Shown here piece by piece: positions 1 to 64,000 of a DNA stretch of 64,000 nucleotides. Under the pieces are notes generated by a model. It worked only from the letters and a program-made list of their open reading frames with translations, did no database searches and was not told where the DNA came from. The translations under genes and the position numbers were made by a program. Each line of letters starts with the position of its first letter. Within the stretch, counting starts at the first letter, position 1. This DNA is from Spartinivicinus marinus (lineage in GTDB: Bacteria; Pseudomonadota; Gammaproteobacteria; Pseudomonadales; Zooshikellaceae): NCBI RefSeq assembly GCF_026309355.1, contig NZ_JAPJZK010000001.1, positions 6,282,501 through 6,346,500 on the forward strand. Reading direction: 5' to 3'.

Positions 1-3000
1 ATGCCCTTTTTAGTGTCGTCTATTTCAATGGCATTAAATCGACTAAATTGTGCTATTGAGCTAATTACCCACCCAGTGATTGCTGTCAGCCGAAGTGATG
101 AAGGAGAACTACTGCAGGTTCATCCTCAACATGACTCCTCCGTGACAACCACTGAAGCTGTCATGCGTTTTGAAGTTGAAAGAGAAAGTGACGCAGCAAA
201 ACTGAAAGAAATTGTTGAGCAAACTCAGCAAACGCTGAGTGATGTTCGCCAAGCAGTCCATGACTGGCCAGCCATGGCGGATAAACTCAACGAAGCCATT
301 CGCAGCGCCGAGCAAGCCAATTTGCCTTTACCAGCAGAAGAGTTGGCCGAAGAGCTGGATTTTTTACGTTGGGTAGCTGAGCACCATTTTACTTTTTTAG
401 GCTTTCGTGTCTACCAGCTAAGTTGCGACCCACAAGACGGCAGTTGTTCCTTAACTCTCGATACTGCATCTAGTTTAGGGACATTTCGTTCATTGGGAGA
501 AGACACACCTAAAATACTGAAACTGTCGCCTTATATGACTGAGCGATTATTGGAGCCATCCTTACTAGTACTAACCAAATCCATTAGTCGCTCTACCGTT
601 CATCGACCCGCTCACTTGGATTACATTGGCATCAAGCGTTATGACGAGGCGGGCAAAGTCATCGGCGAGTGGCGTTTCTTTGGCCTGTATTCTTCTACTG
701 CTTATACGACACCTCATTCTGATATCCCGTTATTACGGCGAAAAGCAGCACACATTTTAGAAAAAGCCAGTATTCCGTTGAATAGCCATAAAGGGAAAAC
801 CCTCCGTAATATTCTAAATCATTATCCCCGCGATGAAATGATGCAGGCCAACTTCCAGCAACTTGAAGATACCGTCCTTGGTATTCTAGAAACGCAGGAA
901 AGACGCCAGCTACGAATATTTATTCGGCCTGATATTTATGGCCGATTTATTAGTGCAATCATCTATGTTCCCCGTGACCGGTATAACACCGAATTACGGT
1001 TAAAGATGCAGAATTTATTATTAAAAATATTTAATGGTCACAGCGTTGAATTTAATGTGCAGTTTTCTGAGCAGATTTCTGCCCGGGTACAATTTACCAT
1101 TCATTGCGAAAATGCTCAGGAAATTCAATACAACACCGAAGAAATTGAAAGCCAAATGACTCGGGCAATGTTGTCATGGATGGATAATGTCAAAATTGCA
1201 TTGAGAGAAAAACTAGGAGAGGCAGAAGCTAATCGTATTTACAAAAGCTATCAGCAAGCCTATCCAGCCGCTTATCGAGATGACTTCGCCACCACTCAGG
1301 CCCTAGTCGACATTCTGCGCATTGAGCAACTTGATGATAACCACCCTCTGTCAACCTATCTTTATCGCCCCCAAGGTAGCTTTGGTAACCTGCACTTTAA
1401 AGTGATTGGCCGTGGTCAAACCATGGCTTTATCTGACGTCTTACCTATTTTGGAACAAATGGGCGTTCGGGTGCTGTCTGCACGCCCTTACACCATTTCG
1501 CCACAAGACCATGAACCTGCCTGGATTATCGATTTTGACATTGCTACTGATAGTGCTGTTGAACTAGATGTGCCCAGCTGTAAAGACGAGTTTCAGGATA
1601 CTTTTGTTAAAGCCTATACCGGTGCCATTGAAAACGACGGGTTCAACAAGTTGGTTGTCGCTGCTGGGTTAAAGTGTCGAAAGACCATCATGCTCAGAGC
1701 AGTATGTAAATACCTATTACAGCTTAAAGTTCCATTCAGCCAAACTTATATGGAGCAAACCCTGGCCCGTAATGCAGTCATCACTCGTTTGTTGACTGAA
1801 CTGTTTAGCTGGAAGTTTGACCCCTATCATCAAGATGAAGAACGTGAGTCTCGGATTGAACAACTGCAAAATAACATTGAGCAATCTCTCAGCTCGGTGA
1901 GCAACCTAGATGAAGATCGGATTCTGCGCCACTACCTCAGTGTTATCCAAGCAATGTTGCGGACCAACTATTATCAGTTGGGCAACGACCATTTACCGAA
2001 AAGCTATCTTTCGTTCAAGCTGAAGCCCACTCAAATAGCCATTGCACCTCAGCCCAGGCCCATGTTTGAAATATTTGTCTATTCACCTTGGGTTGAAGGG
2101 GTCCACATGCGTGGCGGCAAAGTGGCTCGCGGCGGCTTACGCTGGTCAGATCGCAAGGAGGATTTCCGAACAGAAATTCTTGGTCTGGTAAAAGCCCAAA
2201 TGGTGAAAAATGCAGTGATTGTGCCAGCCGGTGCAAAAGGCGGCTTTGTGGCCAAGCAACTACCAGAAGCAGCTGATCGCGATACTATTCAACAGGAAGT
2301 GGTCCATTGCTATACCACCTTCATTTCTGGTTTGCTGGATATCACTGACAACCTGGTGCATGGCCAAACCACGCCTCCCAACCGCGTTGTGCGACACGAT
2401 GCCGATGATCCTTATTTAGTCGTTGCAGCAGACAAAGGCACTGCCACTTTTTCAGATATAGCCAACCAAATTGCCAGTGACTATGGCTTCTGGTTAGGAG
2501 ATGCGTTTGCTTCGGGTGGCAGCAACGGCTATGACCATAAGAAAATGGGGATTACTGCCCGAGGGGCTTGGGAATCTGTTAAGCGATTATTCCTTGAGCA
2601 AGGTGTCAACACCCAACAGCAAGACTTTACCTGCGTAGGGATTGGCGATATGGGCGGCGATGTTTTTGGTAATGGTATGCTGCTTTCTGAGCATATTCGC
2701 CTGGTAGCGGCCTTTAACCATCTGCATATTTTTGTTGACCCTAACCCTAATGCCGCTACTAGTTTTGCTGAACGACAACGGCTGTTTAAGCTGCCCCGTT
2801 CCAGCTGGACAGATTACGACCAGAGCTTACTTTCTAAAGGTGGTGGCATTTATGAGCGGTCATCGAAGCAAATTACCCTATCAGCAGAAGCACAACAGGC
2901 ATTAAACCTGAAAAGTACTACATTAACCCCTAGTGAGTTAATTAAGGCTATTTTAAAAGCGCCCGTTGATTTGCTTTGGAATGGGGGTATTGGTACCTAT

Positions 3001-4518
3001 GTTAAGGCTAGCTCTGAAACCGATGCTGATGTGGGCGACCGAGCCAATGATGCGTTACGGGTCAATGCCAACCAACTTCACTGCAAGGTCATTGGTGAAG
3101 GCGGTAACTTAGGCTTTACCCAGCTGGCCCGGGTAGAGTTTGCCCAGGACGGTGGCTATGTGACTACTGATGCTATCGACAACTCTGCTGGGGTTGACTC
3201 GTCAGACCATGAGGTCAACATCAAGATTGCCGTGAGTCAAGTCGTTGAAAATGGTGATATGACCATTAAACAGCGCAACCAGCTGTTGGCTGAAATGACT
3301 GATGAAGTGGCTGAACTGGTGTTAAAGCATAATTATCAGCAAAGCCAGATACTTAGCATTACCAACCAGTTTGCTGCAGAGCTACTACCTGAACAGACCC
3401 AACTGATTCACCAGCTAGAAAAGCAAAAACGCTTAAAGCGCAAGCTGGAGTTTCTTCCTAATGACGAGCAAATAGCTGAGCGGCAGCAAAACCAGCAAGG
3501 CTTTTCTCGCCCTGAGCAAAGCGTGCTATTGGCCTACAGCAAAATTAAGCTGCATGATGAGCTGGTCGCATCGGATATCAGCTCAGATAAAGATATCAGT
3601 AAATTACTGGCAGACTATTTTCCTCAGCCCTTAGTTACCCAGTGCCAGCAAGCTTTGGGAAGTCATCCACTTAAGTCTGAAATTATTGCTACCCACCTAA
3701 CCAATCTTGTAGTAAACCGGATGGGTCCTACTTTCTACCTACGAGTGCAAGAACAGATTAACAGCAGCCCAGCGGATATCGTGCGGGCTTATATGACAGC
3801 GAATGCAGTCTTAAAGCTAGACAGCCTCTGGCATGCAGTTGACAGCTTACAAACCAACCTGTCACATAGGGTGTTAAACGAGCTGTTCCTTGGCCTGCAG
3901 GAAGTCGCTGAAAAAGTAACCGTTTGGTTGCTACGTCATGAAACCTGGCCACTCCCCATTAGTAAAGTGGTTGAGAAGTATCGTGATCCATTAAACAGTG
4001 TGGTTGAAGTACTTCCCAAAGTCCTGACTGGGAGTAATTCTCAGCACTTTAGTCAGCTTCTTAACCACTACACAGCAAATGGGGTTCCTGCCAATCTGGC
4101 TTCGTCACTGGCAACCTGCCGCTACCTCTATAGCAGTCTGGATATTGTAGCGGTAGCATTAAATCAGGGAGAAGCTGTCAATACGGTTGCGTCGCTGTAT
4201 TTCGCCTTAGATAACCAATTAAACTTGTCATGGTTCAGGCAAAGTATTAACACCCTGCCCCAGCGTAACTTATGGCAGCGCAAAGCCCGTATTACCTTGG
4301 CAGATGAATTGGATCTAGCCCTCAGGCAAGTATGTATCCAATTGATTTTACAAACCGACACGGTAACCAAGCCAAGTGAACGTTTGAATTGCTGGTACAA
4401 CAATAATATGGCTCGTTTAAAACACAGTCAGTCGTTGATGACTGAAATGCAAGCAGCTCCTCAGCAGGATTTAGCCATGTTATCAGTGGCCGTCAAAGAG
4501 TTACGTCGCTTAACCTGA
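1..4518 (+). CDS. gdhB: NAD-specific glutamate dehydrogenase, large (GDH-180 type), 5' end outside window
   Basis: Oxidative deamination of glutamate to 2-oxoglutarate and ammonia in the cytoplasm, NAD-linked. The 1505 residues visible match the large bacterial NAD-GDH family, normally about 1600 residues. The N-terminal regulatory part is therefore missing at the window edge, and the ATG at position 1 is probably an internal methionine. Family hallmarks seen include VHMRGGKVARGGLRWSDR near residue 700, AGAKGGF near 745, SGGSNGYDHKKMG near 840 and GDMGGDVFGNGM near 883. The following genes degrade arginine to glutamate, so this enzyme would take the product into the TCA cycle. The product call is secure; the true start is not visible. 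Confidence 0.95.
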   Translation: MPFLVSSISMALNRLNCAIELITHPVIAVSRSDEGELLQVHPQHDSSVTTTEAVMRFEVERESDAAKLKEIVEQTQQTLSDVRQAVHDWPAMADKLNEAIRSAEQANLPLPAEELAEELDFLRWVAEHHFTFLGFRVYQLSCDPQDGSCSLTLDTASSLGTFRSLGEDTPKILKLSPYMTERLLEPSLLVLTKSISRSTVHRPAHLDYIGIKRYDEAGKVIGEWRFFGLYSSTAYTTPHSDIPLLRRKAAHILEKASIPLNSHKGKTLRNILNHYPRDEMMQANFQQLEDTVLGILETQERRQLRIFIRPDIYGRFISAIIYVPRDRYNTELRLKMQNLLLKIFNGHSVEFNVQFSEQISARVQFTIHCENAQEIQYNTEEIESQMTRAMLSWMDNVKIALREKLGEAEANRIYKSYQQAYPAAYRDDFATTQALVDILRIEQLDDNHPLSTYLYRPQGSFGNLHFKVIGRGQTMALSDVLPILEQMGVRVLSARPYTISPQDHEPAWIIDFDIATDSAVELDVPSCKDEFQDTFVKAYTGAIENDGFNKLVVAAGLKCRKTIMLRAVCKYLLQLKVPFSQTYMEQTLARNAVITRLLTELFSWKFDPYHQDEERESRIEQLQNNIEQSLSSVSNLDEDRILRHYLSVIQAMLRTNYYQLGNDHLPKSYLSFKLKPTQIAIAPQPRPMFEIFVYSPWVEGVHMRGGKVARGGLRWSDRKEDFRTEILGLVKAQMVKNAVIVPAGAKGGFVAKQLPEAADRDTIQQEVVHCYTTFISGLLDITDNLVHGQTTPPNRVVRHDADDPYLVVAADKGTATFSDIANQIASDYGFWLGDAFASGGSNGYDHKKMGITARGAWESVKRLFLEQGVNTQQQDFTCVGIGDMGGDVFGNGMLLSEHIRLVAAFNHLHIFVDPNPNAATSFAERQRLFKLPRSSWTDYDQSLLSKGGGIYERSSKQITLSAEAQQALNLKSTTLTPSELIKAILKAPVDLLWNGGIGTYVKASSETDADVGDRANDALRVNANQLHCKVIGEGGNLGFTQLARVEFAQDGGYVTTDAIDNSAGVDSSDHEVNIKIAVSQVVENGDMTIKQRNQLLAEMTDEVAELVLKHNYQQSQILSITNQFAAELLPEQTQLIHQLEKQKRLKRKLEFLPNDEQIAERQQNQQGFSRPEQSVLLAYSKIKLHDELVASDISSDKDISKLLADYFPQPLVTQCQQALGSHPLKSEIIATHLTNLVVNRMGPTFYLRVQEQINSSPADIVRAYMTANAVLKLDSLWHAVDSLQTNLSHRVLNELFLGLQEVAEKVTVWLLRHETWPLPISKVVEKYRDPLNSVVEVLPKVLTGSNSQHFSQLLNHYTANGVPANLASSLATCRYLYSSLDIVAVALNQGEAVNTVASLYFALDNQLNLSWFRQSINTLPQRNLWQRKARITLADELDLALRQVCIQLILQTDTVTKPSERLNCWYNNNMARLKHSQSLMTEMQAAPQQDLAMLSVAVKELRRLT

Positions 4519-4534
4519 TAGACAGTTTTAACCA

Positions 4535-4557
4535 GCTGCCAGCTCAACGCTGGCAGC
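4535..4557 (+). other. GC-rich hairpin between gdhB and astC
   Basis: Perfect 9-bp inverted repeat GCTGCCAGC / GCTGGCAGC with a 5-nt loop, 17 bp after the gdhB stop. There is no T-tract after it, so it is not a classical intrinsic terminator. It may stabilise the gdhB mRNA 3' end or reduce read-through into astC. Confidence 0.5.
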
Positions 4558-4577
4558 CACGGAGCAACACCAAGGAA

Positions 4578-4600
4578 TTACTCAAGCGCTAGTTGAGTAA
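4578..4600. promoter_or_regulatory. inverted repeat upstream of astC, possible operator
   Basis: Perfect 8-bp inverted repeat TTACTCAA / TTGAGTAA separated by 7 nt, ending 25 bp before the astC ATG. Symmetry and position suit a regulator site for the arginine operon. It does not match an ArgR box of the TGAATWWWWATTCA type well, so the regulator is unknown. Confidence 0.35.
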
Positions 4601-4625
4601 ACAAGAAAACTAAAGAGGTAAGATA

Positions 4626-5852
4626 ATGACAGATCAAACACTGACTCGTGATCTTTTTAATGATGTGATGGTACCGAACTACAATCCACAAACCATCATT
4701 CCAGTCCGCGGTAAAGGATCACGTGTTTGGGACCAGCAAGGTAATGAGTTCATAGATTTTGCTGGCGGCATTGCAGTCAATGCACTGGGGCACTGTCACC
4801 CCCGCTTGGTAGCAGCTCTAAAAGATCAAGCTGACAAGCTATGGCACTTAAGTAATGTTTACACCAACGAACCAGCCTTAGCATTAGCAAAAAAGCTCAC
4901 TGAGCTGACCTTTGCCGATAAAGTGTTTTTTGCCAATTCCGGTGGTGAAGCTAATGAAGCGGCTTTCAAACTGGCCCGCAAATATGCCTACGACAACGTT
5001 GGTCCAGAGAAAAACGAAATCATCTCATTTACTCAATCCTTCCATGGTCGGACACTATTTACCGTTTCAGTGGGAGGCCAACAAAAATACCGTGAAGGTT
5101 TTGAGCCAGTACCCGGTGGTATCACCCACTGCCCTTACAACGACATTGCTGCGTTGGAAGCCGCCATTTCTGATAAAACGTGTGCGGTAGTCATGGAGCC
5201 TGTCCAAGGTGAAGGAGGCATTATCTGTGGCGATCCTGCTTTTATTAAGCGCGCTCGTGAGCTATGTGATCAATACAACGCCTTATTAGTCTTTGACGAA
5301 GTTCAAAGTGGTATGGGCCGTACTGGTGAGCTTTATGCCTATATGGGTTACGGCATTGAACCCGATATTCTCAGTACCGCCAAAGCATTAGGGGGCGGCT
5401 TTCCAATTGGCGCCATGTTAACCACTGATAAGGTGGCTCCAAGCTTAGGCTTTGGTACTCATGGCAGCACCTATGGCGGTAACCCGCTCGCTTGTGCAGT
5501 GGCCAACGAAGTGGTTGATATTATCAATGACCCACAAGTGCTGGCAGATGTATTAAGAAAACGTCAACTGTTCGACGATGGCCTGAATGCAATTAATGAA
5601 AAACATCAAGTATTTACTGAGTTAAGAGGCAAAGGCTTACTAGTTGGAGCAGCACTCAAACCTGAATGGCATGGCAAAGCAGCTAAATTCTTAGCCGCTG
5701 CGAGAGAACATAAGACTATGATCCTAGTGGCTGGACCTAATGTCATTCGGATGGCACCGTCATTGGTCATTCCTGATGAAGACATCAAAGAAGGTTTAGC
5801 AGGACTTGAAAAAGGTATTGCTGATGTCGTGGCTGCTGGGCCAGACGCTTAA
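4626..5852 (+). CDS. astC: succinylornithine/acetylornithine aminotransferase (AST step 3)
   Basis: PLP-dependent class III aminotransferase, 408 aa, the usual length for AstC/AruC/ArgD. It converts N2-succinylornithine plus 2-oxoglutarate to succinylglutamate semialdehyde and glutamate. Visible motifs include [18 protein letters not shown] (PLP phosphate region), [12 protein letters not shown], and the PLP lysine in [13 protein letters not shown] near residue 253. The start ATG has the purine-rich AAGAGGTAAGATA before it. It is first in the arginine succinyltransferase gene set. ArgD activity cannot be excluded from sequence, but the context supports a catabolic role. Confidence 0.95.
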
Positions 5853-5901
5853 AGCCTGCAATCACTCTTAAATTCTCACAAGCCACCTCCTCTCTTAGCA
5901 A

Positions 5902-6065
5902 AGAGGCTGCCGGATATGGGGTGGCAGGGTGTTCTGTAGCTAAGGCATGGATGCCTTTTTAGCGCTTGATGGGCCAGGGACGGCACTTCAAGAGCGGCGG
6001 AAGAATAGCCTGTTATTCCATATCGGACACTAAATTTACTTTCGGCACCCTTTTGCAACACCCTC
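5902..6065 (+). mobile_element. dispersed repeat copy A (MITE-like)
   Basis: About 164 bp, related to copies near 30.5 kb and 9.5 kb. Positions 5991-6030 match 30595-30634 at 39 of 40 bases. The right end reads CTTTTGCAACACCCTC, the complement of a terminal repeat seen at 30499 and 63110. The left end keeps GAGGCTG but has lost the GCAAAAG part. A minus-strand reading contains VRYGITGYSSAAL, which recurs in the GspK leader. It encodes no transposase, so it is called a non-autonomous element. It lies between astC and the M20 gene. Confidence 0.7.
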
Positions 6066-6078
6066 TTTTCAAAGAGGG
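6061..6078. repeat. short palindrome at the right edge of repeat copy A
   Basis: CCCTCTTT TC AAAGAGGG, a perfect 8-bp inverted repeat with a 2-nt centre, overlapping the right end of copy A. A similar CCTCTCTTAGCAAAGAGG lies at the left side (about 5889-5906), so the element appears bracketed by related small palindromes. It could be part of the element or act as a transcript hairpin. Confidence 0.45.
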
Positions 6079-6300
6079 AAGTTTTATAGTGCCAGAATGC
6101 TAACCGCCTTTTTTACGACAACTCACTAAGGAAAGCCCCCTACATACCAAAAACCACTGCTGCAATTAGTCCTCATTTAGCAAGTTACGACCTTTTACTG
6201 ATAAATCCTGTCGCAATCCCATCATTCCCTCTCTAGTCTCTATGTCCTTTTTTCGAAATAATGTGCAGTAAGGAAAGCTGAGACAATGATAAGTGGTTAA
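6079..6300 (+). other. leader region of the M20 gene, nothing recognised
   Basis: 222 bp AT-rich stretch between repeat copy A and the M20 gene. No open reading frame, RNA gene or clear sigma-70 promoter was recognised. Together with copy A it makes an unusually long 448-bp gap inside the ast gene set, so a secondary promoter here is possible. Confidence 0.3.
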
Positions 6301-7530
6301 ATGAATAATAAGACCTTTGCTCCCTACCTAGATTGGCTCGACAGCCAGCATGATGACATGCTTAATCAGACCATTGAACTGGCCAATATTAACTCTGGCA
6401 GTCTCAATGCGGCAGGTGTTAATCAAGTTCGCCAAAAGCTGGCTGAGCTGACTCGCCCGCTTAATGGTGAGCAAACTACTATTGCTATGCCTGACTATGA
6501 ACAAATCAACGATCAAGGCGAGGTCATCAATTCCCCCTTGGGTGATGCACTCAGTATTGTAAAGCGCCCTGATGCCCCATTTCGGGTATTTCTCTGTGGC
6601 CACATGGATACCGTGTTTGGTATTAATCACCACTTCCAATCTATTCGCTGGCTGGATGACAACACCCTCAATGGCCCCGGGGTTACCGACTTAAAAGGTG
6701 GCATTATGGTGATGCTGAAAGCTTTAGAGTGCCTCGAACGCAGCCCTTTTGCTGAAAAAATTGGTTGGGAAATTCTGTTTAACCCCGATGAAGAAATCGG
6801 CTCACCCAGCTCGAAAACCTTATTTGCTGGTTGTGCCGAACGTAACCATGTGGGGTTGATCTATGAACCTTGCTTTCCTGATGGTGACCTGGCGGGCGCA
6901 CGCAAAGGGAGTGGTAATTTCACCGTGGTATGCCGAGGCAAAGCCGCTCATGCTGGTCGTGAGCATCATCTGGGTCGCAATGCGATTCGGGCCCTCAGCG
7001 ACTTTATCAGTCAGTTAGATGACTTAAATGGCCAGCGAGACGGGGTGACTATCAACCCAGGCTTTATTCAAGGTGGCGGTCCAGTCAATATTGTGCCGGA
7101 TTTGTGTATCAGCAAATTCAATATCCGTCTCCATAATCCTGCTGATGAAAACTGGTGTTTAGAACAGCTTAATCAACTGGTTGAACAGATTAATCAGCGG
7201 GATGGGATTAGCTTAACCTTACATGGAGAGTTTGGTCGCAAGCCGAAAGTGCTCTCTAACGCTAATACCAAACTGTTTGAATTAGCTCAAAGCTGCGGCC
7301 AAGAATTAGGTTTACATATTACCTGGAAACCAACGGGTGGTTGCTGTGATGGCAATAACCTGGCAGCCCATGGTTTACCCAATATTGATACCCTGGGGGT
7401 TCAAGGGGGCAATATTCACAGTGATCAAGAGTATCTAAAGGTAGATAGCCTGGTCACTCGCGCCAAATTATCCGCGTTATTACTGTTTAAGCTGGCTACT
7501 GGTGACCAGCAAGCCTGGCTGGAGCGCTAA
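6301..7530 (+). CDS. M20-family metallo-amidohydrolase, candidate succinylglutamate desuccinylase substitute
   Basis: 409 aa zinc amidohydrolase of the M20/ArgE/DapE/CPG2 type. Metal-site motifs are visible: H101 and D103 in GHMDTVFG, D near 129 in GVTDLKGG, E164-E165 in NPDEEIGS and H373 near GNIHSDQEY. The family hydrolyses N-acyl or amide bonds of amino-acid derivatives in the cytoplasm. It sits inside the arginine succinyltransferase genes, one nucleotide before an astA-like gene, and no astE is present. Cleavage of N-succinylglutamate to succinate and glutamate would fit; this is inference from context. A peptidase or deacylase with another substrate remains possible. Confidence 0.85.
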   Translation: MNNKTFAPYLDWLDSQHDDMLNQTIELANINSGSLNAAGVNQVRQKLAELTRPLNGEQTTIAMPDYEQINDQGEVINSPLGDALSIVKRPDAPFRVFLCGHMDTVFGINHHFQSIRWLDDNTLNGPGVTDLKGGIMVMLKALECLERSPFAEKIGWEILFNPDEEIGSPSSKTLFAGCAERNHVGLIYEPCFPDGDLAGARKGSGNFTVVCRGKAAHAGREHHLGRNAIRALSDFISQLDDLNGQRDGVTINPGFIQGGGPVNIVPDLCISKFNIRLHNPADENWCLEQLNQLVEQINQRDGISLTLHGEFGRKPKVLSNANTKLFELAQSCGQELGLHITWKPTGGCCDGNNLAAHGLPNIDTLGVQGGNIHSDQEYLKVDSLVTRAKLSALLLFKLATGDQQAWLER

Positions 7531-7531
7531 T

Positions 7532-8569
7532 ATGCTAATTGTCCGGCCTGTGACTCATAATGATTTACCTGCGCTAGAGCGACTCGCGATTATTTGCGGA
7601 GGCCGTTTAACCACCCTGCCCGCTAATCGTGATCACTTAAGCAGTATTATTAGCTCCACCCAACGCTCGCTAAAACAGTTAAATCATGAGCCTGGAGGTG
7701 AAAGCTTTCATTTCGTATTGGAAAACCAGGCCACCCAGGAAATTATTGGTGTATCCGGTATTGAAGCGGTAATTGGTTTAAAGTGGCCTTTTTACAATTA
7801 CCGGATTAGTTCAGTGGTTCATGCATCACCTGAATTACAAATCCATAACCGTATTCCTGCATTACACCTTTGTCAGGATTACGCCGGTTCTACTCGATTA
7901 TGTACGTTATTTATTGACCCGCAATATCAACGAGAGCACCACTATCAACTCCTTTCAAAAGCCCGCTTGTTATTTATCAACCTAGCATTAAGCCGGTTTG
8001 CTGAGCGAACTATTGTCGAATTGCAAGGAGTATTAGATAAAGAGGGGAAATCCCCCTTTTGGGAGTGCCTAGGCAAACATTTTTTCAGTATGGATATTGC
8101 CAAAGCAATTTATTTAGTGGGTATTAACTCCAACGCATTTATTGCCACCTTAATGCCACAATATCCAGTGTATGCTCCCTTACTAAGCAAAGAAGCCCAG
8201 GCAATTCTTGGTAAGCCGAGGGAAGATGTGACTTTCAACATGGAATTACTTAAGCAAGAAGGCTTTCAACACCGGGGTTATATGGATATTTTTGATGCCG
8301 GTCCAACGTTGGAAGCTGATACCAAAAAGCTTAAAACCATTAGTAATAGCCAACAATGTCAACCAGTCATTGGTGAAAGAACCAGCCCAGAACCATCCGT
8401 TGATCAGTGGTATTTAGTAAGCAATCAATTACAACCCCAATATCGTTGCATGTTAATTCCCTTTAACCCTGAGCAGCCAGTACTGTCTGAAGCAGAAGCC
8501 AGCGCACTACTGTTATCAAAAGGTGATCATATTCAGTACTCACCGGTTCAATTGAGCACCCCTAATTAA
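7532..8569 (+). CDS. astA: arginine/ornithine N-succinyltransferase, first copy (divergent)
   Basis: 345 aa, AstA/AruF/AruG family (GNAT-like fold): arginine plus succinyl-CoA gives N2-succinylarginine. It opens MLIVRPVTHNDL. It keeps family features such as FYNYRISSVVHASPEL, CTLFIDPQYQ, LLSKARLLFINLA, GKSPFWECLGKHFFSMD and YMDIFDAGPTLEA. ATG at 7532 is chosen because it aligns with the family start, follows the M20 stop by one base, and has GGAG 8 bases upstream. A longer frame from 7502 would overlap the M20 gene. It is more diverged than the second copy at 9768. By analogy with the AruF/AruG heterodimer of Pseudomonas, the two may be subunits of one enzyme. Confidence 0.88.
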   Translation: MLIVRPVTHNDLPALERLAIICGGRLTTLPANRDHLSSIISSTQRSLKQLNHEPGGESFHFVLENQATQEIIGVSGIEAVIGLKWPFYNYRISSVVHASPELQIHNRIPALHLCQDYAGSTRLCTLFIDPQYQREHHYQLLSKARLLFINLALSRFAERTIVELQGVLDKEGKSPFWECLGKHFFSMDIAKAIYLVGINSNAFIATLMPQYPVYAPLLSKEAQAILGKPREDVTFNMELLKQEGFQHRGYMDIFDAGPTLEADTKKLKTISNSQQCQPVIGERTSPEPSVDQWYLVSNQLQPQYRCMLIPFNPEQPVLSEAEASALLLSKGDHIQYSPVQLSTPN

Positions 8570-8643
8570 GTCATTTAACCAGAATTATTAGCCGTGAAGA
8601 AACACAGCAACTGATAGTAATTAAGTAGTAATAGGAAGTTGTC

Positions 8644-9444
8644 ATGAGAAAAATTGACCCGTTAATGAATGCCATGTGGCAAGATTATTTAAACCTCAAC
8701 CCTGATGCACAGAAAATTTATCAGTTATTTTCTGACCAAAATGATGAACAAGTCATTAACGACCATATTGCCTTACGTACTTTTAATGTAGCTAAAGTGT
8801 CAATAAACCAAGTAGCCAAACCTTTTATTGAAGCCGGTTACGAGGCTGCTGGAGAATATGAATTTAAAGCAAAGAAGCTTTATGCCAAGCATTTTCAACA
8901 TGAAGATCCAAATTTGCCCAAAATATTTATCAGCGAATTACTGGTTGAACAGCTTTCTCAAGAGACCCGCGCTATCATTGAGTATTTAGTTGAGCAAATT
9001 CCAGCAGATGCAGTCACTGCAGATGATTTCTGTTTTTCTGGCCGTCATTGGAATACAGATTATGCTACTTACCAGCAATTACTGGCAGAAAGTGAATATG
9101 CCGCCTGGATGAGCGCATTTGGCTATCGTCCAAACCACTTTACAGTATATATTAATGCCCTAAAATCCCATCAGTCACTGGAAGCTGTTAATCAATTCCT
9201 GCTTGATCAAGGGTTCAAACTTAACACCAGTGGAGGACTCATTAAAGGGTCACCTGACGTCTATCTGGAGCAGTCTGCAACGTTAGCCAATAAAACAGCA
9301 GTTCAATTTAATGACCAAACTGTAGCAATTCCCAGCTGTTTCTATGAGTTTGCACGTCGCTACCCACTACCTTCAGGGGAGCTATATCAAGGGTTTGTTG
9401 CTCAGTCAGCTGATAAAATTTTTGAAAGTACCGATGCCAGGTAA
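8644..9444 (+). CDS. short DUF1338 (HglS-related) non-heme iron dioxygenase-like protein
   Basis: 266 aa, DUF1338 family. Visible family segments are NDHIALRTFN near residue 41, YEFKAKKLYAKHF near 77, FISELLVEQL near 97, GYRPNHFTVYINAL near 160 and SCFYEFARRYPLPSGELYQGF near 230-250. The likely metal ligands are the histidines of NDHIALRT and PNHFT and the glutamate of CFYEFARR. HglS, a longer relative, converts 2-oxoadipate to 2-hydroxyglutarate in lysine catabolism. This short form lies between two astA-like genes, which suggests a 2-oxo acid or amino-acid catabolic role; its substrate is unknown. The ATG follows AGGAAG at good spacing. Confidence 0.85.
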   Translation: MRKIDPLMNAMWQDYLNLNPDAQKIYQLFSDQNDEQVINDHIALRTFNVAKVSINQVAKPFIEAGYEAAGEYEFKAKKLYAKHFQHEDPNLPKIFISELLVEQLSQETRAIIEYLVEQIPADAVTADDFCFSGRHWNTDYATYQQLLAESEYAAWMSAFGYRPNHFTVYINALKSHQSLEAVNQFLLDQGFKLNTSGGLIKGSPDVYLEQSATLANKTAVQFNDQTVAIPSCFYEFARRYPLPSGELYQGFVAQSADKIFESTDAR

Positions 9445-9480
9445 CTGATGACCAATAACATATAATTCAATGCCCAAAGC

Positions 9481-9583
9481 GGAATTTGCAAAAGCATGTT
9501 AAAAGTAAATTTACTGTTTGATATGGAAAAACAGCTACGGAATACCCTGTTCTCCCATATTCGGTCACTTTTGCGATAACCTA
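9481..9583 (-). mobile_element. dispersed repeat copy C (short, inverted relative to copy A)
   Basis: About 103 bp bounded by GGAATTTGCAAAAG on the left and CTTTTGCGATAACC on the right, imperfect inverted ends of the same type as the other copies. Read on the minus strand it matches copy A at both sides (ATATGGG..ACAGGGT.TTC.GTAGCT and TTCCATATC...AGTAAATTTACTTT). The middle, including the 40-bp block shared by A and B, is deleted. It sits in the 323-bp gap between the DUF1338 gene and the second astA. Confidence 0.6.
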
Positions 9584-9686
9584 CAAAGTGTTGGGTATAA
9601 ATAACAATGAAACCAATCAAGGTATAACAATGTAAAGTGTCTTCTATTAATCCTCATATAAAGCGACTGTCGTTTTTGGATTTATG

Positions 9687-9740
9687 GCTTTTGAGATTTA
9701 CCTGTCTTATGAGGCTTATATGTCTTTTGAGGTTTAATAG
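9687..9740 (+). repeat. three 18-bp imperfect tandem repeats upstream of second astA
   Basis: Units begin at 9687, 9705 and 9723 and follow the pattern KCTTWTGAGRYTTAHMTR. The array ends 27 bp before the astA ATG at 9768. It could be leader sequence or protein-binding repeats; its function is unknown. This array and repeat copy C fill most of the gap from 9445 to 9767. Confidence 0.7.
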
Positions 9741-9767
9741 TTTTACTTACAAGTGAGTAACCACATT

Positions 9768-12286
<2,519 letters not shown>

Positions 12287-12346
12287 TTTCATCTACTCTA
12301 ATTACATAATTCAGGGTAATACCCCTACGATATTTAGGAGTAATCC

Positions 12347-13684
12347 ATGCAAGCAGTTGAAGCCAATTTTGATGGCTTAGTTGGGCCTACCCATAACTAT
12401 AGCGGCTTGTCTTACGGTAATGTCGCATCAGAGTTGAACCAGCAAGCGGCTTCCAACCCGAGGGAAGCCGCCAAACAAGGCTTGAAAAAAATGAAGGCGC
12501 TGTATGACCTGGGGATGGTGCAAGGGGTGCTAGCCCCTCAGGAACGCCCAGACATTCATACTCTGCGTCGACTTGGCTTTACCGGTTCTGATCAAGCGGT
12601 TCTGAAGCAGGCGGCCAAGCAAGCACCAAGGGTACTTGCTAATTGTTGCTCTGCATCCAGCATGTGGACTGCCAATGCTGCAACCGTATCACCCAGTGCG
12701 GATACCAGTGATGGTCGGGTACACTTTACCCCCGCCAATTTAACCAATAAGTTTCACCGTTCTATTGAACATCACACCACTGGGCGTATTTTAAATGCTA
12801 TTTTTGACAACGAGCAGCATTTTGCCCATCACGCGGCCTTACCAGGTGCTGATCACTTTGGTGATGAAGGTGCTGCCAACCATACCCGCTTTTGCGAAAA
12901 CTATAATGATGCTGGTGTTGAGTTTTTTGTATTTGGTAAGTATGCGTTTGATACCAGCAAACCTGCACCGACTAAATATCCTGCCAGGCAAACCTATGAA
13001 GCGTCGATGGCAATTGCTCGATTGCACCAGCTCAACCCCAGTAAAGTTGTTTATGCCCAACAAAACCCACAAGTGATTGATCAAGGTGTATTCCATAATG
13101 ATGTTATTGCTGTCGGCAATCAGAATACACTGTTTTTCCATGAAGAAGCTTTTTTGTCCAAACAGCAGGTAACAGAAGATATTACAGCCGCATTTGGTGA
13201 CTCACCTTTTCATTTTATTGAGGTGCCTACTAACGCTGTCTCCGTTGCTGATGCAATTAGCTCCTATTTATTTAACAGCCAGCTCATTGCCTTACCTAAA
13301 GGTGGCATGGCGATCATCGTACCTGAAGAGTGTCGAGAAAATACAGCTGTTTACCACTATCTACAAAAGCTTATTGCAAGCAATAACCCAATAAAAGAAG
13401 TGAAATTTTTCGACCTAAAACAAAGTATGTGTAATGGCGGTGGGCCTGCTTGTCTGCGACTAAGAGTTGTATTAACCGAAGTCGAACAGGCAGAAATCAA
13501 TCAGTCCTGTCTAATGAGCGATCATTTATTTTCACAATTAGATGCCTGGATTGAAAAACATTATCGTGACCACTTAACTGAAGCTGACTTAGCTGACCCT
13601 AAATTGTTAGTTGAGTCACGGGCAGCCCTTGATGAGCTGACTGATATTTTAGAGTTAGGCTCAGTCTACCCTTTCCAACTTTAA
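12347..13684 (+). CDS. astB: N-succinylarginine dihydrolase
   Basis: 445 aa, the usual AstB length. It hydrolyses N2-succinylarginine to N2-succinylornithine, CO2 and ammonia (amidinotransferase fold). Family motifs are the N-terminal [68 protein letters not shown] and [15 protein letters not shown]. The last holds the likely catalytic cysteine. It is the last gene of the plus-strand arginine block; a strong hairpin lies 110 bp downstream and no astE follows. Confidence 0.96.
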
Positions 13685-13723
13685 TGACACTACTTTAAAG
13701 CCACTCCTCTTCACTCTAGTACT

Positions 13724-13750
13724 CATTTGCCTAAAACCAATAGGCAAATG
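13724..13750 (+). repeat. 10-bp inverted repeat after astB
   Basis: Perfect arms CATTTGCCTA / TAGGCAAATG around a 7-nt loop, 40 bp downstream of the astB stop. No T-tract follows, so it is more likely an mRNA 3' hairpin or a binding site than a terminator. Confidence 0.5.
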
Positions 13751-13794
13751 ACACGAAGACCTGCTTTAACCAGTAAACAGAAAATAACTAAAAA

Positions 13795-13844
13795 GGCCAT
13801 TACCAGCTATCATGATCAATTTTCCATGACGGCTGGTAATGGCC
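13795..13844. terminator. bidirectional terminator between astB and the coiled-coil gene
   Basis: Perfect 13-bp stem GGCCATTACCAGC / GCTGGTAATGGCC around a 24-nt loop, flanked by AAAA on one side and TCTTT on the other. It lies between two convergent genes and could end both transcripts. Confidence 0.7.
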
Positions 13845-13889
13845 TCTTTAGTAACCCTTTATGGCTGAATAACGGTCAGCTTACCGACT

Positions 13890-14537
13890 TTACGCGCCTT
13901 CTGACTGGATAAAGTTTTTTACTTCCTGAGGTAAGCGGTTCATGGTAGGGAAGTTGACCTCACCCTCTTCCAACAAAGCTAACTTAGTGCAACCTGTTCT
14001 TACATCAAGCACTATGTATTTAGCATTTTCTGGGTGGTCATCAGCAATCGCTGCTTCGATAGGATACACTTTCCAGTGTTCATTGGAGGAAACAAATACA
14101 GGCTCAACCTTGCTCGTCACTGACGTTACTGGCGACTCTGATTGCGTTGAATCAGCGTCTTCATTACCTGTTTCTGCTTCTTGCTTGGCCTGTTCTAAGT
14201 CTTTGCTTAAGGCCGCTACTTTTTCTTTCAGCTCAGTAACTTTGGTTCTAAGAAGCTGGTTACCTTTGGTCAGCTCTTCGTTACGCTTTCTTTGCTCCAG
14301 CGCTTTACGTTTTGCTCGCTCTGGATTAACTTGTTTTAGCTGTTTTTTTAGCTGCTCAGTCTGATTGTGCATTTGCTTATTTTCAGACTTAGCCGACTGT
14401 AATTGCTTACGTAATAATTGAATTTGTTTTTCGTAGCCCTCAATTTGCTCTTCAAAAGAGGAACGCACTTCCTCTTCTACTGCCATTAATTGTTCTAAAC
14501 GCTCAATTTGTTCCAGGTTACTAATTTCTGTCATCAT
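13890..14537 (-). CDS. coiled-coil protein of unknown function
   Basis: 215 aa, no recognised family. Residues about 5-120 are a long charged coiled coil rich in E, K, Q and L, followed by an acidic/serine linker (120-140). The folded C-terminal segment of about 70 residues contains WKVYPIEAAIADDHPENAKY and YIVLDVRTGCTKLALLEEG. No signal peptide or membrane span is seen, so it is probably cytoplasmic. The start is ATGATG; either methionine could be used. It is convergent with astB and transcribed alone. Confidence 0.75.
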   Translation of the reverse strand: MMTEISNLEQIERLEQLMAVEEEVRSSFEEQIEGYEKQIQLLRKQLQSAKSENKQMHNQTEQLKKQLKQVNPERAKRKALEQRKRNEELTKGNQLLRTKVTELKEKVAALSKDLEQAKQEAETGNEDADSTQSESPVTSVTSKVEPVFVSSNEHWKVYPIEAAIADDHPENAKYIVLDVRTGCTKLALLEEGEVNFPTMNRLPQEVKNFIQSEGA

Positions 14538-15123
14538 AAATGCCTAGTTCACTTCTCCAGGTCTTGGTTAAAGTTTAATGGATTGGCTTGATCCTCACTG
14601 ACCAGTAATAGCATCAATATCAATACACTAGTGATCCACTCAGCAGTTAAATAAAGCCAAACGCGACAACATGATGCCAAGCAAATAGCTTGGCAGGTTA
14701 GGTTGACTTGGTTTATTTCACACCCCACACGTTGTACCCCCAATGAAACTGCCATAAAGCTACTTTGCTTACCATCATTTACGGCATCTTCCAGTAATGC
14801 TGTAACAACCTATTGACATGCTATGTCCCAGGACAACTGTGTTACTTAAATAAAAGTGTGGGAAATACATTAAGCTGTGATTATTTAAACTCAGTCCTGA
14901 CAGGTTACCCCATCTAAAAGCACTCAGCAGCAGGAAAGACCCACCCAGAGTAAGTTCCCGGCGGATTATAAAGACCTAAAGCGCAGCAATCAACGGTTTC
15001 CGATGGATTAAGGCACTAACAAGGTTTATTTAAGCTGCTGTTGGATGATACATAAGGCCTGTTACTACTGGAATAAGCGTGTCGCTTGCCAAAAAATGCA
15101 CTAAGACAACAAGCCCTAAAAAC

Positions 15124-15151
15124 TTGACATTATCCTTACTACAAGTATAGG
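15124..15151 (+). promoter_or_regulatory. sigma-70 promoter candidate for argF/arcB
   Basis: TTGACA at 15124-15129, a 16-bp spacer, then TATAGG at 15146-15151, about 190 bp upstream of the ATG. The long leader that results contains an inverted repeat. Confidence 0.5.
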
Positions 15152-15255
15152 CGGCCAATCATACACGTCCTATCAAGTGGATGGAAGAGCACCCGCTTCG
15201 ATATCTAATGAAAAATTCGGGCTAGGTTATTTTTTCATGTTAACCTTACCGGCTT

Positions 15256-15280
15256 GGTTAACAGCACCTTTCTGTTAACC
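15256..15280 (+). promoter_or_regulatory. leader hairpin/inverted repeat upstream of argF/arcB
   Basis: Perfect 9-bp arms GGTTAACAG / CTGTTAACC around 7 nt, followed by a T-rich run (GTTATTTTATTTACCC). It could be an operator or a weak attenuator; it does not resemble an ArgR box. A further GTTAAC copy lies just upstream at about 15239. Confidence 0.45.
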
Positions 15281-15339
15281 GTTATTTTATTTACCCTTTT
15301 TCATTAATTAGCCAGACGATTTAATACAAGGAAATCATC

Positions 15340-16338
15340 ATGGCCTTTAACTTGCGCAATCGGCACTTCCTCAAGCTACTTGATTTCAGCCCAGCCGAAA
15401 TTCAGTTTTTAATCAATTTAGCTAGCGACTTAAAGTCGGCTAAATACATTGGTAATGAAGTACCTCGGTTACGAGGAAAAAATATTGCGCTGATTTTTGA
15501 AAAAACCTCAACTCGAACTCGCTGTGCCTTTGAAGTAGCGGCTTATGATCAAGGGGCTCAGGTGACCTATTTGGCCCCGAGTGGCTCCCAAATTGGCCAT
15601 AAAGAGTCAATGAAAGATACCGCTCGAGTGCTAGGCCGCATGTACGATGCCATTGAATACCGTGGCTATCATCAGGCGACTATTGAAGAACTGGCTAAAT
15701 ATGCCGGTGTACCTGTTTGGAATGGCCTAACCGATGAGTTCCACCCTACTCAAATTCTGGCTGATTTTCTGACTATGACTGAGCACAGCACCAAAGCGCT
15801 GTCAGCCCAATCACTCTGCTATCTGGGCGATGGTGCCAATAACATGGGTAATTCTCTACTGATTGGTGCCGCTAAAATGGGCTTGGACTTCCGCATGGCC
15901 TGCCCTATCCCATGCCGCCCTCAACCAGAACTTATTGAACAGGCAGAGGCTATTGCAGCCCATACTGGCGCCACCCTTACTTTTACCGAAGATGTGGCAG
16001 CCGCCGTCAATGGCGTCGACTTTCTCTACACGGATGTGTGGGTGTCAATGGGTGAGCCTGAGTCTATTTGGGAAGAACGCATTAAGCTGCTGAGCCCTTA
16101 CCAAGTCAATAAACAGGTACTGAATTTAACGGGCAACCCTAAAGTCAAATTCCTGCACTGTTTACCGGCTTTTCATAATCGAGAGACCGCCATTGGTGAA
16201 ACTATCTATGAAAAATATGGGCTTGATGGGCTAGAGGTGACAGAAGATGTATTTGAGTCACCCCACGCTATTGTCTTTGATCAAGCAGAAAACCGAATGC
16301 ACACTATTAAATCAGTGATGGTGGCAACCTTGGCTTAA
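15340..16338 (+). CDS. argF: ornithine carbamoyltransferase (ArcB/ArgF type)
   Basis: 332 aa. It catalyses carbamoyl phosphate plus ornithine to citrulline or, in the ArcB mode, the reverse. Residues 57-61 STRTR (carbamoyl phosphate site), [42 protein letters not shown] and [11 protein letters not shown] are all present. The N-terminus [16 protein letters not shown] and overall sequence resemble Pseudomonas ArcB and the E. coli ArgF/ArgI group. The second-domain motif reads [10 protein letters not shown] rather than the usual GDARNNMGNS. No arcA or arcC is nearby, so an anabolic role is at least as likely. CAAGGAAATC precedes the ATG. Confidence 0.93.
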
Positions 16339-16368
16339 TGCCTGGTGATTAGAAGTCATAACGAGTAC

Positions 16369-17589
16369 TTAATCAGGTAGCTGACCCAACACGTTAAGTA
16401 CTTCGTAGCAAGCCCCCATGGTATGATAATCTGTTTTACCCGCGGGGCTTTTTAATTGATCATATTTTTGATTTTTTCCATCCAGAATACGAAACCAGCC
16501 ACCATATTGATGATCAACCAAATGCTGCCAACTAAACTGCCAGATACGCTGATACCAATCCCAGTAATCTGAATTGTTGGTTGCTTCAGCCAATAATGCA
16601 GCAGCAGCAAAACTTTCTGCCTGCACCCAAAAATATTTATCGCTATCACAAATACGATGGCTAGGGTCAAAGCCATAATGAATCCCACCTAATGAGCTAT
16701 CCCAGGCAATGGCCAGTGATTCACTAAATAAGTGCTCTGCCGTACTTACCAGCCAGTCTGCAGGTTGATAACGGTTTAGGATTAATAACAATTTCGCCCA
16801 TTCAGTTTGGTGGCCTGGCTGAAAGCCCCAAGGACGGAATAAATGGCGCGGGTTATCTCGGTTATAGTCCCAATCGATCTGCCAGGCCGTATCGTAATGC
16901 TCCCAAATAAAACCACTCCCTTGCCTGGCTAGCTGCTGGGTTACCTTCTCAGCCAAACATTGAGCACGAGACAGGTAACGCTGCTCTCCTGTAGCTTGAA
17001 AGGCAGCAATTAATGCCTCACAACTATGCATATTGGCGTTTTGACCCCGGTAAGGCGAAACTACCTGCCAGTCAGCTGATGCCTCATCTTTATACAACTG
17101 ATGAGGGGCATCCCAAAAATGTTGTTCCATCAAATCAAAAACAGCCGCTATTTTTTCAGCAGAGCCAACACCTGCCTGAAGTGCTTCTGCATGAGCCAGC
17201 AAAACAAAAGCTAAACCGTAGCAGTGGTTAGTACCATCGAGTATTTGATTATCCCCCCCCAGCAACCAGGCATAACCAGCCGTATCCGGCTGCCAGTGAG
17301 CTTGTTCTAAGAATGCAATGGCGTGCTTTAAATAAGGCAAATATTGTTGGCGATCAATAAAACGAGTCGCTTTGGCATAATTAAATACAAAGCGGGCACT
17401 AGACACTAAATGTCGAGTATCCTGATCATAAATATTACCATTGTCCTTAAAATGGTGATAAAAACCACCTCGTCGCTGATCCATACATCGACTATCGTAA
17501 AACCCTAATATGGAACGAATATGCGCTAATAAAAAGTCAGGATCTTGAAAATCAGGTTGTTTTTTTTTGGCATTATCTGTTTTATTCAC
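16369..17589 (-). CDS. AGE-family sugar isomerase (probable D-mannose isomerase)
   Basis: 406 aa, N-acylglucosamine 2-epimerase (AGE) superfamily, an alpha/alpha-barrel. Seen are FYDSRCMDQRRGGFYHHF, DTRHLVSSARFVFNYA, NMHSCEALIAAF, FRPWGFQPGHQTEWAKLLL, KYFWVQAESFAAAALL and GGWFRILDGKN. The HQTEWAKL and WVQAE segments carry typical catalytic His/Glu residues. GTG 17589 is chosen as start: it has GAGG 7 bases upstream and overlaps the kinase stop by 8 bases. An ATG 30 bases further upstream would overlap more. Coupling to a fructokinase suggests mannose to fructose isomerisation; epimerase activity is the alternative. Confidence 0.85.
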   Translation of the reverse strand: MNKTDNAKKKQPDFQDPDFLLAHIRSILGFYDSRCMDQRRGGFYHHFKDNGNIYDQDTRHLVSSARFVFNYAKATRFIDRQQYLPYLKHAIAFLEQAHWQPDTAGYAWLLGGDNQILDGTNHCYGLAFVLLAHAEALQAGVGSAEKIAAVFDLMEQHFWDAPHQLYKDEASADWQVVSPYRGQNANMHSCEALIAAFQATGEQRYLSRAQCLAEKVTQQLARQGSGFIWEHYDTAWQIDWDYNRDNPRHLFRPWGFQPGHQTEWAKLLLILNRYQPADWLVSTAEHLFSESLAIAWDSSLGGIHYGFDPSHRICDSDKYFWVQAESFAAAALLAEATNNSDYWDWYQRIWQFSWQHLVDHQYGGWFRILDGKNQKYDQLKSPAGKTDYHTMGACYEVLNVLGQLPD

Positions 17590-18559
17590 CGCCTTGCCCT
17601 CGCAGCAAAAACTCATCAACTTCGTGCCGGTAGGGCAATGCTGGAAAAGCCCCAGCCCTGCTTACTGTTAAAGCACCACATACCACTGCTTGAGCAACAG
17701 TCTCTTGAAGCGCACCAGAGGCAAGCCAGTCGGTAAATGCTAATCCTTGCTTAAGCCCATTAGCCAAACCAAATAATAAGCCTCCCACGAAAGCATCGCC
17801 GGCTGCTGTAGTATCAACGACCTTAACAATGGGCGCCGCCTGCTCAAATTGACCATCAGGTGTCACCACTTGTACTGGCCTGGCACCATCAGTCAAAACG
17901 ATGAGTTGAGTGCCATTATTTATAAACAGGTCCTGCCACTGGCTAAGACTCCAGTCTGGCTTTAACTGGGCTAACTCCTCAACACTGGCTTTAATGATAT
18001 CAACTTGCTTAATACAATCAGTAATCACTGCTTGTGGCGATCGATCTTCAGGCCAAAGCGCCGGTCGTAAATTGATATCAAAACTCGTAATCGCCCCCTG
18101 CTGTCGAGCACGCTGTAATGCTTCCTGGGTCACTTCAGCTAAAGCCCCATGGGTAAGGGTATTGGAACAGCAATGAAAAATAGCGGCTGCAGCGAAGTCA
18201 ACCCGATCCAAACATGCCTGATCAAAACAAAGATCCGCCGATTGATCTCGGTAGAAGCTGAAACAACGCTCCCCTTGAGCATCTAAACTCACAAATGCTA
18301 GCGCGGTTTTAGCCTGGCTAGTGACAAACAGATAATCACTATTCACATCATACTGTTTGACTGCCTCAACCAGCCAATGACCAAAAAAGTCATCACCGAC
18401 CTGTCCCACAAAACGACTTTCACCCCCTAGCTTTGCCACTGCCACGGCTACATTAGCTGGCGCACCACCAGGAAACGGCCGATAATTAACACTTTGCTGC
18501 GAGTCAGGCTGTGCCAGCATATCCACTAGCAGCTCACCAAATGAATAAACTATGCTCAT
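17582..18559 (-). CDS. PfkB-family sugar kinase, probable fructokinase
   Basis: 325 aa ribokinase/PfkB-family kinase. It has the N-terminal substrate motif FGELLVDML, the GGAPANVAVAVAKLGG signature near residue 30 and the C-terminal anion-hole motif DTTAAGDAFVGGLL with the catalytic aspartate. It is most like fructokinases. It overlaps the AGE-family isomerase by 8 bases, so the pair probably moves mannose through fructose to fructose 6-phosphate. No transporter or regulator is adjacent. Confidence 0.9.
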   Translation of the reverse strand: MSIVYSFGELLVDMLAQPDSQQSVNYRPFPGGAPANVAVAVAKLGGESRFVGQVGDDFFGHWLVEAVKQYDVNSDYLFVTSQAKTALAFVSLDAQGERCFSFYRDQSADLCFDQACLDRVDFAAAAIFHCCSNTLTHGALAEVTQEALQRARQQGAITSFDINLRPALWPEDRSPQAVITDCIKQVDIIKASVEELAQLKPDWSLSQWQDLFINNGTQLIVLTDGARPVQVVTPDGQFEQAAPIVKVVDTTAAGDAFVGGLLFGLANGLKQGLAFTDWLASGALQETVAQAVVCGALTVSRAGAFPALPYRHEVDEFLLRGQGGE

Positions 18560-18678
18560 TGGTAATACCCTTTAAGAAAAAGGTTGTGAAATTAATAGAG
18601 GATACGACGGCTGGCGTTTAGTTTAAAGTGAACCGATCAAGATAGAATTGAATAATTTAAGGAAGCTCAAACAAAAAA

Positions 18679-18697
18679 AGCAGCCAAACTGGCTGCT
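18679..18697 (-). terminator. terminator for tRNA-Glu
   Basis: Perfect 8-bp stem AGCAGCCA / TGGCTGCT with a 3-nt loop and a run of seven A on the plus strand to its left, i.e. U on the minus transcript. T also follows on the plus strand, so it can work both ways. It lies 12 bp beyond the tRNA 3' end. Confidence 0.85.
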
Positions 18698-18708
18698 TTT
18701 TTGATAAG

Positions 18709-18784
18709 TGGCGTCCCCTAGGGGACTCGAACCCCTGTTACCGCCGTGAAAGGGCGGTGTCCTAGGCCACTAGACGAAGGGGAC
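18709..18784 (-). tRNA. tRNA-Glu (anticodon TTC)
   Basis: 76 nt cloverleaf read on the minus strand. The acceptor stem is GTCCCCT / AGGGGAC and the anticodon arm CCGCCCT-TTC-ACGGCGG. The T arm is AGGGG-TTCGAAT-CCCCT, and GCCA is encoded at the 3' end. The anticodon TTC specifies glutamate. Confidence 0.97.
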
Positions 18785-18853
18785 AGCAAGTCAACAATTC
18801 AGTTAACCTGATACTTCAACGTCAACTACTCGCCACCGCGAGCAGGCGGCGCT

Positions 18854-18882
18854 ATAGTAGATAGTTATACTAGCAGCGTCAA
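18854..18882 (-). promoter_or_regulatory. sigma-70 promoter of tRNA-Glu
   Basis: On the minus strand TTGACG, a 17-bp spacer, then TACTAT, about 70 bp upstream of the tRNA. The discriminator is GC-rich (AGCGCCGCC), as expected for a stringently controlled stable-RNA promoter. Confidence 0.75.
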
Positions 18883-19075
18883 GTATTTTTCTTATTTTTA
18901 ACAATTGGATGACAAGCTCAGCAGCAGCAGATAGACAGCCAATATGGAAACCTGTAGAGCCTGCTCAAGTTTCTGGGCAGACTGACTTACACCCGGTAAA
19001 GTGCATTACATCAGGTGGGTGAGCTATGCTTTCAGCAGTAACTATTATTTTTTATCTAATCTCACGGGGAAGGCA

Positions 19076-19858
19076 GTGGCACCATTTAGCATAGTTATTG
19101 CAATCATAGCAGTGATTATAGTGATCACTATCATTGCATACGTCAAACACTCTCTAGAAAATGCTCGACTAGAGAAAGCCCGACTATTATCAGAATTTAA
19201 CAGCCGAGTTCGACGAGCTGACTATTTGCTTAACGATATCCCCTTACAAATGCTGAGTAATGGCCTGGCAGTATTTCTACTAGAAGAAAAACAGCAGGCT
19301 TTAGAATGCATCAAAACACTATGTGGTAGAAAGGTGCCCCCTGATGTTCTAAAGGGAATGGAAGAGGTGAAACAACGGCTAAGTGTCATTCAACAGGAAA
19401 TTGCTAATAAACAACAAGAGCACTTTGCCATCACGTCTGAAAAGCGGGCCAAAGAAATTCAATCGCTATTGCACGAGCTCTATCGCCAAGTATCAGATAG
19501 CTATAAAAGCAATCGTCTTAATAAAGCAGATGCCAATAAATTTTCAGTACTGATTAAAGGTTTGATTGTCACCACCTCAGTAGAACTACTCAGCTCTTTT
19601 GCCAAAGAAGCAGAGAAACAAGAAAAATACCGATCAGCTATTCGTTATTACACCCAAGCGCTTGATGAACTGAAAAAACACAACCAGAAACAACAATACG
19701 TTGAGCAAATTAAGCAGTTACAATCCCTCATTCGAGCCCTTGAGCAAAAAGAAACCGACAAAGCAAGCCCTGCAGAAGACAGTGGCCAACTGGTTGACCA
19801 GCTGGACGAACTAAAAAGCTCAGATGAAGACTGGAAAAAGAAAAATGTTTACGATTAG
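19076..19858 (+). CDS. membrane-anchored coiled-coil protein of unknown function
   Basis: 260 aa from GTG 19076. There is one N-terminal membrane span (SIVIAIIAVIIVITIIAYV), then a cytoplasmic coiled-coil/helical region with basic and Gln-rich heptads. An acidic C-terminal tail follows. Residues 175-225 (EKQEKYRSAIRYYTQALDEL) look like a TPR-type helix pair. GTG 19076 is preferred because GGGGAAGG lies directly upstream. The frame stays open to a GTG at 19001, which would add 25 residues before the span. It lies 62 bp upstream of a hybrid histidine kinase and may be co-transcribed. No family was recognised. Confidence 0.7.
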   Translation: MAPFSIVIAIIAVIIVITIIAYVKHSLENARLEKARLLSEFNSRVRRADYLLNDIPLQMLSNGLAVFLLEEKQQALECIKTLCGRKVPPDVLKGMEEVKQRLSVIQQEIANKQQEHFAITSEKRAKEIQSLLHELYRQVSDSYKSNRLNKADANKFSVLIKGLIVTTSVELLSSFAKEAEKQEKYRSAIRYYTQALDELKKHNQKQQYVEQIKQLQSLIRALEQKETDKASPAEDSGQLVDQLDELKSSDEDWKKKNVYD

Positions 19859-19923
19859 CCAATAAAGCATAATTCGGCAGCTGCTAAGCTGAAAAACAGA
19901 AGAAGTAATGCAGTATATAGTCA

Positions 19924-22308
19924 ATGAATATTAAATTTACCGAGCGACTCTCTTACAAACAAGCCAGAAACACGGTGTTGCTGGCTTTTTTTATTGGTAC
20001 TTTGCTCAGTTTTGTCCAAGTGGCAATGGACTTTAGTTATGAGAAAACGTTTATCGATCATCAGATCAAAAGCATCATTGATATCACCCGTAATCCTGCC
20101 GCACGCATGGCCTACAACATAGATACCGAGCTTTCCCAAGAGCTGGTTAATGGGCTGTTAGAATCACCAACCATCATCAGCGCTCAATTACTGGATAATA
20201 GCGGTGTCGTCCTTGCCCAGGCACGAGAGCCAGTGCAAGCAGCGCCTTATCGAGACTTAAGTGACTTTCTGTTTGGCAAAACCCGGCATTATCGCGAAGT
20301 GTTGCATATCGATTACAACCCTCAGGAGCGGCTGGGAATTTTAGAAATTGAAATTGATACCTATGCTATTGGAGCAAACTTCCTGCAACGTGCAGCGATG
20401 ACCTTAATTACAGGTTTTATCCGCAGCTTATTTTTATCCATTATATTACTCCTGCTGTTTTATGCCATGCTCACTAAGCCTCTAGTGGGAATCATCAAAT
20501 CCATGCGACAACTTGACCCTGAGCGGGATGAGTCGGCAAAACTCCCCTGTCCCCCCGGTCATGAGCGAGATGAAATTGGCGAGTTGGTGAGTAGTACCAA
20601 TCATCACTTTACTAGCATTAACTCTCATCTGAAAAAGCGCCATCAAGCAGAAGACCAACTACGTCATTACCTGACAGAACTAGAGACCATAGTGGATGAG
20701 CGAACCAGCGAGTTACTAGCTGCTAACAAAAAACTGCAATCAAGCAACGATATGCTCAATCGTGCCAGACAAGAAGCTGAACGGATGGCTAATGCGCGTG
20801 CCGCCTTCCTAGCCAATATGAGCCATGAAATTCGTACTCCTATTAATGGGGTGCTAGGCATGATTGGTTTAACTCTCGACACAGACCTTACACCCGAACA
20901 AAAACAACAGCTCACCATTGCTTATAATTCTGGCAAAGTGCTAATTCAACTATTAAACGATATTTTAGATTTATCAAAATTCGAGTCAGGTAAGTTGCTG
21001 CTAGAGCAAGTGGAATTTGATTTACGAGATACCATTGAAGATGTTGTTAATTTGTTTAGTCAAAATGCCACCGATAAACACCTTTCTCTTGAGTGTGACA
21101 TTGACCCAGCTATTCCCGAAAATCTGGTAGGTGATCCTACCCGCATTCACCAGATTTTAGGTAATTTAGTAAGCAATGCTATCAAGTTCACTGCTGAAGG
21201 CAGTGTAAAAGTAGCAGCCTCTATATTAAAAGAAAGTCCCGTTGAATTTGCTATTCAGTTTGAAGTATCTGATACAGGTATTGGCATTAGCCAGGAAACC
21301 ATTGATGAAGTCTTTAAGCCTTTTTCTCAGGCAGACGAATCTATTCATCGCAAGTACGGTGGCACAGGTTTAGGCTTAGCTTTGAGTAAAAACCTGGCAG
21401 AAGCCATGGGAGGCAGCTTAAAAGCACAGTCAACGCTTGATAAAGGCAGTATCTTCACTGTCACTCTTCCACTGCCTAAGCCTGAACAGGTACAACACAT
21501 CGAAATTGATCAGCAATTACGCCAGCATCATATACTGATTTATTGTCACGAAGCATTACAAGAAACCTTGAGTCATTACTTTAGCTATTGGCAGATGCCC
21601 CATACCTTACTAGATAATCAAACACCACTGGCCAGTCAGCTACAAGATCGGCAGTTAGCGCCATATTCCTGCATTATTCTAGATAACCCAGGTGTTATTC
21701 AGGAATTTTACAGCCTGGCACCAGACATCAATATTATTTATGCGACGCCTCATCAATCACTCCTTACCCGGCAGGAAGTAGAGCTGCTACACATTAATCA
21801 GCAGCTACCTTTGCCACTTAGGCGAAATGATTTATACCAAACCTTATTAACCACATTTCATATTTCAATGCCTGAGAGCAATATCACACCGATACAAACA
21901 ACAACGGATGCACATGCGCCTTCTTATCAATTACTGGTAGTAGAAGATAATCATATTAATCAAATGGTTGCTAAAGGGATGTTGGAAAAGCTCGGCCATC
22001 AGGTCACATTAGCCAGCCACGGCCAAGACTGTATCAACCTTTGCGAAGAAAATAATTTTGACTTAATTTTTATGGACTGCAACATGCCTGTGCTGGATGG
22101 CTATGCAGCCACCCAGCAGCTGCGAAATAATTCAGCCACTCAACATATTCCTATTGTAGCGCTGACTGCCAACGCATTAAGTCATGACCGGCAAAAATGC
22201 CTTAATGCCGGTATGGATGACTACATTGCCAAACCCTTTAAAAGCGAGCAACTGCGTCAGGTAATTGATAAATGGATTTCCCCCAAACCCAGCCAGAAAA
22301 CCGCTTAA
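19924..22308 (+). CDS. hybrid sensor histidine kinase/response regulator
   Basis: 794 aa inner-membrane two-component sensor. Transmembrane spans at about 17-38 and 160-185 enclose a periplasmic sensing loop of about 120 residues. A HAMP and coiled-coil linker (186-285) follow. The HisKA domain has phospho-acceptor H301 in [14 protein letters not shown], and the ATPase domain has [18 protein letters not shown] and [10 protein letters not shown] degenerate receiver-like stretch spans about 530-640. The true receiver has D718 in [12 protein letters not shown] and a conserved K in YIAKPF. The layout resembles BarA/GacS but without an HPt domain, so an external phosphotransfer protein would be needed. 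Its signal is unknown. Confidence 0.93.
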
Positions 22309-22378
22309 GCTAATTAAATCTGCATAGTAGTGCATGTCCAAGCGTAAAATTGAATAGTCTTATTTTGCACATACACCA

Positions 22379-22882
22379 CTAGGCTGCTTGACTGTTTTGC
22401 ATTGCTAAATATTTTTTAATATCAGACTCTATCGCCTCAGGTAAAGTTTGTGGCGAATAACGTTTAATATGCTTAGCCTGAGGGGAAACCAGAAACTTCG
22501 TAAAATTCCATTTAATTGCTCGACTACCCAATAAGCCGGGGGCTTTTTGTTTCAACAATTGAAACAGAGGATGCGCCTCATCACCATTGACGTTAATTTT
22601 TGCAAATAAAGGAAAGCTCACCCCATAGCGAGTCGTGCAAAATTGTTGGATATCTGATTCATTATCCGGCTCCTGTTGTCTGAATTGATTACAGGGGAAA
22701 CCCAAAACCACCAATCCTTGGTGCTGGTATTGTTGGAATAACTGTTCTAGCTGCTGGTATTGTGGTGTAAACATACACTGGCTGGCTGTATTAACAACCA
22801 GCATCACTTTATTTGCATAGTCGGCCAGCATCACTGACTTTCCATCAATGGTTTGACAAGCTATTTGGTAGATTCCATCCAT
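22379..22882 (-). CDS. glutathione peroxidase family protein
   Basis: 167 aa cysteine-type glutathione/thioredoxin peroxidase (BtuE/Gpx). It reduces hydrogen peroxide and lipid hydroperoxides. The peroxidatic Cys36 is in NTASQCMFTPQY, with GFPCNQFRQQEP near 61-72 and KWNFTKFLV near 125 completing the Cys-Gln-Trp-Asn set. It uses cysteine, not selenocysteine. It lies 38 bp downstream of msrB on the same strand, so the two probably form an oxidative-stress repair operon. Length is normal for the family. Confidence 0.93.
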   Translation of the reverse strand: MDGIYQIACQTIDGKSVMLADYANKVMLVVNTASQCMFTPQYQQLEQLFQQYQHQGLVVLGFPCNQFRQQEPDNESDIQQFCTTRYGVSFPLFAKINVNGDEAHPLFQLLKQKAPGLLGSRAIKWNFTKFLVSPQAKHIKRYSPQTLPEAIESDIKKYLAMQNSQAA

Positions 22883-22919
22883 GAATAACTCTCGCTTAAT
22901 TTGTTGATTATGATTAGCG

Positions 22920-23315
22920 CTATTTTTTAGGTGAAAAATCTAAAGCAACAGAGTTAATGCAGTATCGTAGTCCAGTGGGTTCTGGCCCATCCGGAAAGAC
23001 ATGCCCCAAATGGGCATCACATTGACTACAAAGCACCTCGATACGCTGCATACCCAAACTATGATCACCTGTTTCTGCAACAGCACCACTACTCACCGGT
23101 TGCCAATAACTTGGCCAGCCAGATCCAGAGTGATATTTATGATTAGAGTCAAACAGTGCCTGACCACAACAAACACAGTGGTAAATCCCTTCACTATCAA
23201 ATGACTCATATTGCCCAGAGAATGGTCGCTCAGTTCCTTTTTGTCGGCATACTCGGTATTGCTCTTGGGTTAACTCCTGCCGCCATTGGGCATCCGATTT
23301 GTCAACTTTTGCCAT
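22920..23315 (-). CDS. msrB: peptide-methionine (R)-S-oxide reductase
   Basis: 131 aa MsrB, which reduces methionine-R-sulfoxide in proteins. The zinc site is C47-C50 (HCVCCG) and C96-C99 ([12 protein letters not shown]). The catalytic Cys119 is in [16 protein letters not shown] 23315 is chosen because GAGG lies six bases upstream; a TTG 12 bases earlier overlaps that ribosome site and is unlikely. It is paired with the glutathione peroxidase gene downstream. Confidence 0.96.
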
Positions 23316-23538
23316 AATTGACCTCAATTAGCCAGTGATTTATCCATCTTTACCCATTACAATTCAGCTTAATCTTAGCTACCAAAAAAATATACCCTAA
23401 TTGCAGGTATAAACAGGCTTAGATTAATTTGGAAAAAGCCCTTTTTGATGCCTGGTCAATCCACCTTGCTCAATCAGCCTTGTTCAATAAACAAAGAAAG
23501 GCTTTTTCTCAGGAAAATTTTCGTTACAGGGTCATACC

Positions 23539-24753
23539 ATGCAGTTGGTCGATAAATCTGAGAAGTTAATTGATGTCTGTTATGACATCCGTGGTCCCGT
23601 ACTCAACGAAGCGAAACGCCTTGAGGATGAAGGCCATCGCGTACTTAAACTCAATATCGGCAACCCCGCCCCTTTTGGTTTTGATGCACCTGAAGAGTTG
23701 ATTCAGGATGTCATCCATAACTTGCCACAAGCCCAAGGCTATGGTGATGCAAAAGGCTTATTTGCTGCCCGCAAAGCGGTAATGCAGTATTACCAACAAA
23801 AAGGCATGCTGGATGTTGCCATTGATGATATTTACATTGGCAATGGCGTTAGTGAATTAATTGTGATGGCCATGCAGGGCCTGCTCAATAACGGTGATGA
23901 GTTATTAATTCCCTCTCCAGATTATCCCCTGTGGACAGCCGCGGTTAGCCTATCAGGTGGCAAACCCGTTCACTATCGCTGTGATGAACAGGCCAACTGG
24001 TACCCCGACCTTGATGATATTAAGCAGAAAATCACCCGTAAAACCCGTGGTATTGTCATCATCAACCCTAACAACCCAACGGGTGCCGTATACCCAAAAG
24101 CTTTTTTAGAAGAGCTTGTTGAGTTTGCCCGGCAACATCAACTGGTTATTTTTGCTGACGAAATTTACGACAAAATTTTATACGATGACATTCAGCATCA
24201 TTCATTGGCTAGCCTGGCTGATGATATTCTGACAATTACGTTTAATGGCTTGTCTAAGTCGTATCGAGCTGCAGGCTTTCGCTCAGGCTGGATGGTCATC
24301 AGCGGTCCCAAGCAAAAGGCCAGAGGCTATATCGAAGGCTTGGATATGCTGGCATCAATGCGGCTATGCCCTAACATGCCTACTCAGCATGCTATCCAGG
24401 CTGCACTGGGGGGTTATCAAAGCATTAATGACTTAGTGCTACCTGGTGGGCGCTTAAAAGAGCAACGCGACATCACCTGGCAGTTACTCAATGAGATTCC
24501 AGGGGTGAGCTGTGTGAAGCCAACAGGAGCCTTATACGCTTTCCCTAAACTGGACCCAAAGGTTTACCCTGTTGTTAATGATGAGCAGCTGGTACTGGAC
24601 TTGCTTCTACAGCAAAAAATCTTGCTTGTACAAGGTACAGCCTTTAACTGGCCAGATCCCGATCATATCCGCATTGTTACCTTGCCCCATGCAGAAGACT
24701 TACAAGATGCTATTCTTCGCTTTGGTGAGTTTTTGCAACAATATTTCCGTTAA
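23539..24753 (+). CDS. alaA: alanine-synthesising glutamate-pyruvate aminotransferase (AlaA-like)
   Basis: 404 aa class I/II PLP aminotransferase, essentially the length of E. coli AlaA (405). Seen are NIGNPAPFGFDAPEEL near residue 38, YGDAKGL near 74, IPSPDYPLW near 130, INPNNPTGAVY near 175 and the PLP Lys240 in FNGLSKSYRAAGFRSGW. It makes alanine from pyruvate and glutamate in the cytoplasm. It is transcribed away from msrB across a 220-bp shared promoter region. Confidence 0.92.
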   Translation: MQLVDKSEKLIDVCYDIRGPVLNEAKRLEDEGHRVLKLNIGNPAPFGFDAPEELIQDVIHNLPQAQGYGDAKGLFAARKAVMQYYQQKGMLDVAIDDIYIGNGVSELIVMAMQGLLNNGDELLIPSPDYPLWTAAVSLSGGKPVHYRCDEQANWYPDLDDIKQKITRKTRGIVIINPNNPTGAVYPKAFLEELVEFARQHQLVIFADEIYDKILYDDIQHHSLASLADDILTITFNGLSKSYRAAGFRSGWMVISGPKQKARGYIEGLDMLASMRLCPNMPTQHAIQAALGGYQSINDLVLPGGRLKEQRDITWQLLNEIPGVSCVKPTGALYAFPKLDPKVYPVVNDEQLVLDLLLQQKILLVQGTAFNWPDPDHIRIVTLPHAEDLQDAILRFGEFLQQYFR

Positions 24754-24936
24754 ACTTAGCGTGACAATTTGACGACAAGTCGACTAAATTTTCTAATAGG
24801 TAGTTGCCTAACAGGCTGGTGGTGTATTCCTTCAATCAGGGTACATCGCTAAAAACTATCTGCCTTGATACTGCTGCAAAGATAGAGTTTCAAGCAAAAC
24901 CACTTACCAAACTAAAAACTAAATAGTTGTTAGCCA

Positions 24937-25368
24937 ATGGCCGATATTCATATTGACGACTTTTATCACGACTGCGCCCATACCTTACTCCGGTTATATC
25001 GGGTCTTTCCCCGCAGTAGCACACTGTATGTGGATGATATCATTGGTAATTATGAGCCAGATGAGTTTGGCATCCCCCATGACCGACATCTCGCATGCTT
25101 TGGTTGCATGCTTTGGCTAGGCAGTGAAGGTTATTTACGCTACCAGGATACTATTCGCCAGGATGCTATTGACCAGGCTGTATTAACTGAAATGTCCTTT
25201 ATTCGCTTAGCAGGGCTCAACCTACCCAAGCCAGATGACCCACAACTACCCCCAACTATAGCTGAGCAACAGGCCACCCTAGCCCAACAACTACGTAATG
25301 CTGTGCATACCCAAAGCGCTAATAATATTAAGCAAGTATTAAAGACTTTTTTTACCAGCAGCCGCTAG
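24937..25368 (+). CDS. conserved hypothetical protein
   Basis: 143 aa, no family recognised with certainty. It opens MADIHIDDFYHDCAHTLLRL and contains DDIIGNYEPDEFGIPHDRHL, ACFGCMLWLGSEGYLRYQ and AVLTEMSFIRLAGL. The compact middle looks like a helical or winged fold, with a looser polar C-terminus. There is no signal peptide or membrane span. It stands alone between alaA and a small PA1571-like gene. Confidence 0.75.
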   Translation: MADIHIDDFYHDCAHTLLRLYRVFPRSSTLYVDDIIGNYEPDEFGIPHDRHLACFGCMLWLGSEGYLRYQDTIRQDAIDQAVLTEMSFIRLAGLNLPKPDDPQLPPTIAEQQATLAQQLRNAVHTQSANNIKQVLKTFFTSSR

Positions 25369-25773
25369 TTAACAGATCCCTGAAAGTTGACAGGCAGCCC
25401 TCTACTATCAGCGCTTTAGGCCTTTGATGACCACTGGCGTTGCTGCTTGTGAGTTTTCTGAGCCTGTCAAAATGGTCACTTGAGTCCTATAAGTAGAAAT
25501 CCTACGTTTTAAATAAGCGTATACTTACATATAAAAGGTTTTAAAAATCAGTGTTTCTTTTAATAGTCCTGAACGGTATAAAAAAAGCCCTTCAAGATAG
25601 TTGCAGGAAGTAAGCATTCTCGTTTAACCTCACAAAAAAAGGACTAAAAACAATAAAGTGTGATCCACTAAACGCCTTAGCACTTTGGAGTAAAACTAAA
25701 TTAATAATCATCCAGTCATAACAGGTGCTTTGGTAATAAATCTTCATGTACTGATTAGGCTAAGAGGTAACTT
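25369..25773. other. 405-bp intergenic stretch with an inverted repeat
   Basis: No gene recognised. It holds one long-range inverted repeat, TTGACAGGC (25387-25395) and GCCTGTCAA (25462-25470), 66 nt apart. The remainder is AT-rich and probably contains the promoter of the small gene at 25774. Confidence 0.35.
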
Positions 25774-25938
25774 ATGCACACCCAACCCATAATGACGACG
25801 AAATCCCCACGACCCGAAAATTTGCTATACGGCGCCGCCATCATTGATGAAAATGGTAATGAAATCCCCATTACCGAACAAATGATTATGAAGGCTTGTA
25901 AAAGGCTAGAAAAAGCCTGGGTTTATAAGAAAAAGTAA
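25774..25938 (+). CDS. small PA1571-like protein
   Basis: 54 aa. The core IDENGNEIPITEQMIMKACK resembles, from memory, the short Pseudomonas PA1571-type proteins with an I-D-x-x-G-x-E-x-P-I-T-E-x-M-I pattern. The ribosome site AGAGGT is six bases before the ATG, the frame is compact and a strong terminator follows, all supporting a real gene. Function is unknown; it is small, soluble and ends in a basic tail. Confidence 0.75.
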   Translation: MHTQPIMTTKSPRPENLLYGAAIIDENGNEIPITEQMIMKACKRLEKAWVYKKK

Positions 25939-26043
25939 ACCTAATCATCACATAAAGCGAGTCACTTATAACAACAAAACCGACAGTTGCACTGAATAAT
26001 TAGGCATCAACAAGCGAGTTTCCTGTGATCTGCTCTCCACATA

Positions 26044-26068
26044 AAAACACCGCCAATGGCGGTGTTTT
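26044..26068. terminator. bidirectional terminator between the small PA1571-like gene and pdxB
   Basis: Perfect 11-bp stem AAAACACCGCC / GGCGGTGTTTT around AAT, with T runs readable in both directions. It is placed between convergent genes. Confidence 0.9.
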
Positions 26069-26103
26069 TTATACTCTTCACAAATGATTGATGAAGGGCA
26101 TCA

Positions 26104-27264
26104 TTAAACTGTTACTACATTAAAGTTAAGGGCTTTCAGTGCAGAACTGACCTTACCAGAACATTTCTTAATTTTAACTTTTACAGTAGAAAACTCTCTT
26201 CGACTACGATAATGCTTACGTAGTGAATCAAATACCTGAGCCGTAGAAGCATCTTCTGCTAAGGCGCGAAAGCTGTTACGAAGTAATGCATCATCCTGTC
26301 TTACATCGTAAACAGAACGGATAGACGTCGATAATACTTCTTCCAAACAGGCATCACTACTAAAACTCAGAGCTTTTAACTTAGGTAGCGGCTTAATACC
26401 TTCTACTCGCACCCGGCTGGGTAATCCAAATGCACGACAAATAGCTCGATATACCATTTCAGTGCCAGCAATTTTGCCGTCTACACTGTAGCCGGCAATA
26501 TGAGGGGTTGCGATTGTGATTAAAGGCAACAGTTGACGATTAATCTCAGGCTCTTGCTCCCATACATCTAAAGCCACTGTCAATGGTTTTCCAGCAGAAA
26601 GTGAACTCATCAGAGCTTGATTATCAACTACCGCACCACGACTAGCATTAATTAAAATAGCGTTGGGCTTTAACTTGTCTAAACGAGCTGCATCCAAAAG
26701 ATGATGAGTCGGATAATCGCCCGCCTCTGTCAATGGGGTATGTAAAGTGACAATATCACTTTCAGCCAGTAATTGATCTAAGGAAACATATTCACAACTT
26801 TCGTCTTCTGCTGCTTCCAAAATAGGATCACTCACAAGACAAGTGATTCCCAACTTATTTAACACCTGATATAAGCGATCACCTACATTACCTTTACCAA
26901 CAATCCCCACCACTTTATCTTGCCAGTTAAACCCTTGCTGTTCAGCCAGCACATCTAACACACTAACCACATACTCAACCACAGCATTAGCATTACAGCC
27001 AGGTGCAGCCGCAAAGTTAATCTCCTGCGCTTCCAAATAGGCTAAATCAATATGATCAGTGCCAATAGTACAGGTACCAACAAAACGGACACTGCTATTA
27101 GCGAGTAATGCTTGATTAACCTGGGTAACTGACCTCACTAGTAGAATATCAGCATCTGCGACCTGCTCAGGGCCAATCTCCCGTCCAGGGTAAGTTGTAA
27201 TATCCCCAATAGATTGGAAAAAGGCATTCAGTAATGGGATATTTTCGTCAGCAACAATTTTCAT
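26104..27264 (-). CDS. pdxB: erythronate-4-phosphate dehydrogenase
   Basis: 386 aa D-2-hydroxyacid dehydrogenase of pyridoxal 5'-phosphate synthesis; it oxidises 4-phosphoerythronate with NAD. It opens MKIVADENIPLLNAFF as PdxB does. It has the nucleotide-binding motif GIVGKGNVGDRL, the catalytic Arg in NASRGAVVD and His in ATPHIAGYSVDG. The C-terminal dimerisation domain (about 290-380) separates PdxB from other family members. ATG 27264 is chosen on homology; the frame extends 47 codons further upstream without family similarity. Confidence 0.95.
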   Translation of the reverse strand: MKIVADENIPLLNAFFQSIGDITTYPGREIGPEQVADADILLVRSVTQVNQALLANSSVRFVGTCTIGTDHIDLAYLEAQEINFAAAPGCNANAVVEYVVSVLDVLAEQQGFNWQDKVVGIVGKGNVGDRLYQVLNKLGITCLVSDPILEAAEDESCEYVSLDQLLAESDIVTLHTPLTEAGDYPTHHLLDAARLDKLKPNAILINASRGAVVDNQALMSSLSAGKPLTVALDVWEQEPEINRQLLPLITIATPHIAGYSVDGKIAGTEMVYRAICRAFGLPSRVRVEGIKPLPKLKALSFSSDACLEEVLSTSIRSVYDVRQDDALLRNSFRALAEDASTAQVFDSLRKHYRSRREFSTVKVKIKKCSGKVSSALKALNFNVVTV

Positions 27265-27299
27265 AATAGACTCTAAACAAACTAAAAAAGCCTTGAAAT

Positions 27300-27486
27300 G
27301 CTCTGTTAAAATTGTAATTTTTTCGTGAGAGCAAGGCAGCACCGCACGGACGACTGCATGGAGGCAGAAGTTAGAGCAACGCAAGGAGCAGTTGCCGAAG
27401 GCCACAGTGTATTAGAAATACATGAGGACCTGAGTACGGGGCTAACACAGCTATCGCGGAAAAAATGCATTTTTAAAGGTGCCTTT
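27300..27486. repeat. candidate intergenic repeat element upstream of pdxB
   Basis: About 185 bp of patterned sequence between pdxB and gspM. It contains small palindromes (TGTATT AGA AATACA near 27408-27422; AATGCATTT near 27467-27475) and a reading-frame-like GC-rich left half. The style recalls ERIC/IRU-type intergenic repeats of gammaproteobacteria. Only one copy is in this window, so repeat status is inference. Confidence 0.35.
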
Positions 27487-27960
27487 TTAGATTACAGGAA
27501 ATTCCGCTCGTATATTAACAACTCCTGCATCTGATTGTCGGCTCACTTGAATTGCTTTCACATTTACCTGATGGCGAGTTGCTAATAGATTTAACCATTT
27601 TAGTGCAGAAGTAAATGGCACCTTCTCTAACCAAAGAGTTACACCTCTTTGCCCAGGTTCCAAACGGTTAATTGTTAACCCATGCTGAGCTGCTTGAGTG
27701 GTAATCAGCTGGCGAAGCTGGTTCACGTTTAAACTGGCTCGCTGATTTTGTCCACCTAGCAGTTTTGCCTGCTGTTGACGCTGCTCCATAAACTGATAGG
27801 CTTCCTGCCAATAAGCCACATCACTTTCAGCTGTATTATAACGGTTAACCAGCGGCTTCCAGATTAACAGATACAAACATGCAACCAGTATAAAGCCTGA
27901 TAACACCATTAAAGCTCGGCGGTCATTAGTCGACAGTTGTTGCCAGTATTGTTGAATCAT
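27487..27960 (-). CDS. gspM: type II secretion protein GspM
   Basis: 157 aa inner-membrane platform protein. A short cytoplasmic N-terminus is followed by one span (ALMVLSGFILVACLYLLIW, about 15-33). A periplasmic coiled coil and a ferredoxin-like domain (SALKWLNLLATRHQVNVKAIQV) complete it. It partners GspL, whose gene overlaps it by 4 bases (ATGA). It is the last gene of the operon; no gspN follows. Confidence 0.9.
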   Translation of the reverse strand: MIQQYWQQLSTNDRRALMVLSGFILVACLYLLIWKPLVNRYNTAESDVAYWQEAYQFMEQRQQQAKLLGGQNQRASLNVNQLRQLITTQAAQHGLTINRLEPGQRGVTLWLEKVPFTSALKWLNLLATRHQVNVKAIQVSRQSDAGVVNIRAEFPVI

Positions 27961-29201
27961 CCTGCCTCCTGTTTAACAGCTAAGTGTTTCACAACAATGC
28001 GTGCCACCACCTGTTCTTGGTTGTGATTCGCCGATTTTAGCTCAGCACTCAGCCCCTGCTGTTTAACGGCAGCCAATAATTTATCGACTGAATCCAGTGA
28101 CGCCGCATTGACTTCCAGGGAAAATCGTCCCTGCTCACGAAAGTCGATATTTTTCACGGTAATTTGACCATCAGGTAATTGCTGTTGGGCCTGTCCCCAT
28201 TTATGTAATGCTTGTAAAAACGCTAAGCCCTGGTCAACCCGGCGGCCTTGTAATTTCGCCTTAAACTGATCATAGACATCCACAATCGTATCATTAGGAA
28301 ACAGCTGTTTATAGAGTTCTACAGCAGCTGTTTCATATTGTGCTGCCTGCTTTTCCAACTGTTTTATTTGCCAGTACTGGCCACTGCCCCATAATGCAAT
28401 AGCCATCATTCCCGCCGCAATTGACCAACGCCATTGTTGCAAAACACCACTATCAGCCTGCAGTAGCTTAAACTGGCCGTGGCGCAAATTAATCCGCTTT
28501 AATGCCGCATCTTGTAAGAGATTATTAGCCATCCAGCACAAAGTTGGGATGGCTTGCTGTTGCCAACTGAGCAAAGGAATGGACGGCAATCTATTAGGCT
28601 CAGTATCACCTAAATATACCCCCGCTAACTCCTCCTCAACGCTAATCACCGTGCCTAGCAACATCGACAACTGTTGGGTATTAATAAGACTAAATTGCCA
28701 GCCTGGCAGCCTCAACACAGCCTGATCAGCATCTGCAATTAGTTGATTAGCTTCAGTCGCTAATAAGACAGATGCAGGCACAATCCGGTCAGGCTCAACC
28801 CCATGTTCCTGACAATAACTTAACACCTGCGCAAGATAGACTTTATTGACCGCAATCACTGGCACCAGTTGTTCTTCCGTCACCGCCAATAACGTCAGGT
28901 GATACTCTTCTACATCCTCGACTAACTGCTCTTCCAGCAAAAAGGGCACAGACTGCTCAATATGCTTACGCTGTTTAGAAGGCACTTTCACTGCAGTAAC
29001 CGTACAACGCTGGCTGGGTAATACCAAAACTGCCTGCGCTTTAGGCTTAGCCTTTAACTGCTCCACTAACACCGCCATGGTATCAGTAACCACAGTGGTT
29101 GCTGCATTTCCTTCGGCATCACCCCAGCACCAACTCAGAAAAAGCTCCTGATCGGCTGCTGTTAGCAACTCATCATGCCATTGAATAAAACAATCACTCA
29201 T
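27957..29201 (-). CDS. gspL: type II secretion protein GspL
   Basis: 414 aa. The cytoplasmic actin-like domain (about 1-240) binds the GspE ATPase; LPSQRCTVTAVKVPSKQRKH is typical. One membrane span is near 257-275 (WRWSIAAGMMAIALWGSGQYW). The periplasmic ferredoxin-like domain contains FLQALHKWGQ and the closing segment VNAASLDSVDKLLAAVKQQG. It is 9 bp downstream of gspK and overlaps gspM. Confidence 0.92.
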   Translation of the reverse strand: MSDCFIQWHDELLTAADQELFLSWCWGDAEGNAATTVVTDTMAVLVEQLKAKPKAQAVLVLPSQRCTVTAVKVPSKQRKHIEQSVPFLLEEQLVEDVEEYHLTLLAVTEEQLVPVIAVNKVYLAQVLSYCQEHGVEPDRIVPASVLLATEANQLIADADQAVLRLPGWQFSLINTQQLSMLLGTVISVEEELAGVYLGDTEPNRLPSIPLLSWQQQAIPTLCWMANNLLQDAALKRINLRHGQFKLLQADSGVLQQWRWSIAAGMMAIALWGSGQYWQIKQLEKQAAQYETAAVELYKQLFPNDTIVDVYDQFKAKLQGRRVDQGLAFLQALHKWGQAQQQLPDGQITVKNIDFREQGRFSLEVNAASLDSVDKLLAAVKQQGLSAELKSANHNQEQVVARIVVKHLAVKQEAG

Positions 29202-29210
29202 AGCTTCACT

Positions 29211-30674
29211 TTACGAAGTCTCTTTAGTAAAAATCGGTTCTGGTAACCAACGCCGTTTATATACAATTACTTCATCTTGACTTTTACGATAGAAATAACT
29301 GGTTAAAATGGTTTCATAATCGTTTAATCGCACAGTAAATTGGGCAATGAAGTATTTGCTGTTTAAACTGATTAAACTCTTTTCTTTTAAATCCTTAATT
29401 TTATAACCATCTACCCCACCACAAGAAACTAACTCTGTGTCTATTGCTTGAATATTTGGGTACTGATCTTTTTTCACTCTTTTTTCAAGAAATTTTTCCA
29501 AATGAGATTGATCTAACGATTTACCTTTCATTTGACATACAGCTTCGATAAGTTCTTTTGAGGCTGTAAAAATATTAATTGGCGTTTGGTTATCACTTTC
29601 TTTGAGAGGCTCAGGTAAAACAACCAAGTTTTCTGCTAACGGCAAGTAATAGGATTGACCTGACTTTTCTCTAATGTATCTTACTAGTTGCAACTCAGAA
29701 ACGTGCTGTAATGGTTGGTTGGCTACCCGGTAAGGTGTTTTCAAACCTAAATATTCTAAATCTTCTGAGCCATCAGTATTTTTTTTGTTTATCCACTTTG
29801 TAATTTCTTTCAATAAATCTTGAGGAATTTTTTGAGAAAGTTGTTGTTCAATAACATTTCGATAGCTAGTAAAAATAGCTTCAATATCCTTATTAGTTAC
29901 CTCTTTATCTTTATTTTGATCATTCTGACCTCCATTCTCATTATTGTTATTTTGTCTATCAATTCCTTCTTCACCTGTTTCTTTATTATTTGAACTATTA
30001 CGTTGGTTGTTTCTATTTCGTATAACTGTTTTTTCTACATACAAATTATTAATATTGAAATACCCTTGAGCATCCTTGATTTCCATCAAAATACCATCTT
30101 CACACTCTATCGGGCCTTTATCTTTTTTCTCGTTATCTTCTTTTTCTTTACGCTTTTGTTTTTCATCTTCCAATTTAGGCGTCGCAATACCACTGTCATT
30201 GACTTTTAAACAACGAGGTTGCGCCCAAATTTCACCTAAATAGTCTATTTCTTTGCCATCTTCTTTATCGCTTTTTAAATCTTCAGCCAACAAAATTTTT
30301 ACATATTCTTCAGTACCTAACGCATATTGGCGGAGCATAGCCGAATGCACATGATGGGTAGTGGCTTGAATAGAAAAATCTAACTGACGAATAATCGCCG
30401 CCCCAATAATAGCCACTAACGCAAATACCAATAAGACTGTAATTAAAGCAACGCCTTGTTGTTTTTGGGGCAATGATGAAGGTTTTTTACTCCTCTTCGA
30501 GGCTGTCGCAAAAGCTTGTGGATATGGGATAGCAGGATGTTCTGAAGCTGCTGTCTGGAACAGCTTTAGCTCTGAAGGCCAAGGATGGCCTTTTAGAGCG
30601 GCGGAAGAATAGCCTGTTATACCATATCGGACACCAGGCTTATTTTCTGCTTTTTTCACTAATATCCACTTCAT
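29211..30674 (-). CDS. gspK: type II secretion minor pseudopilin GspK with an abnormally long leader
   Basis: 487 aa. GspK caps the pseudopilus tip. The prepilin hydrophobic segment GVALITVLLVFALVAII begins at G74, so the leader is 74 residues instead of the usual short one. Codons about 5-59 are supplied by a dispersed repeat (30499-30660) reading VRYGITGYSSAAL, as in repeat copy A. A Lys/Glu- and Asn-rich insert lies at about 155-255. The ATG at 30674 overlaps the gspJ stop (GTGATGA). A TTG near codon 69 could restore a normal leader if used. Export function of this form is uncertain. Confidence 0.88.
   Translation of the reverse strand: MKWILVKKAENKPGVRYGITGYSSAALKGHPWPSELKLFQTAASEHPAIPYPQAFATASKRSKKPSSLPQKQQGVALITVLLVFALVAIIGAAIIRQLDFSIQATTHHVHSAMLRQYALGTEEYVKILLAEDLKSDKEDGKEIDYLGEIWAQPRCLKVNDSGIATPKLEDEKQKRKEKEDNEKKDKGPIECEDGILMEIKDAQGYFNINNLYVEKTVIRNRNNQRNSSNNKETGEEGIDRQNNNNENGGQNDQNKDKEVTNKDIEAIFTSYRNVIEQQLSQKIPQDLLKEITKWINKKNTDGSEDLEYLGLKTPYRVANQPLQHVSELQLVRYIREKSGQSYYLPLAENLVVLPEPLKESDNQTPINIFTASKELIEAVCQMKGKSLDQSHLEKFLEKRVKKDQYPNIQAIDTELVSCGGVDGYKIKDLKEKSLISLNSKYFIAQFTVRLNDYETILTSYFYRKSQDEVIVYKRRWLPEPIFTKETS
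30499..30660 (-). mobile_element. dispersed repeat copy B, in frame inside gspK
   Basis: About 162 bp (54 codons). The plus-strand left end is GAGGCTGTCGCAAAAG, the terminal motif shared with 63110. It contains the 40-bp block matching copy A with one mismatch (30595-30634). The right end is degenerate, without the full terminal repeat. The reading frame stays open through the element in the gspK direction, so the gene is extended rather than broken. Confidence 0.7.
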
Positions 30675-31396
30675 CACACTTTACCTACCGCTACTTCAAT
30701 TAACACCCGTAGCTCACCAAATAGGGTATGTTCAAAGGTGACTTCTATTGCTTGAGGGAGAGCGCGGTTGTTGGCACTTCCCTGATTAGGCGATGGTGCA
30801 TAATCCTTACACTCTTTCCAGTCATCATCAATATTGGTATTTGTACCACTAGAGCCGGATGTTTTTTCCTTCCTTTCTAAAAACCGCCATTTTAACGACT
30901 TAATGCCTGCTAATAATTTCTGCTCATATAGTTTTGGCTCGGGCGCTTTATCCAATACCCGCCAATAATCCCGCTCTAAAATAAACAAATCATCATTACC
31001 CTGCTCTTCCGCTTCCTCATCAGGAACCATCCGGTACTGCACCCGCTGTAACTCACTTCGTTCTTCATTTAACGGGTTATCCCAAGCATGATGGGTAAAT
31101 ACAAAAGTCTGTTCAAACTCATCACAGGACCAGGTATCTTCGTTACCACCCAGTTCATCACGCACACTGCGCGCTACCATATTGCCAATATCCCGCTGCA
31201 ACATAAAAGTCGCCCGCTGCAAAGCAATCACTTTTTCACTTCGTTCAAATACAGCCGTTTGGGTATTTAGTACCGAACTAAATAACTGATAAGTAGCCAA
31301 CCCTAATAACGAAAAAATCGCAACAGCAATCACCACTTCCAATAAAGTGAAACCTGACTGAGGATCATGCATAGGAACAGTAGCGGTTTTTTTCAT
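30674..31396 (-). CDS. gspJ: type II secretion minor pseudopilin GspJ
   Basis: 240 aa. The prepilin motif QSGFTLLEVVIAVAIFSLLG is near residues 13-32, with Glu at +5 of the mature protein. Downstream RATFMLQRDIGNMVARSVRD is typical of GspJ. It forms the pseudopilus tip with GspI and GspK. Its ATG overlaps the gspI stop (ATGA), and its stop overlaps the gspK start, so translation is coupled. Confidence 0.93.
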   Translation of the reverse strand: MKKTATVPMHDPQSGFTLLEVVIAVAIFSLLGLATYQLFSSVLNTQTAVFERSEKVIALQRATFMLQRDIGNMVARSVRDELGGNEDTWSCDEFEQTFVFTHHAWDNPLNEERSELQRVQYRMVPDEEAEEQGNDDLFILERDYWRVLDKAPEPKLYEQKLLAGIKSLKWRFLERKEKTSGSSGTNTNIDDDWKECKDYAPSPNQGSANNRALPQAIEVTFEHTLFGELRVLIEVAVGKV

Positions 31397-31806
31397 TTTA
31401 ACTTCACCAAATACCCCTGCAGTTCCGCTAATAAATGGGGCTTGCCATCGTGGTAATCCAGTTTCCGTTCTACTGATACTACGATTTTACGCATTCGTTT
31501 TTCGTCACCCGCTTGAGACACATTATGTTTGACTTCCCACTTGCGTCCCGCTAGTACCACTTCCTCGGTTTTCTCACCAACCGCAGGCCAATCAGGCTCC
31601 AGCTTTAATTCCACCAGATAGTTTTCAGCAATTAAATTGGCTAAGGTTTTTTCTTCCAAATAAGCCGTTTTTTGAATGGCGCCGCCCCCTGCCACCAATA
31701 ACATAGATGCTGCAATAGCAAATACAGCAACAGCTACCACTACTTCTAATAAAGTAAAACCTTGCTGATTACTCTTCTGATAGAATGTCAAAACCTGATA
31801 CTCCAT
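31393..31806 (-). CDS. gspI: type II secretion minor pseudopilin GspI
   Basis: 137 aa, the usual GspI size. The prepilin motif QQGFTLLEVVVAVAVFAIAA is near residues 14-33, followed by the conserved LANLIAENYLVELKL. It overlaps the gspH 3' end by 38 bp. It nucleates the tip complex with GspJ and GspK. Confidence 0.93.
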   Translation of the reverse strand: MEYQVLTFYQKSNQQGFTLLEVVVAVAVFAIAASMLLVAGGGAIQKTAYLEEKTLANLIAENYLVELKLEPDWPAVGEKTEEVVLAGRKWEVKHNVSQAGDEKRMRKIVVSVERKLDYHDGKPHLLAELQGYLVKLK

Positions 31807-32428
31807 CAGTTGTTAAATAATATTGGGTTTTCTCTATACCTGTATCACTGACAATGGTGAGCTTAAATGGGGTCACTTCATAGCTGGATAAAAAGGCGAT
31901 ATCCGGTACTGGCCCAAGCTCTTTTTTAATAATCTGATTATCTTTCAGCCGCTTGCGCTGTTTTGCTAACAAATCACCTATAGGCGAGTCTTTAGAATCG
32001 ATCATTAAATTTTGAAAGGTTAAGCCTCCTGCCAGTTTAATCGGCTTCCAGGGAATATCCTTATCCTTACCAGATTCTGCTTCCTGCCATTTTCGTTTAG
32101 AGCGATCCCAGCTTAAAAAGCTTAATCGATCGTCCTTTAATGTAATCCCATAGGACTGGTTCTTATACACAGCTGTCGTTTGCATTTGCTCAAACAATAA
32201 TGCCAACTCAGACATCTGCTGTCTTATTTCCCGTTCACGGCCACCATCACCCAAACTTAATACTGCAACTGACGCCAACACCCCAATAATTACCACTACC
32301 ACTAATACTTCGATCAGGGTAAAGCCGCTCTGATTTAAATAAGGCTGGCGGTTCAAATAAGACTGGTTGTTCAAACGAAGCTTTTGGTGGTTAACATCAG
32401 ACTGTCGGGGATGAAGAGCTTGTTGCAT
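31769..32428 (-). CDS. gspH: type II secretion minor pseudopilin GspH with repeat-expanded leader
   Basis: 219 aa. The prepilin motif SGFTLIEVLVVVVIIGVLAS begins at residue 34, with cleavage after G35 and E40 at +5. The leader contains tandem hexapeptides LNNQSY-LNRQPY-LNQSGF encoded by 18-bp DNA repeats that run into the cleavage site. The mature part has REIRQQMSELALLFEQMQ, typical of GspH. It starts 9 bp after gspF, where gspG would be expected. AGGG precedes the ATG. Confidence 0.88.
   Translation of the reverse strand: MQQALHPRQSDVNHQKLRLNNQSYLNRQPYLNQSGFTLIEVLVVVVIIGVLASVAVLSLGDGGREREIRQQMSELALLFEQMQTTAVYKNQSYGITLKDDRLSFLSWDRSKRKWQEAESGKDKDIPWKPIKLAGGLTFQNLMIDSKDSPIGDLLAKQRKRLKDNQIIKKELGPVPDIAFLSSYEVTPFKLTIVSDTGIEKTQYYLTTDGVSGFDILSEE
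32333..32376 (-). repeat. 18-bp tandem repeats encoding the GspH leader
   Basis: Imperfect 18-bp units (TTYAAATAAGRCTGGYKG on the plus strand) repeat about two and a half times and encode LNxQxY hexapeptides in the GspH leader. Unit number could change by slippage without changing frame. Confidence 0.65.
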
Positions 32429-32437
32429 AATCCAGCC

Positions 32438-33661
32438 CTACATCACTAGCTGGTTTAAGTTAAGAATAGGCAACAATACAGCCAATACGATAACCAATAC
32501 GACAGCACCCATAAATAACAACATAAAAGGTTCAAATAAACCAACTAGCATGGTCACAAAACCTTCTAATTCCTGCTCCTGGTTTTCTGCTGCACGGGCC
32601 AGCATTTCATCCAACTCACCACTGGATTCACCACTGGCTACCATATGTACCACCATTGGTGCAAAAATCCCGGTTTGTTCTAGCGCAGCTCGTAAGCTGG
32701 CACCTTCACTGACTACTTGTGCTGTATTGCTTACCTTGGCTTTTAATACTTCATTACTGACTACTTCCACAGCAATTCGTAAGCCATCCACTAATGGCAC
32801 ACCACTTTTTGATAAAATACTTAAGGTACTGATAAAACGAGCCGTTTCGGTATTTTTGGTTAAATTACCCATTAATGGCAGCATTAAGTTAAAACGGTGA
32901 ACCTTATAGCGAAAACCATCAAATTTCATCCCTTGCTTAACACCTACTACCAAGATAATGACTGACAATATAATAATATGCCAGGAGGCTTTTACCCCAT
33001 CACTGGCTGCAATTATCACTTGGGTTAGCATAGGTAATTCTTGATTGGAATTAATAAAGACTTTAACTATATCGGGCACCACATAACCCAATAAAAATCC
33101 CACAATTAATAACGAGGCCGTTAATAATATAATGGGATACATTAACGCCATTTTAATTTTTTGGCGGGACTTATGGCGGGCTTCGGTATAATCAGCTAAG
33201 CGGGTTAGTACTAAATTTAAGTGTCCAGCATGTTCACCCGCCGAAACGGTAGCGCGATATAATTTAGGAAAGACATTCGGGTATTCAGCTAAACTGTCAG
33301 CCAAAGTATAACCTTCTAATACTTTGGCTCTTACTGACATTACCATCGATTTGATTTTATTCTTGCCTGACTGCTCCCCCACTGCTCGCAAACACTCTTC
33401 CAGGGGCATGCCAGCTTGAATTAAGGTAGCTAACTGTCGGGTAAATAAAGCCAGTTCATGAACTGATATACGGTGGCTACGTTGTACAGAAAAGCCACCG
33501 CCACTGCCTGCTTGGCTTTTACCTTTAGCGGGTGTTACTTGCATCGGGGCCAGTTGCTTATCACGCAACAACTGTCGGACTTGTTTAATACTGTCCCCTT
33601 CAATCACCCCTTTTTGTTCTTTACCCGCTTGGGTTAAGGCAATATATTCAAATGCAGCCAT
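32438..33661 (-). CDS. gspF: type II secretion inner-membrane platform protein GspF
   Basis: 407 aa with the standard two T2SSF domains and three membrane spans (about 170-195, 225-245, 375-400). Seen are ELALFTRQLATLIQAGMPLEE, LYRATVSAGEHAGHLNLVL and the matching second-domain MVHMVASGESSGELDEML. The protein couples GspE to pilus assembly. The next gene should be gspG, but gspH follows directly. Confidence 0.95.
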   Translation of the reverse strand: MAAFEYIALTQAGKEQKGVIEGDSIKQVRQLLRDKQLAPMQVTPAKGKSQAGSGGGFSVQRSHRISVHELALFTRQLATLIQAGMPLEECLRAVGEQSGKNKIKSMVMSVRAKVLEGYTLADSLAEYPNVFPKLYRATVSAGEHAGHLNLVLTRLADYTEARHKSRQKIKMALMYPIILLTASLLIVGFLLGYVVPDIVKVFINSNQELPMLTQVIIAASDGVKASWHIIILSVIILVVGVKQGMKFDGFRYKVHRFNLMLPLMGNLTKNTETARFISTLSILSKSGVPLVDGLRIAVEVVSNEVLKAKVSNTAQVVSEGASLRAALEQTGIFAPMVVHMVASGESSGELDEMLARAAENQEQELEGFVTMLVGLFEPFMLLFMGAVVLVIVLAVLLPILNLNQLVM

Positions 33662-33687
33662 AATCCAACTACCTGCTAGCTCGTTTG

Positions 33688-35172
33688 CTAATCTTCACGG
33701 GTGACTCTCAATACTTCTTCCAAGGTGGTTACCCCTTCCATCACTTTACGGCAACCATCTTCACGAATACCTGGGCCTTTAGTACGCGCATAGGCATTCA
33801 TTTGTTGTTCAGAAGCCCCTTCGTGGATGTAGGTTCTAAGTGGCTCATCTACGGCAATGACTTCATAGATACCTGTCCTGCCTTTATAACCACTGTGATT
33901 GCAGTTTTCACAGCCTTTCGGGCGATATAAGGTGGGAGGCGTACTTGTACTCACCCCCAATAATTCACAGTCTTTAGCACTGGCTTCAAAGGGCTGTTTA
34001 CAGTCATCACATAACACCCTCACCAATCGCTGGGCAATCACCCCCAATAAACTGGAAGCGAGCAAAAAGGGCTCCATTCCCATATCTTTTAACCGAGTGA
34101 CTACGCCAATTGCCGTATTAGTGTGAATAGTAGACAGCACCAGGTGTCCAGTTAAACTGGCTTGTACTGCAATTTGGGCGGTTTCGGTATCACGAATTTC
34201 CCCAACCATCACTACATCTGGGTCTTGGCGGAGAATCGCGCGCAGCCCACGAGCAAAAGTCATATCGGTTTTGGTATTGACCTGAGTTTGACCAATCCCT
34301 TCCAAATTATATTCAATCGGGTCTTCAACAGTTAAAATAGTGCGGGTTTCTGAATTTAAGGTGGTTAGGCCTGCGTATAAACTGGTCGTTTTACCAGAGC
34401 CAGTAGGTCCTGAGACGAGAATAATACCATGGGGTTTCAGTAATAAATCATGCAACAATTCATGATCACGGCCAGACATACCTAGGTGCTTTAAGTCCAG
34501 TCGACCTGCCCGCTTATCTAGCAAACGCATGACCACCCGTTCGCCATTATTGGAAGGTAAGGTAGACACCCGAATATCCACTTCCCGGCCAGCCACGCGT
34601 AAGGCAATTCGACCATCCTGGGGAACCCGCTTTTCAGCAATATCCATCCGTGCCATAACTTTGATCCGCGATACCAACAAAGCCGCCAACTGTCGTTTAG
34701 GCTCGATGACTTTACGCATCACCCCATCGACACGAAACCGAACCACCAAACGTTTTTCAAAGGTTTCGATATGAATATCCGACGCCTGTTCTCGTATGGC
34801 TTCAGACAGCACCGCATTAATCAAGCGAATTATGGGCGCATCATCTTCCTGCTCCATTAAATCTTCGGTTTCAGGAATCGCATCAGCCAGGCTGGCCAAA
34901 TCCATATCGTCGCCTAAATCTTCCATGGCCTCCATGGTTTCAGAGGTTTTGCCCTGATACAGCTCTCCCATTTTTTGCTCAAAGGCATCTGAAGATAATA
35001 CTTCAACTGCGGTAGGCTGTCCCACATAACGGACAATTTCTGAAAACACCACCGGCGTAACCGGTGAAGTATAAAATAGCGTTACCCCTTGTTCCGAAGG
35101 AGCAATTAATACCCCATAACGCTTAGCGAAACTATAGGGCAAATTGTTAACAACTGGCTGAGCCAAATCCAT
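33688..35172 (-). CDS. gspE: type II secretion ATPase GspE
   Basis: 494 aa cytoplasmic hexameric ATPase. Walker A is GPTGSGKTTSLYAGL, followed by an Asp box, the Walker B region PDVVMVGEIRDTETA and a His box (GHLVLSTIHTN). A zinc-binding four-cysteine element CDDC...CENC lies near residues 398-435. The N-terminal GspL-binding domain is about 1-90, then an acidic linker. It is 59 bp after gspD. Confidence 0.96.
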   Translation of the reverse strand: MDLAQPVVNNLPYSFAKRYGVLIAPSEQGVTLFYTSPVTPVVFSEIVRYVGQPTAVEVLSSDAFEQKMGELYQGKTSETMEAMEDLGDDMDLASLADAIPETEDLMEQEDDAPIIRLINAVLSEAIREQASDIHIETFEKRLVVRFRVDGVMRKVIEPKRQLAALLVSRIKVMARMDIAEKRVPQDGRIALRVAGREVDIRVSTLPSNNGERVVMRLLDKRAGRLDLKHLGMSGRDHELLHDLLLKPHGIILVSGPTGSGKTTSLYAGLTTLNSETRTILTVEDPIEYNLEGIGQTQVNTKTDMTFARGLRAILRQDPDVVMVGEIRDTETAQIAVQASLTGHLVLSTIHTNTAIGVVTRLKDMGMEPFLLASSLLGVIAQRLVRVLCDDCKQPFEASAKDCELLGVSTSTPPTLYRPKGCENCNHSGYKGRTGIYEVIAVDEPLRTYIHEGASEQQMNAYARTKGPGIREDGCRKVMEGVTTLEEVLRVTRED

Positions 35173-35231
35173 AAATAATAATCTAACGGCTTATTAAACG
35201 CTTAATTGAAATTTTAAATACTGCTTTTGTA

Positions 35232-37136
35232 TTACAATTTGGGTAGTGTTGGTACTTCAACATCTTTTCCTAACTCTTTAAGTAATTTTCTATATGCCTG
35301 TTGTTGAAGCTGAACTTTATAATATTCTTTTTTCGATACTTTATCTGCCACTTCACGGGTACGGATAATCGTTGGTCTTAAAAAAACCATTAAATTAGTT
35401 TTAACCTTTTTTTCCTTTTCTGCTCGAAATAACCAACCAATAACAGGTAAATCGCCAAAAAAAGGCACTTTGTCTTCAGCAATTTGCAAATTATCCTTTA
35501 CTAGCCCACCCAGCACCAGCATAGAACCATCATCTAGCAAAACTGATGTTTGTATTTCCCTTTTACTGTAAGTCACTTGGTCATTACCAGTTGTAGAGGG
35601 TATTACATCAGATATCTCTTGTTCAATTTTTAGAGTTACTGATTCACTTTGATTAACCAAAGGAGTAACTTTAAGGGTAATACCAATATCTTTTCGCTCA
35701 AAATTTTGATAAGGGTTACTGGCAGGAGTTGAAGAGCTAGTGGTTGTTGAAGTTAAAATGCCTATATTCTCACCTACATGAATTTTGGCTTCTTCATTAT
35801 CCAATGTTACTAGAGAAGGAGTAGATAAAATATTAGCTGTAGAGTCTGTATCGAAGGCTTGTACTAAAGCACGTAATGAGCCATTACGGTAAAATCCTAA
35901 ACTAAGCCCACTTCCTATACTAATTACTCCTTTATCATTTTTAGAGGGATATCCATCAAATCCAGAAAGCTTACTATCACTCAACGAATGACGCGTTCCA
36001 GCAAACAACCCATCCCCACCAATAGAACCACCAGATGTTCCCCACTGAACTCCTATTTCATCTAAGCGTGTATCATTTAATTCAACTATCACCGCTTCAA
36101 CTAAAACCTGAGCCCGACGAATATCCAACTTTCTCACCGTTTCTTTAACGGTTTTCATAATTTTTGGTGGCCCAGAAATAACCAGTGCATTGGTCGCCTC
36201 ATTGGCTTCAATGGCTACTTCCCGATCCGCAACTTTGGCATCTTTAGCGCCTTTTTGGATATTACCTGCCAGTTTTTGTAGGGTTTCGGCTAAGTCTTTA
36301 GCTTTTTGATAATGCAAATAAATCACTTCAGCACCACCATCTGAACGCTCAGATTTATCCAGGCGGCGAACTAAACTAGCCAACACTTTTCGTTTAACGG
36401 GGTCGCCTGCCATTAAAATACTATTACTACGCTCATCCGCAACAAAACTAATCCCACGGTTTAACATGGTGCCGGATTTAATGGGTGGCACTAACCCTTT
36501 TAATACATTAACCAAATCTTTGGCACTGGCATGTTCTAGTGGAATAAACTCAACATCAATTCCCCCCGCTAAATCGACTTCTTGAATAATCTTTACTAAT
36601 TGATCAATATTTCTAGCCCGGTCGGAGACGATTAAGGCATTACTGTCTGGGTGTGCAACCAGATGACCGGTTTGTGGTACTAATGGCCTCAAAGTACTGA
36701 CTAATTTCTGTGCAGAAATATTTTTGGGTTTAATTACCTGTACCACCATCTCATCATTTGGCTCAGGCTTTTGTTTCCCCATAACAGGTACACCACTATG
36801 GCGAGCCGTAGCATCAGGTATGATTTTAGTGACTTGTCCTGTGTTTAATGCAGTAAATCCATGCACCTGTAACACAGATAAAAATACCTGGTAGGCTTCT
36901 TCAGGGGATAACACCTCTTGAGAAATAACACTGACTCTTCCTTTTACCCGTGGGTCAATAACAAAATTTTTCCCTGTTCGCTCTGCAATCCACTGGATAA
37001 AACTGCGGATATCACCATCCTGCATGTTTATTTTCATTTCAGTGGAAGGATTGGGCGGATTTTGGGCTGACCATCCTACTGGCACGGCTGTCACGATTAA
37101 CAGCCATACGGCACAACTACCGATATAACGTTTCAT
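35232..37136 (-). CDS. gspD: type II secretion outer-membrane secretin GspD
   Basis: 634 aa with a signal peptide (about 1-23). N0 (MQDGDIRSFIQWIAERTGKN) is followed by repeated N1-N3 domains (LVPQTGHLVAHPDSNALIVS and others). The C-terminal secretin barrel carries the signature VPFFGDLPVIGWLFRAE and VFLRPTIIRTRE. A Ser/Thr/Asn-rich segment (STTTSSSTPASNPYQN) near residue 460 is the gate region. It is 6 bp after gspC. Confidence 0.96.
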   Translation of the reverse strand: MKRYIGSCAVWLLIVTAVPVGWSAQNPPNPSTEMKINMQDGDIRSFIQWIAERTGKNFVIDPRVKGRVSVISQEVLSPEEAYQVFLSVLQVHGFTALNTGQVTKIIPDATARHSGVPVMGKQKPEPNDEMVVQVIKPKNISAQKLVSTLRPLVPQTGHLVAHPDSNALIVSDRARNIDQLVKIIQEVDLAGGIDVEFIPLEHASAKDLVNVLKGLVPPIKSGTMLNRGISFVADERSNSILMAGDPVKRKVLASLVRRLDKSERSDGGAEVIYLHYQKAKDLAETLQKLAGNIQKGAKDAKVADREVAIEANEATNALVISGPPKIMKTVKETVRKLDIRRAQVLVEAVIVELNDTRLDEIGVQWGTSGGSIGGDGLFAGTRHSLSDSKLSGFDGYPSKNDKGVISIGSGLSLGFYRNGSLRALVQAFDTDSTANILSTPSLVTLDNEEAKIHVGENIGILTSTTTSSSTPASNPYQNFERKDIGITLKVTPLVNQSESVTLKIEQEISDVIPSTTGNDQVTYSKREIQTSVLLDDGSMLVLGGLVKDNLQIAEDKVPFFGDLPVIGWLFRAEKEKKVKTNLMVFLRPTIIRTREVADKVSKKEYYKVQLQQQAYRKLLKELGKDVEVPTLPKL

Positions 37137-37142
37137 ACAACT

Positions 37143-37766
37143 TTAATTTCGCTGATTAAACCTTGAACGCAGTGCTTGTAATTTTTTTCTAATCTCTGCT
37201 TCTCGAGGATTAACCCCCATAGCAGAAAAGCGACTGGGTGAATGAGTATCATAGTGCTGAGGCGAAGACACCCCATCACTCTTATTTCGAGCAATTGATA
37301 AAACCTCAAGTTCTCCATTTCTCAATAAGGTAATGGAGGTAGGCTTGATTCCTTTAACGACTACATTATTCTGGATTTTATCACCTACCCGATAATACTT
37401 GGCAGGTTGGCTGTTTAATGCAACGGATGCTGCAGCGCTACTTGGATCAGAGGAAAAAAATACAGCCTGTAGCGACAGGTTGAGAGTGGTTTCAGGGATA
37501 TCTTCTACAACAGGTTCAGACTCTTTAATTTCCACCACTTTGCCAAACAGCTGTTCAGCAAGCTGACTTACCTGTCCTGTAGACAGGGCAGAATCCGCGT
37601 CTACTCCGCTTCCTTGTGTACTTTTGACAGTCATGCTTGTTGTTGACCCGACCGCGAGGGTTTGATTGACTTGACGGTATTGGGTGTAGGCATAACCCGA
37701 TACTCCTGCCAAAATCACAACCGCCAGGCTGGTGTCCAACAAGCGTCGTCTATTTATCTGGGCCAA
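37143..37766 (-). CDS. gspC: type II secretion protein GspC (short, no PDZ domain)
   Basis: 207 aa. It has an N-terminal membrane span (LAVVILAGVSGYAYTQY, about 13-30), a linker and a homology-region domain (LSLQAVFFSSDPSSAAASVA, YYRVGDKIQ, ITLLRNGELEVLSI). It ends with a basic helical tail. GspC links GspD to the inner-membrane platform. There is no PDZ domain, so it is a short-type GspC. The start appears to be TTG; no in-frame ATG lies before residue 46. It is first gene of the operon. Confidence 0.88.
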   Translation of the reverse strand: MAQINRRRLLDTSLAVVILAGVSGYAYTQYRQVNQTLAVGSTTSMTVKSTQGSGVDADSALSTGQVSQLAEQLFGKVVEIKESEPVVEDIPETTLNLSLQAVFFSSDPSSAAASVALNSQPAKYYRVGDKIQNNVVVKGIKPTSITLLRNGELEVLSIARNKSDGVSSPQHYDTHSPSRFSAMGVNPREAEIRKKLQALRSRFNQRN

Positions 37767-37779
37767 GCTTTGCTAACCT

Positions 37780-37806
37780 ATTATCTATCCAACACTAGGT
37801 TGTCAA
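37780..37806 (-). promoter_or_regulatory. promoter candidate for the gsp operon
   Basis: On the minus strand TTGACA (37806-37801) and GATAAT (37785-37780) with a 15-bp spacer, directly before gspC. The short spacing and the very short leader that would result make this tentative. Confidence 0.4.
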
Positions 37807-37835
37807 CTATACACAAATGACGGGGAATATTGAAG

Positions 37836-37851
37836 TTTGTCACATGACAAA
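37836..37851. promoter_or_regulatory. palindrome upstream of gspC, possible operator
   Basis: TTTGTCACATGACAAA, 7-bp arms with a 2-bp centre, 30 bp upstream of the putative -35. Its symmetry and place fit a regulator site for the secretion operon. The regulator is unknown. Confidence 0.45.
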
Positions 37852-38065
37852 AATGAAATACTCTGCCGTTCATTTTCTAATCAGTCCTATAAAATAAGAC
37901 AGCTAAAGGCCTGGCCAGTTAGGATAAAATTATTTTTTACCTTATGAGTAAGGAAAATTACTTATTTACCTGACGGTTTATAAGCAAATTGTCATCAGGA
38001 TGTATTAAAGATACCCCATAATGATTGTTTACGGTGCTTCATCTCTGCTCACCACTGACTCAAGT

Positions 38066-39190
38066 TCAACATTTTTCAACGACTATACTGCCTACAGAAT
38101 AACCAGCCCCAAACGAACAAATAACACCCAGATCACCTATTTGTAAATCTCGACTATGTTGGTGAAAGGCAATAATTGACCCCGCAGAACTAGTGTTGGC
38201 ATATTGATCTAAAATCACAGGAGCTTCCTCAGCTAATGGCTCACGCCCTAGCACTTTTTTGGCCACTAAATGATTCATGCCCAGGTTTGCCTGATGCAGC
38301 CATAAACGCTTTAACTGTTGTGCATCCAGGGTCAGTGTTTCTAAGTGATGACTAATATGCTCTGCCACCATGGGACAAACTTCTTTAAATACTTTGCGCC
38401 CATTTTGTACAAATAGCTTATCTGACTTGCCCTCTCCTGCTTCATCACAGCGATTAAGAAAGCCAAAGTTATTACGAATATTATTTGAAAACTGAGTAGC
38501 AAGCTTGGTCCCTAGCACTTTAAAGCTTTCTGCCTGTTTATGGCTGTTAGACGCTTGCTCCAACAAGACGGCAGTACAAGCATCACCAAAAATAAAGTGG
38601 CTATCGCGGTCTCGAAAATTCAGATGGCCGGAGCAAATTTCCGGGCTAATGACTAACACCGTTTTGGCACTGCCTGCAGTAATCGCGTTATACCCAGCCT
38701 GAATACCAAACGTGGCAGATGAGCAAGCCACATTCATATCATAGGCAAAACCACCGGCATCTAAATAATGCTGAATTTCCACAGCCATGGCAGGATACGC
38801 ACGTTGCATATTTGAACAAGCAACAATAATCGCATCAACATCAGCAGCCGTTTTACCTGCCTGTTCTAGCGCCTGCTTAGCCGCAGCAATCCCCATTTCA
38901 CACTGAATGGAAGGCTCATCATTCGAGCGCTCAGGTAAGCGTGGATACATTCTATCCACATCTAAAACACCTGCTTTATTCATGACATAACGGTGCTTTA
39001 TACCAGAAGCTTTTTCAATAAACTCAGCGCTGGATTCTAATAATGGCTCTAGCTCACCCGCTTTAATTTGAACTTGATGGGCCTGGTTATAGGCTGCGAC
39101 ATAAGCATTAAACGAGGCAACCAGTTCTTCATTTGATACACCTTCAGTTGGCGTATAAAGCCCAGTTCCTGTAATCAACACATCTGTCAT
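38066..39190 (-). CDS. 3-oxoacyl-ACP synthase III family protein (PA3286-like)
   Basis: 374 aa thiolase-fold condensing enzyme. The catalytic Cys156 is in [12 protein letters not shown], His in [14 protein letters not shown] (about 305) and Asn in [11 protein letters not shown] (about 341). It is longer than FabH (about 320) and resembles the PA3286-type enzymes that condense medium-chain acyl-CoA with malonyl-ACP. There is no fab operon nearby; the gene is alone, downstream of the accessory island. Substrate is inferred only. Confidence 0.88.
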
Positions 39191-39363
39191 TATTATCTAC
39201 CCTCAATAATGGTTGGCTTAAACCCCATTCTATATGTCAGTATGTCCCTCACAAGAAGGCAGTACTGGACTTAAGCCTTAGTTATTTCAGCCAATGGTAG
39301 CAGGTTTTACCTAGCCAAAGAAACGATCGTTTGAACCTGCTGAGCAGTTCCATTAGACCACTA
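39191..39363. other. intergenic sequence between the synthase gene and the RHS remnant
   Basis: 173 bp with no recognised gene. The left end should hold the promoter of the condensing-enzyme gene (minus strand); the right end merges into the decayed RHS fragment. Confidence 0.3.
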
Positions 39364-39365
39364 CA

Positions 39366-39577
39366 AGCGATAGCGGGTGGATTTCCCTTCCTTTTCAGCT
39401 GATGCTAGTTTGTTTTTAGCGTAAGTGTAACGACGAATACCCCCAGCCTATCGTTTGAGTCATAGGTAAAACGTGTCGTTACCCCACCAACCACGCTTTG
39501 GATGCGGTTACCCACTTTGTCATATTGATAGCAGGCCTGTAGTTGCCATTGACAGCATTGGTAACGATAAAGTTAAG
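39366..39577 (-). pseudogene. decayed RHS/YD-repeat fragment
   Basis: About 210 bp that aligns base by base with the large RHS gene at roughly 43705-43975 (for example TTTCCCTTCCTTTTC, CCACGCTTTGG and GCGGTTRCCCACTTTRTC). It has many substitutions and an internal deletion of about 60-90 bp, and no open frame. It is a remnant of a second RHS copy or of a partial duplication. Confidence 0.75.
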
Positions 39578-39660
39578 ATGAAAAACTTTAGGAAAGTGTA
39601 ACCAGTGGTATGCACCAAGCCAAACAAAGTAGGTTTAGCTTGATGAATAACAGGTAGTGA

Positions 39661-40430
39661 CTATTGGCTTTTCCGGCGCCTAAATAACAAACAATTCAGC
39701 AATCCCAAACCAACCAGCAACATTGGTACGGGCTCAGGGATATTATTAACAACCTGTCCTCCCGTTTGAGTAAAGCCAGAATAGGTAACATTTTTCTGAG
39801 AAAAATTATAAAAGCCATACTGACCGTAGCGGTATGAGCCATCGGCAACCGTTGTATTCCACAGTTCAGTATTACCTTGGCTAACCGTTACACTGAACTC
39901 CCCTGGTTTAAAATCAAGCAGAAATTGATAGTCAGTCCCGTTATTCCAGCCCTGTTGGCTGCCATACAACGAGTCTAAAATGGTTGCCCGATTAGTGCCT
40001 GCTGATGACCAAAAATCTTCTAAAGTTAAATCGACGGCTGAAGGCGCTGAGATCTTTCTTATAGTAAAACCTTCTTTTGCGGTACCTCGATACCCTTGAG
40101 AGCGGGATTTCCAGTCCATAATATAAAAATGCGGGCATCCTGATAACCAAAAACAAACCCCATAAAATCATCATCATTACGATCATCCGTCCGCCAACTG
40201 CCCCTCAACTGATAATTGGTTTGATTGAGGTTATTCAGGTACATGGAAGGGTCTGCGTTAATGGTTTGGGTGACAGATGTTTTATCCGCAGAAAGCGACC
40301 AGTTTGCTACCGGCTGCCCACCTAAATTATAAGCATTAGGTGTCCATGATGATAAATCTAAAAGTTTCGCTTGTACCTGGCATAATGGCAACGCTGCAAT
40401 AAATAATGCAATTAGTTTATTTTTAAACAT
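39661..40430 (-). pseudogene. PEP-CTERM protein gene split by a one-base frameshift
   Basis: Two overlapping frames make one protein. 40430-40059 gives a signal peptide (MFKNKLIALFIAALPLCQVQA) and the start of a lectin-like domain (DDDFMGFVFGYQDAR). 40119-39661 gives the rest (MDWKSRSQGYRG, QYGFYNFSQKNVTYSGF) and the anchor NIPEPVPMLLVGLGLLNCLL plus RRRK. Adding one base at the A5 tract 40125-40129 fuses them into about 255 residues. The domain resembles a thrombospondin C-terminal-type domain also found in the neighbouring RHS protein. PEP-CTERM proteins are sorted by an exosortase; none is in this window. A sequencing error is possible. Confidence 0.75.
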
Positions 40431-40455
40431 AAAATACCTATCAATATTGAGTTAT

Positions 40456-41127
40456 CTAAAAAATAATTGAGTAAAAACGATGATTATAAGTTGAGGCACT
40501 ATAACGAAACCGTATCATTAATAATCCTGCAAAAACCAAAAATAACAGTACAGTTGCAGGCTCCGGCACCACAGTAACTAACGAATAATTAAAATTATCA
40601 AAACTGGCTCCTGAGCTGGAATTTGCTGCTAGCGTAAATTGAATGCTGGCAGCATTACCTGCATACTCAAATAAAAAACCCTCATTGGTTGTTGTATAAG
40701 TTTGAGAAAATAAATTATCACCATTAAGGCCAAACAAACTTATCGTAAAGGTTTCTAAATCAATATCGCCATCACCGGCTAATAAACTGATATTATTGGC
40801 ATACGTTTGTTTATTAGTGTTTGGCTCAACAAAGGTGATAGTCGTAGGTTCATTACGGGCACCCATATGCAAAATATTTGGCCCAGTATTACCAAAAAAG
40901 CCGGTTGAATACTGTGGAATTGTCACTATCAATCCAGACGCATTACCTGCACCTGAAAACAGTAAACCTCTATCATGATATTGATCAGAAAGGATTTCGC
41001 CAGTTGCTCTATCTTCAAAATCAATCAATGTTGCATTAGCACTATTGATTGCTGCTAATGAAACGATGATTGAAATAATTATTCTGGACAAAGTAAAGTT
41101 GTTTTTCCAAACGGATGTACTGCTCAT
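40456..41127 (-). CDS. PEP-CTERM sorting-domain protein
   Basis: 223 aa exported protein. The N-terminal signal peptide ends near ANA (about residue 32). A beta-rich body begins LIDFEDRATGEILSDQYHDRG, as in many PEP-CTERM proteins. The C-terminal sorting signal VVPEPATVLLFLVFAGLLMI is followed by Arg residues. It is 25 bp upstream of the next PEP-CTERM gene on the same strand. Function is unknown; probably surface or exopolysaccharide-associated. Confidence 0.85.
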   Translation of the reverse strand: MSSTSVWKNNFTLSRIIISIIVSLAAINSANATLIDFEDRATGEILSDQYHDRGLLFSGAGNASGLIVTIPQYSTGFFGNTGPNILHMGARNEPTTITFVEPNTNKQTYANNISLLAGDGDIDLETFTISLFGLNGDNLFSQTYTTTNEGFLFEYAGNAASIQFTLAANSSSGASFDNFNYSLVTVVPEPATVLLFLVFAGLLMIRFRYSASTYNHRFYSIIF

Positions 41128-41195
41128 TATATTCCTGCTAATTCAATAATATTTTTACTGCTAAATTTATTCAAAGTAGATAAATAAGGGCCTAA

Positions 41196-41918
41196 TTAAA
41201 AACGCTTAACCAACCTGAACAAGCAAATAAGCCCAATTCCAAATAAGAAAATAAAACTTGGCTCAGAGACTGGCACTACCGGTTGAGCTACATAACCATA
41301 TTGTAAGTGGTCAACTTCAATTCCACCTACCGCATTGCTGATAAAAATGCTGGATATGCCGTTTGGATTGGTAATACCGAAAAAGCGGTCTTCATCAGTT
41401 TGCCCAGCATGGCCTCTGGTCGCGATGTTGACTGGACCAATACTTCCCAGACTAACATCGGCTGAATCAAATGCTTCGAAAAAAGTAGCCCCTAAGCCAT
41501 CCGTCCAAACAATTCCTACATGAGTAGGTAAGGCTCCTAATTCATTGGCATCAAAGCTAAAGGTGATACCATCTTTGCCACTCCAGCTAAAATAGGAATC
41601 ACCTGCTAATCCATTACCATCTAACACACCGTCATCTGCATCCACCGAGTCATGGATTCTAGGCCCATACACCACACTGGTTACCCCACCTGCTGAAGCA
41701 CTAATACCAGGGGTGTTTAACTGGTGATCTTCAAAATTTTCCAGATAAAAATAATTAAAATTCTTCCCTGCAAAAGGGCTGTCTGCTACACAACCAGGTG
41801 TAACAGAACCATCAAAACATTGGTAAGGGGCTGGATTTATTAATCCTGCTATGGCTAGAGTTGGCAAGCATAAGGCAACCGATGCTAACCAGGTTAATGG
41901 CTTTTTTAATAACTTCAT
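41196..41918 (-). CDS. PEP-CTERM-like (SEP variant) exported protein
   Basis: 240 aa. It has a signal peptide (MKLLKKPLTWLASVALCLPT, cleavage near AIAG). The beta-rich body contains FYLENFEDHQLNTPGISASAG and a cysteine pair near the N-terminus. The C-terminal hydrophobic anchor VSEPSFIFLFGIGLICLFRL ends in VKRF. The motif is SEP rather than PEP. It is probably in one transcript with the two PEP-CTERM genes that follow. Confidence 0.82.
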   Translation of the reverse strand: MKLLKKPLTWLASVALCLPTLAIAGLINPAPYQCFDGSVTPGCVADSPFAGKNFNYFYLENFEDHQLNTPGISASAGGVTSVVYGPRIHDSVDADDGVLDGNGLAGDSYFSWSGKDGITFSFDANELGALPTHVGIVWTDGLGATFFEAFDSADVSLGSIGPVNIATRGHAGQTDEDRFFGITNPNGISSIFISNAVGGIEVDHLQYGYVAQPVVPVSEPSFIFLFGIGLICLFRLVKRF

Positions 41919-42087
41919 TTTACTACTACTTGGTAAATGTAAAATTTTTATTTGCTAATCGATTTTTTGCTACGATTAGCAAAGGGTGAAAAAAGAGCAG
42001 TTAATACTAAGAGCAATTAACTGCAATATTAGTTTGGTGTACTACAAATATCCTAGTTATTGTTATTAGTAAGGCTTTTGTGATTAT

Positions 42088-42528
42088 CTATCCTAGTTCT
42101 TCCTTATAAATCAAATACACTTTTTTGCCATATGCAGAGGCGGTACTTTCTAAGCTTTCTCCATCATTATTCTCTATACTTTGATCTGCCCCCAAATCAA
42201 TTAACTTCTTAGTATGAGAAAAATTTATTTCTTTGCCGCTTTGAATGGCTCCGTCGATATCTAAATCAAATGCGAGTAACAAGGGTGTACACCCTTGTTT
42301 ATCTTGTGCATTAACATCGGCACCATTTTCAATAAGCCACTCAACCACTCTGTCTAAACCATTCAGCGCAGCAATGTGAATAAGCTGCCAACCATTACGA
42401 CTAGTTCGCTTAGTTATACTGCCACCAAGATTAAAATACTCTTTAATTTGAGAAAGCCAGGCCTCTTCAACCTTGGAATACTCACCGTCATGATTAAATA
42501 GTGAATCCACAAGTTCATCAACACTCAT
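42088..42528 (-). CDS. ankyrin-repeat protein, probable immunity protein of the RHS toxin
   Basis: 146 aa, cytoplasmic, no signal peptide. Ankyrin repeats are visible: NGWQLIHIAALNGLDRVVEW with LIENGADVNAQD, then GCTPLLLAFDLD..., then HTKKLIDLGADQSIENNDG. It starts 33 bp after the RHS toxin stop on the same strand, with CGGGG upstream of the ATG. Small genes directly after polymorphic-toxin tips usually encode immunity proteins, and ankyrin proteins have been proposed in that role. The immunity function is inference from position. Confidence 0.8.
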   Translation of the reverse strand: MSVDELVDSLFNHDGEYSKVEEAWLSQIKEYFNLGGSITKRTSRNGWQLIHIAALNGLDRVVEWLIENGADVNAQDKQGCTPLLLAFDLDIDGAIQSGKEINFSHTKKLIDLGADQSIENNDGESLESTASAYGKKVYLIYKEELG

Positions 42529-42561
42529 GCAGTACCCCGAAAAATATTAATTTAAAACCTA

Positions 42562-45500
42562 TCAACGCTTTTTGTGAGTTGTTGATGACAAAACAGAACT
42601 TTTCATCACAAAAAGCTTAGGGTGCCTTAACTTAAAGGCTGTACCAACCCTCGTACAAGAGCCACAAAAATTCAACTCCGAAACAACCCTTACCAAACCA
42701 GTAGTAGACGTAGTAAAACGGCTTGTCATAGTAGAATACAGTTTTACCTCAGCATCAAACGACCTATTATGACCATCCCACCCAGTTTGCAAGGAAACGG
42801 GTATTCCTTCAGTACCTGGCAGGGTTCTACCACTTACGCCAATAATGCTATCAACTCCTGAAGTGGTAATATAATCTGCAAATGCAACATTACGTTGGCC
42901 GGCCCTTAATCCCAAAGTTCGTCGAATGAAGCTTATTCTTTCACTATCGGACTTAAATATTCTACAAATCTTATGCTCTTTACCTGGCTTCTCACAATTA
43001 AATTTCTTTAAGAATTTTTTTCCTAGTATTTTGAATAATTTAATTCCACCTAAACTAGCAAGTGCAAACATTCCAGCTTGAGCTGCTGTGATACTTTCAC
43101 CATTTGACACCACCCCAAACAGGTCATAGGCAGAGCTTGCAATATTTAGAGTGGTAAGAATGCCCGCCACATTAAAACCGACGCCAAATGATGGTAAACC
43201 AAAGTTCCCAGTTGGGTCGGTGTAATTAACGGGGTCTACATTGGCATAAAGGTATTTATGCAGCGTAACTGGATCATGATTAACCCCCATCCAGGTATCC
43301 ATCTGGGTAAAGCGGGCAGCTTTTTGGTTGTAATAACGCGCCCTGAGATAGTACTGATCCAACCCTGAATCAAACTGCTCACCAGTAAATAGGTAGTTGT
43401 TCTTGGTATTGCCCATTGAGTTCAGCAATACCCCGAAGGCTTCATAGTTATAGGTATCAGTAGTAGCACCTGCGGCGTCCGTTAAGGCTCGGGTGCTACC
43501 GAGTCCGTCGTAATGGTAGTAGCTTGAAGCACCATTACGGTCCTGACTGATTAGGTCATCGCCATAGGTGTAGTTGACTTGGTTTGCCCCATCACTCTCG
43601 ACCAGCACCTGAGCATAATCGCGGTTTTCATCGACGATAAACTGAGTGGTGACACCATTTTCCGTTTTACCAGTACGAATACCGTTGTGGTTGTAACGAT
43701 AGCTTGTGGTTTTCCCTTCCTTTTCGGCTGATGCCAGTTTGTTTTTGGCATCGTAGGTATAAGTGGTGACCTTGTTATCTAAGGTTTCAGTCAGGGTACT
43801 GCCATTATTGTCGTAGGTATAACGGCTACCCCCTTGTTGGGTCAGCCTATCGTTGGAGTCATAGGTATAACGTGTCGTGACGCCATCAGCCACGCTTTGG
43901 GTGCGGTTGCCCACTTTATCGTATTGATAGCTGGCACTGTAGTTACCATTGACGGCATCGGTAATGGTTTCGCTGGTTAACCGATACAGCTGGTCGTAGC
44001 TATAGGCGGTGGTTCTACCATTACTCTCATCAATTTGGGTCCGCCGGCCGGTTGGGTGCAGGGTATAGCTATAGGACTGTATTAACCCACCGCCCTGGCT
44101 AAAGGTTTCCAGCTTGGTTAGGCGATTTAAACTGTCATAGCTATAGACCTGACTGGTACCGTTGGGGTAGCTAACACTGGTGCGGTTACCCACGGCATCA
44201 TAGCCATAAGTGGTTGTGCCCTTAGCATCGGTGACACTTTGCAGACGATTCAGTTTGTCATAGTTGTAGTCAGTGGTAAGCACCTGACCACTAGCCTGAG
44301 CCACTTGCACCTGAGTACGGTTACCCACCGGATCATATTGATAGTGGATAACAGAGCCATCGGGCTTGGTTTCACTGGTCAATCGATCCTGCTGATCATA
44401 GTTGTAGGTTGTGGTTTGTAACGGGCCATTCACTGGCGTTACCTGCACTTGAGTGCGGTTACCCATGGCATCGTATTGAAAAGCTTCTACCCGGCCATCG
44501 GCATATTCACTTTGGATCAAGCGGTTCATACTGTCGTATTGATGGCGAGTAACCTGACCATTAAAGTCAGTCTGTTCAGTCAGGTTGCCATTGCCATCGT
44601 AACTAAAGCCTTCCGTTTGCCCCATTGGTAAGGTACGGGATGTGACTCGGCCCAACGCATCATAGGCCCAGCGAGTGGTGCGACCTTCCGCATCGGTTTG
44701 AGTGAGCTTATTACCCGCCGAGTCATAGCTAAATGTGGTCGTGCCACCTAACGCATCAGTTACTTTGGTTAACCGACCTAACTTGTCGTACTCGTAGGTG
44801 GTTTTCACACTGGCCTGATCGGCCTGGCTGGTACGACGAGATAAGGCATCTAAGGTTGAGGTTTGCTTGGAGCCATTGTGATAGCGCGTTTCTATACGCT
44901 GATCCAACTTATTGTACACATAGCTCCTGCGGTGGCCTTTGGCATCCACCTCTGCAATCAGATTGCCTTCTGCATCGTATTCAAAGCGGTGCTCATTACC
45001 GGCTGCATCACGGCTTAAAGTACGGCGCCCAGCTGCATCGTACTCATACTCGGTACGATTACCATTGGCATCAATCTCTGCAGTCACTCGGCCGATAGCA
45101 TCATAGACAGTTTGGGTGCTAGAACCATCAGGATAAGTAACTTTGGTTTGCCGGTTCAGCGCATCATAACTGTATTGCGTGGTACGACCCGCTTTGTCCG
45201 TTTCACTCAGCAGGTTACCTTCCCTGTCATAGGTCTTGGTCGCTACTGATCCATCGGAGTAACGGGTGCTAATTAGACGACCATAGGCGTCATAAGCCAT
45301 TTCAGTCCGCTGACCTAAGGCATCGACAGTCCCCACCTCACGGCCGGCTAAGTCATAAACAGTCGTGGTCACATTGCCCAGCGGATCGGTGGTTTTAATC
45401 ACCCGGTTGCGCGCATCGTAAACATAACGTGTGGTTTCGGCTGCACCATTACGGGTACGCGTCTCGGTTAGCACATTGCCATTAGCATCGTAGCTATAGC

Positions 45501-48500
45501 GAGTGACATGACCTTCAGCATCGGTTTCGGTGAGCTTGTTGCCATCCTTGTCATAGGTGTATTGTGTTGCATTACCCAACACATCAACGGTTCGGGTGAC
45601 AAGTCCTTGGGCATTAATCGTATTACCTGCCACCTTGCCGTTAGGGTCTGTCACCGTTAATAAATTACCTAAACTGTCATAGGTATTGTGGAAGGTATTA
45701 CCCCGAGCATCGGTAATCTGGGTTTCCTGACCGCGAGTGTTATAGCTATAAGTAGTGGTATTGCCTAAGGCATCCACTTGAGTTAGCTGATCATTTTTAT
45801 CGTTATAGGTAGCAATTTGGGTAAAGCCCAAAGCATCCACCTGGGTTAATTGATTACCCCGTGCGTCATAGGTATAAGAGGTGGTATTGCCTAACGCATC
45901 AATACGGGTGAGGACATTACCTTGCTCATCATAAAACAGTTGGGTGATATTGCCGTTACGATCAGTGACCAGTGAAAAACGGCCTGCTAAATCATGATTA
46001 AACTCGGTACGGTTACCATCACTGTCTTCCTGAGCTATCAACTTCCCTTTATCGTCATAGATATTTTTTACCAGCTTGCGGCCCAGCGGATCTTTAATAT
46101 CCAACAAACCGTGCTGCTGATTATAGGTATAAGTGGTGGTGGCATTAAGTTGATCAGTGGCCTTCACTAAGTCCTGCTGAGCACTATACGAGTATTGTAG
46201 GGTATTACCCTTAGGGTCAGTAATGCTGGTAATCTTGCCATCCCCATCACGATTAAACAGCACACTTTTACCGCTAGAGTGAACAATACCCGCATCGCTA
46301 TACGTCAGGGTGTGTCCCGTAGGAACGGTGACTTTAGTGATACCAAAATTCTGATCCAGCTCATAAACATAGCCGGCACGGGTCGTTAATTGATAACGAT
46401 TAGGGTTGATAGGGTTAGTGAAAGTACCTGTTTCTACTAGGTTACCGTTCACTAAGCGCGCCGTGTTGTCCCCCATAATTTTCAGTGTCGACTGGGTATC
46501 ACCCACAGGCTCAAGGGATAAAGTGACATCCAGTTGTGCACTGAGGTTATTACACTGCGGCGTGGCTTTAACTTCAAACACTTCCTGGTCACCATCAGGT
46601 AAAGTCACAATCACCTGGGGTGCGCCATTAGGCTCTACACAATAACGGGTCAAGACATTGAATGGCCCATATTTATAGCTGTTAAGGGACCAATATTTGC
46701 CAGGCACCCGGGTTTCTTCAATTTTTACGTCCTGATAACCCACACTCCAGCCATAACCAAAATCCAGTTTTTCATGGCGGCGACGACTGTCGTAAGTACG
46801 AGTGACTCGAATCGGAATACCAGCCACTGGAATAGTTAAATCTTCTACGGTGAAAGAGAAATTACCTACTTTCATATCGCCGTTTACACGATAAGTCACC
46901 TGCTGAGACTGCTCATTACCACTGACATCGCGAGCAATTAACGCAATATTATATAAACCATTGACTAACTGGGTAGGATCAAATTGACCTAATACCCCAT
47001 CCACTACAGGTGTCGTACTTTTAGTTATTTCTGTGAATTGATTTTTACCAGCAGGGGAAATTAATAACCGATAATCGACAAAATTATCATCCGTCGCCGT
47101 ACCCACTATTTCAACAGGCGCTAAAATTTCACTATCAGTTGCTGGTGTTTTAATTTCTACTGTGGGCTTAGTTGCATCATTCGGATCACGAACACTAAAC
47201 TGACCAGTTGTAGATACCAATTGTTTGGTATCTTTAGCAGTGGCAGCTAAAGAATAATTACCAACTGTGTCGCCCGTAACAATGGCACGACCATTATTAT
47301 CTAAAGCAACCGCATTTCCATTCACTGTTAGCGTTAGGTTAATAGCACCTACCCCACCAGTGGTTATCACAGAAACTGTCGTGGTTTGACCTTTATCAAT
47401 GACAGCCGGAGTCGCTACTACAGATACTGTTAAGGGCAGCGCTTGTTTCGCGACGTTGATGGTAAAGCTTTGCTCAATATAAGCTTGGGCATCGGCGGCT
47501 CTTACCACAACATTATGAACACCCGCTTGGCCAGCGGTTGGTGTCCAATTAATTGCGCCAGATGCACGGTCAATTTGCATTCCAGCCGGTGCTGTGGTCA
47601 AGCTATAAGAAATCGCATCACCATCTGCATCGCTAGCAATCACTGCATATTGATAAGCGGTATCAACCGCGCCATTGGCCAGCGGTGTAGAGGTAATGGT
47701 GGGTGGGGTATTTTGAGCACCAGCCGTGACATGGATGGTAAAGGTCTGCGTGGCAATCCCCCCATTACCGTCTTCAGCCCGGACGACGACTTCATTAGCG
47801 CCTTGCTGGTTATTGGCAGGGGTCCAGCTAATCAGGCCACTATTGGCATTGATCGTCATGCCCTTGGGGGCTGCCTCCAGCTGATACGTCAATGAGTCTC
47901 CATCAGCATCCGTCGCTGTGACGGTATAACGATAAGCTTGTCCAGCATTTGCAGCGGTACCGGGGGAACTGGTAATAACCGGTGACTTATTGACCACCGC
48001 ATTGACGGTCACCGTAAATTGTTGACTGGTAACGCCACCTTTACTGTCAGTCACGCGGACACTGACACTGTTGACACCAATCTGCTGTTGAGTGGGCGTC
48101 CAGTTGATCAAGCCTGAAGTCGGATTAATAGTCATGCCAGTGGGTGCAACTTCCAAGCGGTAAGTCAGCGTGTCACCATTCGCATCCGTGGCTGTGACAG
48201 CATACGAATAAGCCTGTGCCACTTGGGCTTGAGTTGCTGGCGAGGAAGTGATCGTAGGTGGGTTGTTATTATTGGCCCCACCGCCAGCGGCAATCGTGAA
48301 TGTCTGCTTGGTCACCCCGCCACGCAGGTCAGTGACTTCGATACTCACCGTATAGTCACCCCGTTGTGTAACCGCAGGCACCCAGGTAATCAGCCCATTG
48401 TCCTCATTGATGAGCATGGCCGCCGGTGCTTCGAGTAAGCGATAACGCAGCTTATCGTTATCCACATCCGTAGCTTCAACATCATAGGTATAGGTTGTTA

Positions 48501-50970
48501 ATAAAGGAGCCGATCGTCCTGGCGTACTTGTAATCACTGGTGGTGTATTTATTTCACCTGGGGCTAGCACCGCAAGGGTATACTGCTGTTGATCAATGCC
48601 CGCTTTATTATCAGTGACCTCAACAATAATCTCATGAAATTTCCCATGAGCATTTGGCACCCAGCTGATCACACCGGACTGCTCATCAATGGTCATTCCA
48701 TTGGGGGCATTTTTTAACGAGAATTTTAACGGATCATTATCAGGGTCTGTTGCAGTTACCAGGTACTGATAGTTTTCACCTGAACGAGCAACAATATTAG
48801 GCGTTGAAGTAATTATTGGTGAGCGTTGAACAGTCACGGTAAAACTTTGCTCAATATTGGCGCCCTGAAGATCAATTGCGCGAATTTTTACCGGATAGGA
48901 TTTATGCAGGTTGCTGTTATCTGGTGTCCATACCAATAACCCAGTGCCAACATAAAATGACATACCCGCTGGGCCTTCCACTAGCTCGTAACGCACCTGG
49001 TCACCAACATCGCTATCCGTCGCAATAACATTGTATGAAAATGATTTATCTAATACGGCATATTGTGCTGCTTTACTAGTAAATTTAGGCACCTCATTAA
49101 TATCATTTAATTGGATAGCAAAGCGCTGGGTATCCTTTGCACCTGCCTTATCTTCAGCGTCTATCCACACCAGAGGTAAACGGATAGTGTTGTTGTTTTC
49201 GTTGCACTCTAAAAGATCCTGACTTTCTTCGTCAATAACCGCTTCCAATAAAGTACGATCTGAATTCAGTACAGGCCCTTTAAATGTTAGCTGAGCGATC
49301 TCACCAGCTGCCAAAGGAGGTACTTTAGCTGTACCAATTGGCAGCTTAAAAGATGCTCCTCCCACTTGATGAAAAAACGCTGACTTTAGATTTACACTTG
49401 TTTCCTTTTTGCTAGGCCCACTACCGCGATTTAACACAGAAACACGATAAGTGTCTTCTGTTTTACCCGGTATCAGCTCAACAGAGTCAACGATTAAATC
49501 GGCTGATTTTTCCCTGGGTAATAAGCGTGCTCGGTAAAATACTTCACTTTGAGAATGCACATAAAAACCAAAGCGTCCTTTTAAATAGGTATCATCTGGT
49601 ATAGAGAACGCTTGAAGTAACCGATTGCCTTGAGCCACATAAATATGGGTTAAACCGGGTCTAACATCTAAAATTATTTTGTAATCAACATGGTATTCCC
49701 AACGAAGTTTTGGGTTTGCAAACAACTTGACATCCGTTGGGTGCTCTCCTTCAAATCGAGGTTCTGGCGTAGCAATTTTTGTCACATCCATTCCCACACC
49801 ATTTCCATGATCCCAACGGAATCGATAATAGTGGCTTTTATCTTGGAAGCCCCAAACAAAACCAAAATGATCGTTATCACCACCCTCATTACGCAAACTA
49901 ATTTCCATCACTCCATCAGATAGCTCAATATCAGATAGCAAAATGGAAGGTGCTCCATTTCCATAGGTAATTGCTACTGTCCCATTATCTTCAAACCCCC
50001 AGCTTTGTGACCCACCATGGCTGCCTTTATCTCTTAATACTGTCCATTTTGATGCATCAATAAAGGGCTCATTGGTTGATTGGGGTACTGAACAAAAAGG
50101 ATTGGTTGCTTTTGAGTAAACAGGCAAATGATCGGAACCACTCCAACGAAACTCACCTGTTTTTGAATTTAAAGCTACATTATCAAGAAAACCTCTATTT
50201 TTATAGTTAATCACATCACCTTGATCAGGATCGGTTGCATCAACATCGTAAATAAAAGGCTCGTTTTCATTGGTTGATAAGGGTGGTGTGCTGGTAATAA
50301 TAGGTGGGTGATTAACTGAAGGATCTTTTACTTCAACTACGAAGTTCTGCTCAGTATATTTTGCAGCTGCATCGTAGGCACGCACAATAACACAATGTTT
50401 ACCCACTTGATTTTTACCCGGTAGCCAGTTAATTACACCGGTTGTTAGGTTAATTGTCATGCCATCCGGAAACTGGCTTAGCATGTAGCTGACTTGATCA
50501 CCAGCATTTGGATCTGTGGCATTAACATCGTAGACATAAGCCGTATTGACTGCGGCTTGGGCTGGAGCAGTTGTTTGAATAACGGGGCTTTTATTACGAC
50601 GATTGGGTCTTGAGCGAGTGGTTTTAGCAAAAGCAATGGTTGATCGGCTAGACTCAACCTGTTGTGTATTTATATCTGCGACTTGATAATAAAAAATCTG
50701 TTCCAGAGGTAATCTATCATCCAAATAAGTCGAATAGCTACTACTGGTCGTTGCTATTGCTGTAAACGGGCCAGAGGGAGAGCTAGCACGATAAATACGG
50801 TATTGATTTGCACCGGTATGTTGCCAAGTTAATTGTATTTTTTGTCGTTTGGCACGCGCTTGCAATGTACTTTTACAAGCAGAAGCTGATGGAGATAAAG
50901 TTGATGCACTTACAGTACTAACCTGAAAACCACAAGTCATTGCAACAGCTAAAGTAATAAGAAAACGCAT
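42562..50970 (-). CDS. giant secreted RHS/YD-repeat polymorphic toxin with deaminase-like C-terminus
   Basis: 2802 aa. In order: signal peptide (1-22); FN3-like (35-115); cadherin-like/He_PIG repeats (130-275); thrombospondin C-terminal-like domain (290-485); CARDB-like domain (487-605, ending ECNENNNTIRLPL); six further He_PIG repeats (600-1175); and two Ig-like domains to 1370. The RHS entry (GIPIRVTRTYDSRRR, LDFGYGWSVGYQ) precedes many YD repeats (about 1530-2470). The RHS core (YDGLGSTRALTD, YYLRARYYNQ, PVNYTDPTG) lies near 2485-2590, followed by a hydrophobic stretch. The tip from about 2655 has D2739-A-E2741, SE2765 and C2769-G-S-C2772, as in toxin deaminases of the BURPS668_1122 type. 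No VgrG or PAAR is nearby; the Sec signal suggests another export route. Confidence 0.92.
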   Translation of the reverse strand: MRFLITLAVAMTCGFQVSTVSASTLSPSASACKSTLQARAKRQKIQLTWQHTGANQYRIYRASSPSGPFTAIATTSSSYSTYLDDRLPLEQIFYYQVADINTQQVESSRSTIAFAKTTRSRPNRRNKSPVIQTTAPAQAAVNTAYVYDVNATDPNAGDQVSYMLSQFPDGMTINLTTGVINWLPGKNQVGKHCVIVRAYDAAAKYTEQNFVVEVKDPSVNHPPIITSTPPLSTNENEPFIYDVDATDPDQGDVINYKNRGFLDNVALNSKTGEFRWSGSDHLPVYSKATNPFCSVPQSTNEPFIDASKWTVLRDKGSHGGSQSWGFEDNGTVAITYGNGAPSILLSDIELSDGVMEISLRNEGGDNDHFGFVWGFQDKSHYYRFRWDHGNGVGMDVTKIATPEPRFEGEHPTDVKLFANPKLRWEYHVDYKIILDVRPGLTHIYVAQGNRLLQAFSIPDDTYLKGRFGFYVHSQSEVFYRARLLPREKSADLIVDSVELIPGKTEDTYRVSVLNRGSGPSKKETSVNLKSAFFHQVGGASFKLPIGTAKVPPLAAGEIAQLTFKGPVLNSDRTLLEAVIDEESQDLLECNENNNTIRLPLVWIDAEDKAGAKDTQRFAIQLNDINEVPKFTSKAAQYAVLDKSFSYNVIATDSDVGDQVRYELVEGPAGMSFYVGTGLLVWTPDNSNLHKSYPVKIRAIDLQGANIEQSFTVTVQRSPIITSTPNIVARSGENYQYLVTATDPDNDPLKFSLKNAPNGMTIDEQSGVISWVPNAHGKFHEIIVEVTDNKAGIDQQQYTLAVLAPGEINTPPVITSTPGRSAPLLTTYTYDVEATDVDNDKLRYRLLEAPAAMLINEDNGLITWVPAVTQRGDYTVSIEVTDLRGGVTKQTFTIAAGGGANNNNPPTITSSPATQAQVAQAYSYAVTATDANGDTLTYRLEVAPTGMTINPTSGLINWTPTQQQIGVNSVSVRVTDSKGGVTSQQFTVTVNAVVNKSPVITSSPGTAANAGQAYRYTVTATDADGDSLTYQLEAAPKGMTINANSGLISWTPANNQQGANEVVVRAEDGNGGIATQTFTIHVTAGAQNTPPTITSTPLANGAVDTAYQYAVIASDADGDAISYSLTTAPAGMQIDRASGAINWTPTAGQAGVHNVVVRAADAQAYIEQSFTINVAKQALPLTVSVVATPAVIDKGQTTTVSVITTGGVGAINLTLTVNGNAVALDNNGRAIVTGDTVGNYSLAATAKDTKQLVSTTGQFSVRDPNDATKPTVEIKTPATDSEILAPVEIVGTATDDNFVDYRLLISPAGKNQFTEITKSTTPVVDGVLGQFDPTQLVNGLYNIALIARDVSGNEQSQQVTYRVNGDMKVGNFSFTVEDLTIPVAGIPIRVTRTYDSRRRHEKLDFGYGWSVGYQDVKIEETRVPGKYWSLNSYKYGPFNVLTRYCVEPNGAPQVIVTLPDGDQEVFEVKATPQCNNLSAQLDVTLSLEPVGDTQSTLKIMGDNTARLVNGNLVETGTFTNPINPNRYQLTTRAGYVYELDQNFGITKVTVPTGHTLTYSDAGIVHSSGKSVLFNRDGDGKITSITDPKGNTLQYSYSAQQDLVKATDQLNATTTYTYNQQHGLLDIKDPLGRKLVKNIYDDKGKLIAQEDSDGNRTEFNHDLAGRFSLVTDRNGNITQLFYDEQGNVLTRIDALGNTTSYTYDARGNQLTQVDALGFTQIATYNDKNDQLTQVDALGNTTTYSYNTRGQETQITDARGNTFHNTYDSLGNLLTVTDPNGKVAGNTINAQGLVTRTVDVLGNATQYTYDKDGNKLTETDAEGHVTRYSYDANGNVLTETRTRNGAAETTRYVYDARNRVIKTTDPLGNVTTTVYDLAGREVGTVDALGQRTEMAYDAYGRLISTRYSDGSVATKTYDREGNLLSETDKAGRTTQYSYDALNRQTKVTYPDGSSTQTVYDAIGRVTAEIDANGNRTEYEYDAAGRRTLSRDAAGNEHRFEYDAEGNLIAEVDAKGHRRSYVYNKLDQRIETRYHNGSKQTSTLDALSRRTSQADQASVKTTYEYDKLGRLTKVTDALGGTTTFSYDSAGNKLTQTDAEGRTTRWAYDALGRVTSRTLPMGQTEGFSYDGNGNLTEQTDFNGQVTRHQYDSMNRLIQSEYADGRVEAFQYDAMGNRTQVQVTPVNGPLQTTTYNYDQQDRLTSETKPDGSVIHYQYDPVGNRTQVQVAQASGQVLTTDYNYDKLNRLQSVTDAKGTTTYGYDAVGNRTSVSYPNGTSQVYSYDSLNRLTKLETFSQGGGLIQSYSYTLHPTGRRTQIDESNGRTTAYSYDQLYRLTSETITDAVNGNYSASYQYDKVGNRTQSVADGVTTRYTYDSNDRLTQQGGSRYTYDNNGSTLTETLDNKVTTYTYDAKNKLASAEKEGKTTSYRYNHNGIRTGKTENGVTTQFIVDENRDYAQVLVESDGANQVNYTYGDDLISQDRNGASSYYHYDGLGSTRALTDAAGATTDTYNYEAFGVLLNSMGNTKNNYLFTGEQFDSGLDQYYLRARYYNQKAARFTQMDTWMGVNHDPVTLHKYLYANVDPVNYTDPTGNFGLPSFGVGFNVAGILTTLNIASSAYDLFGVVSNGESITAAQAGMFALASLGGIKLFKILGKKFLKKFNCEKPGKEHKICRIFKSDSERISFIRRTLGLRAGQRNVAFADYITTSGVDSIIGVSGRTLPGTEGIPVSLQTGWDGHNRSFDAEVKLYSTMTSRFTTSTTGLVRVVSELNFCGSCTRVGTAFKLRHPKLFVMKSSVLSSTTHKKR

Positions 50971-51019
50971 ACCGCTCTCGTCTCCCTAGGCTCTTAAAGC
51001 CTTTTTTAAAATTAGAGAT

Positions 51020-51041
51020 ATACCCTTATCCTCAAGGGTAT
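51020..51041 (-). terminator. weak terminator candidate between the SEP-CTERM gene and the RHS gene
   Basis: Perfect 8-bp arms ATACCCTT / AAGGGTAT around 6 nt, followed on the minus strand by an AU-rich run. It lies 37 bp after the stop of the gene at 51078-51821 and 50 bp before the RHS start. Confidence 0.4.
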
Positions 51042-51077
51042 TAAAAATACTGAGTGATTTATACGCTAATTAAAGCA

Positions 51078-51821
51078 CTAATCAATTGCTCTAATAATGC
51101 GCGAAAAAATCATAAGAAAGAGACTGAATAAAATAAATAAACTTAAAATACCAGGCTCAGAGACACTAATGGGGTTACTCACATCAACCGTACCGTTAAA
51201 GTAAAAAGTGGTATTAGCATCTGTGCTCGTTTGACTTAATCCACCAACATCCAACAAGCTAGTAATAAAAGTACCTGTCCATTTGGCTCCGGCTACTAAA
51301 TCTCCTAAATCAAAGCCTAATGCCAGCGATACATCGTCCTCTGCACCTGCTGCCACGGTGTTGGTATTATCGAGTACACCAGCCAGTAAATTGTCAAAAA
51401 TATCCCCAAAAGAATAACCAGGTTCGTCAATTTCCCAACTATCTGGCAAATTATCGGTAGCACCTACGCCATTAACACTGACTAACGCACCTGACTCATT
51501 AAAAAAAGTATTCAGGGCTTGATCAATTTCAGCATCAAGAAAAACAAATAGCTTCGTGTCTTTAAGTGCAGCGCCCGTATTATTGGCAAAATTCCAGGTA
51601 ATATTACCTATCCCATCATTATTCAATTGGTCAGTCACATCAACCGTAATGCCTGTGCCAATGAAATCATTATCACCGGCGCCAATATGGTTGTACTGTA
51701 GTGATTGAGCATTTAATGAGGAAGAATGTAAAAACACGCTATAGTCTTGAATAACAAGCGCATAGGCAGGATAAGTCACTAACGCCAATAATGTAGTGAA
51801 TAAAGCACTGAGTTTTTTCAT
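51078..51821 (-). CDS. PEP-CTERM-like (SEP variant) exported protein
   Basis: 247 aa. It has a signal peptide (MKKLSALFTTLLALVTYPAYA) and an acidic beta-rich body with repeated Asp/Asn turns (HIGAGDNDFIGTGITVDVTD). The C-terminal sorting-like helix VSEPGILSLFILFSLFLMIF is followed by SRIIRAID. It lies immediately upstream of the RHS toxin gene on the same strand. Function is unknown; it belongs to the same exported set as the genes at 39.7-41.9 kb. Confidence 0.82.
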   Translation of the reverse strand: MKKLSALFTTLLALVTYPAYALVIQDYSVFLHSSSLNAQSLQYNHIGAGDNDFIGTGITVDVTDQLNNDGIGNITWNFANNTGAALKDTKLFVFLDAEIDQALNTFFNESGALVSVNGVGATDNLPDSWEIDEPGYSFGDIFDNLLAGVLDNTNTVAAGAEDDVSLALGFDLGDLVAGAKWTGTFITSLLDVGGLSQTSTDANTTFYFNGTVDVSNPISVSEPGILSLFILFSLFLMIFSRIIRAID

Positions 51822-52015
51822 AATGGGAAATTCCCTTCCAAAAGTCAGGTATCTACTGTCAATTGATCAGCAAAACCGCTTTGAGTGTAGTATCAGCAAA
51901 GGAGGGGATTATAGAGTAGAAACAAGTGATACAAAAAGTAGATCTACGCAAAATGGAGCAAGCGTTCACAAAAGACAATAATTTAAAGTACGCTTACTAT
52001 TAACTGGCTAATCAG

Positions 52016-52480
52016 CTAAAGCGATGCTTCTTTATAATACTTCAAAACCAAGGGGGTAATTTGCTGTTCTGCACGCAGCTGCTTCAATGCTTCTGCCACT
52101 TTGGGCACTAAGCTCTGATGTTTTTTATGCAGATAATGATACAACGGAATATTAGCCAATGGAGGTTCAAAGATATTCACTTTGATCCCCAACCGTTCTG
52201 ATAAGTTGATTAAGTCAATACGTGGTAATACCCCAATTTCAACTCGATCTTCATTGACTAGCCTGATGACCTGCTCCATTCTTATGACTGCTGTGGTTTT
52301 CATTCCTTTGGTTCCATCCTCAACCACTTTCATTCCTCGCATTAATCTATTGAAAAGGCTTTAAACTTAACCAGTCTTTAATGGGGTGGATAATTTTTTT
52401 ACTAAAGGCAACCTGCTCAATAAAATAAACAGACTCTGGTGCCATGACTAAATTAGGATATTGTTGTTGGATATTGGCTA
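52016..52480 (-). pseudogene. truncated, frameshifted periplasmic solute-binding protein
   Basis: Remnant of an SBP_bac_3-type transporter-substrate-binding protein. The frame at 52342-52016 gives the C-terminal half, including MEQVIRLVNEDRVEIGVLPR, and YHYLHKKHQSLVPKVAEALK. Just upstream in another frame, about 52480-52358 reads VMAPESVYFIEQVAFSKKII and DWLSLKPF before a stop. The N-terminal half is missing. The frame change near 52358 and the truncation show it is broken. Confidence 0.65.
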
Positions 52481-52534
52481 CTACTTAAAGATTATTAACA
52501 AAAATATTTTTTACAGGAGTCTTGCAGATATTAA

Positions 52535-52708
52535 TTAAATTTCTTCAAGGTATTCTAAAAGATTATAACCCACAATACCGCTAATTAAACCCGGAAAAAT
52601 CCCATCTACGCCATCAAGATAAACCAATAAAAAAGCAAGTAATACAAGCCCCAGCGCAAAATAAAATAAAACCAAAAAGCACATCGCTTTTACTGTTTGC
52701 TTGCTCAT
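52535..52708 (-). CDS. small single-span or hairpin membrane protein
   Basis: 57 aa from ATG 52708, with GAAGG upstream. MSKQTVKAMCFLVLFYFALG begins a hydrophobic span of about 25 residues, and a second weaker hydrophobic stretch (GIFPGLISGIVGYNLL) follows. It ends EYLEEI. An upstream ATG at 52750 would add 14 residues. No family recognised. It is divergent from epmC. Confidence 0.55.
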   Translation of the reverse strand: MSKQTVKAMCFLVLFYFALGLVLLAFLLVYLDGVDGIFPGLISGIVGYNLLEYLEEI

Positions 52709-52850
52709 ACCTGCAACCTTCAGAATAGGTTTTAGACAACTATAGTACACTCCCTGACAATATCGATGTGCTCACTGTTTTTATTCAGGCAATTTTGCAA
52801 TAGTTAAATAATTAACCATTTTTACAAAATATACTCACTGCCAATGCATG

Positions 52851-52859
52851 TGCTATAAT
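52851..52859 (+). promoter_or_regulatory. extended -10 promoter element for epmC
   Basis: TGCTATAAT, a consensus extended -10 (TGN plus TATAAT), 46 bp upstream of the epmC ATG. No good -35 at 17 bp, as is usual for extended -10 promoters. Confidence 0.55.
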
Positions 52860-52904
52860 TCCCGGCCATTTTACTGTTGTACCAACTCCATTATTGCAAT
52901 CATC

Positions 52905-53492
52905 ATGAACAACTGTATTGAACAATTAACAACCAACACATTCTCTACGTTAGCTCAACACCAGAGTGATGATTTAGTCAGACTGTTCAACCAATGCTTT
53001 CAGCAAAGTGAAAACACAGTATTAGTGAAAGGTAATAATGAGCCTCTATATCTTCCTCAGTCTGAAACCAGCCCCTATCACCAAGTGATTTTTGCCCATG
53101 GTTTTTTTTCCAGTGCTCTTCATGAAATTGCCCACTGGTGTATTGCAGGCCCACAGCGCCGTTTATTGCTAGATTATGGCTATTGGTATCAGCCAGATGG
53201 TCGCACCCAGCAGCAACAAAAAGCCTTTGAACAAGTGGAAAGTAAGCCCCAAGCCTTGGAATGGATTTTTTCAAAAGCAGCTGGCATCCGCTTTTTTATT
53301 AGTGCCGATAACCTTTCTGGTCCTCCTATCGATACAAGCACCTTTAAGCAGGCTATTTTCCAGGAAACTATCAATTATTTAGAAACGGGGTTGCCCAAAC
53401 GTGCCCTATTATTTACTGAGCAATTATTAAGTCACTATCAACCTGGTCTAACGCTAAATAACTGTCAGTTTTCTCTGGCTGAGCTGATTTAA
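52905..53492 (+). CDS. epmC: elongation factor P hydroxylase
   Basis: 195 aa EpmC/YfcM. It hydroxylates the beta-lysylated lysine of EF-P. It contains the metal-binding H73-E74...H77 in ALHEIAHWCIAG, with RRLLLDYGYWYQPDGRT and FQETINYLETGLPKRA typical of the family. The ATG at 52905 matches the family start; the frame is open 19 codons further upstream but those residues overlap the -10 promoter region. The genes epmA/epmB/efp are not in the window. Confidence 0.93.
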   Translation: MNNCIEQLTTNTFSTLAQHQSDDLVRLFNQCFQQSENTVLVKGNNEPLYLPQSETSPYHQVIFAHGFFSSALHEIAHWCIAGPQRRLLLDYGYWYQPDGRTQQQQKAFEQVESKPQALEWIFSKAAGIRFFISADNLSGPPIDTSTFKQAIFQETINYLETGLPKRALLFTEQLLSHYQPGLTLNNCQFSLAELI

Positions 53493-53542
53493 ACCTGTGA
53501 CTTATTGAGTAGCAGCATGCTCTAAGGCGACTACCAGTGTCT

Positions 53543-54667
53543 ATGCTGGAAATACCAATAGTCCACAACAATACACAGTGGTTCTGTAATTTGTGCAACA
53601 GATTATTAATGACAGTTGGGTTATTGCTCGTCACATTGTTTGTATCCAGCTGTAACCAGCAGCCCAGCACCCAATCTATGATGGAAAACTACCTTAGTCG
53701 TGTTGCCAGAACCCTAGATATTGATAATAAATCGCCTCAACCAGCTCCACTTAAGCTAAATCTGGATAAACGAATCCTGAGGCTTCCTCTACCTGATGTT
53801 CGATTAGACCTGTTTGATGTACTCGCTATTACCCACTGCCAGCCACTCACCCAAAAGCTAGCAGAACGCAATAGCGCTTTGGGCAAAGTGATGGCTACCA
53901 CCCATCGGTTTATATTTGAGGTAACACTACTTGAAGCTATCAATCAATGCCTAGCCCACCCCGAAACCCAAAGTGACAATCAATTGGTTAAGCAACTTCT
54001 ACTCTGGCAACAACAAAAAAACGCCGCTCTACCCGCCACCCTATGGAACAACCTATTTGCTACAGATGAGATGCTGTTGTCACTCAGCTTCAGTACCCTA
54101 CCATTAGCACCCAATGAGCCTCGTGCCGAAGGAACTATTGCAGCGTTAACCTTTTTTACAGCTCAAGCTAAGCACATGCCAGATAAACTAGCACACCTTG
54201 CACCGCAACCTACCTGGGATCAGCACTTTCAGCAGCTGTATCAACGCCGTTATGTAGGTGAACTCAGCCAAGCGACTCAGTTGGCTATCGCCAGTTTAAC
54301 CACCGTCAGCCATTGGCTGGAGCAACAACAAAAAACACGACCACTTTGCCCCCAAAACACGCCAACACCCAGAGCAAGAATTTTACACACCGTTTTCAAA
54401 AAATTTTACATTGGAGAAGTTCAGCCTTACTTGGCTCACCTAAACCAGTTACAAATTGAATGGCAGCAAGTTATGCAACGATTATTGCAACAGCTTTCAA
54501 CTCAATCGATTCATCCAACCTGGCTTCAGTTTGAACGCCAACTGATAGGGCAGCCAAACCAGCCCGCGTTACAATTTATTTTGTTTAAACAAGCAACAAA
54601 ACGCCATGCCAGAGCCTGGGAGCAACTATTACAACAATGTCGATTAATGCCACAGCTAAGTGTTTGA
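53543..54667 (+). CDS. DUF3080-family lipoprotein
   Basis: 374 aa. The lipobox is LFVSSC (signal peptide NRLLMTVGLLLVTLFVSSC). The mature part begins NQQPSTQSMMENYLSRVART, as in DUF3080 proteins. CQPLTQKLAERNSALGKV and THRFIFEVTLLEAI are family-like. It is probably anchored in the outer membrane. The start is uncertain: ATG 53543 gives a positively charged n-region, while ATG 53609 would leave a signal peptide without a basic residue. It is in tandem with epmC. Function unknown. Confidence 0.78.
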   Translation: MLEIPIVHNNTQWFCNLCNRLLMTVGLLLVTLFVSSCNQQPSTQSMMENYLSRVARTLDIDNKSPQPAPLKLNLDKRILRLPLPDVRLDLFDVLAITHCQPLTQKLAERNSALGKVMATTHRFIFEVTLLEAINQCLAHPETQSDNQLVKQLLLWQQQKNAALPATLWNNLFATDEMLLSLSFSTLPLAPNEPRAEGTIAALTFFTAQAKHMPDKLAHLAPQPTWDQHFQQLYQRRYVGELSQATQLAIASLTTVSHWLEQQQKTRPLCPQNTPTPRARILHTVFKKFYIGEVQPYLAHLNQLQIEWQQVMQRLLQQLSTQSIHPTWLQFERQLIGQPNQPALQFILFKQATKRHARAWEQLLQQCRLMPQLSV

Positions 54668-54923
54668 AACTTTGATTGCTTTTTTATGATCCAAATTGTA
54701 ACGTAATTATTACTATTAAAAGATAGGCTTGCATTTAGCCATAAGTCAACTGGTATTGTCTTTGCTTACAGTACTAGTGGCGCAACTCGCAGTGATTTGC
54801 TAGGGCAGTCAGTCACTAACTATACTGAAACTGTAGTAGCAAGCCAGAGTGAGGTTGTAGCTAACCTGCAGGGAAGCAGTATTAGGCCAGTCAGTCACTC
54901 TTTGCAGCAGGATGAGGTCTTTT

Positions 54924-55619
54924 ATGCGTACCTTCCAAGCCAAAAAGCCCAGCGAAAATGTCATTGATATCTTCACCCGCCAACCTGTCGCTAATCAGGA
55001 TTCCCGAAAAGTCATTCGCCTTGCACCTGAATTAGATGGTCTTGAAATGCTGTACAGCAATGACTCCAATCCTAATAAGCTGTTCAGCATGAAAATTCTC
55101 TGCTGGGCATTACGGGCAAATGGCGAAGTAGTGGCCATGGTCCCCTGGCTTAATGATATTGTCAGTTGTGACGAATTAAATGACCCCCTTAACGGCCATT
55201 GGGAGGGCTATTACGATGCAGGGATTGACGAAATATTTTTTGAGGCACCTCTACATAAAATTGTTGAGCTGGAAAGTTCTGCCGAATATTATGAGGCCTC
55301 ATTCGAAAAAGCTGACGATGTCGTGCATGAACTTCCGGATAATATTGGTACCCATGCCATTATTACCTACAATAACTTTGCCAGCTTTTCTTTGGTAGAA
55401 GTCATCAGTTGGCGTCTTTTACACAACGGTCGCATTCACGCGATGATAATTGATGATAATAAAGTGGAGTCAACCCCCGTCTTACCAGGTGATCCTTGCT
55501 TATTTGCAGCGCAAAATCACCCAGGATTTAAGTACTTTTTTCATCACCGCATTGCCAATAAAATTAAATCGAATGACCCAGAAGCCATGGCTGCCTTTTC
55601 ATTATTGGTAGACACATAA
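54924..55619 (+). CDS. conserved hypothetical protein
   Basis: 231 aa, soluble, no signal peptide. It opens MRTFQAKKPSENVIDIFTRQ. The body has ILCWALRANGEVVAMVPWLN, HWEGYYDAGIDEIFFEAPLH and a matching second half ISWRLLHNGRIHAMIIDDNK. These suggest two related beta-rich halves (CWALRANGEVVAM and SWRLLHNGRIHAM), perhaps an internal duplication. ATG 54924 is preferred, with GAGG seven bases upstream. Function unknown. Confidence 0.75.
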   Translation: MRTFQAKKPSENVIDIFTRQPVANQDSRKVIRLAPELDGLEMLYSNDSNPNKLFSMKILCWALRANGEVVAMVPWLNDIVSCDELNDPLNGHWEGYYDAGIDEIFFEAPLHKIVELESSAEYYEASFEKADDVVHELPDNIGTHAIITYNNFASFSLVEVISWRLLHNGRIHAMIIDDNKVESTPVLPGDPCLFAAQNHPGFKYFFHHRIANKIKSNDPEAMAAFSLLVDT

Positions 55620-55621
55620 GC

Positions 55622-55639
55622 GTATTAAAATTTTAATAC
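55622..55639. repeat. 18-bp perfect palindrome
   Basis: GTATTAAAATTTTAATAC is fully self-complementary and lies directly after the stop codon at 55619. It may be a protein site or part of the transcript end. Confidence 0.5.
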
Positions 55640-55674
55640 TATCGAATAATCACGTCACTTTCAGGAACGACAAA

Positions 55675-55703
55675 GGCTAAATAAATAGTATTTAGCCTTT
55701 TTT
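55675..55703 (+). terminator. terminator downstream of the 54924 gene, overlapping the tusA stop
   Basis: Perfect 9-bp stem GGCTAAATA / TATTTAGCC, 5-nt loop, then six T. The minus-strand tusA stop codon lies inside the hairpin. Confidence 0.75.
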
Positions 55704-55925
55704 AATATAGTAATAATACTTTTGTTCCCGCTCATCCTGGGCCACTAAGTCATGATTTAAGAACGCACAGAATTTAGGAATATCACGTGTAGTTGAAGGG
55801 TCTGTTGCAACCACTTCCAGTACATCACCTGCATTAATATCACGAATTTTATTATGCAGTAACATCACTGGCTCAGGACAACACAGCCCAGAGGTGTCCA
55901 ATTGAAAGTCTGCTTTAATAGCCAT
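55692..55925 (-). CDS. tusA: TusA-family sulfur carrier protein
   Basis: 77 aa, the usual TusA length. The active-site motif is GLCCPEPVM with reactive Cys16 (CPEP), and the rest ([21 protein letters not shown]) fits the fold. It relays persulfide sulfur for tRNA 2-thiouridine or related pathways. ATG 55925 is chosen on family length. It lies 83 bp downstream of the MaoC-like gene on the same strand. Confidence 0.93.
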
Positions 55926-56008
55926 AGTCACTCTATCTTCAGCGTCAATAATCGTGGACTCATAGTGTAACAATAATTGAGTTAAGGAACACGAGAAATA
56001 GGCAGGCG

Positions 56009-56950
56009 TTAGCAGGATACAACTTTTGCACTTATAACCGGCACCTGTTGGCAAGGTGTTGTTAACTGAAAGCTATAGCCTCTAGGGTTTTGCAGGCCAA
56101 ACAAGTCAACTTTACTACCATTGTAAACCGGCCCACCAAACTGTGCTTCCAGCAAAAAAGGCTGAGGAGGTAAAGGAAAATGGGCAATAGCTGCGGCCAA
56201 CAACCATAGCTCTTGCACAACATCCCGCCGATAACCCATCATCCGTGCCAATAAAGAAGAGACATAAAGGGGATGGTAATCACCTGAAATACGCGCAAAC
56301 TGCCTGCCCATATCCACAGGTACATACCAGTAGCCAACTTTCAACAATTGGGAGTTTTGATGACACTGTTGCTGACGAAAGGCTTCTGTCAGTTTTTGTC
56401 GTCCCAGACTCACAAACCCTACTTCAGCTTGCCAAATAATTTCCTCTTGGATCATGGCATTTATTAACAAAGTTACCTGGCAGCCTAACGCAGATGGCTC
56501 TACTGCTGTTAAAAAAAACTTAAAATCAATCGCTGTTTGCTTATGCAAATATTTTTTCGCTAAAACCCGAATCCACGCCAGCCGGGTGGTCAATAAGGAT
56601 AAAGGCAGGTTATCCCCTTGTAACAGTTGCATCTGTATCGGGGCTGTTAGTGACAACCAATACAAAGGCGGAATTTCATGACTATACCAACCTCTATCAC
56701 CTAAAAACGCAACATCGGTCACCAGGTTAACCCCACAAATGTCGGCATATGCCGTTAGGTTTTGCTGATCAAGCTGCACATTTGCCCAACTAGCTCGTAT
56801 CCCAGGAATGTTGGCTTCTTTTGAGTCAGGGATCCAGTGCTGCCAATGCAGTTTGGCGTATGTCCAAGGATATAAGGGTTCTAAAGAGGAAGAGGCAATA
56901 TGAATAGATTGCGAATACTGCGGCATTAACACTAACTCAAATAACTGCAA
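56009..56950 (-). CDS. MaoC-like hot-dog dehydratase-domain protein
   Basis: 313 aa. The C-terminal half resembles MaoC-type (R)-hydratases: [20 protein letters not shown] holds the G-D-x-x-P-hydratase-like motif, then [20 protein letters not shown] and [19 protein letters not shown]. The N-terminal half is probably a second hot-dog. It may act on acyl-CoA/ACP thioesters; the substrate is unknown. The start is TTG 56950 (AAGG upstream) or ATG 56926. There is no clear operon partner. Confidence 0.75.
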
Positions 56951-57176
56951 AAAATACCTTATCTATACAATTAGCACAGCCTCCTATTGATTACCAACTA
57001 TTGACTGTATTTATGTCATAATTCTTCAAGCATTTTTCATAATGAAATACTACACTGGCGGTAAGTGTTATTGTCAGCTCTTATTAATTTATCCACACTA
57101 CAAAAATAGGCCATTGCAATATTTATGAGCGCAGTCGTTTTGTAATAGTCTAAAAAAACAGCAAAGATAATAATCC

Positions 57177-57458
57177 ATGATTAAAGTCATTATTGAACGG
57201 GTGGTAGACAACGACTTAGTTGGTCATTATGAAACTTTCGTGAAACAAACCTTTCAAGCAGTGGTTCAAGCGCCTGGTTTTGTAGGCTGTGAAGCTTTAA
57301 AAAACCTACAGCAGCCTAACCACCGCTTTATCATTACGCAATGGGACAATGTACAATCCTGGCAAAACTGGCAGCATTCGGAAACTCGACAGTCTTTGGT
57401 TGCTAACATTCAGCCCATGTTATTACATGAAGAAAAAGTGGTTATCCTGAGTGACTAG
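57177..57458 (+). CDS. antibiotic biosynthesis monooxygenase-family (ABM) protein
   Basis: 93 aa, single ABM ferredoxin-like domain. It opens MIKVIIERVVDNDLVGHYE and has PGFVGCEAL, FIITQWDNVQSWQNWQHSE. Such small dimers act as heme-degrading or quinol monooxygenases, or have unknown roles. It is divergent from the MaoC-like gene and convergent with rlmM. Confidence 0.88.
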   Translation: MIKVIIERVVDNDLVGHYETFVKQTFQAVVQAPGFVGCEALKNLQQPNHRFIITQWDNVQSWQNWQHSETRQSLVANIQPMLLHEEKVVILSD

Positions 57459-57482
57459 TGCAACTCTCCATAGCCATCTCTA

Positions 57483-58544
57483 TTAAGGACCTATATAGAC
57501 TGTCACTTCTTCCCGGTCATGATACAGCTGCCGTATTTGGATTTGATGTCTCTTTAGGTTTGCTTGGTGCAACGCTTCGGTGAGTACCGTTTTTGCATTT
57601 ACCACTGCCTGCCAACGTTGTTTCATCGGTAGCTTCAAATTAAAAACAGTGGCCTTACACCAACCATTGATTAGCCACTGAGCTATCATAGCCGTCACCC
57701 GGGCAGGCTTATCAACAATATCGCAGACTAGCCAATCAACCACTTGTTTGGGTTGATAAGTAAAACCGTCAGCCCGAACATGTTCAACCAGCCCGGTTGC
57801 CATAATGTCTTCCGCCATTGGGCCATTATCAATGGCATACACGCGCATACCACGGCGAACTAACTGCCAGGTCCAGCCACCAGGTGCTGCCCCTAAGTCT
57901 ACTGCAGTCATATCTGCAGCTAATTGCTGATCCCATTTCGCTTTGGGTATAAAGGTATGCCAAGCTTCTTCTAGCTTGAGGGTTGCTCGGCTGGGTGCCT
58001 GCTTTGGTAGCTTTAAACGCGGTATCCCCATACGCCAGGGGCTGTGATTGTTTGCAGGTGAAATACCGACCAACACACTGGTACCTGAGATAAAGAAGAC
58101 ATGTAGTGTAGGCATTTTAAGATTGTCTTTCGCTGTCAAACAGCTCGCTTTTTTCAATGCTTGAATTAAAGGCGAAGTGATTTTTCGAGTCAAAGACTGC
58201 AAAGACTTCCCATCATTAGTATCAGGCATTTCTATCTGAACGATGCCACATTGAGGTAGTTGCTTAACAGCCTCAACAATGGGGGTAACCCGATCAGTCA
58301 CTGGTAATTGATTGAGTAATGGCAAACAAGCCACCCACTGCCTGGCAAAAATCCATTGCTTAAAAGGTTGCTGCTGTAATAACAGGGCACCATCAGGCTG
58401 ATAGAGGTTGAGTAATACCCAACCTTGACGCGGCTTTGCTTTAACAAAGCCTGCCAAACCAACTGCTTCTGCTTTGGCCATAGCTTCTGCAGCACATTCA
58501 TTTTCAAAGCCTGAGCGGCAATACAACAACAATTGATTAAGCAT
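57483..58544 (-). CDS. rlmM: 23S rRNA (cytidine(2498)-2'-O)-methyltransferase
   Basis: 353 aa. An N-terminal THUMP-like domain is followed by a Rossmann methyltransferase domain. The SAM motif is VDLGAAPGGWTWQLVRRG, followed by VRADGFTYQPKQVVDWLVCD; K and E of the KDKE-type set lie downstream (FNLKLPMKQRW, REEVTVYI). The start ATG 58544 aligns MLNQLLLYCRSGFENECAAE with E. coli RlmM; ATG 58559 is possible. Confidence 0.94.
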   Translation of the reverse strand: MLNQLLLYCRSGFENECAAEAMAKAEAVGLAGFVKAKPRQGWVLLNLYQPDGALLLQQQPFKQWIFARQWVACLPLLNQLPVTDRVTPIVEAVKQLPQCGIVQIEMPDTNDGKSLQSLTRKITSPLIQALKKASCLTAKDNLKMPTLHVFFISGTSVLVGISPANNHSPWRMGIPRLKLPKQAPSRATLKLEEAWHTFIPKAKWDQQLAADMTAVDLGAAPGGWTWQLVRRGMRVYAIDNGPMAEDIMATGLVEHVRADGFTYQPKQVVDWLVCDIVDKPARVTAMIAQWLINGWCKATVFNLKLPMKQRWQAVVNAKTVLTEALHQANLKRHQIQIRQLYHDREEVTVYIGP

Positions 58545-58639
58545 GGTTGGCCAGTTCATTAATAAGGTTAGAAAAAAGCTGCCGAGTGTACTGATTATGA
58601 CGTATTACGCAAGCGACTTTGCTTTGCCGCCAACGCCCG

Positions 58640-59320
58640 TCACTCCATAAATTTAGTTTCAGCCTCCAGTTGCTGTTGGATAAAATACCTCGTCAGCTTT
58701 GCTGCAGTAGCTATATGCTGCGCTTGGGTAAAGCCAGACGCTTTTCGCGGTTTAAAATCATGATCACCATCTTCCAACCACGCCAATTGCACCTTTGCAA
58801 AATGTGGCAGCTCAGCTACTTGCTGAGCAGTACCCATTGGATCTCGGGTTCCTTGAATGAGTACGGCTGGTTTTTCTAAACCTAACAATGGTTCAACACG
58901 AGGCTGCTGATTTTTACCTCGCCCATAAAAAGGGTAACCAAACCCAATAGCCGCCACTGCTTGCTTAATCTGATTCACTGCCATCATCGCCATTCGGCCC
59001 CCCATCGACTTACCTGCCAAAAAACACGGTAATTGCAGTAATTTAGGATGCTGGGTTATTTCTGCTACCACCGTTTGCCAATGAGCAACCAGTCGATCTG
59101 CTCGATCTGGTGGTCGACGCTTACCATCATCTGTCATTTTTTGCATATAGGGAAATTCAAATCGCACAACAAAAACAGCATGCGCTTGCAACGCTGCAGC
59201 TAATGTCTCCATAAACTCACTCTGCATCCCTGCTCCTGCCCCATGCGCTAAAAAACATAAGGCAACAGGTGAGTCTGGCTGATTAAATATAACGTCACCA
59301 CAGGCAAATTTTAGTTTCAT
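58640..59320 (-). CDS. alpha/beta hydrolase (KANL3/Tex30-like)
   Basis: 226 aa. The nucleophile elbow is GKSMGGRM, with the oxyanion FLAHGAGAGMQS segment near residue 26 and the charge-relay Asp in IQGTRDPMG and His in DGDHDFKPRK. It resembles predicted alpha/beta hydrolases of the KANL3/Tex30 type. ATG 59320 follows GGAAG. Substrate unknown. It is divergent from the cco operon. Confidence 0.88.
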   Translation of the reverse strand: MKLKFACGDVIFNQPDSPVALCFLAHGAGAGMQSEFMETLAAALQAHAVFVVRFEFPYMQKMTDDGKRRPPDRADRLVAHWQTVVAEITQHPKLLQLPCFLAGKSMGGRMAMMAVNQIKQAVAAIGFGYPFYGRGKNQQPRVEPLLGLEKPAVLIQGTRDPMGTAQQVAELPHFAKVQLAWLEDGDHDFKPRKASGFTQAQHIATAAKLTRYFIQQQLEAETKFME

Positions 59321-59714
59321 TTGCTTTACTTCCAATAAGACTTACTAACAAAGCAGCTCAATGATTTATCCGACAAAAGTTGTCTTGATTTAAGTCAAAT
59401 TTACTCACTGAATACACTAATTAAAACCCGAACGAAGGCCATTGCATGTTGACAGCTAATATGGCATGCACGTATCCTCGCGGCACGCTGCCTATGTTCG
59501 ACATAAGCAGCACATTTAATAATCAGCCACTAAACTATATACACAGTATTAGCCTGGTATTAGGTCGGTGTTGTATGGGTTGTCTGACCAGCTTGTTATG
59601 GCCAACACTATTATTTAGGTTTGCTTGCTTTACAGCAAGTAGACGACGCCATACTTCCTACCGCCTCAGTGGTATTTCCACCCCTACTCCGCGTTTAGTG
59701 ATGGAACCTGTAAC
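59321..59714. other. upstream region of ccoN
   Basis: 394 bp between the divergent hydrolase and ccoN. It holds the FNR/Anr-type site listed separately. A 90-codon plus-strand frame at 59446-59718 has no recognisable protein features and is taken as mRNA leader. Confidence 0.4.
59385..59398 (+). promoter_or_regulatory. FNR/Anr-type box upstream of ccoNOQP
   Basis: TTGATTTAAGTCAA matches the FNR/Anr consensus TTGAT-N4-ATCAA at nine of ten defined bases. It is 330 bp upstream of ccoN. A -10-like TACACT at 59413-59418 fits activation from near -40. Low-oxygen induction of the cbb3 oxidase by this regulator is well known in relatives. Confidence 0.75.
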
Positions 59715-61145
59715 ATGAGCTCAGCAACGAACAACTCAGAGTATAATTATAAGGTGGTACGCCAGTTTGCCATCATGACGGTGGTTTGGGGCATCGTCGG
59801 GATGGGCGTTGGCGTATTAATTGCCACCCAACTCGTCTTCCCTGAATTAAACTTAAACACACCTTGGTTTAGTTTTGGTCGCTTGCGCCCATTACATACC
59901 AATGCCGTCATTTTTGCTTTTGGTGGCTGCGCCTTATTTGCAACCTCATACTATGTGGTGCAAAGAACCTGTCAAACCCGGCTAATTTCCGATGGCCTAG
60001 CCGCTTTTACCTTTTGGGGTTGGCAAGCCATTATCGTCGCCGCCGCTATTACCTTACCGTTAGGTTATACAACATCTAAAGAATACGCCGAACTGGAATG
60101 GCCGATTGATATTGCTATAACTGTCGTTTGGGTGACCTACGCGATTGTCTTTTTTGGCACCATCATGAAGCGAAAGGCCAAGCATATTTATGTAGCCAAC
60201 TGGTTTTATGGTGGCTTTATCCTCACTGTTGCCATTCTACATGTGGTTAATAGTATGGAAGTACCGGTTAATTTATTTAAGTCTTATTCTGCATACTCTG
60301 GCGCGCAAGATGCGATGATCCAGTGGTGGTATGGCCACAATGCAGTCGGCTTTTTCTTAACAGCAGGCTTTCTGGGCATGATGTACTACTTCGTACCCAA
60401 GCAGGCTGGTCGCCCAGTTTACTCTTATCGCTTATCTGTCGTGCATTTCTGGGCACTGATATCCCTATATATTTGGGCAGGTCCTCACCACTTACATTAC
60501 ACCGCACTACCTGACTGGGCTCAAAGCTTAGGGATGGTCATGTCACTCATCCTGCTAGCACCTTCCTGGGGGGGAATGATCAACGGCATGATGACCTTAT
60601 CTGGCGCTTGGGACAAACTGCGTACTGACCCAGTGCTGCGCTTCCTAGTGGTATCTTTATCTTTCTATGGGATGTCCACATTTGAAGGCCCCATGATGTC
60701 GATCAAAACTGTGAATGCCCTGTCCCACTACACTGATTGGACCATCGGCCATGTTCACTCTGGTGCCCTAGGCTGGGTTGCGATGATCTCTATTGGTGCT
60801 ATCTATCACTTGATTCCAAAGCTTTGGGGCAAAGCCCAAATGTACAGTGTTGAGCTAATCCATGGTCACTTCTGGTTAGCCACAATTGGTACCGTGCTTT
60901 ATATCGCTTCCATGTGGGTCAACGGTATTTCGCAGGGATTAATGTGGCGTGCTGCAAACCAAACTGATGGCACCCTCGCCTTTAGCTTTGTTGAGTCAGT
61001 AGAAAACAGCGAAATTGGCTATATTGTTCGAGCAATTGGTGGTGCATTCTTCCTCGTGGGTATGTTCCTGATGGCTTATAACACCTGGAAAACCATTGCT
61101 GATGAGAGTCCTGCAAAAGCAAAAGCTGAAGCACAACTGGCTTAA
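59715..61145 (+). CDS. ccoN: cbb3-type cytochrome c oxidase subunit I
   Basis: 476 aa, about 12 membrane spans. It carries the heme b and b3-CuB histidines in [42 protein letters not shown] and [17 protein letters not shown]. It forms the proton-pumping terminal oxidase with high oxygen affinity. The frame is the usual length. It is first gene of ccoNOQP. Confidence 0.97.
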
Positions 61146-61164
61146 GTAGAGGAGCAGCAAACGA

Positions 61165-61845
61165 ATGAAAAGCCATGAGATTGTAGAAAAGAACCTAGGC
61201 CTGATGCTGATCCTAACGGTGGTAGCGATTAGCTTTGGTGGACTGGTTGAAATTGTACCGCTGTTCTTCTCCAAAGAACTGAACACTAACTTGATCAGCT
61301 ATACCGATAGTAAAGGCAGTATTCAAACGGTTGAAATCAAACCTTATAGCGCTCTGCGCTTAGAAGGGCGGGATATTTATATCCGTGAAGGTTGTGTGGG
61401 CTGTCACTCACAAATGATTCGTCCATTCCGTGCTGAAACTGAACGTTATGGCCACTACTCGCTAGCCGCTGAAAGCGTTTATGACCATCCATTCCTATGG
61501 GGCTCTAAACGGACAGGACCTGACTTAGCCCGTGTTGGTGGTCGTTACTCTGATGACTGGCATCGCCAGCATTTGAATAACCCACGTGAGGTAGTCCCAG
61601 AGTCAGTGATGCCAGCTTATCCCTGGTTATATGACAACGTCCTGACAGGTGAGCATACTGCAGACAAAATGCGCGCGTTAAAGAAAGTGGGCGTGCCATA
61701 CAGCGATGAAGAAATTGCTAATGCGAAAGAAGAAGTTAAGGGTAAAACCGAAATGGATGCATTAGTGGCTTATTTACAAGGGCTAGGCACCGCTATACCT
61801 AAGGGTGTAACGGGAATAAAGCCCAAACCTATTAGTGTTGATTAA
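61165..61845 (+). CDS. ccoO: cbb3-type cytochrome c oxidase subunit II (mono-heme)
   Basis: 226 aa, slightly longer than many CcoO. An N-terminal membrane anchor ([20 protein letters not shown]) is followed by a periplasmic cytochrome c domain with heme motif C77-VG-C80-H81. The distal Met is in [27 protein letters not shown] is typical. It is 19 bp after ccoN with GAGGAG before the ATG. Confidence 0.97.
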
Positions 61846-61847
61846 TT

Positions 61848-62033
61848 ATGGATATCAACTCTTTTCGTGGTTTAGCCACAATATTTGCGATGGTGGCCTT
61901 TATCGCCATTTGTATTTGGGCCTATAGCCACCGCCGCAAAAAAGATTTTGATGAAGCTGCAAACTTACCCTTTGCTGATGAGCCTGAAAAAAGCCAGGGC
62001 AACACTCAGGAGATAAGCCGTGATCGAGATTAA
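61848..62033 (+). CDS. ccoQ: cbb3-type cytochrome oxidase assembly subunit CcoQ
   Basis: 61 aa with one membrane span (GLATIFAMVAFIAICIWAYS) and a charged tail starting HRRKKDFDEAANLPFADEP. It stabilises CcoP/CcoN assembly. It starts 2 bp after ccoO and overlaps ccoP by 14 bp. Confidence 0.92.
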   Translation: MDINSFRGLATIFAMVAFIAICIWAYSHRRKKDFDEAANLPFADEPEKSQGNTQEISRDRD

Positions 62034-62994
62034 TCAGTATTTGAGTGACTTTTGGGAAGGCTGGATAGCTGTACTGACATTAACCTGTTTAGGGTTAATT
62101 ATGTTTGTATTATTTGCTACCCGTCGTAAACACCGTTCCAGTTTAACGGAAGAAACCACCGGCCATGCTTATGATGGTATCGAAGAATACGACAACCCCT
62201 TACCTAGCTGGTGGTTTAATCTATTTATTGCCACCATCGTATTTGCTGCCTTATATTTAATCCTTTACCCAGGATTATGGAAAGGTGCTTGGGGGTTAGT
62301 GACCTACTCTAAAGAAGACGGCTTTGAGTTTAGATCAGATCGTCTTGAGGAAGGTGACTATGGCTGGACAGCACGCGGACAGCTAAAACGCGAAGAAGCA
62401 AAAGCGGATGCCCAGTATGGCAAGTTATTTGAAGACTACGCCAAGCTGCCCATTGAAGAAGTAGCGAAAATCCCTAAGGCAGTTGCCACTGGACAGCGGA
62501 TTTTTGCCAGCAACTGCGCTATATGTCATGGCTCAGATGCCAAAGGGGCTTATGGATACCCTAACTTAACCGATAATGATTGGATTCATGGTGGTAACCC
62601 TGAGCAAATCAAAACCACTATCCTGGGTGGTAAAAACGGTCTTATGCCTGCTTGGGGAGCATTATTAACACCAGATCAAATCAAGCATACGGCCAGTTAT
62701 GTACGTAGCTTAGCAAGCTTAAACGTATCAGCCAGTTCAGAAGAACTTGCCCAAGGCGAAAAAACCTTCCAAGCTCAGTGCGCCGTTTGTCATGGTAATG
62801 ATGGCAAAGGTAAAGCTGAAGTAGGTGCACCTAACTTAACAGACGATGTTTGGTTGTATGGTTCACGCCAAATTCAAGTAGAATATACCTTACGAAATGG
62901 TCGGAACGGTGTAATGCCTGCTTGGGAAAAAATACTTGGCCCTGATAAGGTTCATGTAGTGTCGGCCTATATATATAGCCTATCACACAAATAA
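62020..62994 (+). CDS. ccoP: cbb3-type cytochrome c oxidase subunit III (di-heme)
   Basis: 324 aa. Two membrane spans (about 14-34 and 64-85) precede two cytochrome c domains with heme motifs beginning C166 (NCAICHGSD) and C254 (QCAVCHGND). Distal methionines are in GLMPAWG and GVMPAWE. It starts with GTG inside the ccoQ end, with GGAG upstream. It delivers electrons to CcoN. Confidence 0.97.
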   Translation: MIEINQYLSDFWEGWIAVLTLTCLGLIMFVLFATRRKHRSSLTEETTGHAYDGIEEYDNPLPSWWFNLFIATIVFAALYLILYPGLWKGAWGLVTYSKEDGFEFRSDRLEEGDYGWTARGQLKREEAKADAQYGKLFEDYAKLPIEEVAKIPKAVATGQRIFASNCAICHGSDAKGAYGYPNLTDNDWIHGGNPEQIKTTILGGKNGLMPAWGALLTPDQIKHTASYVRSLASLNVSASSEELAQGEKTFQAQCAVCHGNDGKGKAEVGAPNLTDDVWLYGSRQIQVEYTLRNGRNGVMPAWEKILGPDKVHVVSAYIYSLSHK

Positions 62995-63005
62995 TAAACC
63001 CTTTG

Positions 63006-63031
63006 AATGACCAGCCATATAGCTGGTCATT
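63006..63031 (+). terminator. terminator candidate after ccoP
   Basis: Perfect 10-bp stem AATGACCAGC / GCTGGTCATT, 6-nt loop, followed by only a broken T-run (TGCTTTAATC). It probably attenuates read-through into ccoG. Confidence 0.5.
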
Positions 63032-63109
63032 TGCTTTAATCTACTCATTAATTGCAATTGACATTGTTTAGCCGTTCTCTGCCATTACTATAGTCTCTCT
63101 ATAATTAAT

Positions 63110-63162
63110 GAGGGTGTTGCAAAAGTTCATGAATTCAGTCGTTTTAGCTTTGCTACAACCTC
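63110..63162 (+). mobile_element. dispersed repeat copy D, minimal 53-bp form
   Basis: GAGGGTGTTGCAAAAG at the left end and CTTTGCTACAACCTC at the right end form an imperfect inverted repeat, with about 22 bp between. TAAT flanks both sides (63106-63109 and 63163-63166), a possible 4-bp target duplication, although the flanks are AT-rich. It shares end sequences with copies A, B and C. Located between ccoP and ccoG. Confidence 0.6.
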
Positions 63163-63185
63163 TAATTAGTTACCGGTAATACCTG

Positions 63186-64000
63186 ATGAGCACCTCTCCT
63201 ATAAAAGAAGTCAAACCGGACGATCCAGAATTAATCGAAGTTATCGATCTCTACCAAAAGCGCGACAAAATTTATACTCGGGCCTTTAAGGGTATATACC
63301 GCAACTTCCGTATAATTGGCGGAGCTGTTTTATTTATTCTCTATTTTGGTACTGTATGGCTACCCTGGGGAGACCGACAAGCCATTTTATTTGATTTGCC
63401 TGCTCGTCAGTTTCATATCTTTGGGATCACCTTCTGGCCCCAAGACTTGATGCTTCTGTCTGCCTTACTGATTATCTGTGCCTTTGGTTTATTTTTTATC
63501 ACTGTACTTGCTGGCCGGATCTGGTGTGGCTACACCTGCCCACAAAGTGTATTTACCTGGGTATTTATGTGGGCTGAAAAAATCACTGAAGGTGACCGCA
63601 ATAAGCGGATGAAACTCGACAAAACTGAGATGGGTTTTAATAAGTTTCGACGCAAGTTTCTGAAACACACTATCTGGCTTTTCGTCTCCTTAGCCACTGG
63701 CATTACTTTTGTTGGCTATTTCACCCCCATTAATGAGCTGGTAGCAGACCTTGCCTATGGTGCTGCAAACCCCTGGGCTTATTTTTGGGTAGCCTTTTTT
63801 GCCTTAGCGACCTATGGCAACGCAGGCTGGTTACGTGAGCAAGTGTGTATCTATATGTGCCCTTATGCTCGCTTTCAGAGTGTGATGTTTGATGAAAACA
63901 CCTTAATTGTTTCCTATGATCCTCATCGAGGCGAAAGCCGTGGGCCAAGAAAACGCGGCAGCGACTATCAAGCCAAAGGGTTGGGTGACTGTATTGATTG
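63186..64000 (+). CDS. ccoG: cytochrome c oxidase accessory protein CcoG, 3' end outside window
   Basis: 271 complete codons visible from ATG 63186. Polytopic membrane ferredoxin-like protein (RdxA/CcoG/FixG), a Cu(II) reductase for cbb3 assembly. Spans are seen near 40-60, 85-110, 165-185 and 195-215. Cysteine motifs are C114-GYT-C118 (WCGYTCPQSVFT), C221-IYM-C225 (CIYMCPYARFQS) and, cut by the window edge, C269-ID of the first 4Fe-4S cluster motif. It follows ccoNOQP, as expected. Confidence 0.95.
   Translation, partial: MSTSPIKEVKPDDPELIEVIDLYQKRDKIYTRAFKGIYRNFRIIGGAVLFILYFGTVWLPWGDRQAILFDLPARQFHIFGITFWPQDLMLLSALLIICAFGLFFITVLAGRIWCGYTCPQSVFTWVFMWAEKITEGDRNKRMKLDKTEMGFNKFRRKFLKHTIWLFVSLATGITFVGYFTPINELVADLAYGAANPWAYFWVAFFALATYGNAGWLREQVCIYMCPYARFQSVMFDENTLIVSYDPHRGESRGPRKRGSDYQAKGLGDCID

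Follow-up and report, generated by a model that had tools for sequence, protein, structure and literature searches.

A giant RHS protein with a deaminase-like C-terminal tip and an ankyrin-repeat neighbour in Spartinivicinus marinus

Analysis of the window, which is the whole stretch of 64,000 nucleotides considered here, revealed a giant RHS protein that retains, in its C-terminal tip, the zinc-binding and catalytic positions expected of a deaminase. In our reading, which we consider likely, the protein is a Sec-exported polymorphic toxin of the RHS class with a zinc-dependent deaminase tip, and the ankyrin-repeat protein encoded next to it provides immunity. The class, that of the RHS polymorphic toxins, is a known one, and by its sequence the tip appears to be a divergent relative of PF14424 and not a formal member of it. 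Within the searches made here, a very large Ig-RHS shell bearing a divergent tip, with an ankyrin-repeat gene beside it, was new.

Domain anatomy and proposed mechanism

The features of the locus were as follows.
42562..50970, minus strand: giant RHS polymorphic toxin (probable), 2802 aa; from the ORF and from Pfam and NCBIfam domains
50905..50970, minus strand: signal-peptide-like N-terminus, residues 1-22; from hydropathy, by inference
46891..50610, minus strand: He_PIG/cadherin-like Ig domains, TSP_C-like domain and CARDB, residues 121-1360; from Pfam
43204..46890, minus strand: DUF6531 and RHS/YD shell, with the end of the Rhs-associated core at DPTG2588, residues 1361-2589; from Pfam and NCBIfam
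42901..43203, minus strand: pre-toxin linker, residues 2590-2690; paralogue identity is lost here, and GC3 is 0.29 against 0.52 in the core
42565..42900, minus strand: deaminase-like tip, residues 2691-2802; from PF14424, hhalign and shuffles
42748..42756, minus strand: D2739-A-E2741, at the [HCD]-x-E position (zinc ligand and proton shuttle); D and E identical in 6/6 rows
42655..42666, minus strand: C2769-G-S-C2772, at the position of the two cysteine zinc ligands; C, S and C identical in 6/6 rows
42088..42528, minus strand: 146-aa ankyrin-repeat protein, candidate immunity protein; Ank_4 at E 1e-10, 33 nt downstream of the toxin
27487..37766, minus strand: type II secretion operon with matches to GspC, D, E, F, an N-methyl pseudopilin, I, J, K, L and M, a possible outer-membrane exporter connected with the toxin by position only; from Pfam

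The toxin gene was recovered in the ORF list of the window as a single uninterrupted ORF at exactly 42562-50970 on the minus strand, in agreement with the original prediction of one 2802-aa protein. Its ATG start is well fixed because the open frame holds only 2807 codons. Pfam found RHS repeats (19 stretches), He_PIG (7), Big_9, Cadherin_5, CARDB, DUF6531 and TSP_C in the protein; the He_PIG/cadherin-like, CARDB and RHS domains had all been predicted, and TSP_C had been left unnamed. The NCBIfam Rhs_assc_core model matched residues 2509-2588 with 55.9 bits (cut-off 32.5). The RHS repeats and the Rhs-associated core precede the tip, as they do in Sec-exported RHS polymorphic toxins. At the other end, a mean hydropathy of at least 1.6 over a 19-mer was reached at one place only in the whole protein, at residue 3, and signal cleavage is presumably placed after A22 by the -3/-1 rule. 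This hydrophobic N-terminus makes Sec export plausible.

In the mechanism that we propose, the signal peptide would take the chain across the inner membrane, and the outer membrane would be passed through the T2SS or by another route. The RHS shell would enclose the C-terminal tip, and the adhesive Ig-like front would reach or contact the target cell. The tip would be freed from the RHS shell by cleavage at the conserved core (DPTG2588) and would then enter the target cell. There it may bind zinc via D2739, C2769 and C2772, with E2741 acting as the proton shuttle, and deaminate a base; cytosine or adenine within nucleic acid would be the most likely substrate. Binding of the ankyrin protein to the tip would protect the producer.

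The deaminase-like tip and its relatives

In a Pfam search of the tip at E up to 1, a single family came up: PF14424, to which the BURPS668_1122 toxin deaminases belong. The profile matched the last 182 residues with an E value of 1.2e-6 and 29.1 bits and the whole protein with 2.7e-5 and 24.8 bits, and the window tip scored 28.7 bits in the genome search. The curated cut-off of 29.6 bits was narrowly missed each time, and the tip is not a formal PF14424 member because its best score, 29.1 bits, lies below it. Only profile positions 83-138 of 146 were matched, which together with the score counts against the main reading. The original prediction had described a BURPS668_1122-type deaminase tip and proposed an HMM search against PF14424; that search returned the family as the sole Pfam match but with a score under the cut-off, and what stands of the prediction is a divergent relative, borne out by profile, shuffles and conserved residues. 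No match to the tip was found in NCBIfam, PHROGs or PADLOC at E up to 0.1.

The conserved residues were found exactly where they had been predicted (D2739-A-E2741, SE2765 and C2769-x-x-C2772), in the form D2739-A-E2741, S2764-E2765 and C2769-G-S-C2772. The strict motif D.E.K-(10-45)-[ST]E...C..C occurred once in the 2802-aa protein and in none of 20000 shuffled versions of its last 182 residues (0/20000). The looser motif [HDC].E-(10-60)-C..C occurred in 115/20000 shuffles, and the residues by themselves are therefore less strong evidence than the profile. The profile evidence was obtained with PF14424-type relatives from other genomes (L003, L004, L005, L009 and L010). Four of them (L003, L004, L009 and L010) were combined into a profile without the window tip. 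It gave the tip 23.3 bits, against 11.1 for the best of 5000 shuffles, of which 4219 received a reported score; the protein minus its last 182 residues scored -0.4. When each of the six rows was left out in turn, the window tip scored 25.4 bits (best of its 1000 shuffles, 6.6), the divergent L005 19.9 and the four typical relatives 112 to 171 bits, the best shuffle overall being 12.6 (1000 each). An hhalign comparison of the tip with the profile of the four relatives gave a probability of 89 and an E value of 2.4e-6.

Nine residues were identical in all six rows, the tip and its five relatives: N2694, P2718, D2739, E2741, K2743, C2769, S2771, C2772 and F2779. The tip thus shares with PF14424 the order and spacing D-x-E-x-K ... 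C-x-S-C-x6-F, and it also lies, like its relatives, at the C-terminus of a large toxin. The [ST]-E three residues before the first cysteine was common to five of the six rows, and its glutamate (E2765 in the window protein) was absent in L005. Differences from the relatives were seen as well: the middle loop of the window tip is shorter, its first cysteine is preceded by F where the relatives have P, A or T, and the gene next door encodes an ankyrin protein in place of Imm2 or Imm3, the usual but not obligatory partners of the family. A comparison of the six-row profile with the PDB listed 15 sequences, 13 of which were zinc deaminases (APOBEC and nucleoside deaminases); no match was significant alone, and the top one was a LysR-type regulator. 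Five alignments were printed, four of them with deaminases, and in all four (4/4) the C-x-S-C columns fell on a cysteine pair. The D-x-E columns fell on H-A-E in 6l2l and 5w3v, the two deaminase alignments reaching that far. These results support the assignment of the tip as a predicted divergent deaminase toxin related to PF14424.

The tip is similar to DddA and SsdA in its likely superfamily and in its place at the C-terminus of a toxin. According to the accessible part of PMC7901873, these two enzymes deaminate cytosine in DNA and belong to the SCP1.201-like and DYW-like families, neither of which appeared when the tip was compared with Pfam at E up to 1. For a Salmonella protein of the PF14424 family, an adenosine deaminase is the candidate activity by prediction in PMC10469887; in the accessible parts of that paper and of PMC3482391, the activity of the family is predicted and not measured.

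Relatives of the tip were rare. PF14424 matches were found in 4 of the 244 genomes of the order (three of them over the cut-off; the four include the window's own) and in 0/14 control genomes. A four-row profile that included the window tip matched in 6/398 genomes of the phylum, counting the window's own and one match with internal stops. The aligned relatives were 23-28% identical to the window tip. Close relatives of the tip were found neither in plasmids, in phages or in 4 other genomes of the family, nor in the 398 phylum genomes apart from the window's own. None was found in genome contigs, whether queried by the single protein or by a two-row alignment, in contig and collection scans that rely on short patterns and can miss distant relatives. 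That no close relative was found in the collections searched also counts against the main reading. In viral contigs, neither the two-row alignment nor the four typical relatives gave a match, in a scan that finds little even for typical members. The single-protein query pointed to one viral-contig locus (L006), which was rejected: the match covered only query residues 42-90, with the motif outside it, and lay on the strand opposite a 314-aa ORF that looked methyltransferase-like by eye. Among the relatives, L005 (1459-3414, minus strand) is a long protein with a divergent PF14424-type tip.

Shell relatives, tip exchange and the ankyrin-repeat neighbour

The junction region of the protein (residues 2441-2620) had matches in all 5 genomes of the family and at 14 places in its own genome, most of them distant. 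The nearest match was a second Ig-RHS giant of the same genome (L075), a protein of 3698 aa encoded at 3327-14423 on the minus strand (C1 1646826-1657922 in its own genome), with a VWA/PKD front followed by Ig domains, TSP_C and RHS. The two giants share 53% identity over 2082 aa. Per 50-residue bin, the identity was 0.82 and 0.86 at 2451-2550, fell to 0.48 across the junction and was at most 0.22 past residue 2600, so the shell of this paralogue is conserved and its tip is replaced. A 200-aa gene lies 3 nt downstream of it. Neither the tip nor the neighbour of the paralogue is recognisably a deaminase or an ankyrin protein, because no Pfam family matched its last 258 residues or its 200-aa downstream gene at E up to 0.1. 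L078, which belongs to a different genome of the order, was 51% identical over 1820 aa and carried a different tip, with a 154-aa ORF overlapping the toxin stop by one base, and the tip of L077 matched the NucA/NucB DNase (23.9 bits; cut-off 23.8). A conserved shell with exchanged tips was seen in L075 and also in L076-L078.

Nine stretches had been fetched as candidate shell relatives, and in five of them (L075-L078 and L083) the RHS protein ended inside the stretch. A small ORF on the same strand lay directly downstream in three of these five (L075, L078 and L083) and in neither L076 nor L077. L079, L080 and L082 were dropped because they are Ig-type proteins with few YD-like motifs, and L081 runs off the end of its contig. 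The junction region also matched 89 plasmid records, by name from Streptomyces (18), Alteromonas (9), Priestia (8) and others; cyanobacteria supplied all of the ten best that were listed. Three of the cyanobacterial relatives (OSC7112_RS31375, HRE53_RS27480 and PQG02_RS31090) are annotated as putative Ig-domain proteins, share 48-53% identity with the window protein across the 180 residues of the junction region and are longer than it by their annotated coordinates. Their downstream genes are SMI1/KNR4 in one, DUF4241 followed by a Tdi1-type gene in another and a hypothetical gene in the third; taking SMI1/KNR4 and DUF4241 to be immunity-type genes, as we do, such a gene is present in two of the three. 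Exchange of the tip together with a changing neighbour gene defines the polymorphic toxins, and the window protein can therefore be placed in that class. The GC3 value was 0.32 in the tip, 0.29 in the linker and 0.52 in the RHS core. This step from core to tip fits an exchanged cassette and carries little weight, as several neighbouring genes are also near 0.3.

The ankyrin-repeat gene follows the toxin gene on the same strand after a gap of 33 nt, and from this position it is probably the immunity gene. No terminator-like or promoter-like site was reported between the two genes, and the GC3 of the ankyrin gene (0.30) is like that of the tip (0.32) rather than that of the core (0.52). In the accessible tables of PMC3482391, Imm-ank is among the immunity types of the deaminase toxins as a group, and Imm2 and Imm3 are listed for the BURPS668_1122 deaminases. 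Imm2- or Imm3-like neighbours were found beside four of the five PF14424-type relatives, two of them over the cut-off, but the neighbour of the window toxin had ankyrin repeats alone in Pfam and matched neither family. This difference counts against the main reading, as do the many other roles known for ankyrin proteins. The gene might not be an immunity gene at all, the protection coming from elsewhere or the ankyrin protein being an unrelated neighbour, which we regard as possible but rather doubtful. It would agree with such a case that the ankyrin gene had, besides itself, one match at E up to 1e-8 in the 244 genomes of the order, located inside a 666-codon frame, so that a repeated pairing of ankyrin proteins with deaminases could not be shown; the shared strand, the short gap, the GC3 value and the published Imm-ank speak for immunity. 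In L005, the sole same-strand ORF directly downstream encodes 101 aa (1137-1442) and runs antisense to an ABC-transporter-like ORF of 480 aa; a convincing immunity gene was not found there.

Export, surroundings of the toxin block and weaker alternatives

The term “T2SS” in PMC3482391 (Zhang et al. 2012) stands for the Sec route. Sec-dependent RHS toxins, deaminase tips, RHS repeats and Imm-ank each appear in the tables of that paper, the last three for the deaminase toxins as a group; in its accessible part, no single protein combining all these parts was met. The Sec/T2SS-dependent RHS toxins described there are like the window protein in their signal-like N-terminus, RHS shell, exchanged tips and small downstream gene, whereas the window protein has a very long Ig/TSP_C/CARDB front. 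WapA, which the accessible part of PMC12704120 presents as the Gram-positive form of Sec-exported RHS toxins, shares DUF6531, the RHS shell and a variable C-terminal toxin with the window protein, whose signal-peptide-like N-terminus, judged by hydropathy, would correspond to the signal peptide of WapA. Unlike WapA, the 2802-aa protein had no cell-wall-binding N-terminal domain in a Pfam scan at E up to 0.001, and it must cross an outer membrane as well, because the genome encodes T2SS and T6SS genes. We suggest, quite tentatively, that the Ig-RHS giants of this order and of cyanobacteria form an outer-membrane counterpart of WapA, exported by Sec and possibly by the T2SS; the deaminase of the window protein would then represent a subfamily of its own outside the PF14424 cut-off, with an ankyrin inhibitor instead of Imm2 or Imm3. 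The locus bears on the question of how RHS giants lacking PAAR and VgrG get out of a cell that has two membranes and arrive at their targets, and it offers for this export question a tip-swapped twin in the same genome and T2SS genes nearby.

The original prediction had left the export route open. This was fair, yet Sec-dependent RHS toxins are in print (in the part of PMC3482391 available) and the type II secretion operon, encoded on the strand of the toxin gene, ends 4.8 kb away from it; the operon had been overlooked, as had the ankyrin immunity candidate and the tip-swapped paralogue. The nearness and the common strand would fit an operon that serves as the dedicated exporter of the toxin, but we consider this unlikely. 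Other GspG and GspD-like matches exist elsewhere in the genome, and two other genomes of the genus keep the start of the operon (GspD 87% and 82% identical) and the adjacent ketosynthase-like gene, while homology stops at about 39360. Genes of the toxin block were not found in the 14-15 kb beyond the break in either of these genomes, and neither the tip nor the N-terminal 700-residue stretch had a match in them. As these relatives do not share the toxin block, its nearness to the T2SS may be chance; because they keep the operon without the block, a dedicated exporter becomes less probable. The block itself starts at about 39360, at the synteny break beside the conserved ketosynthase-like gene, where the two relatives have other genes. 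No gene of the 27487-37766 operon matched PF08334 (GspG), and the two GspG matches of the genome lie elsewhere.

It is improbable, in our view, that the tip is a decayed deaminase or a non-catalytic zinc-binding domain and the protein mainly an RHS/Ig-type adhesin or surface protein. The divergence of the tip, its score under the Pfam cut-off and the very large Ig-like front would agree with this, as would the weak N-terminal half of the domain, for which one 24-residue match to L005 was found at E 0.002. However, the expected zinc and catalytic positions are kept, K2743, S2771 and F2779 are those of the five relatives, the frame is open without stops, and the existence of a paralogue with a different tip is more in keeping with a toxin than with an adhesin.

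From the Sec signal and the absence of VgrG and PAAR, the original prediction had argued against ordinary T6SS delivery. Neither domain was found in the 2802-aa protein by Pfam, as predicted, and neither was found among the 29 window proteins scanned, but the genome does hold the sheath gene TssC, about 2.5 Mb away, and nine PAAR matches, one with an internal stop and 0/9 in the window. We think it very unlikely that, in spite of its N-terminus, the protein travels as a cargo effector of the T6SS by way of PAAR or VgrG encoded elsewhere: these genes would allow it, and for Salmonella the accessible part of PMC10469887 counts Rhs-family proteins with toxin tips among the candidate T6SS effectors, but the signal-like N-terminus and the lack of PAAR matches in the window stand against it, and the missing PAAR or VgrG domain lowers this mode of delivery further.

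Smaller genes surround the toxin. PEP-CTERM-like tails were recognised by eye in 39661-40119, 40456-41127, 41196-41918 and 51078-51821 (all on the minus strand), on both sides of the toxin gene. The ORFs 39661-40119 and 40059-40430 (minus strand) overlap in different frames and match two parts of one TSP_C domain, so this TSP_C gene looks interrupted by a frame change. The first of them resembles residues 424-479 of the toxin and the second residues 288-377.
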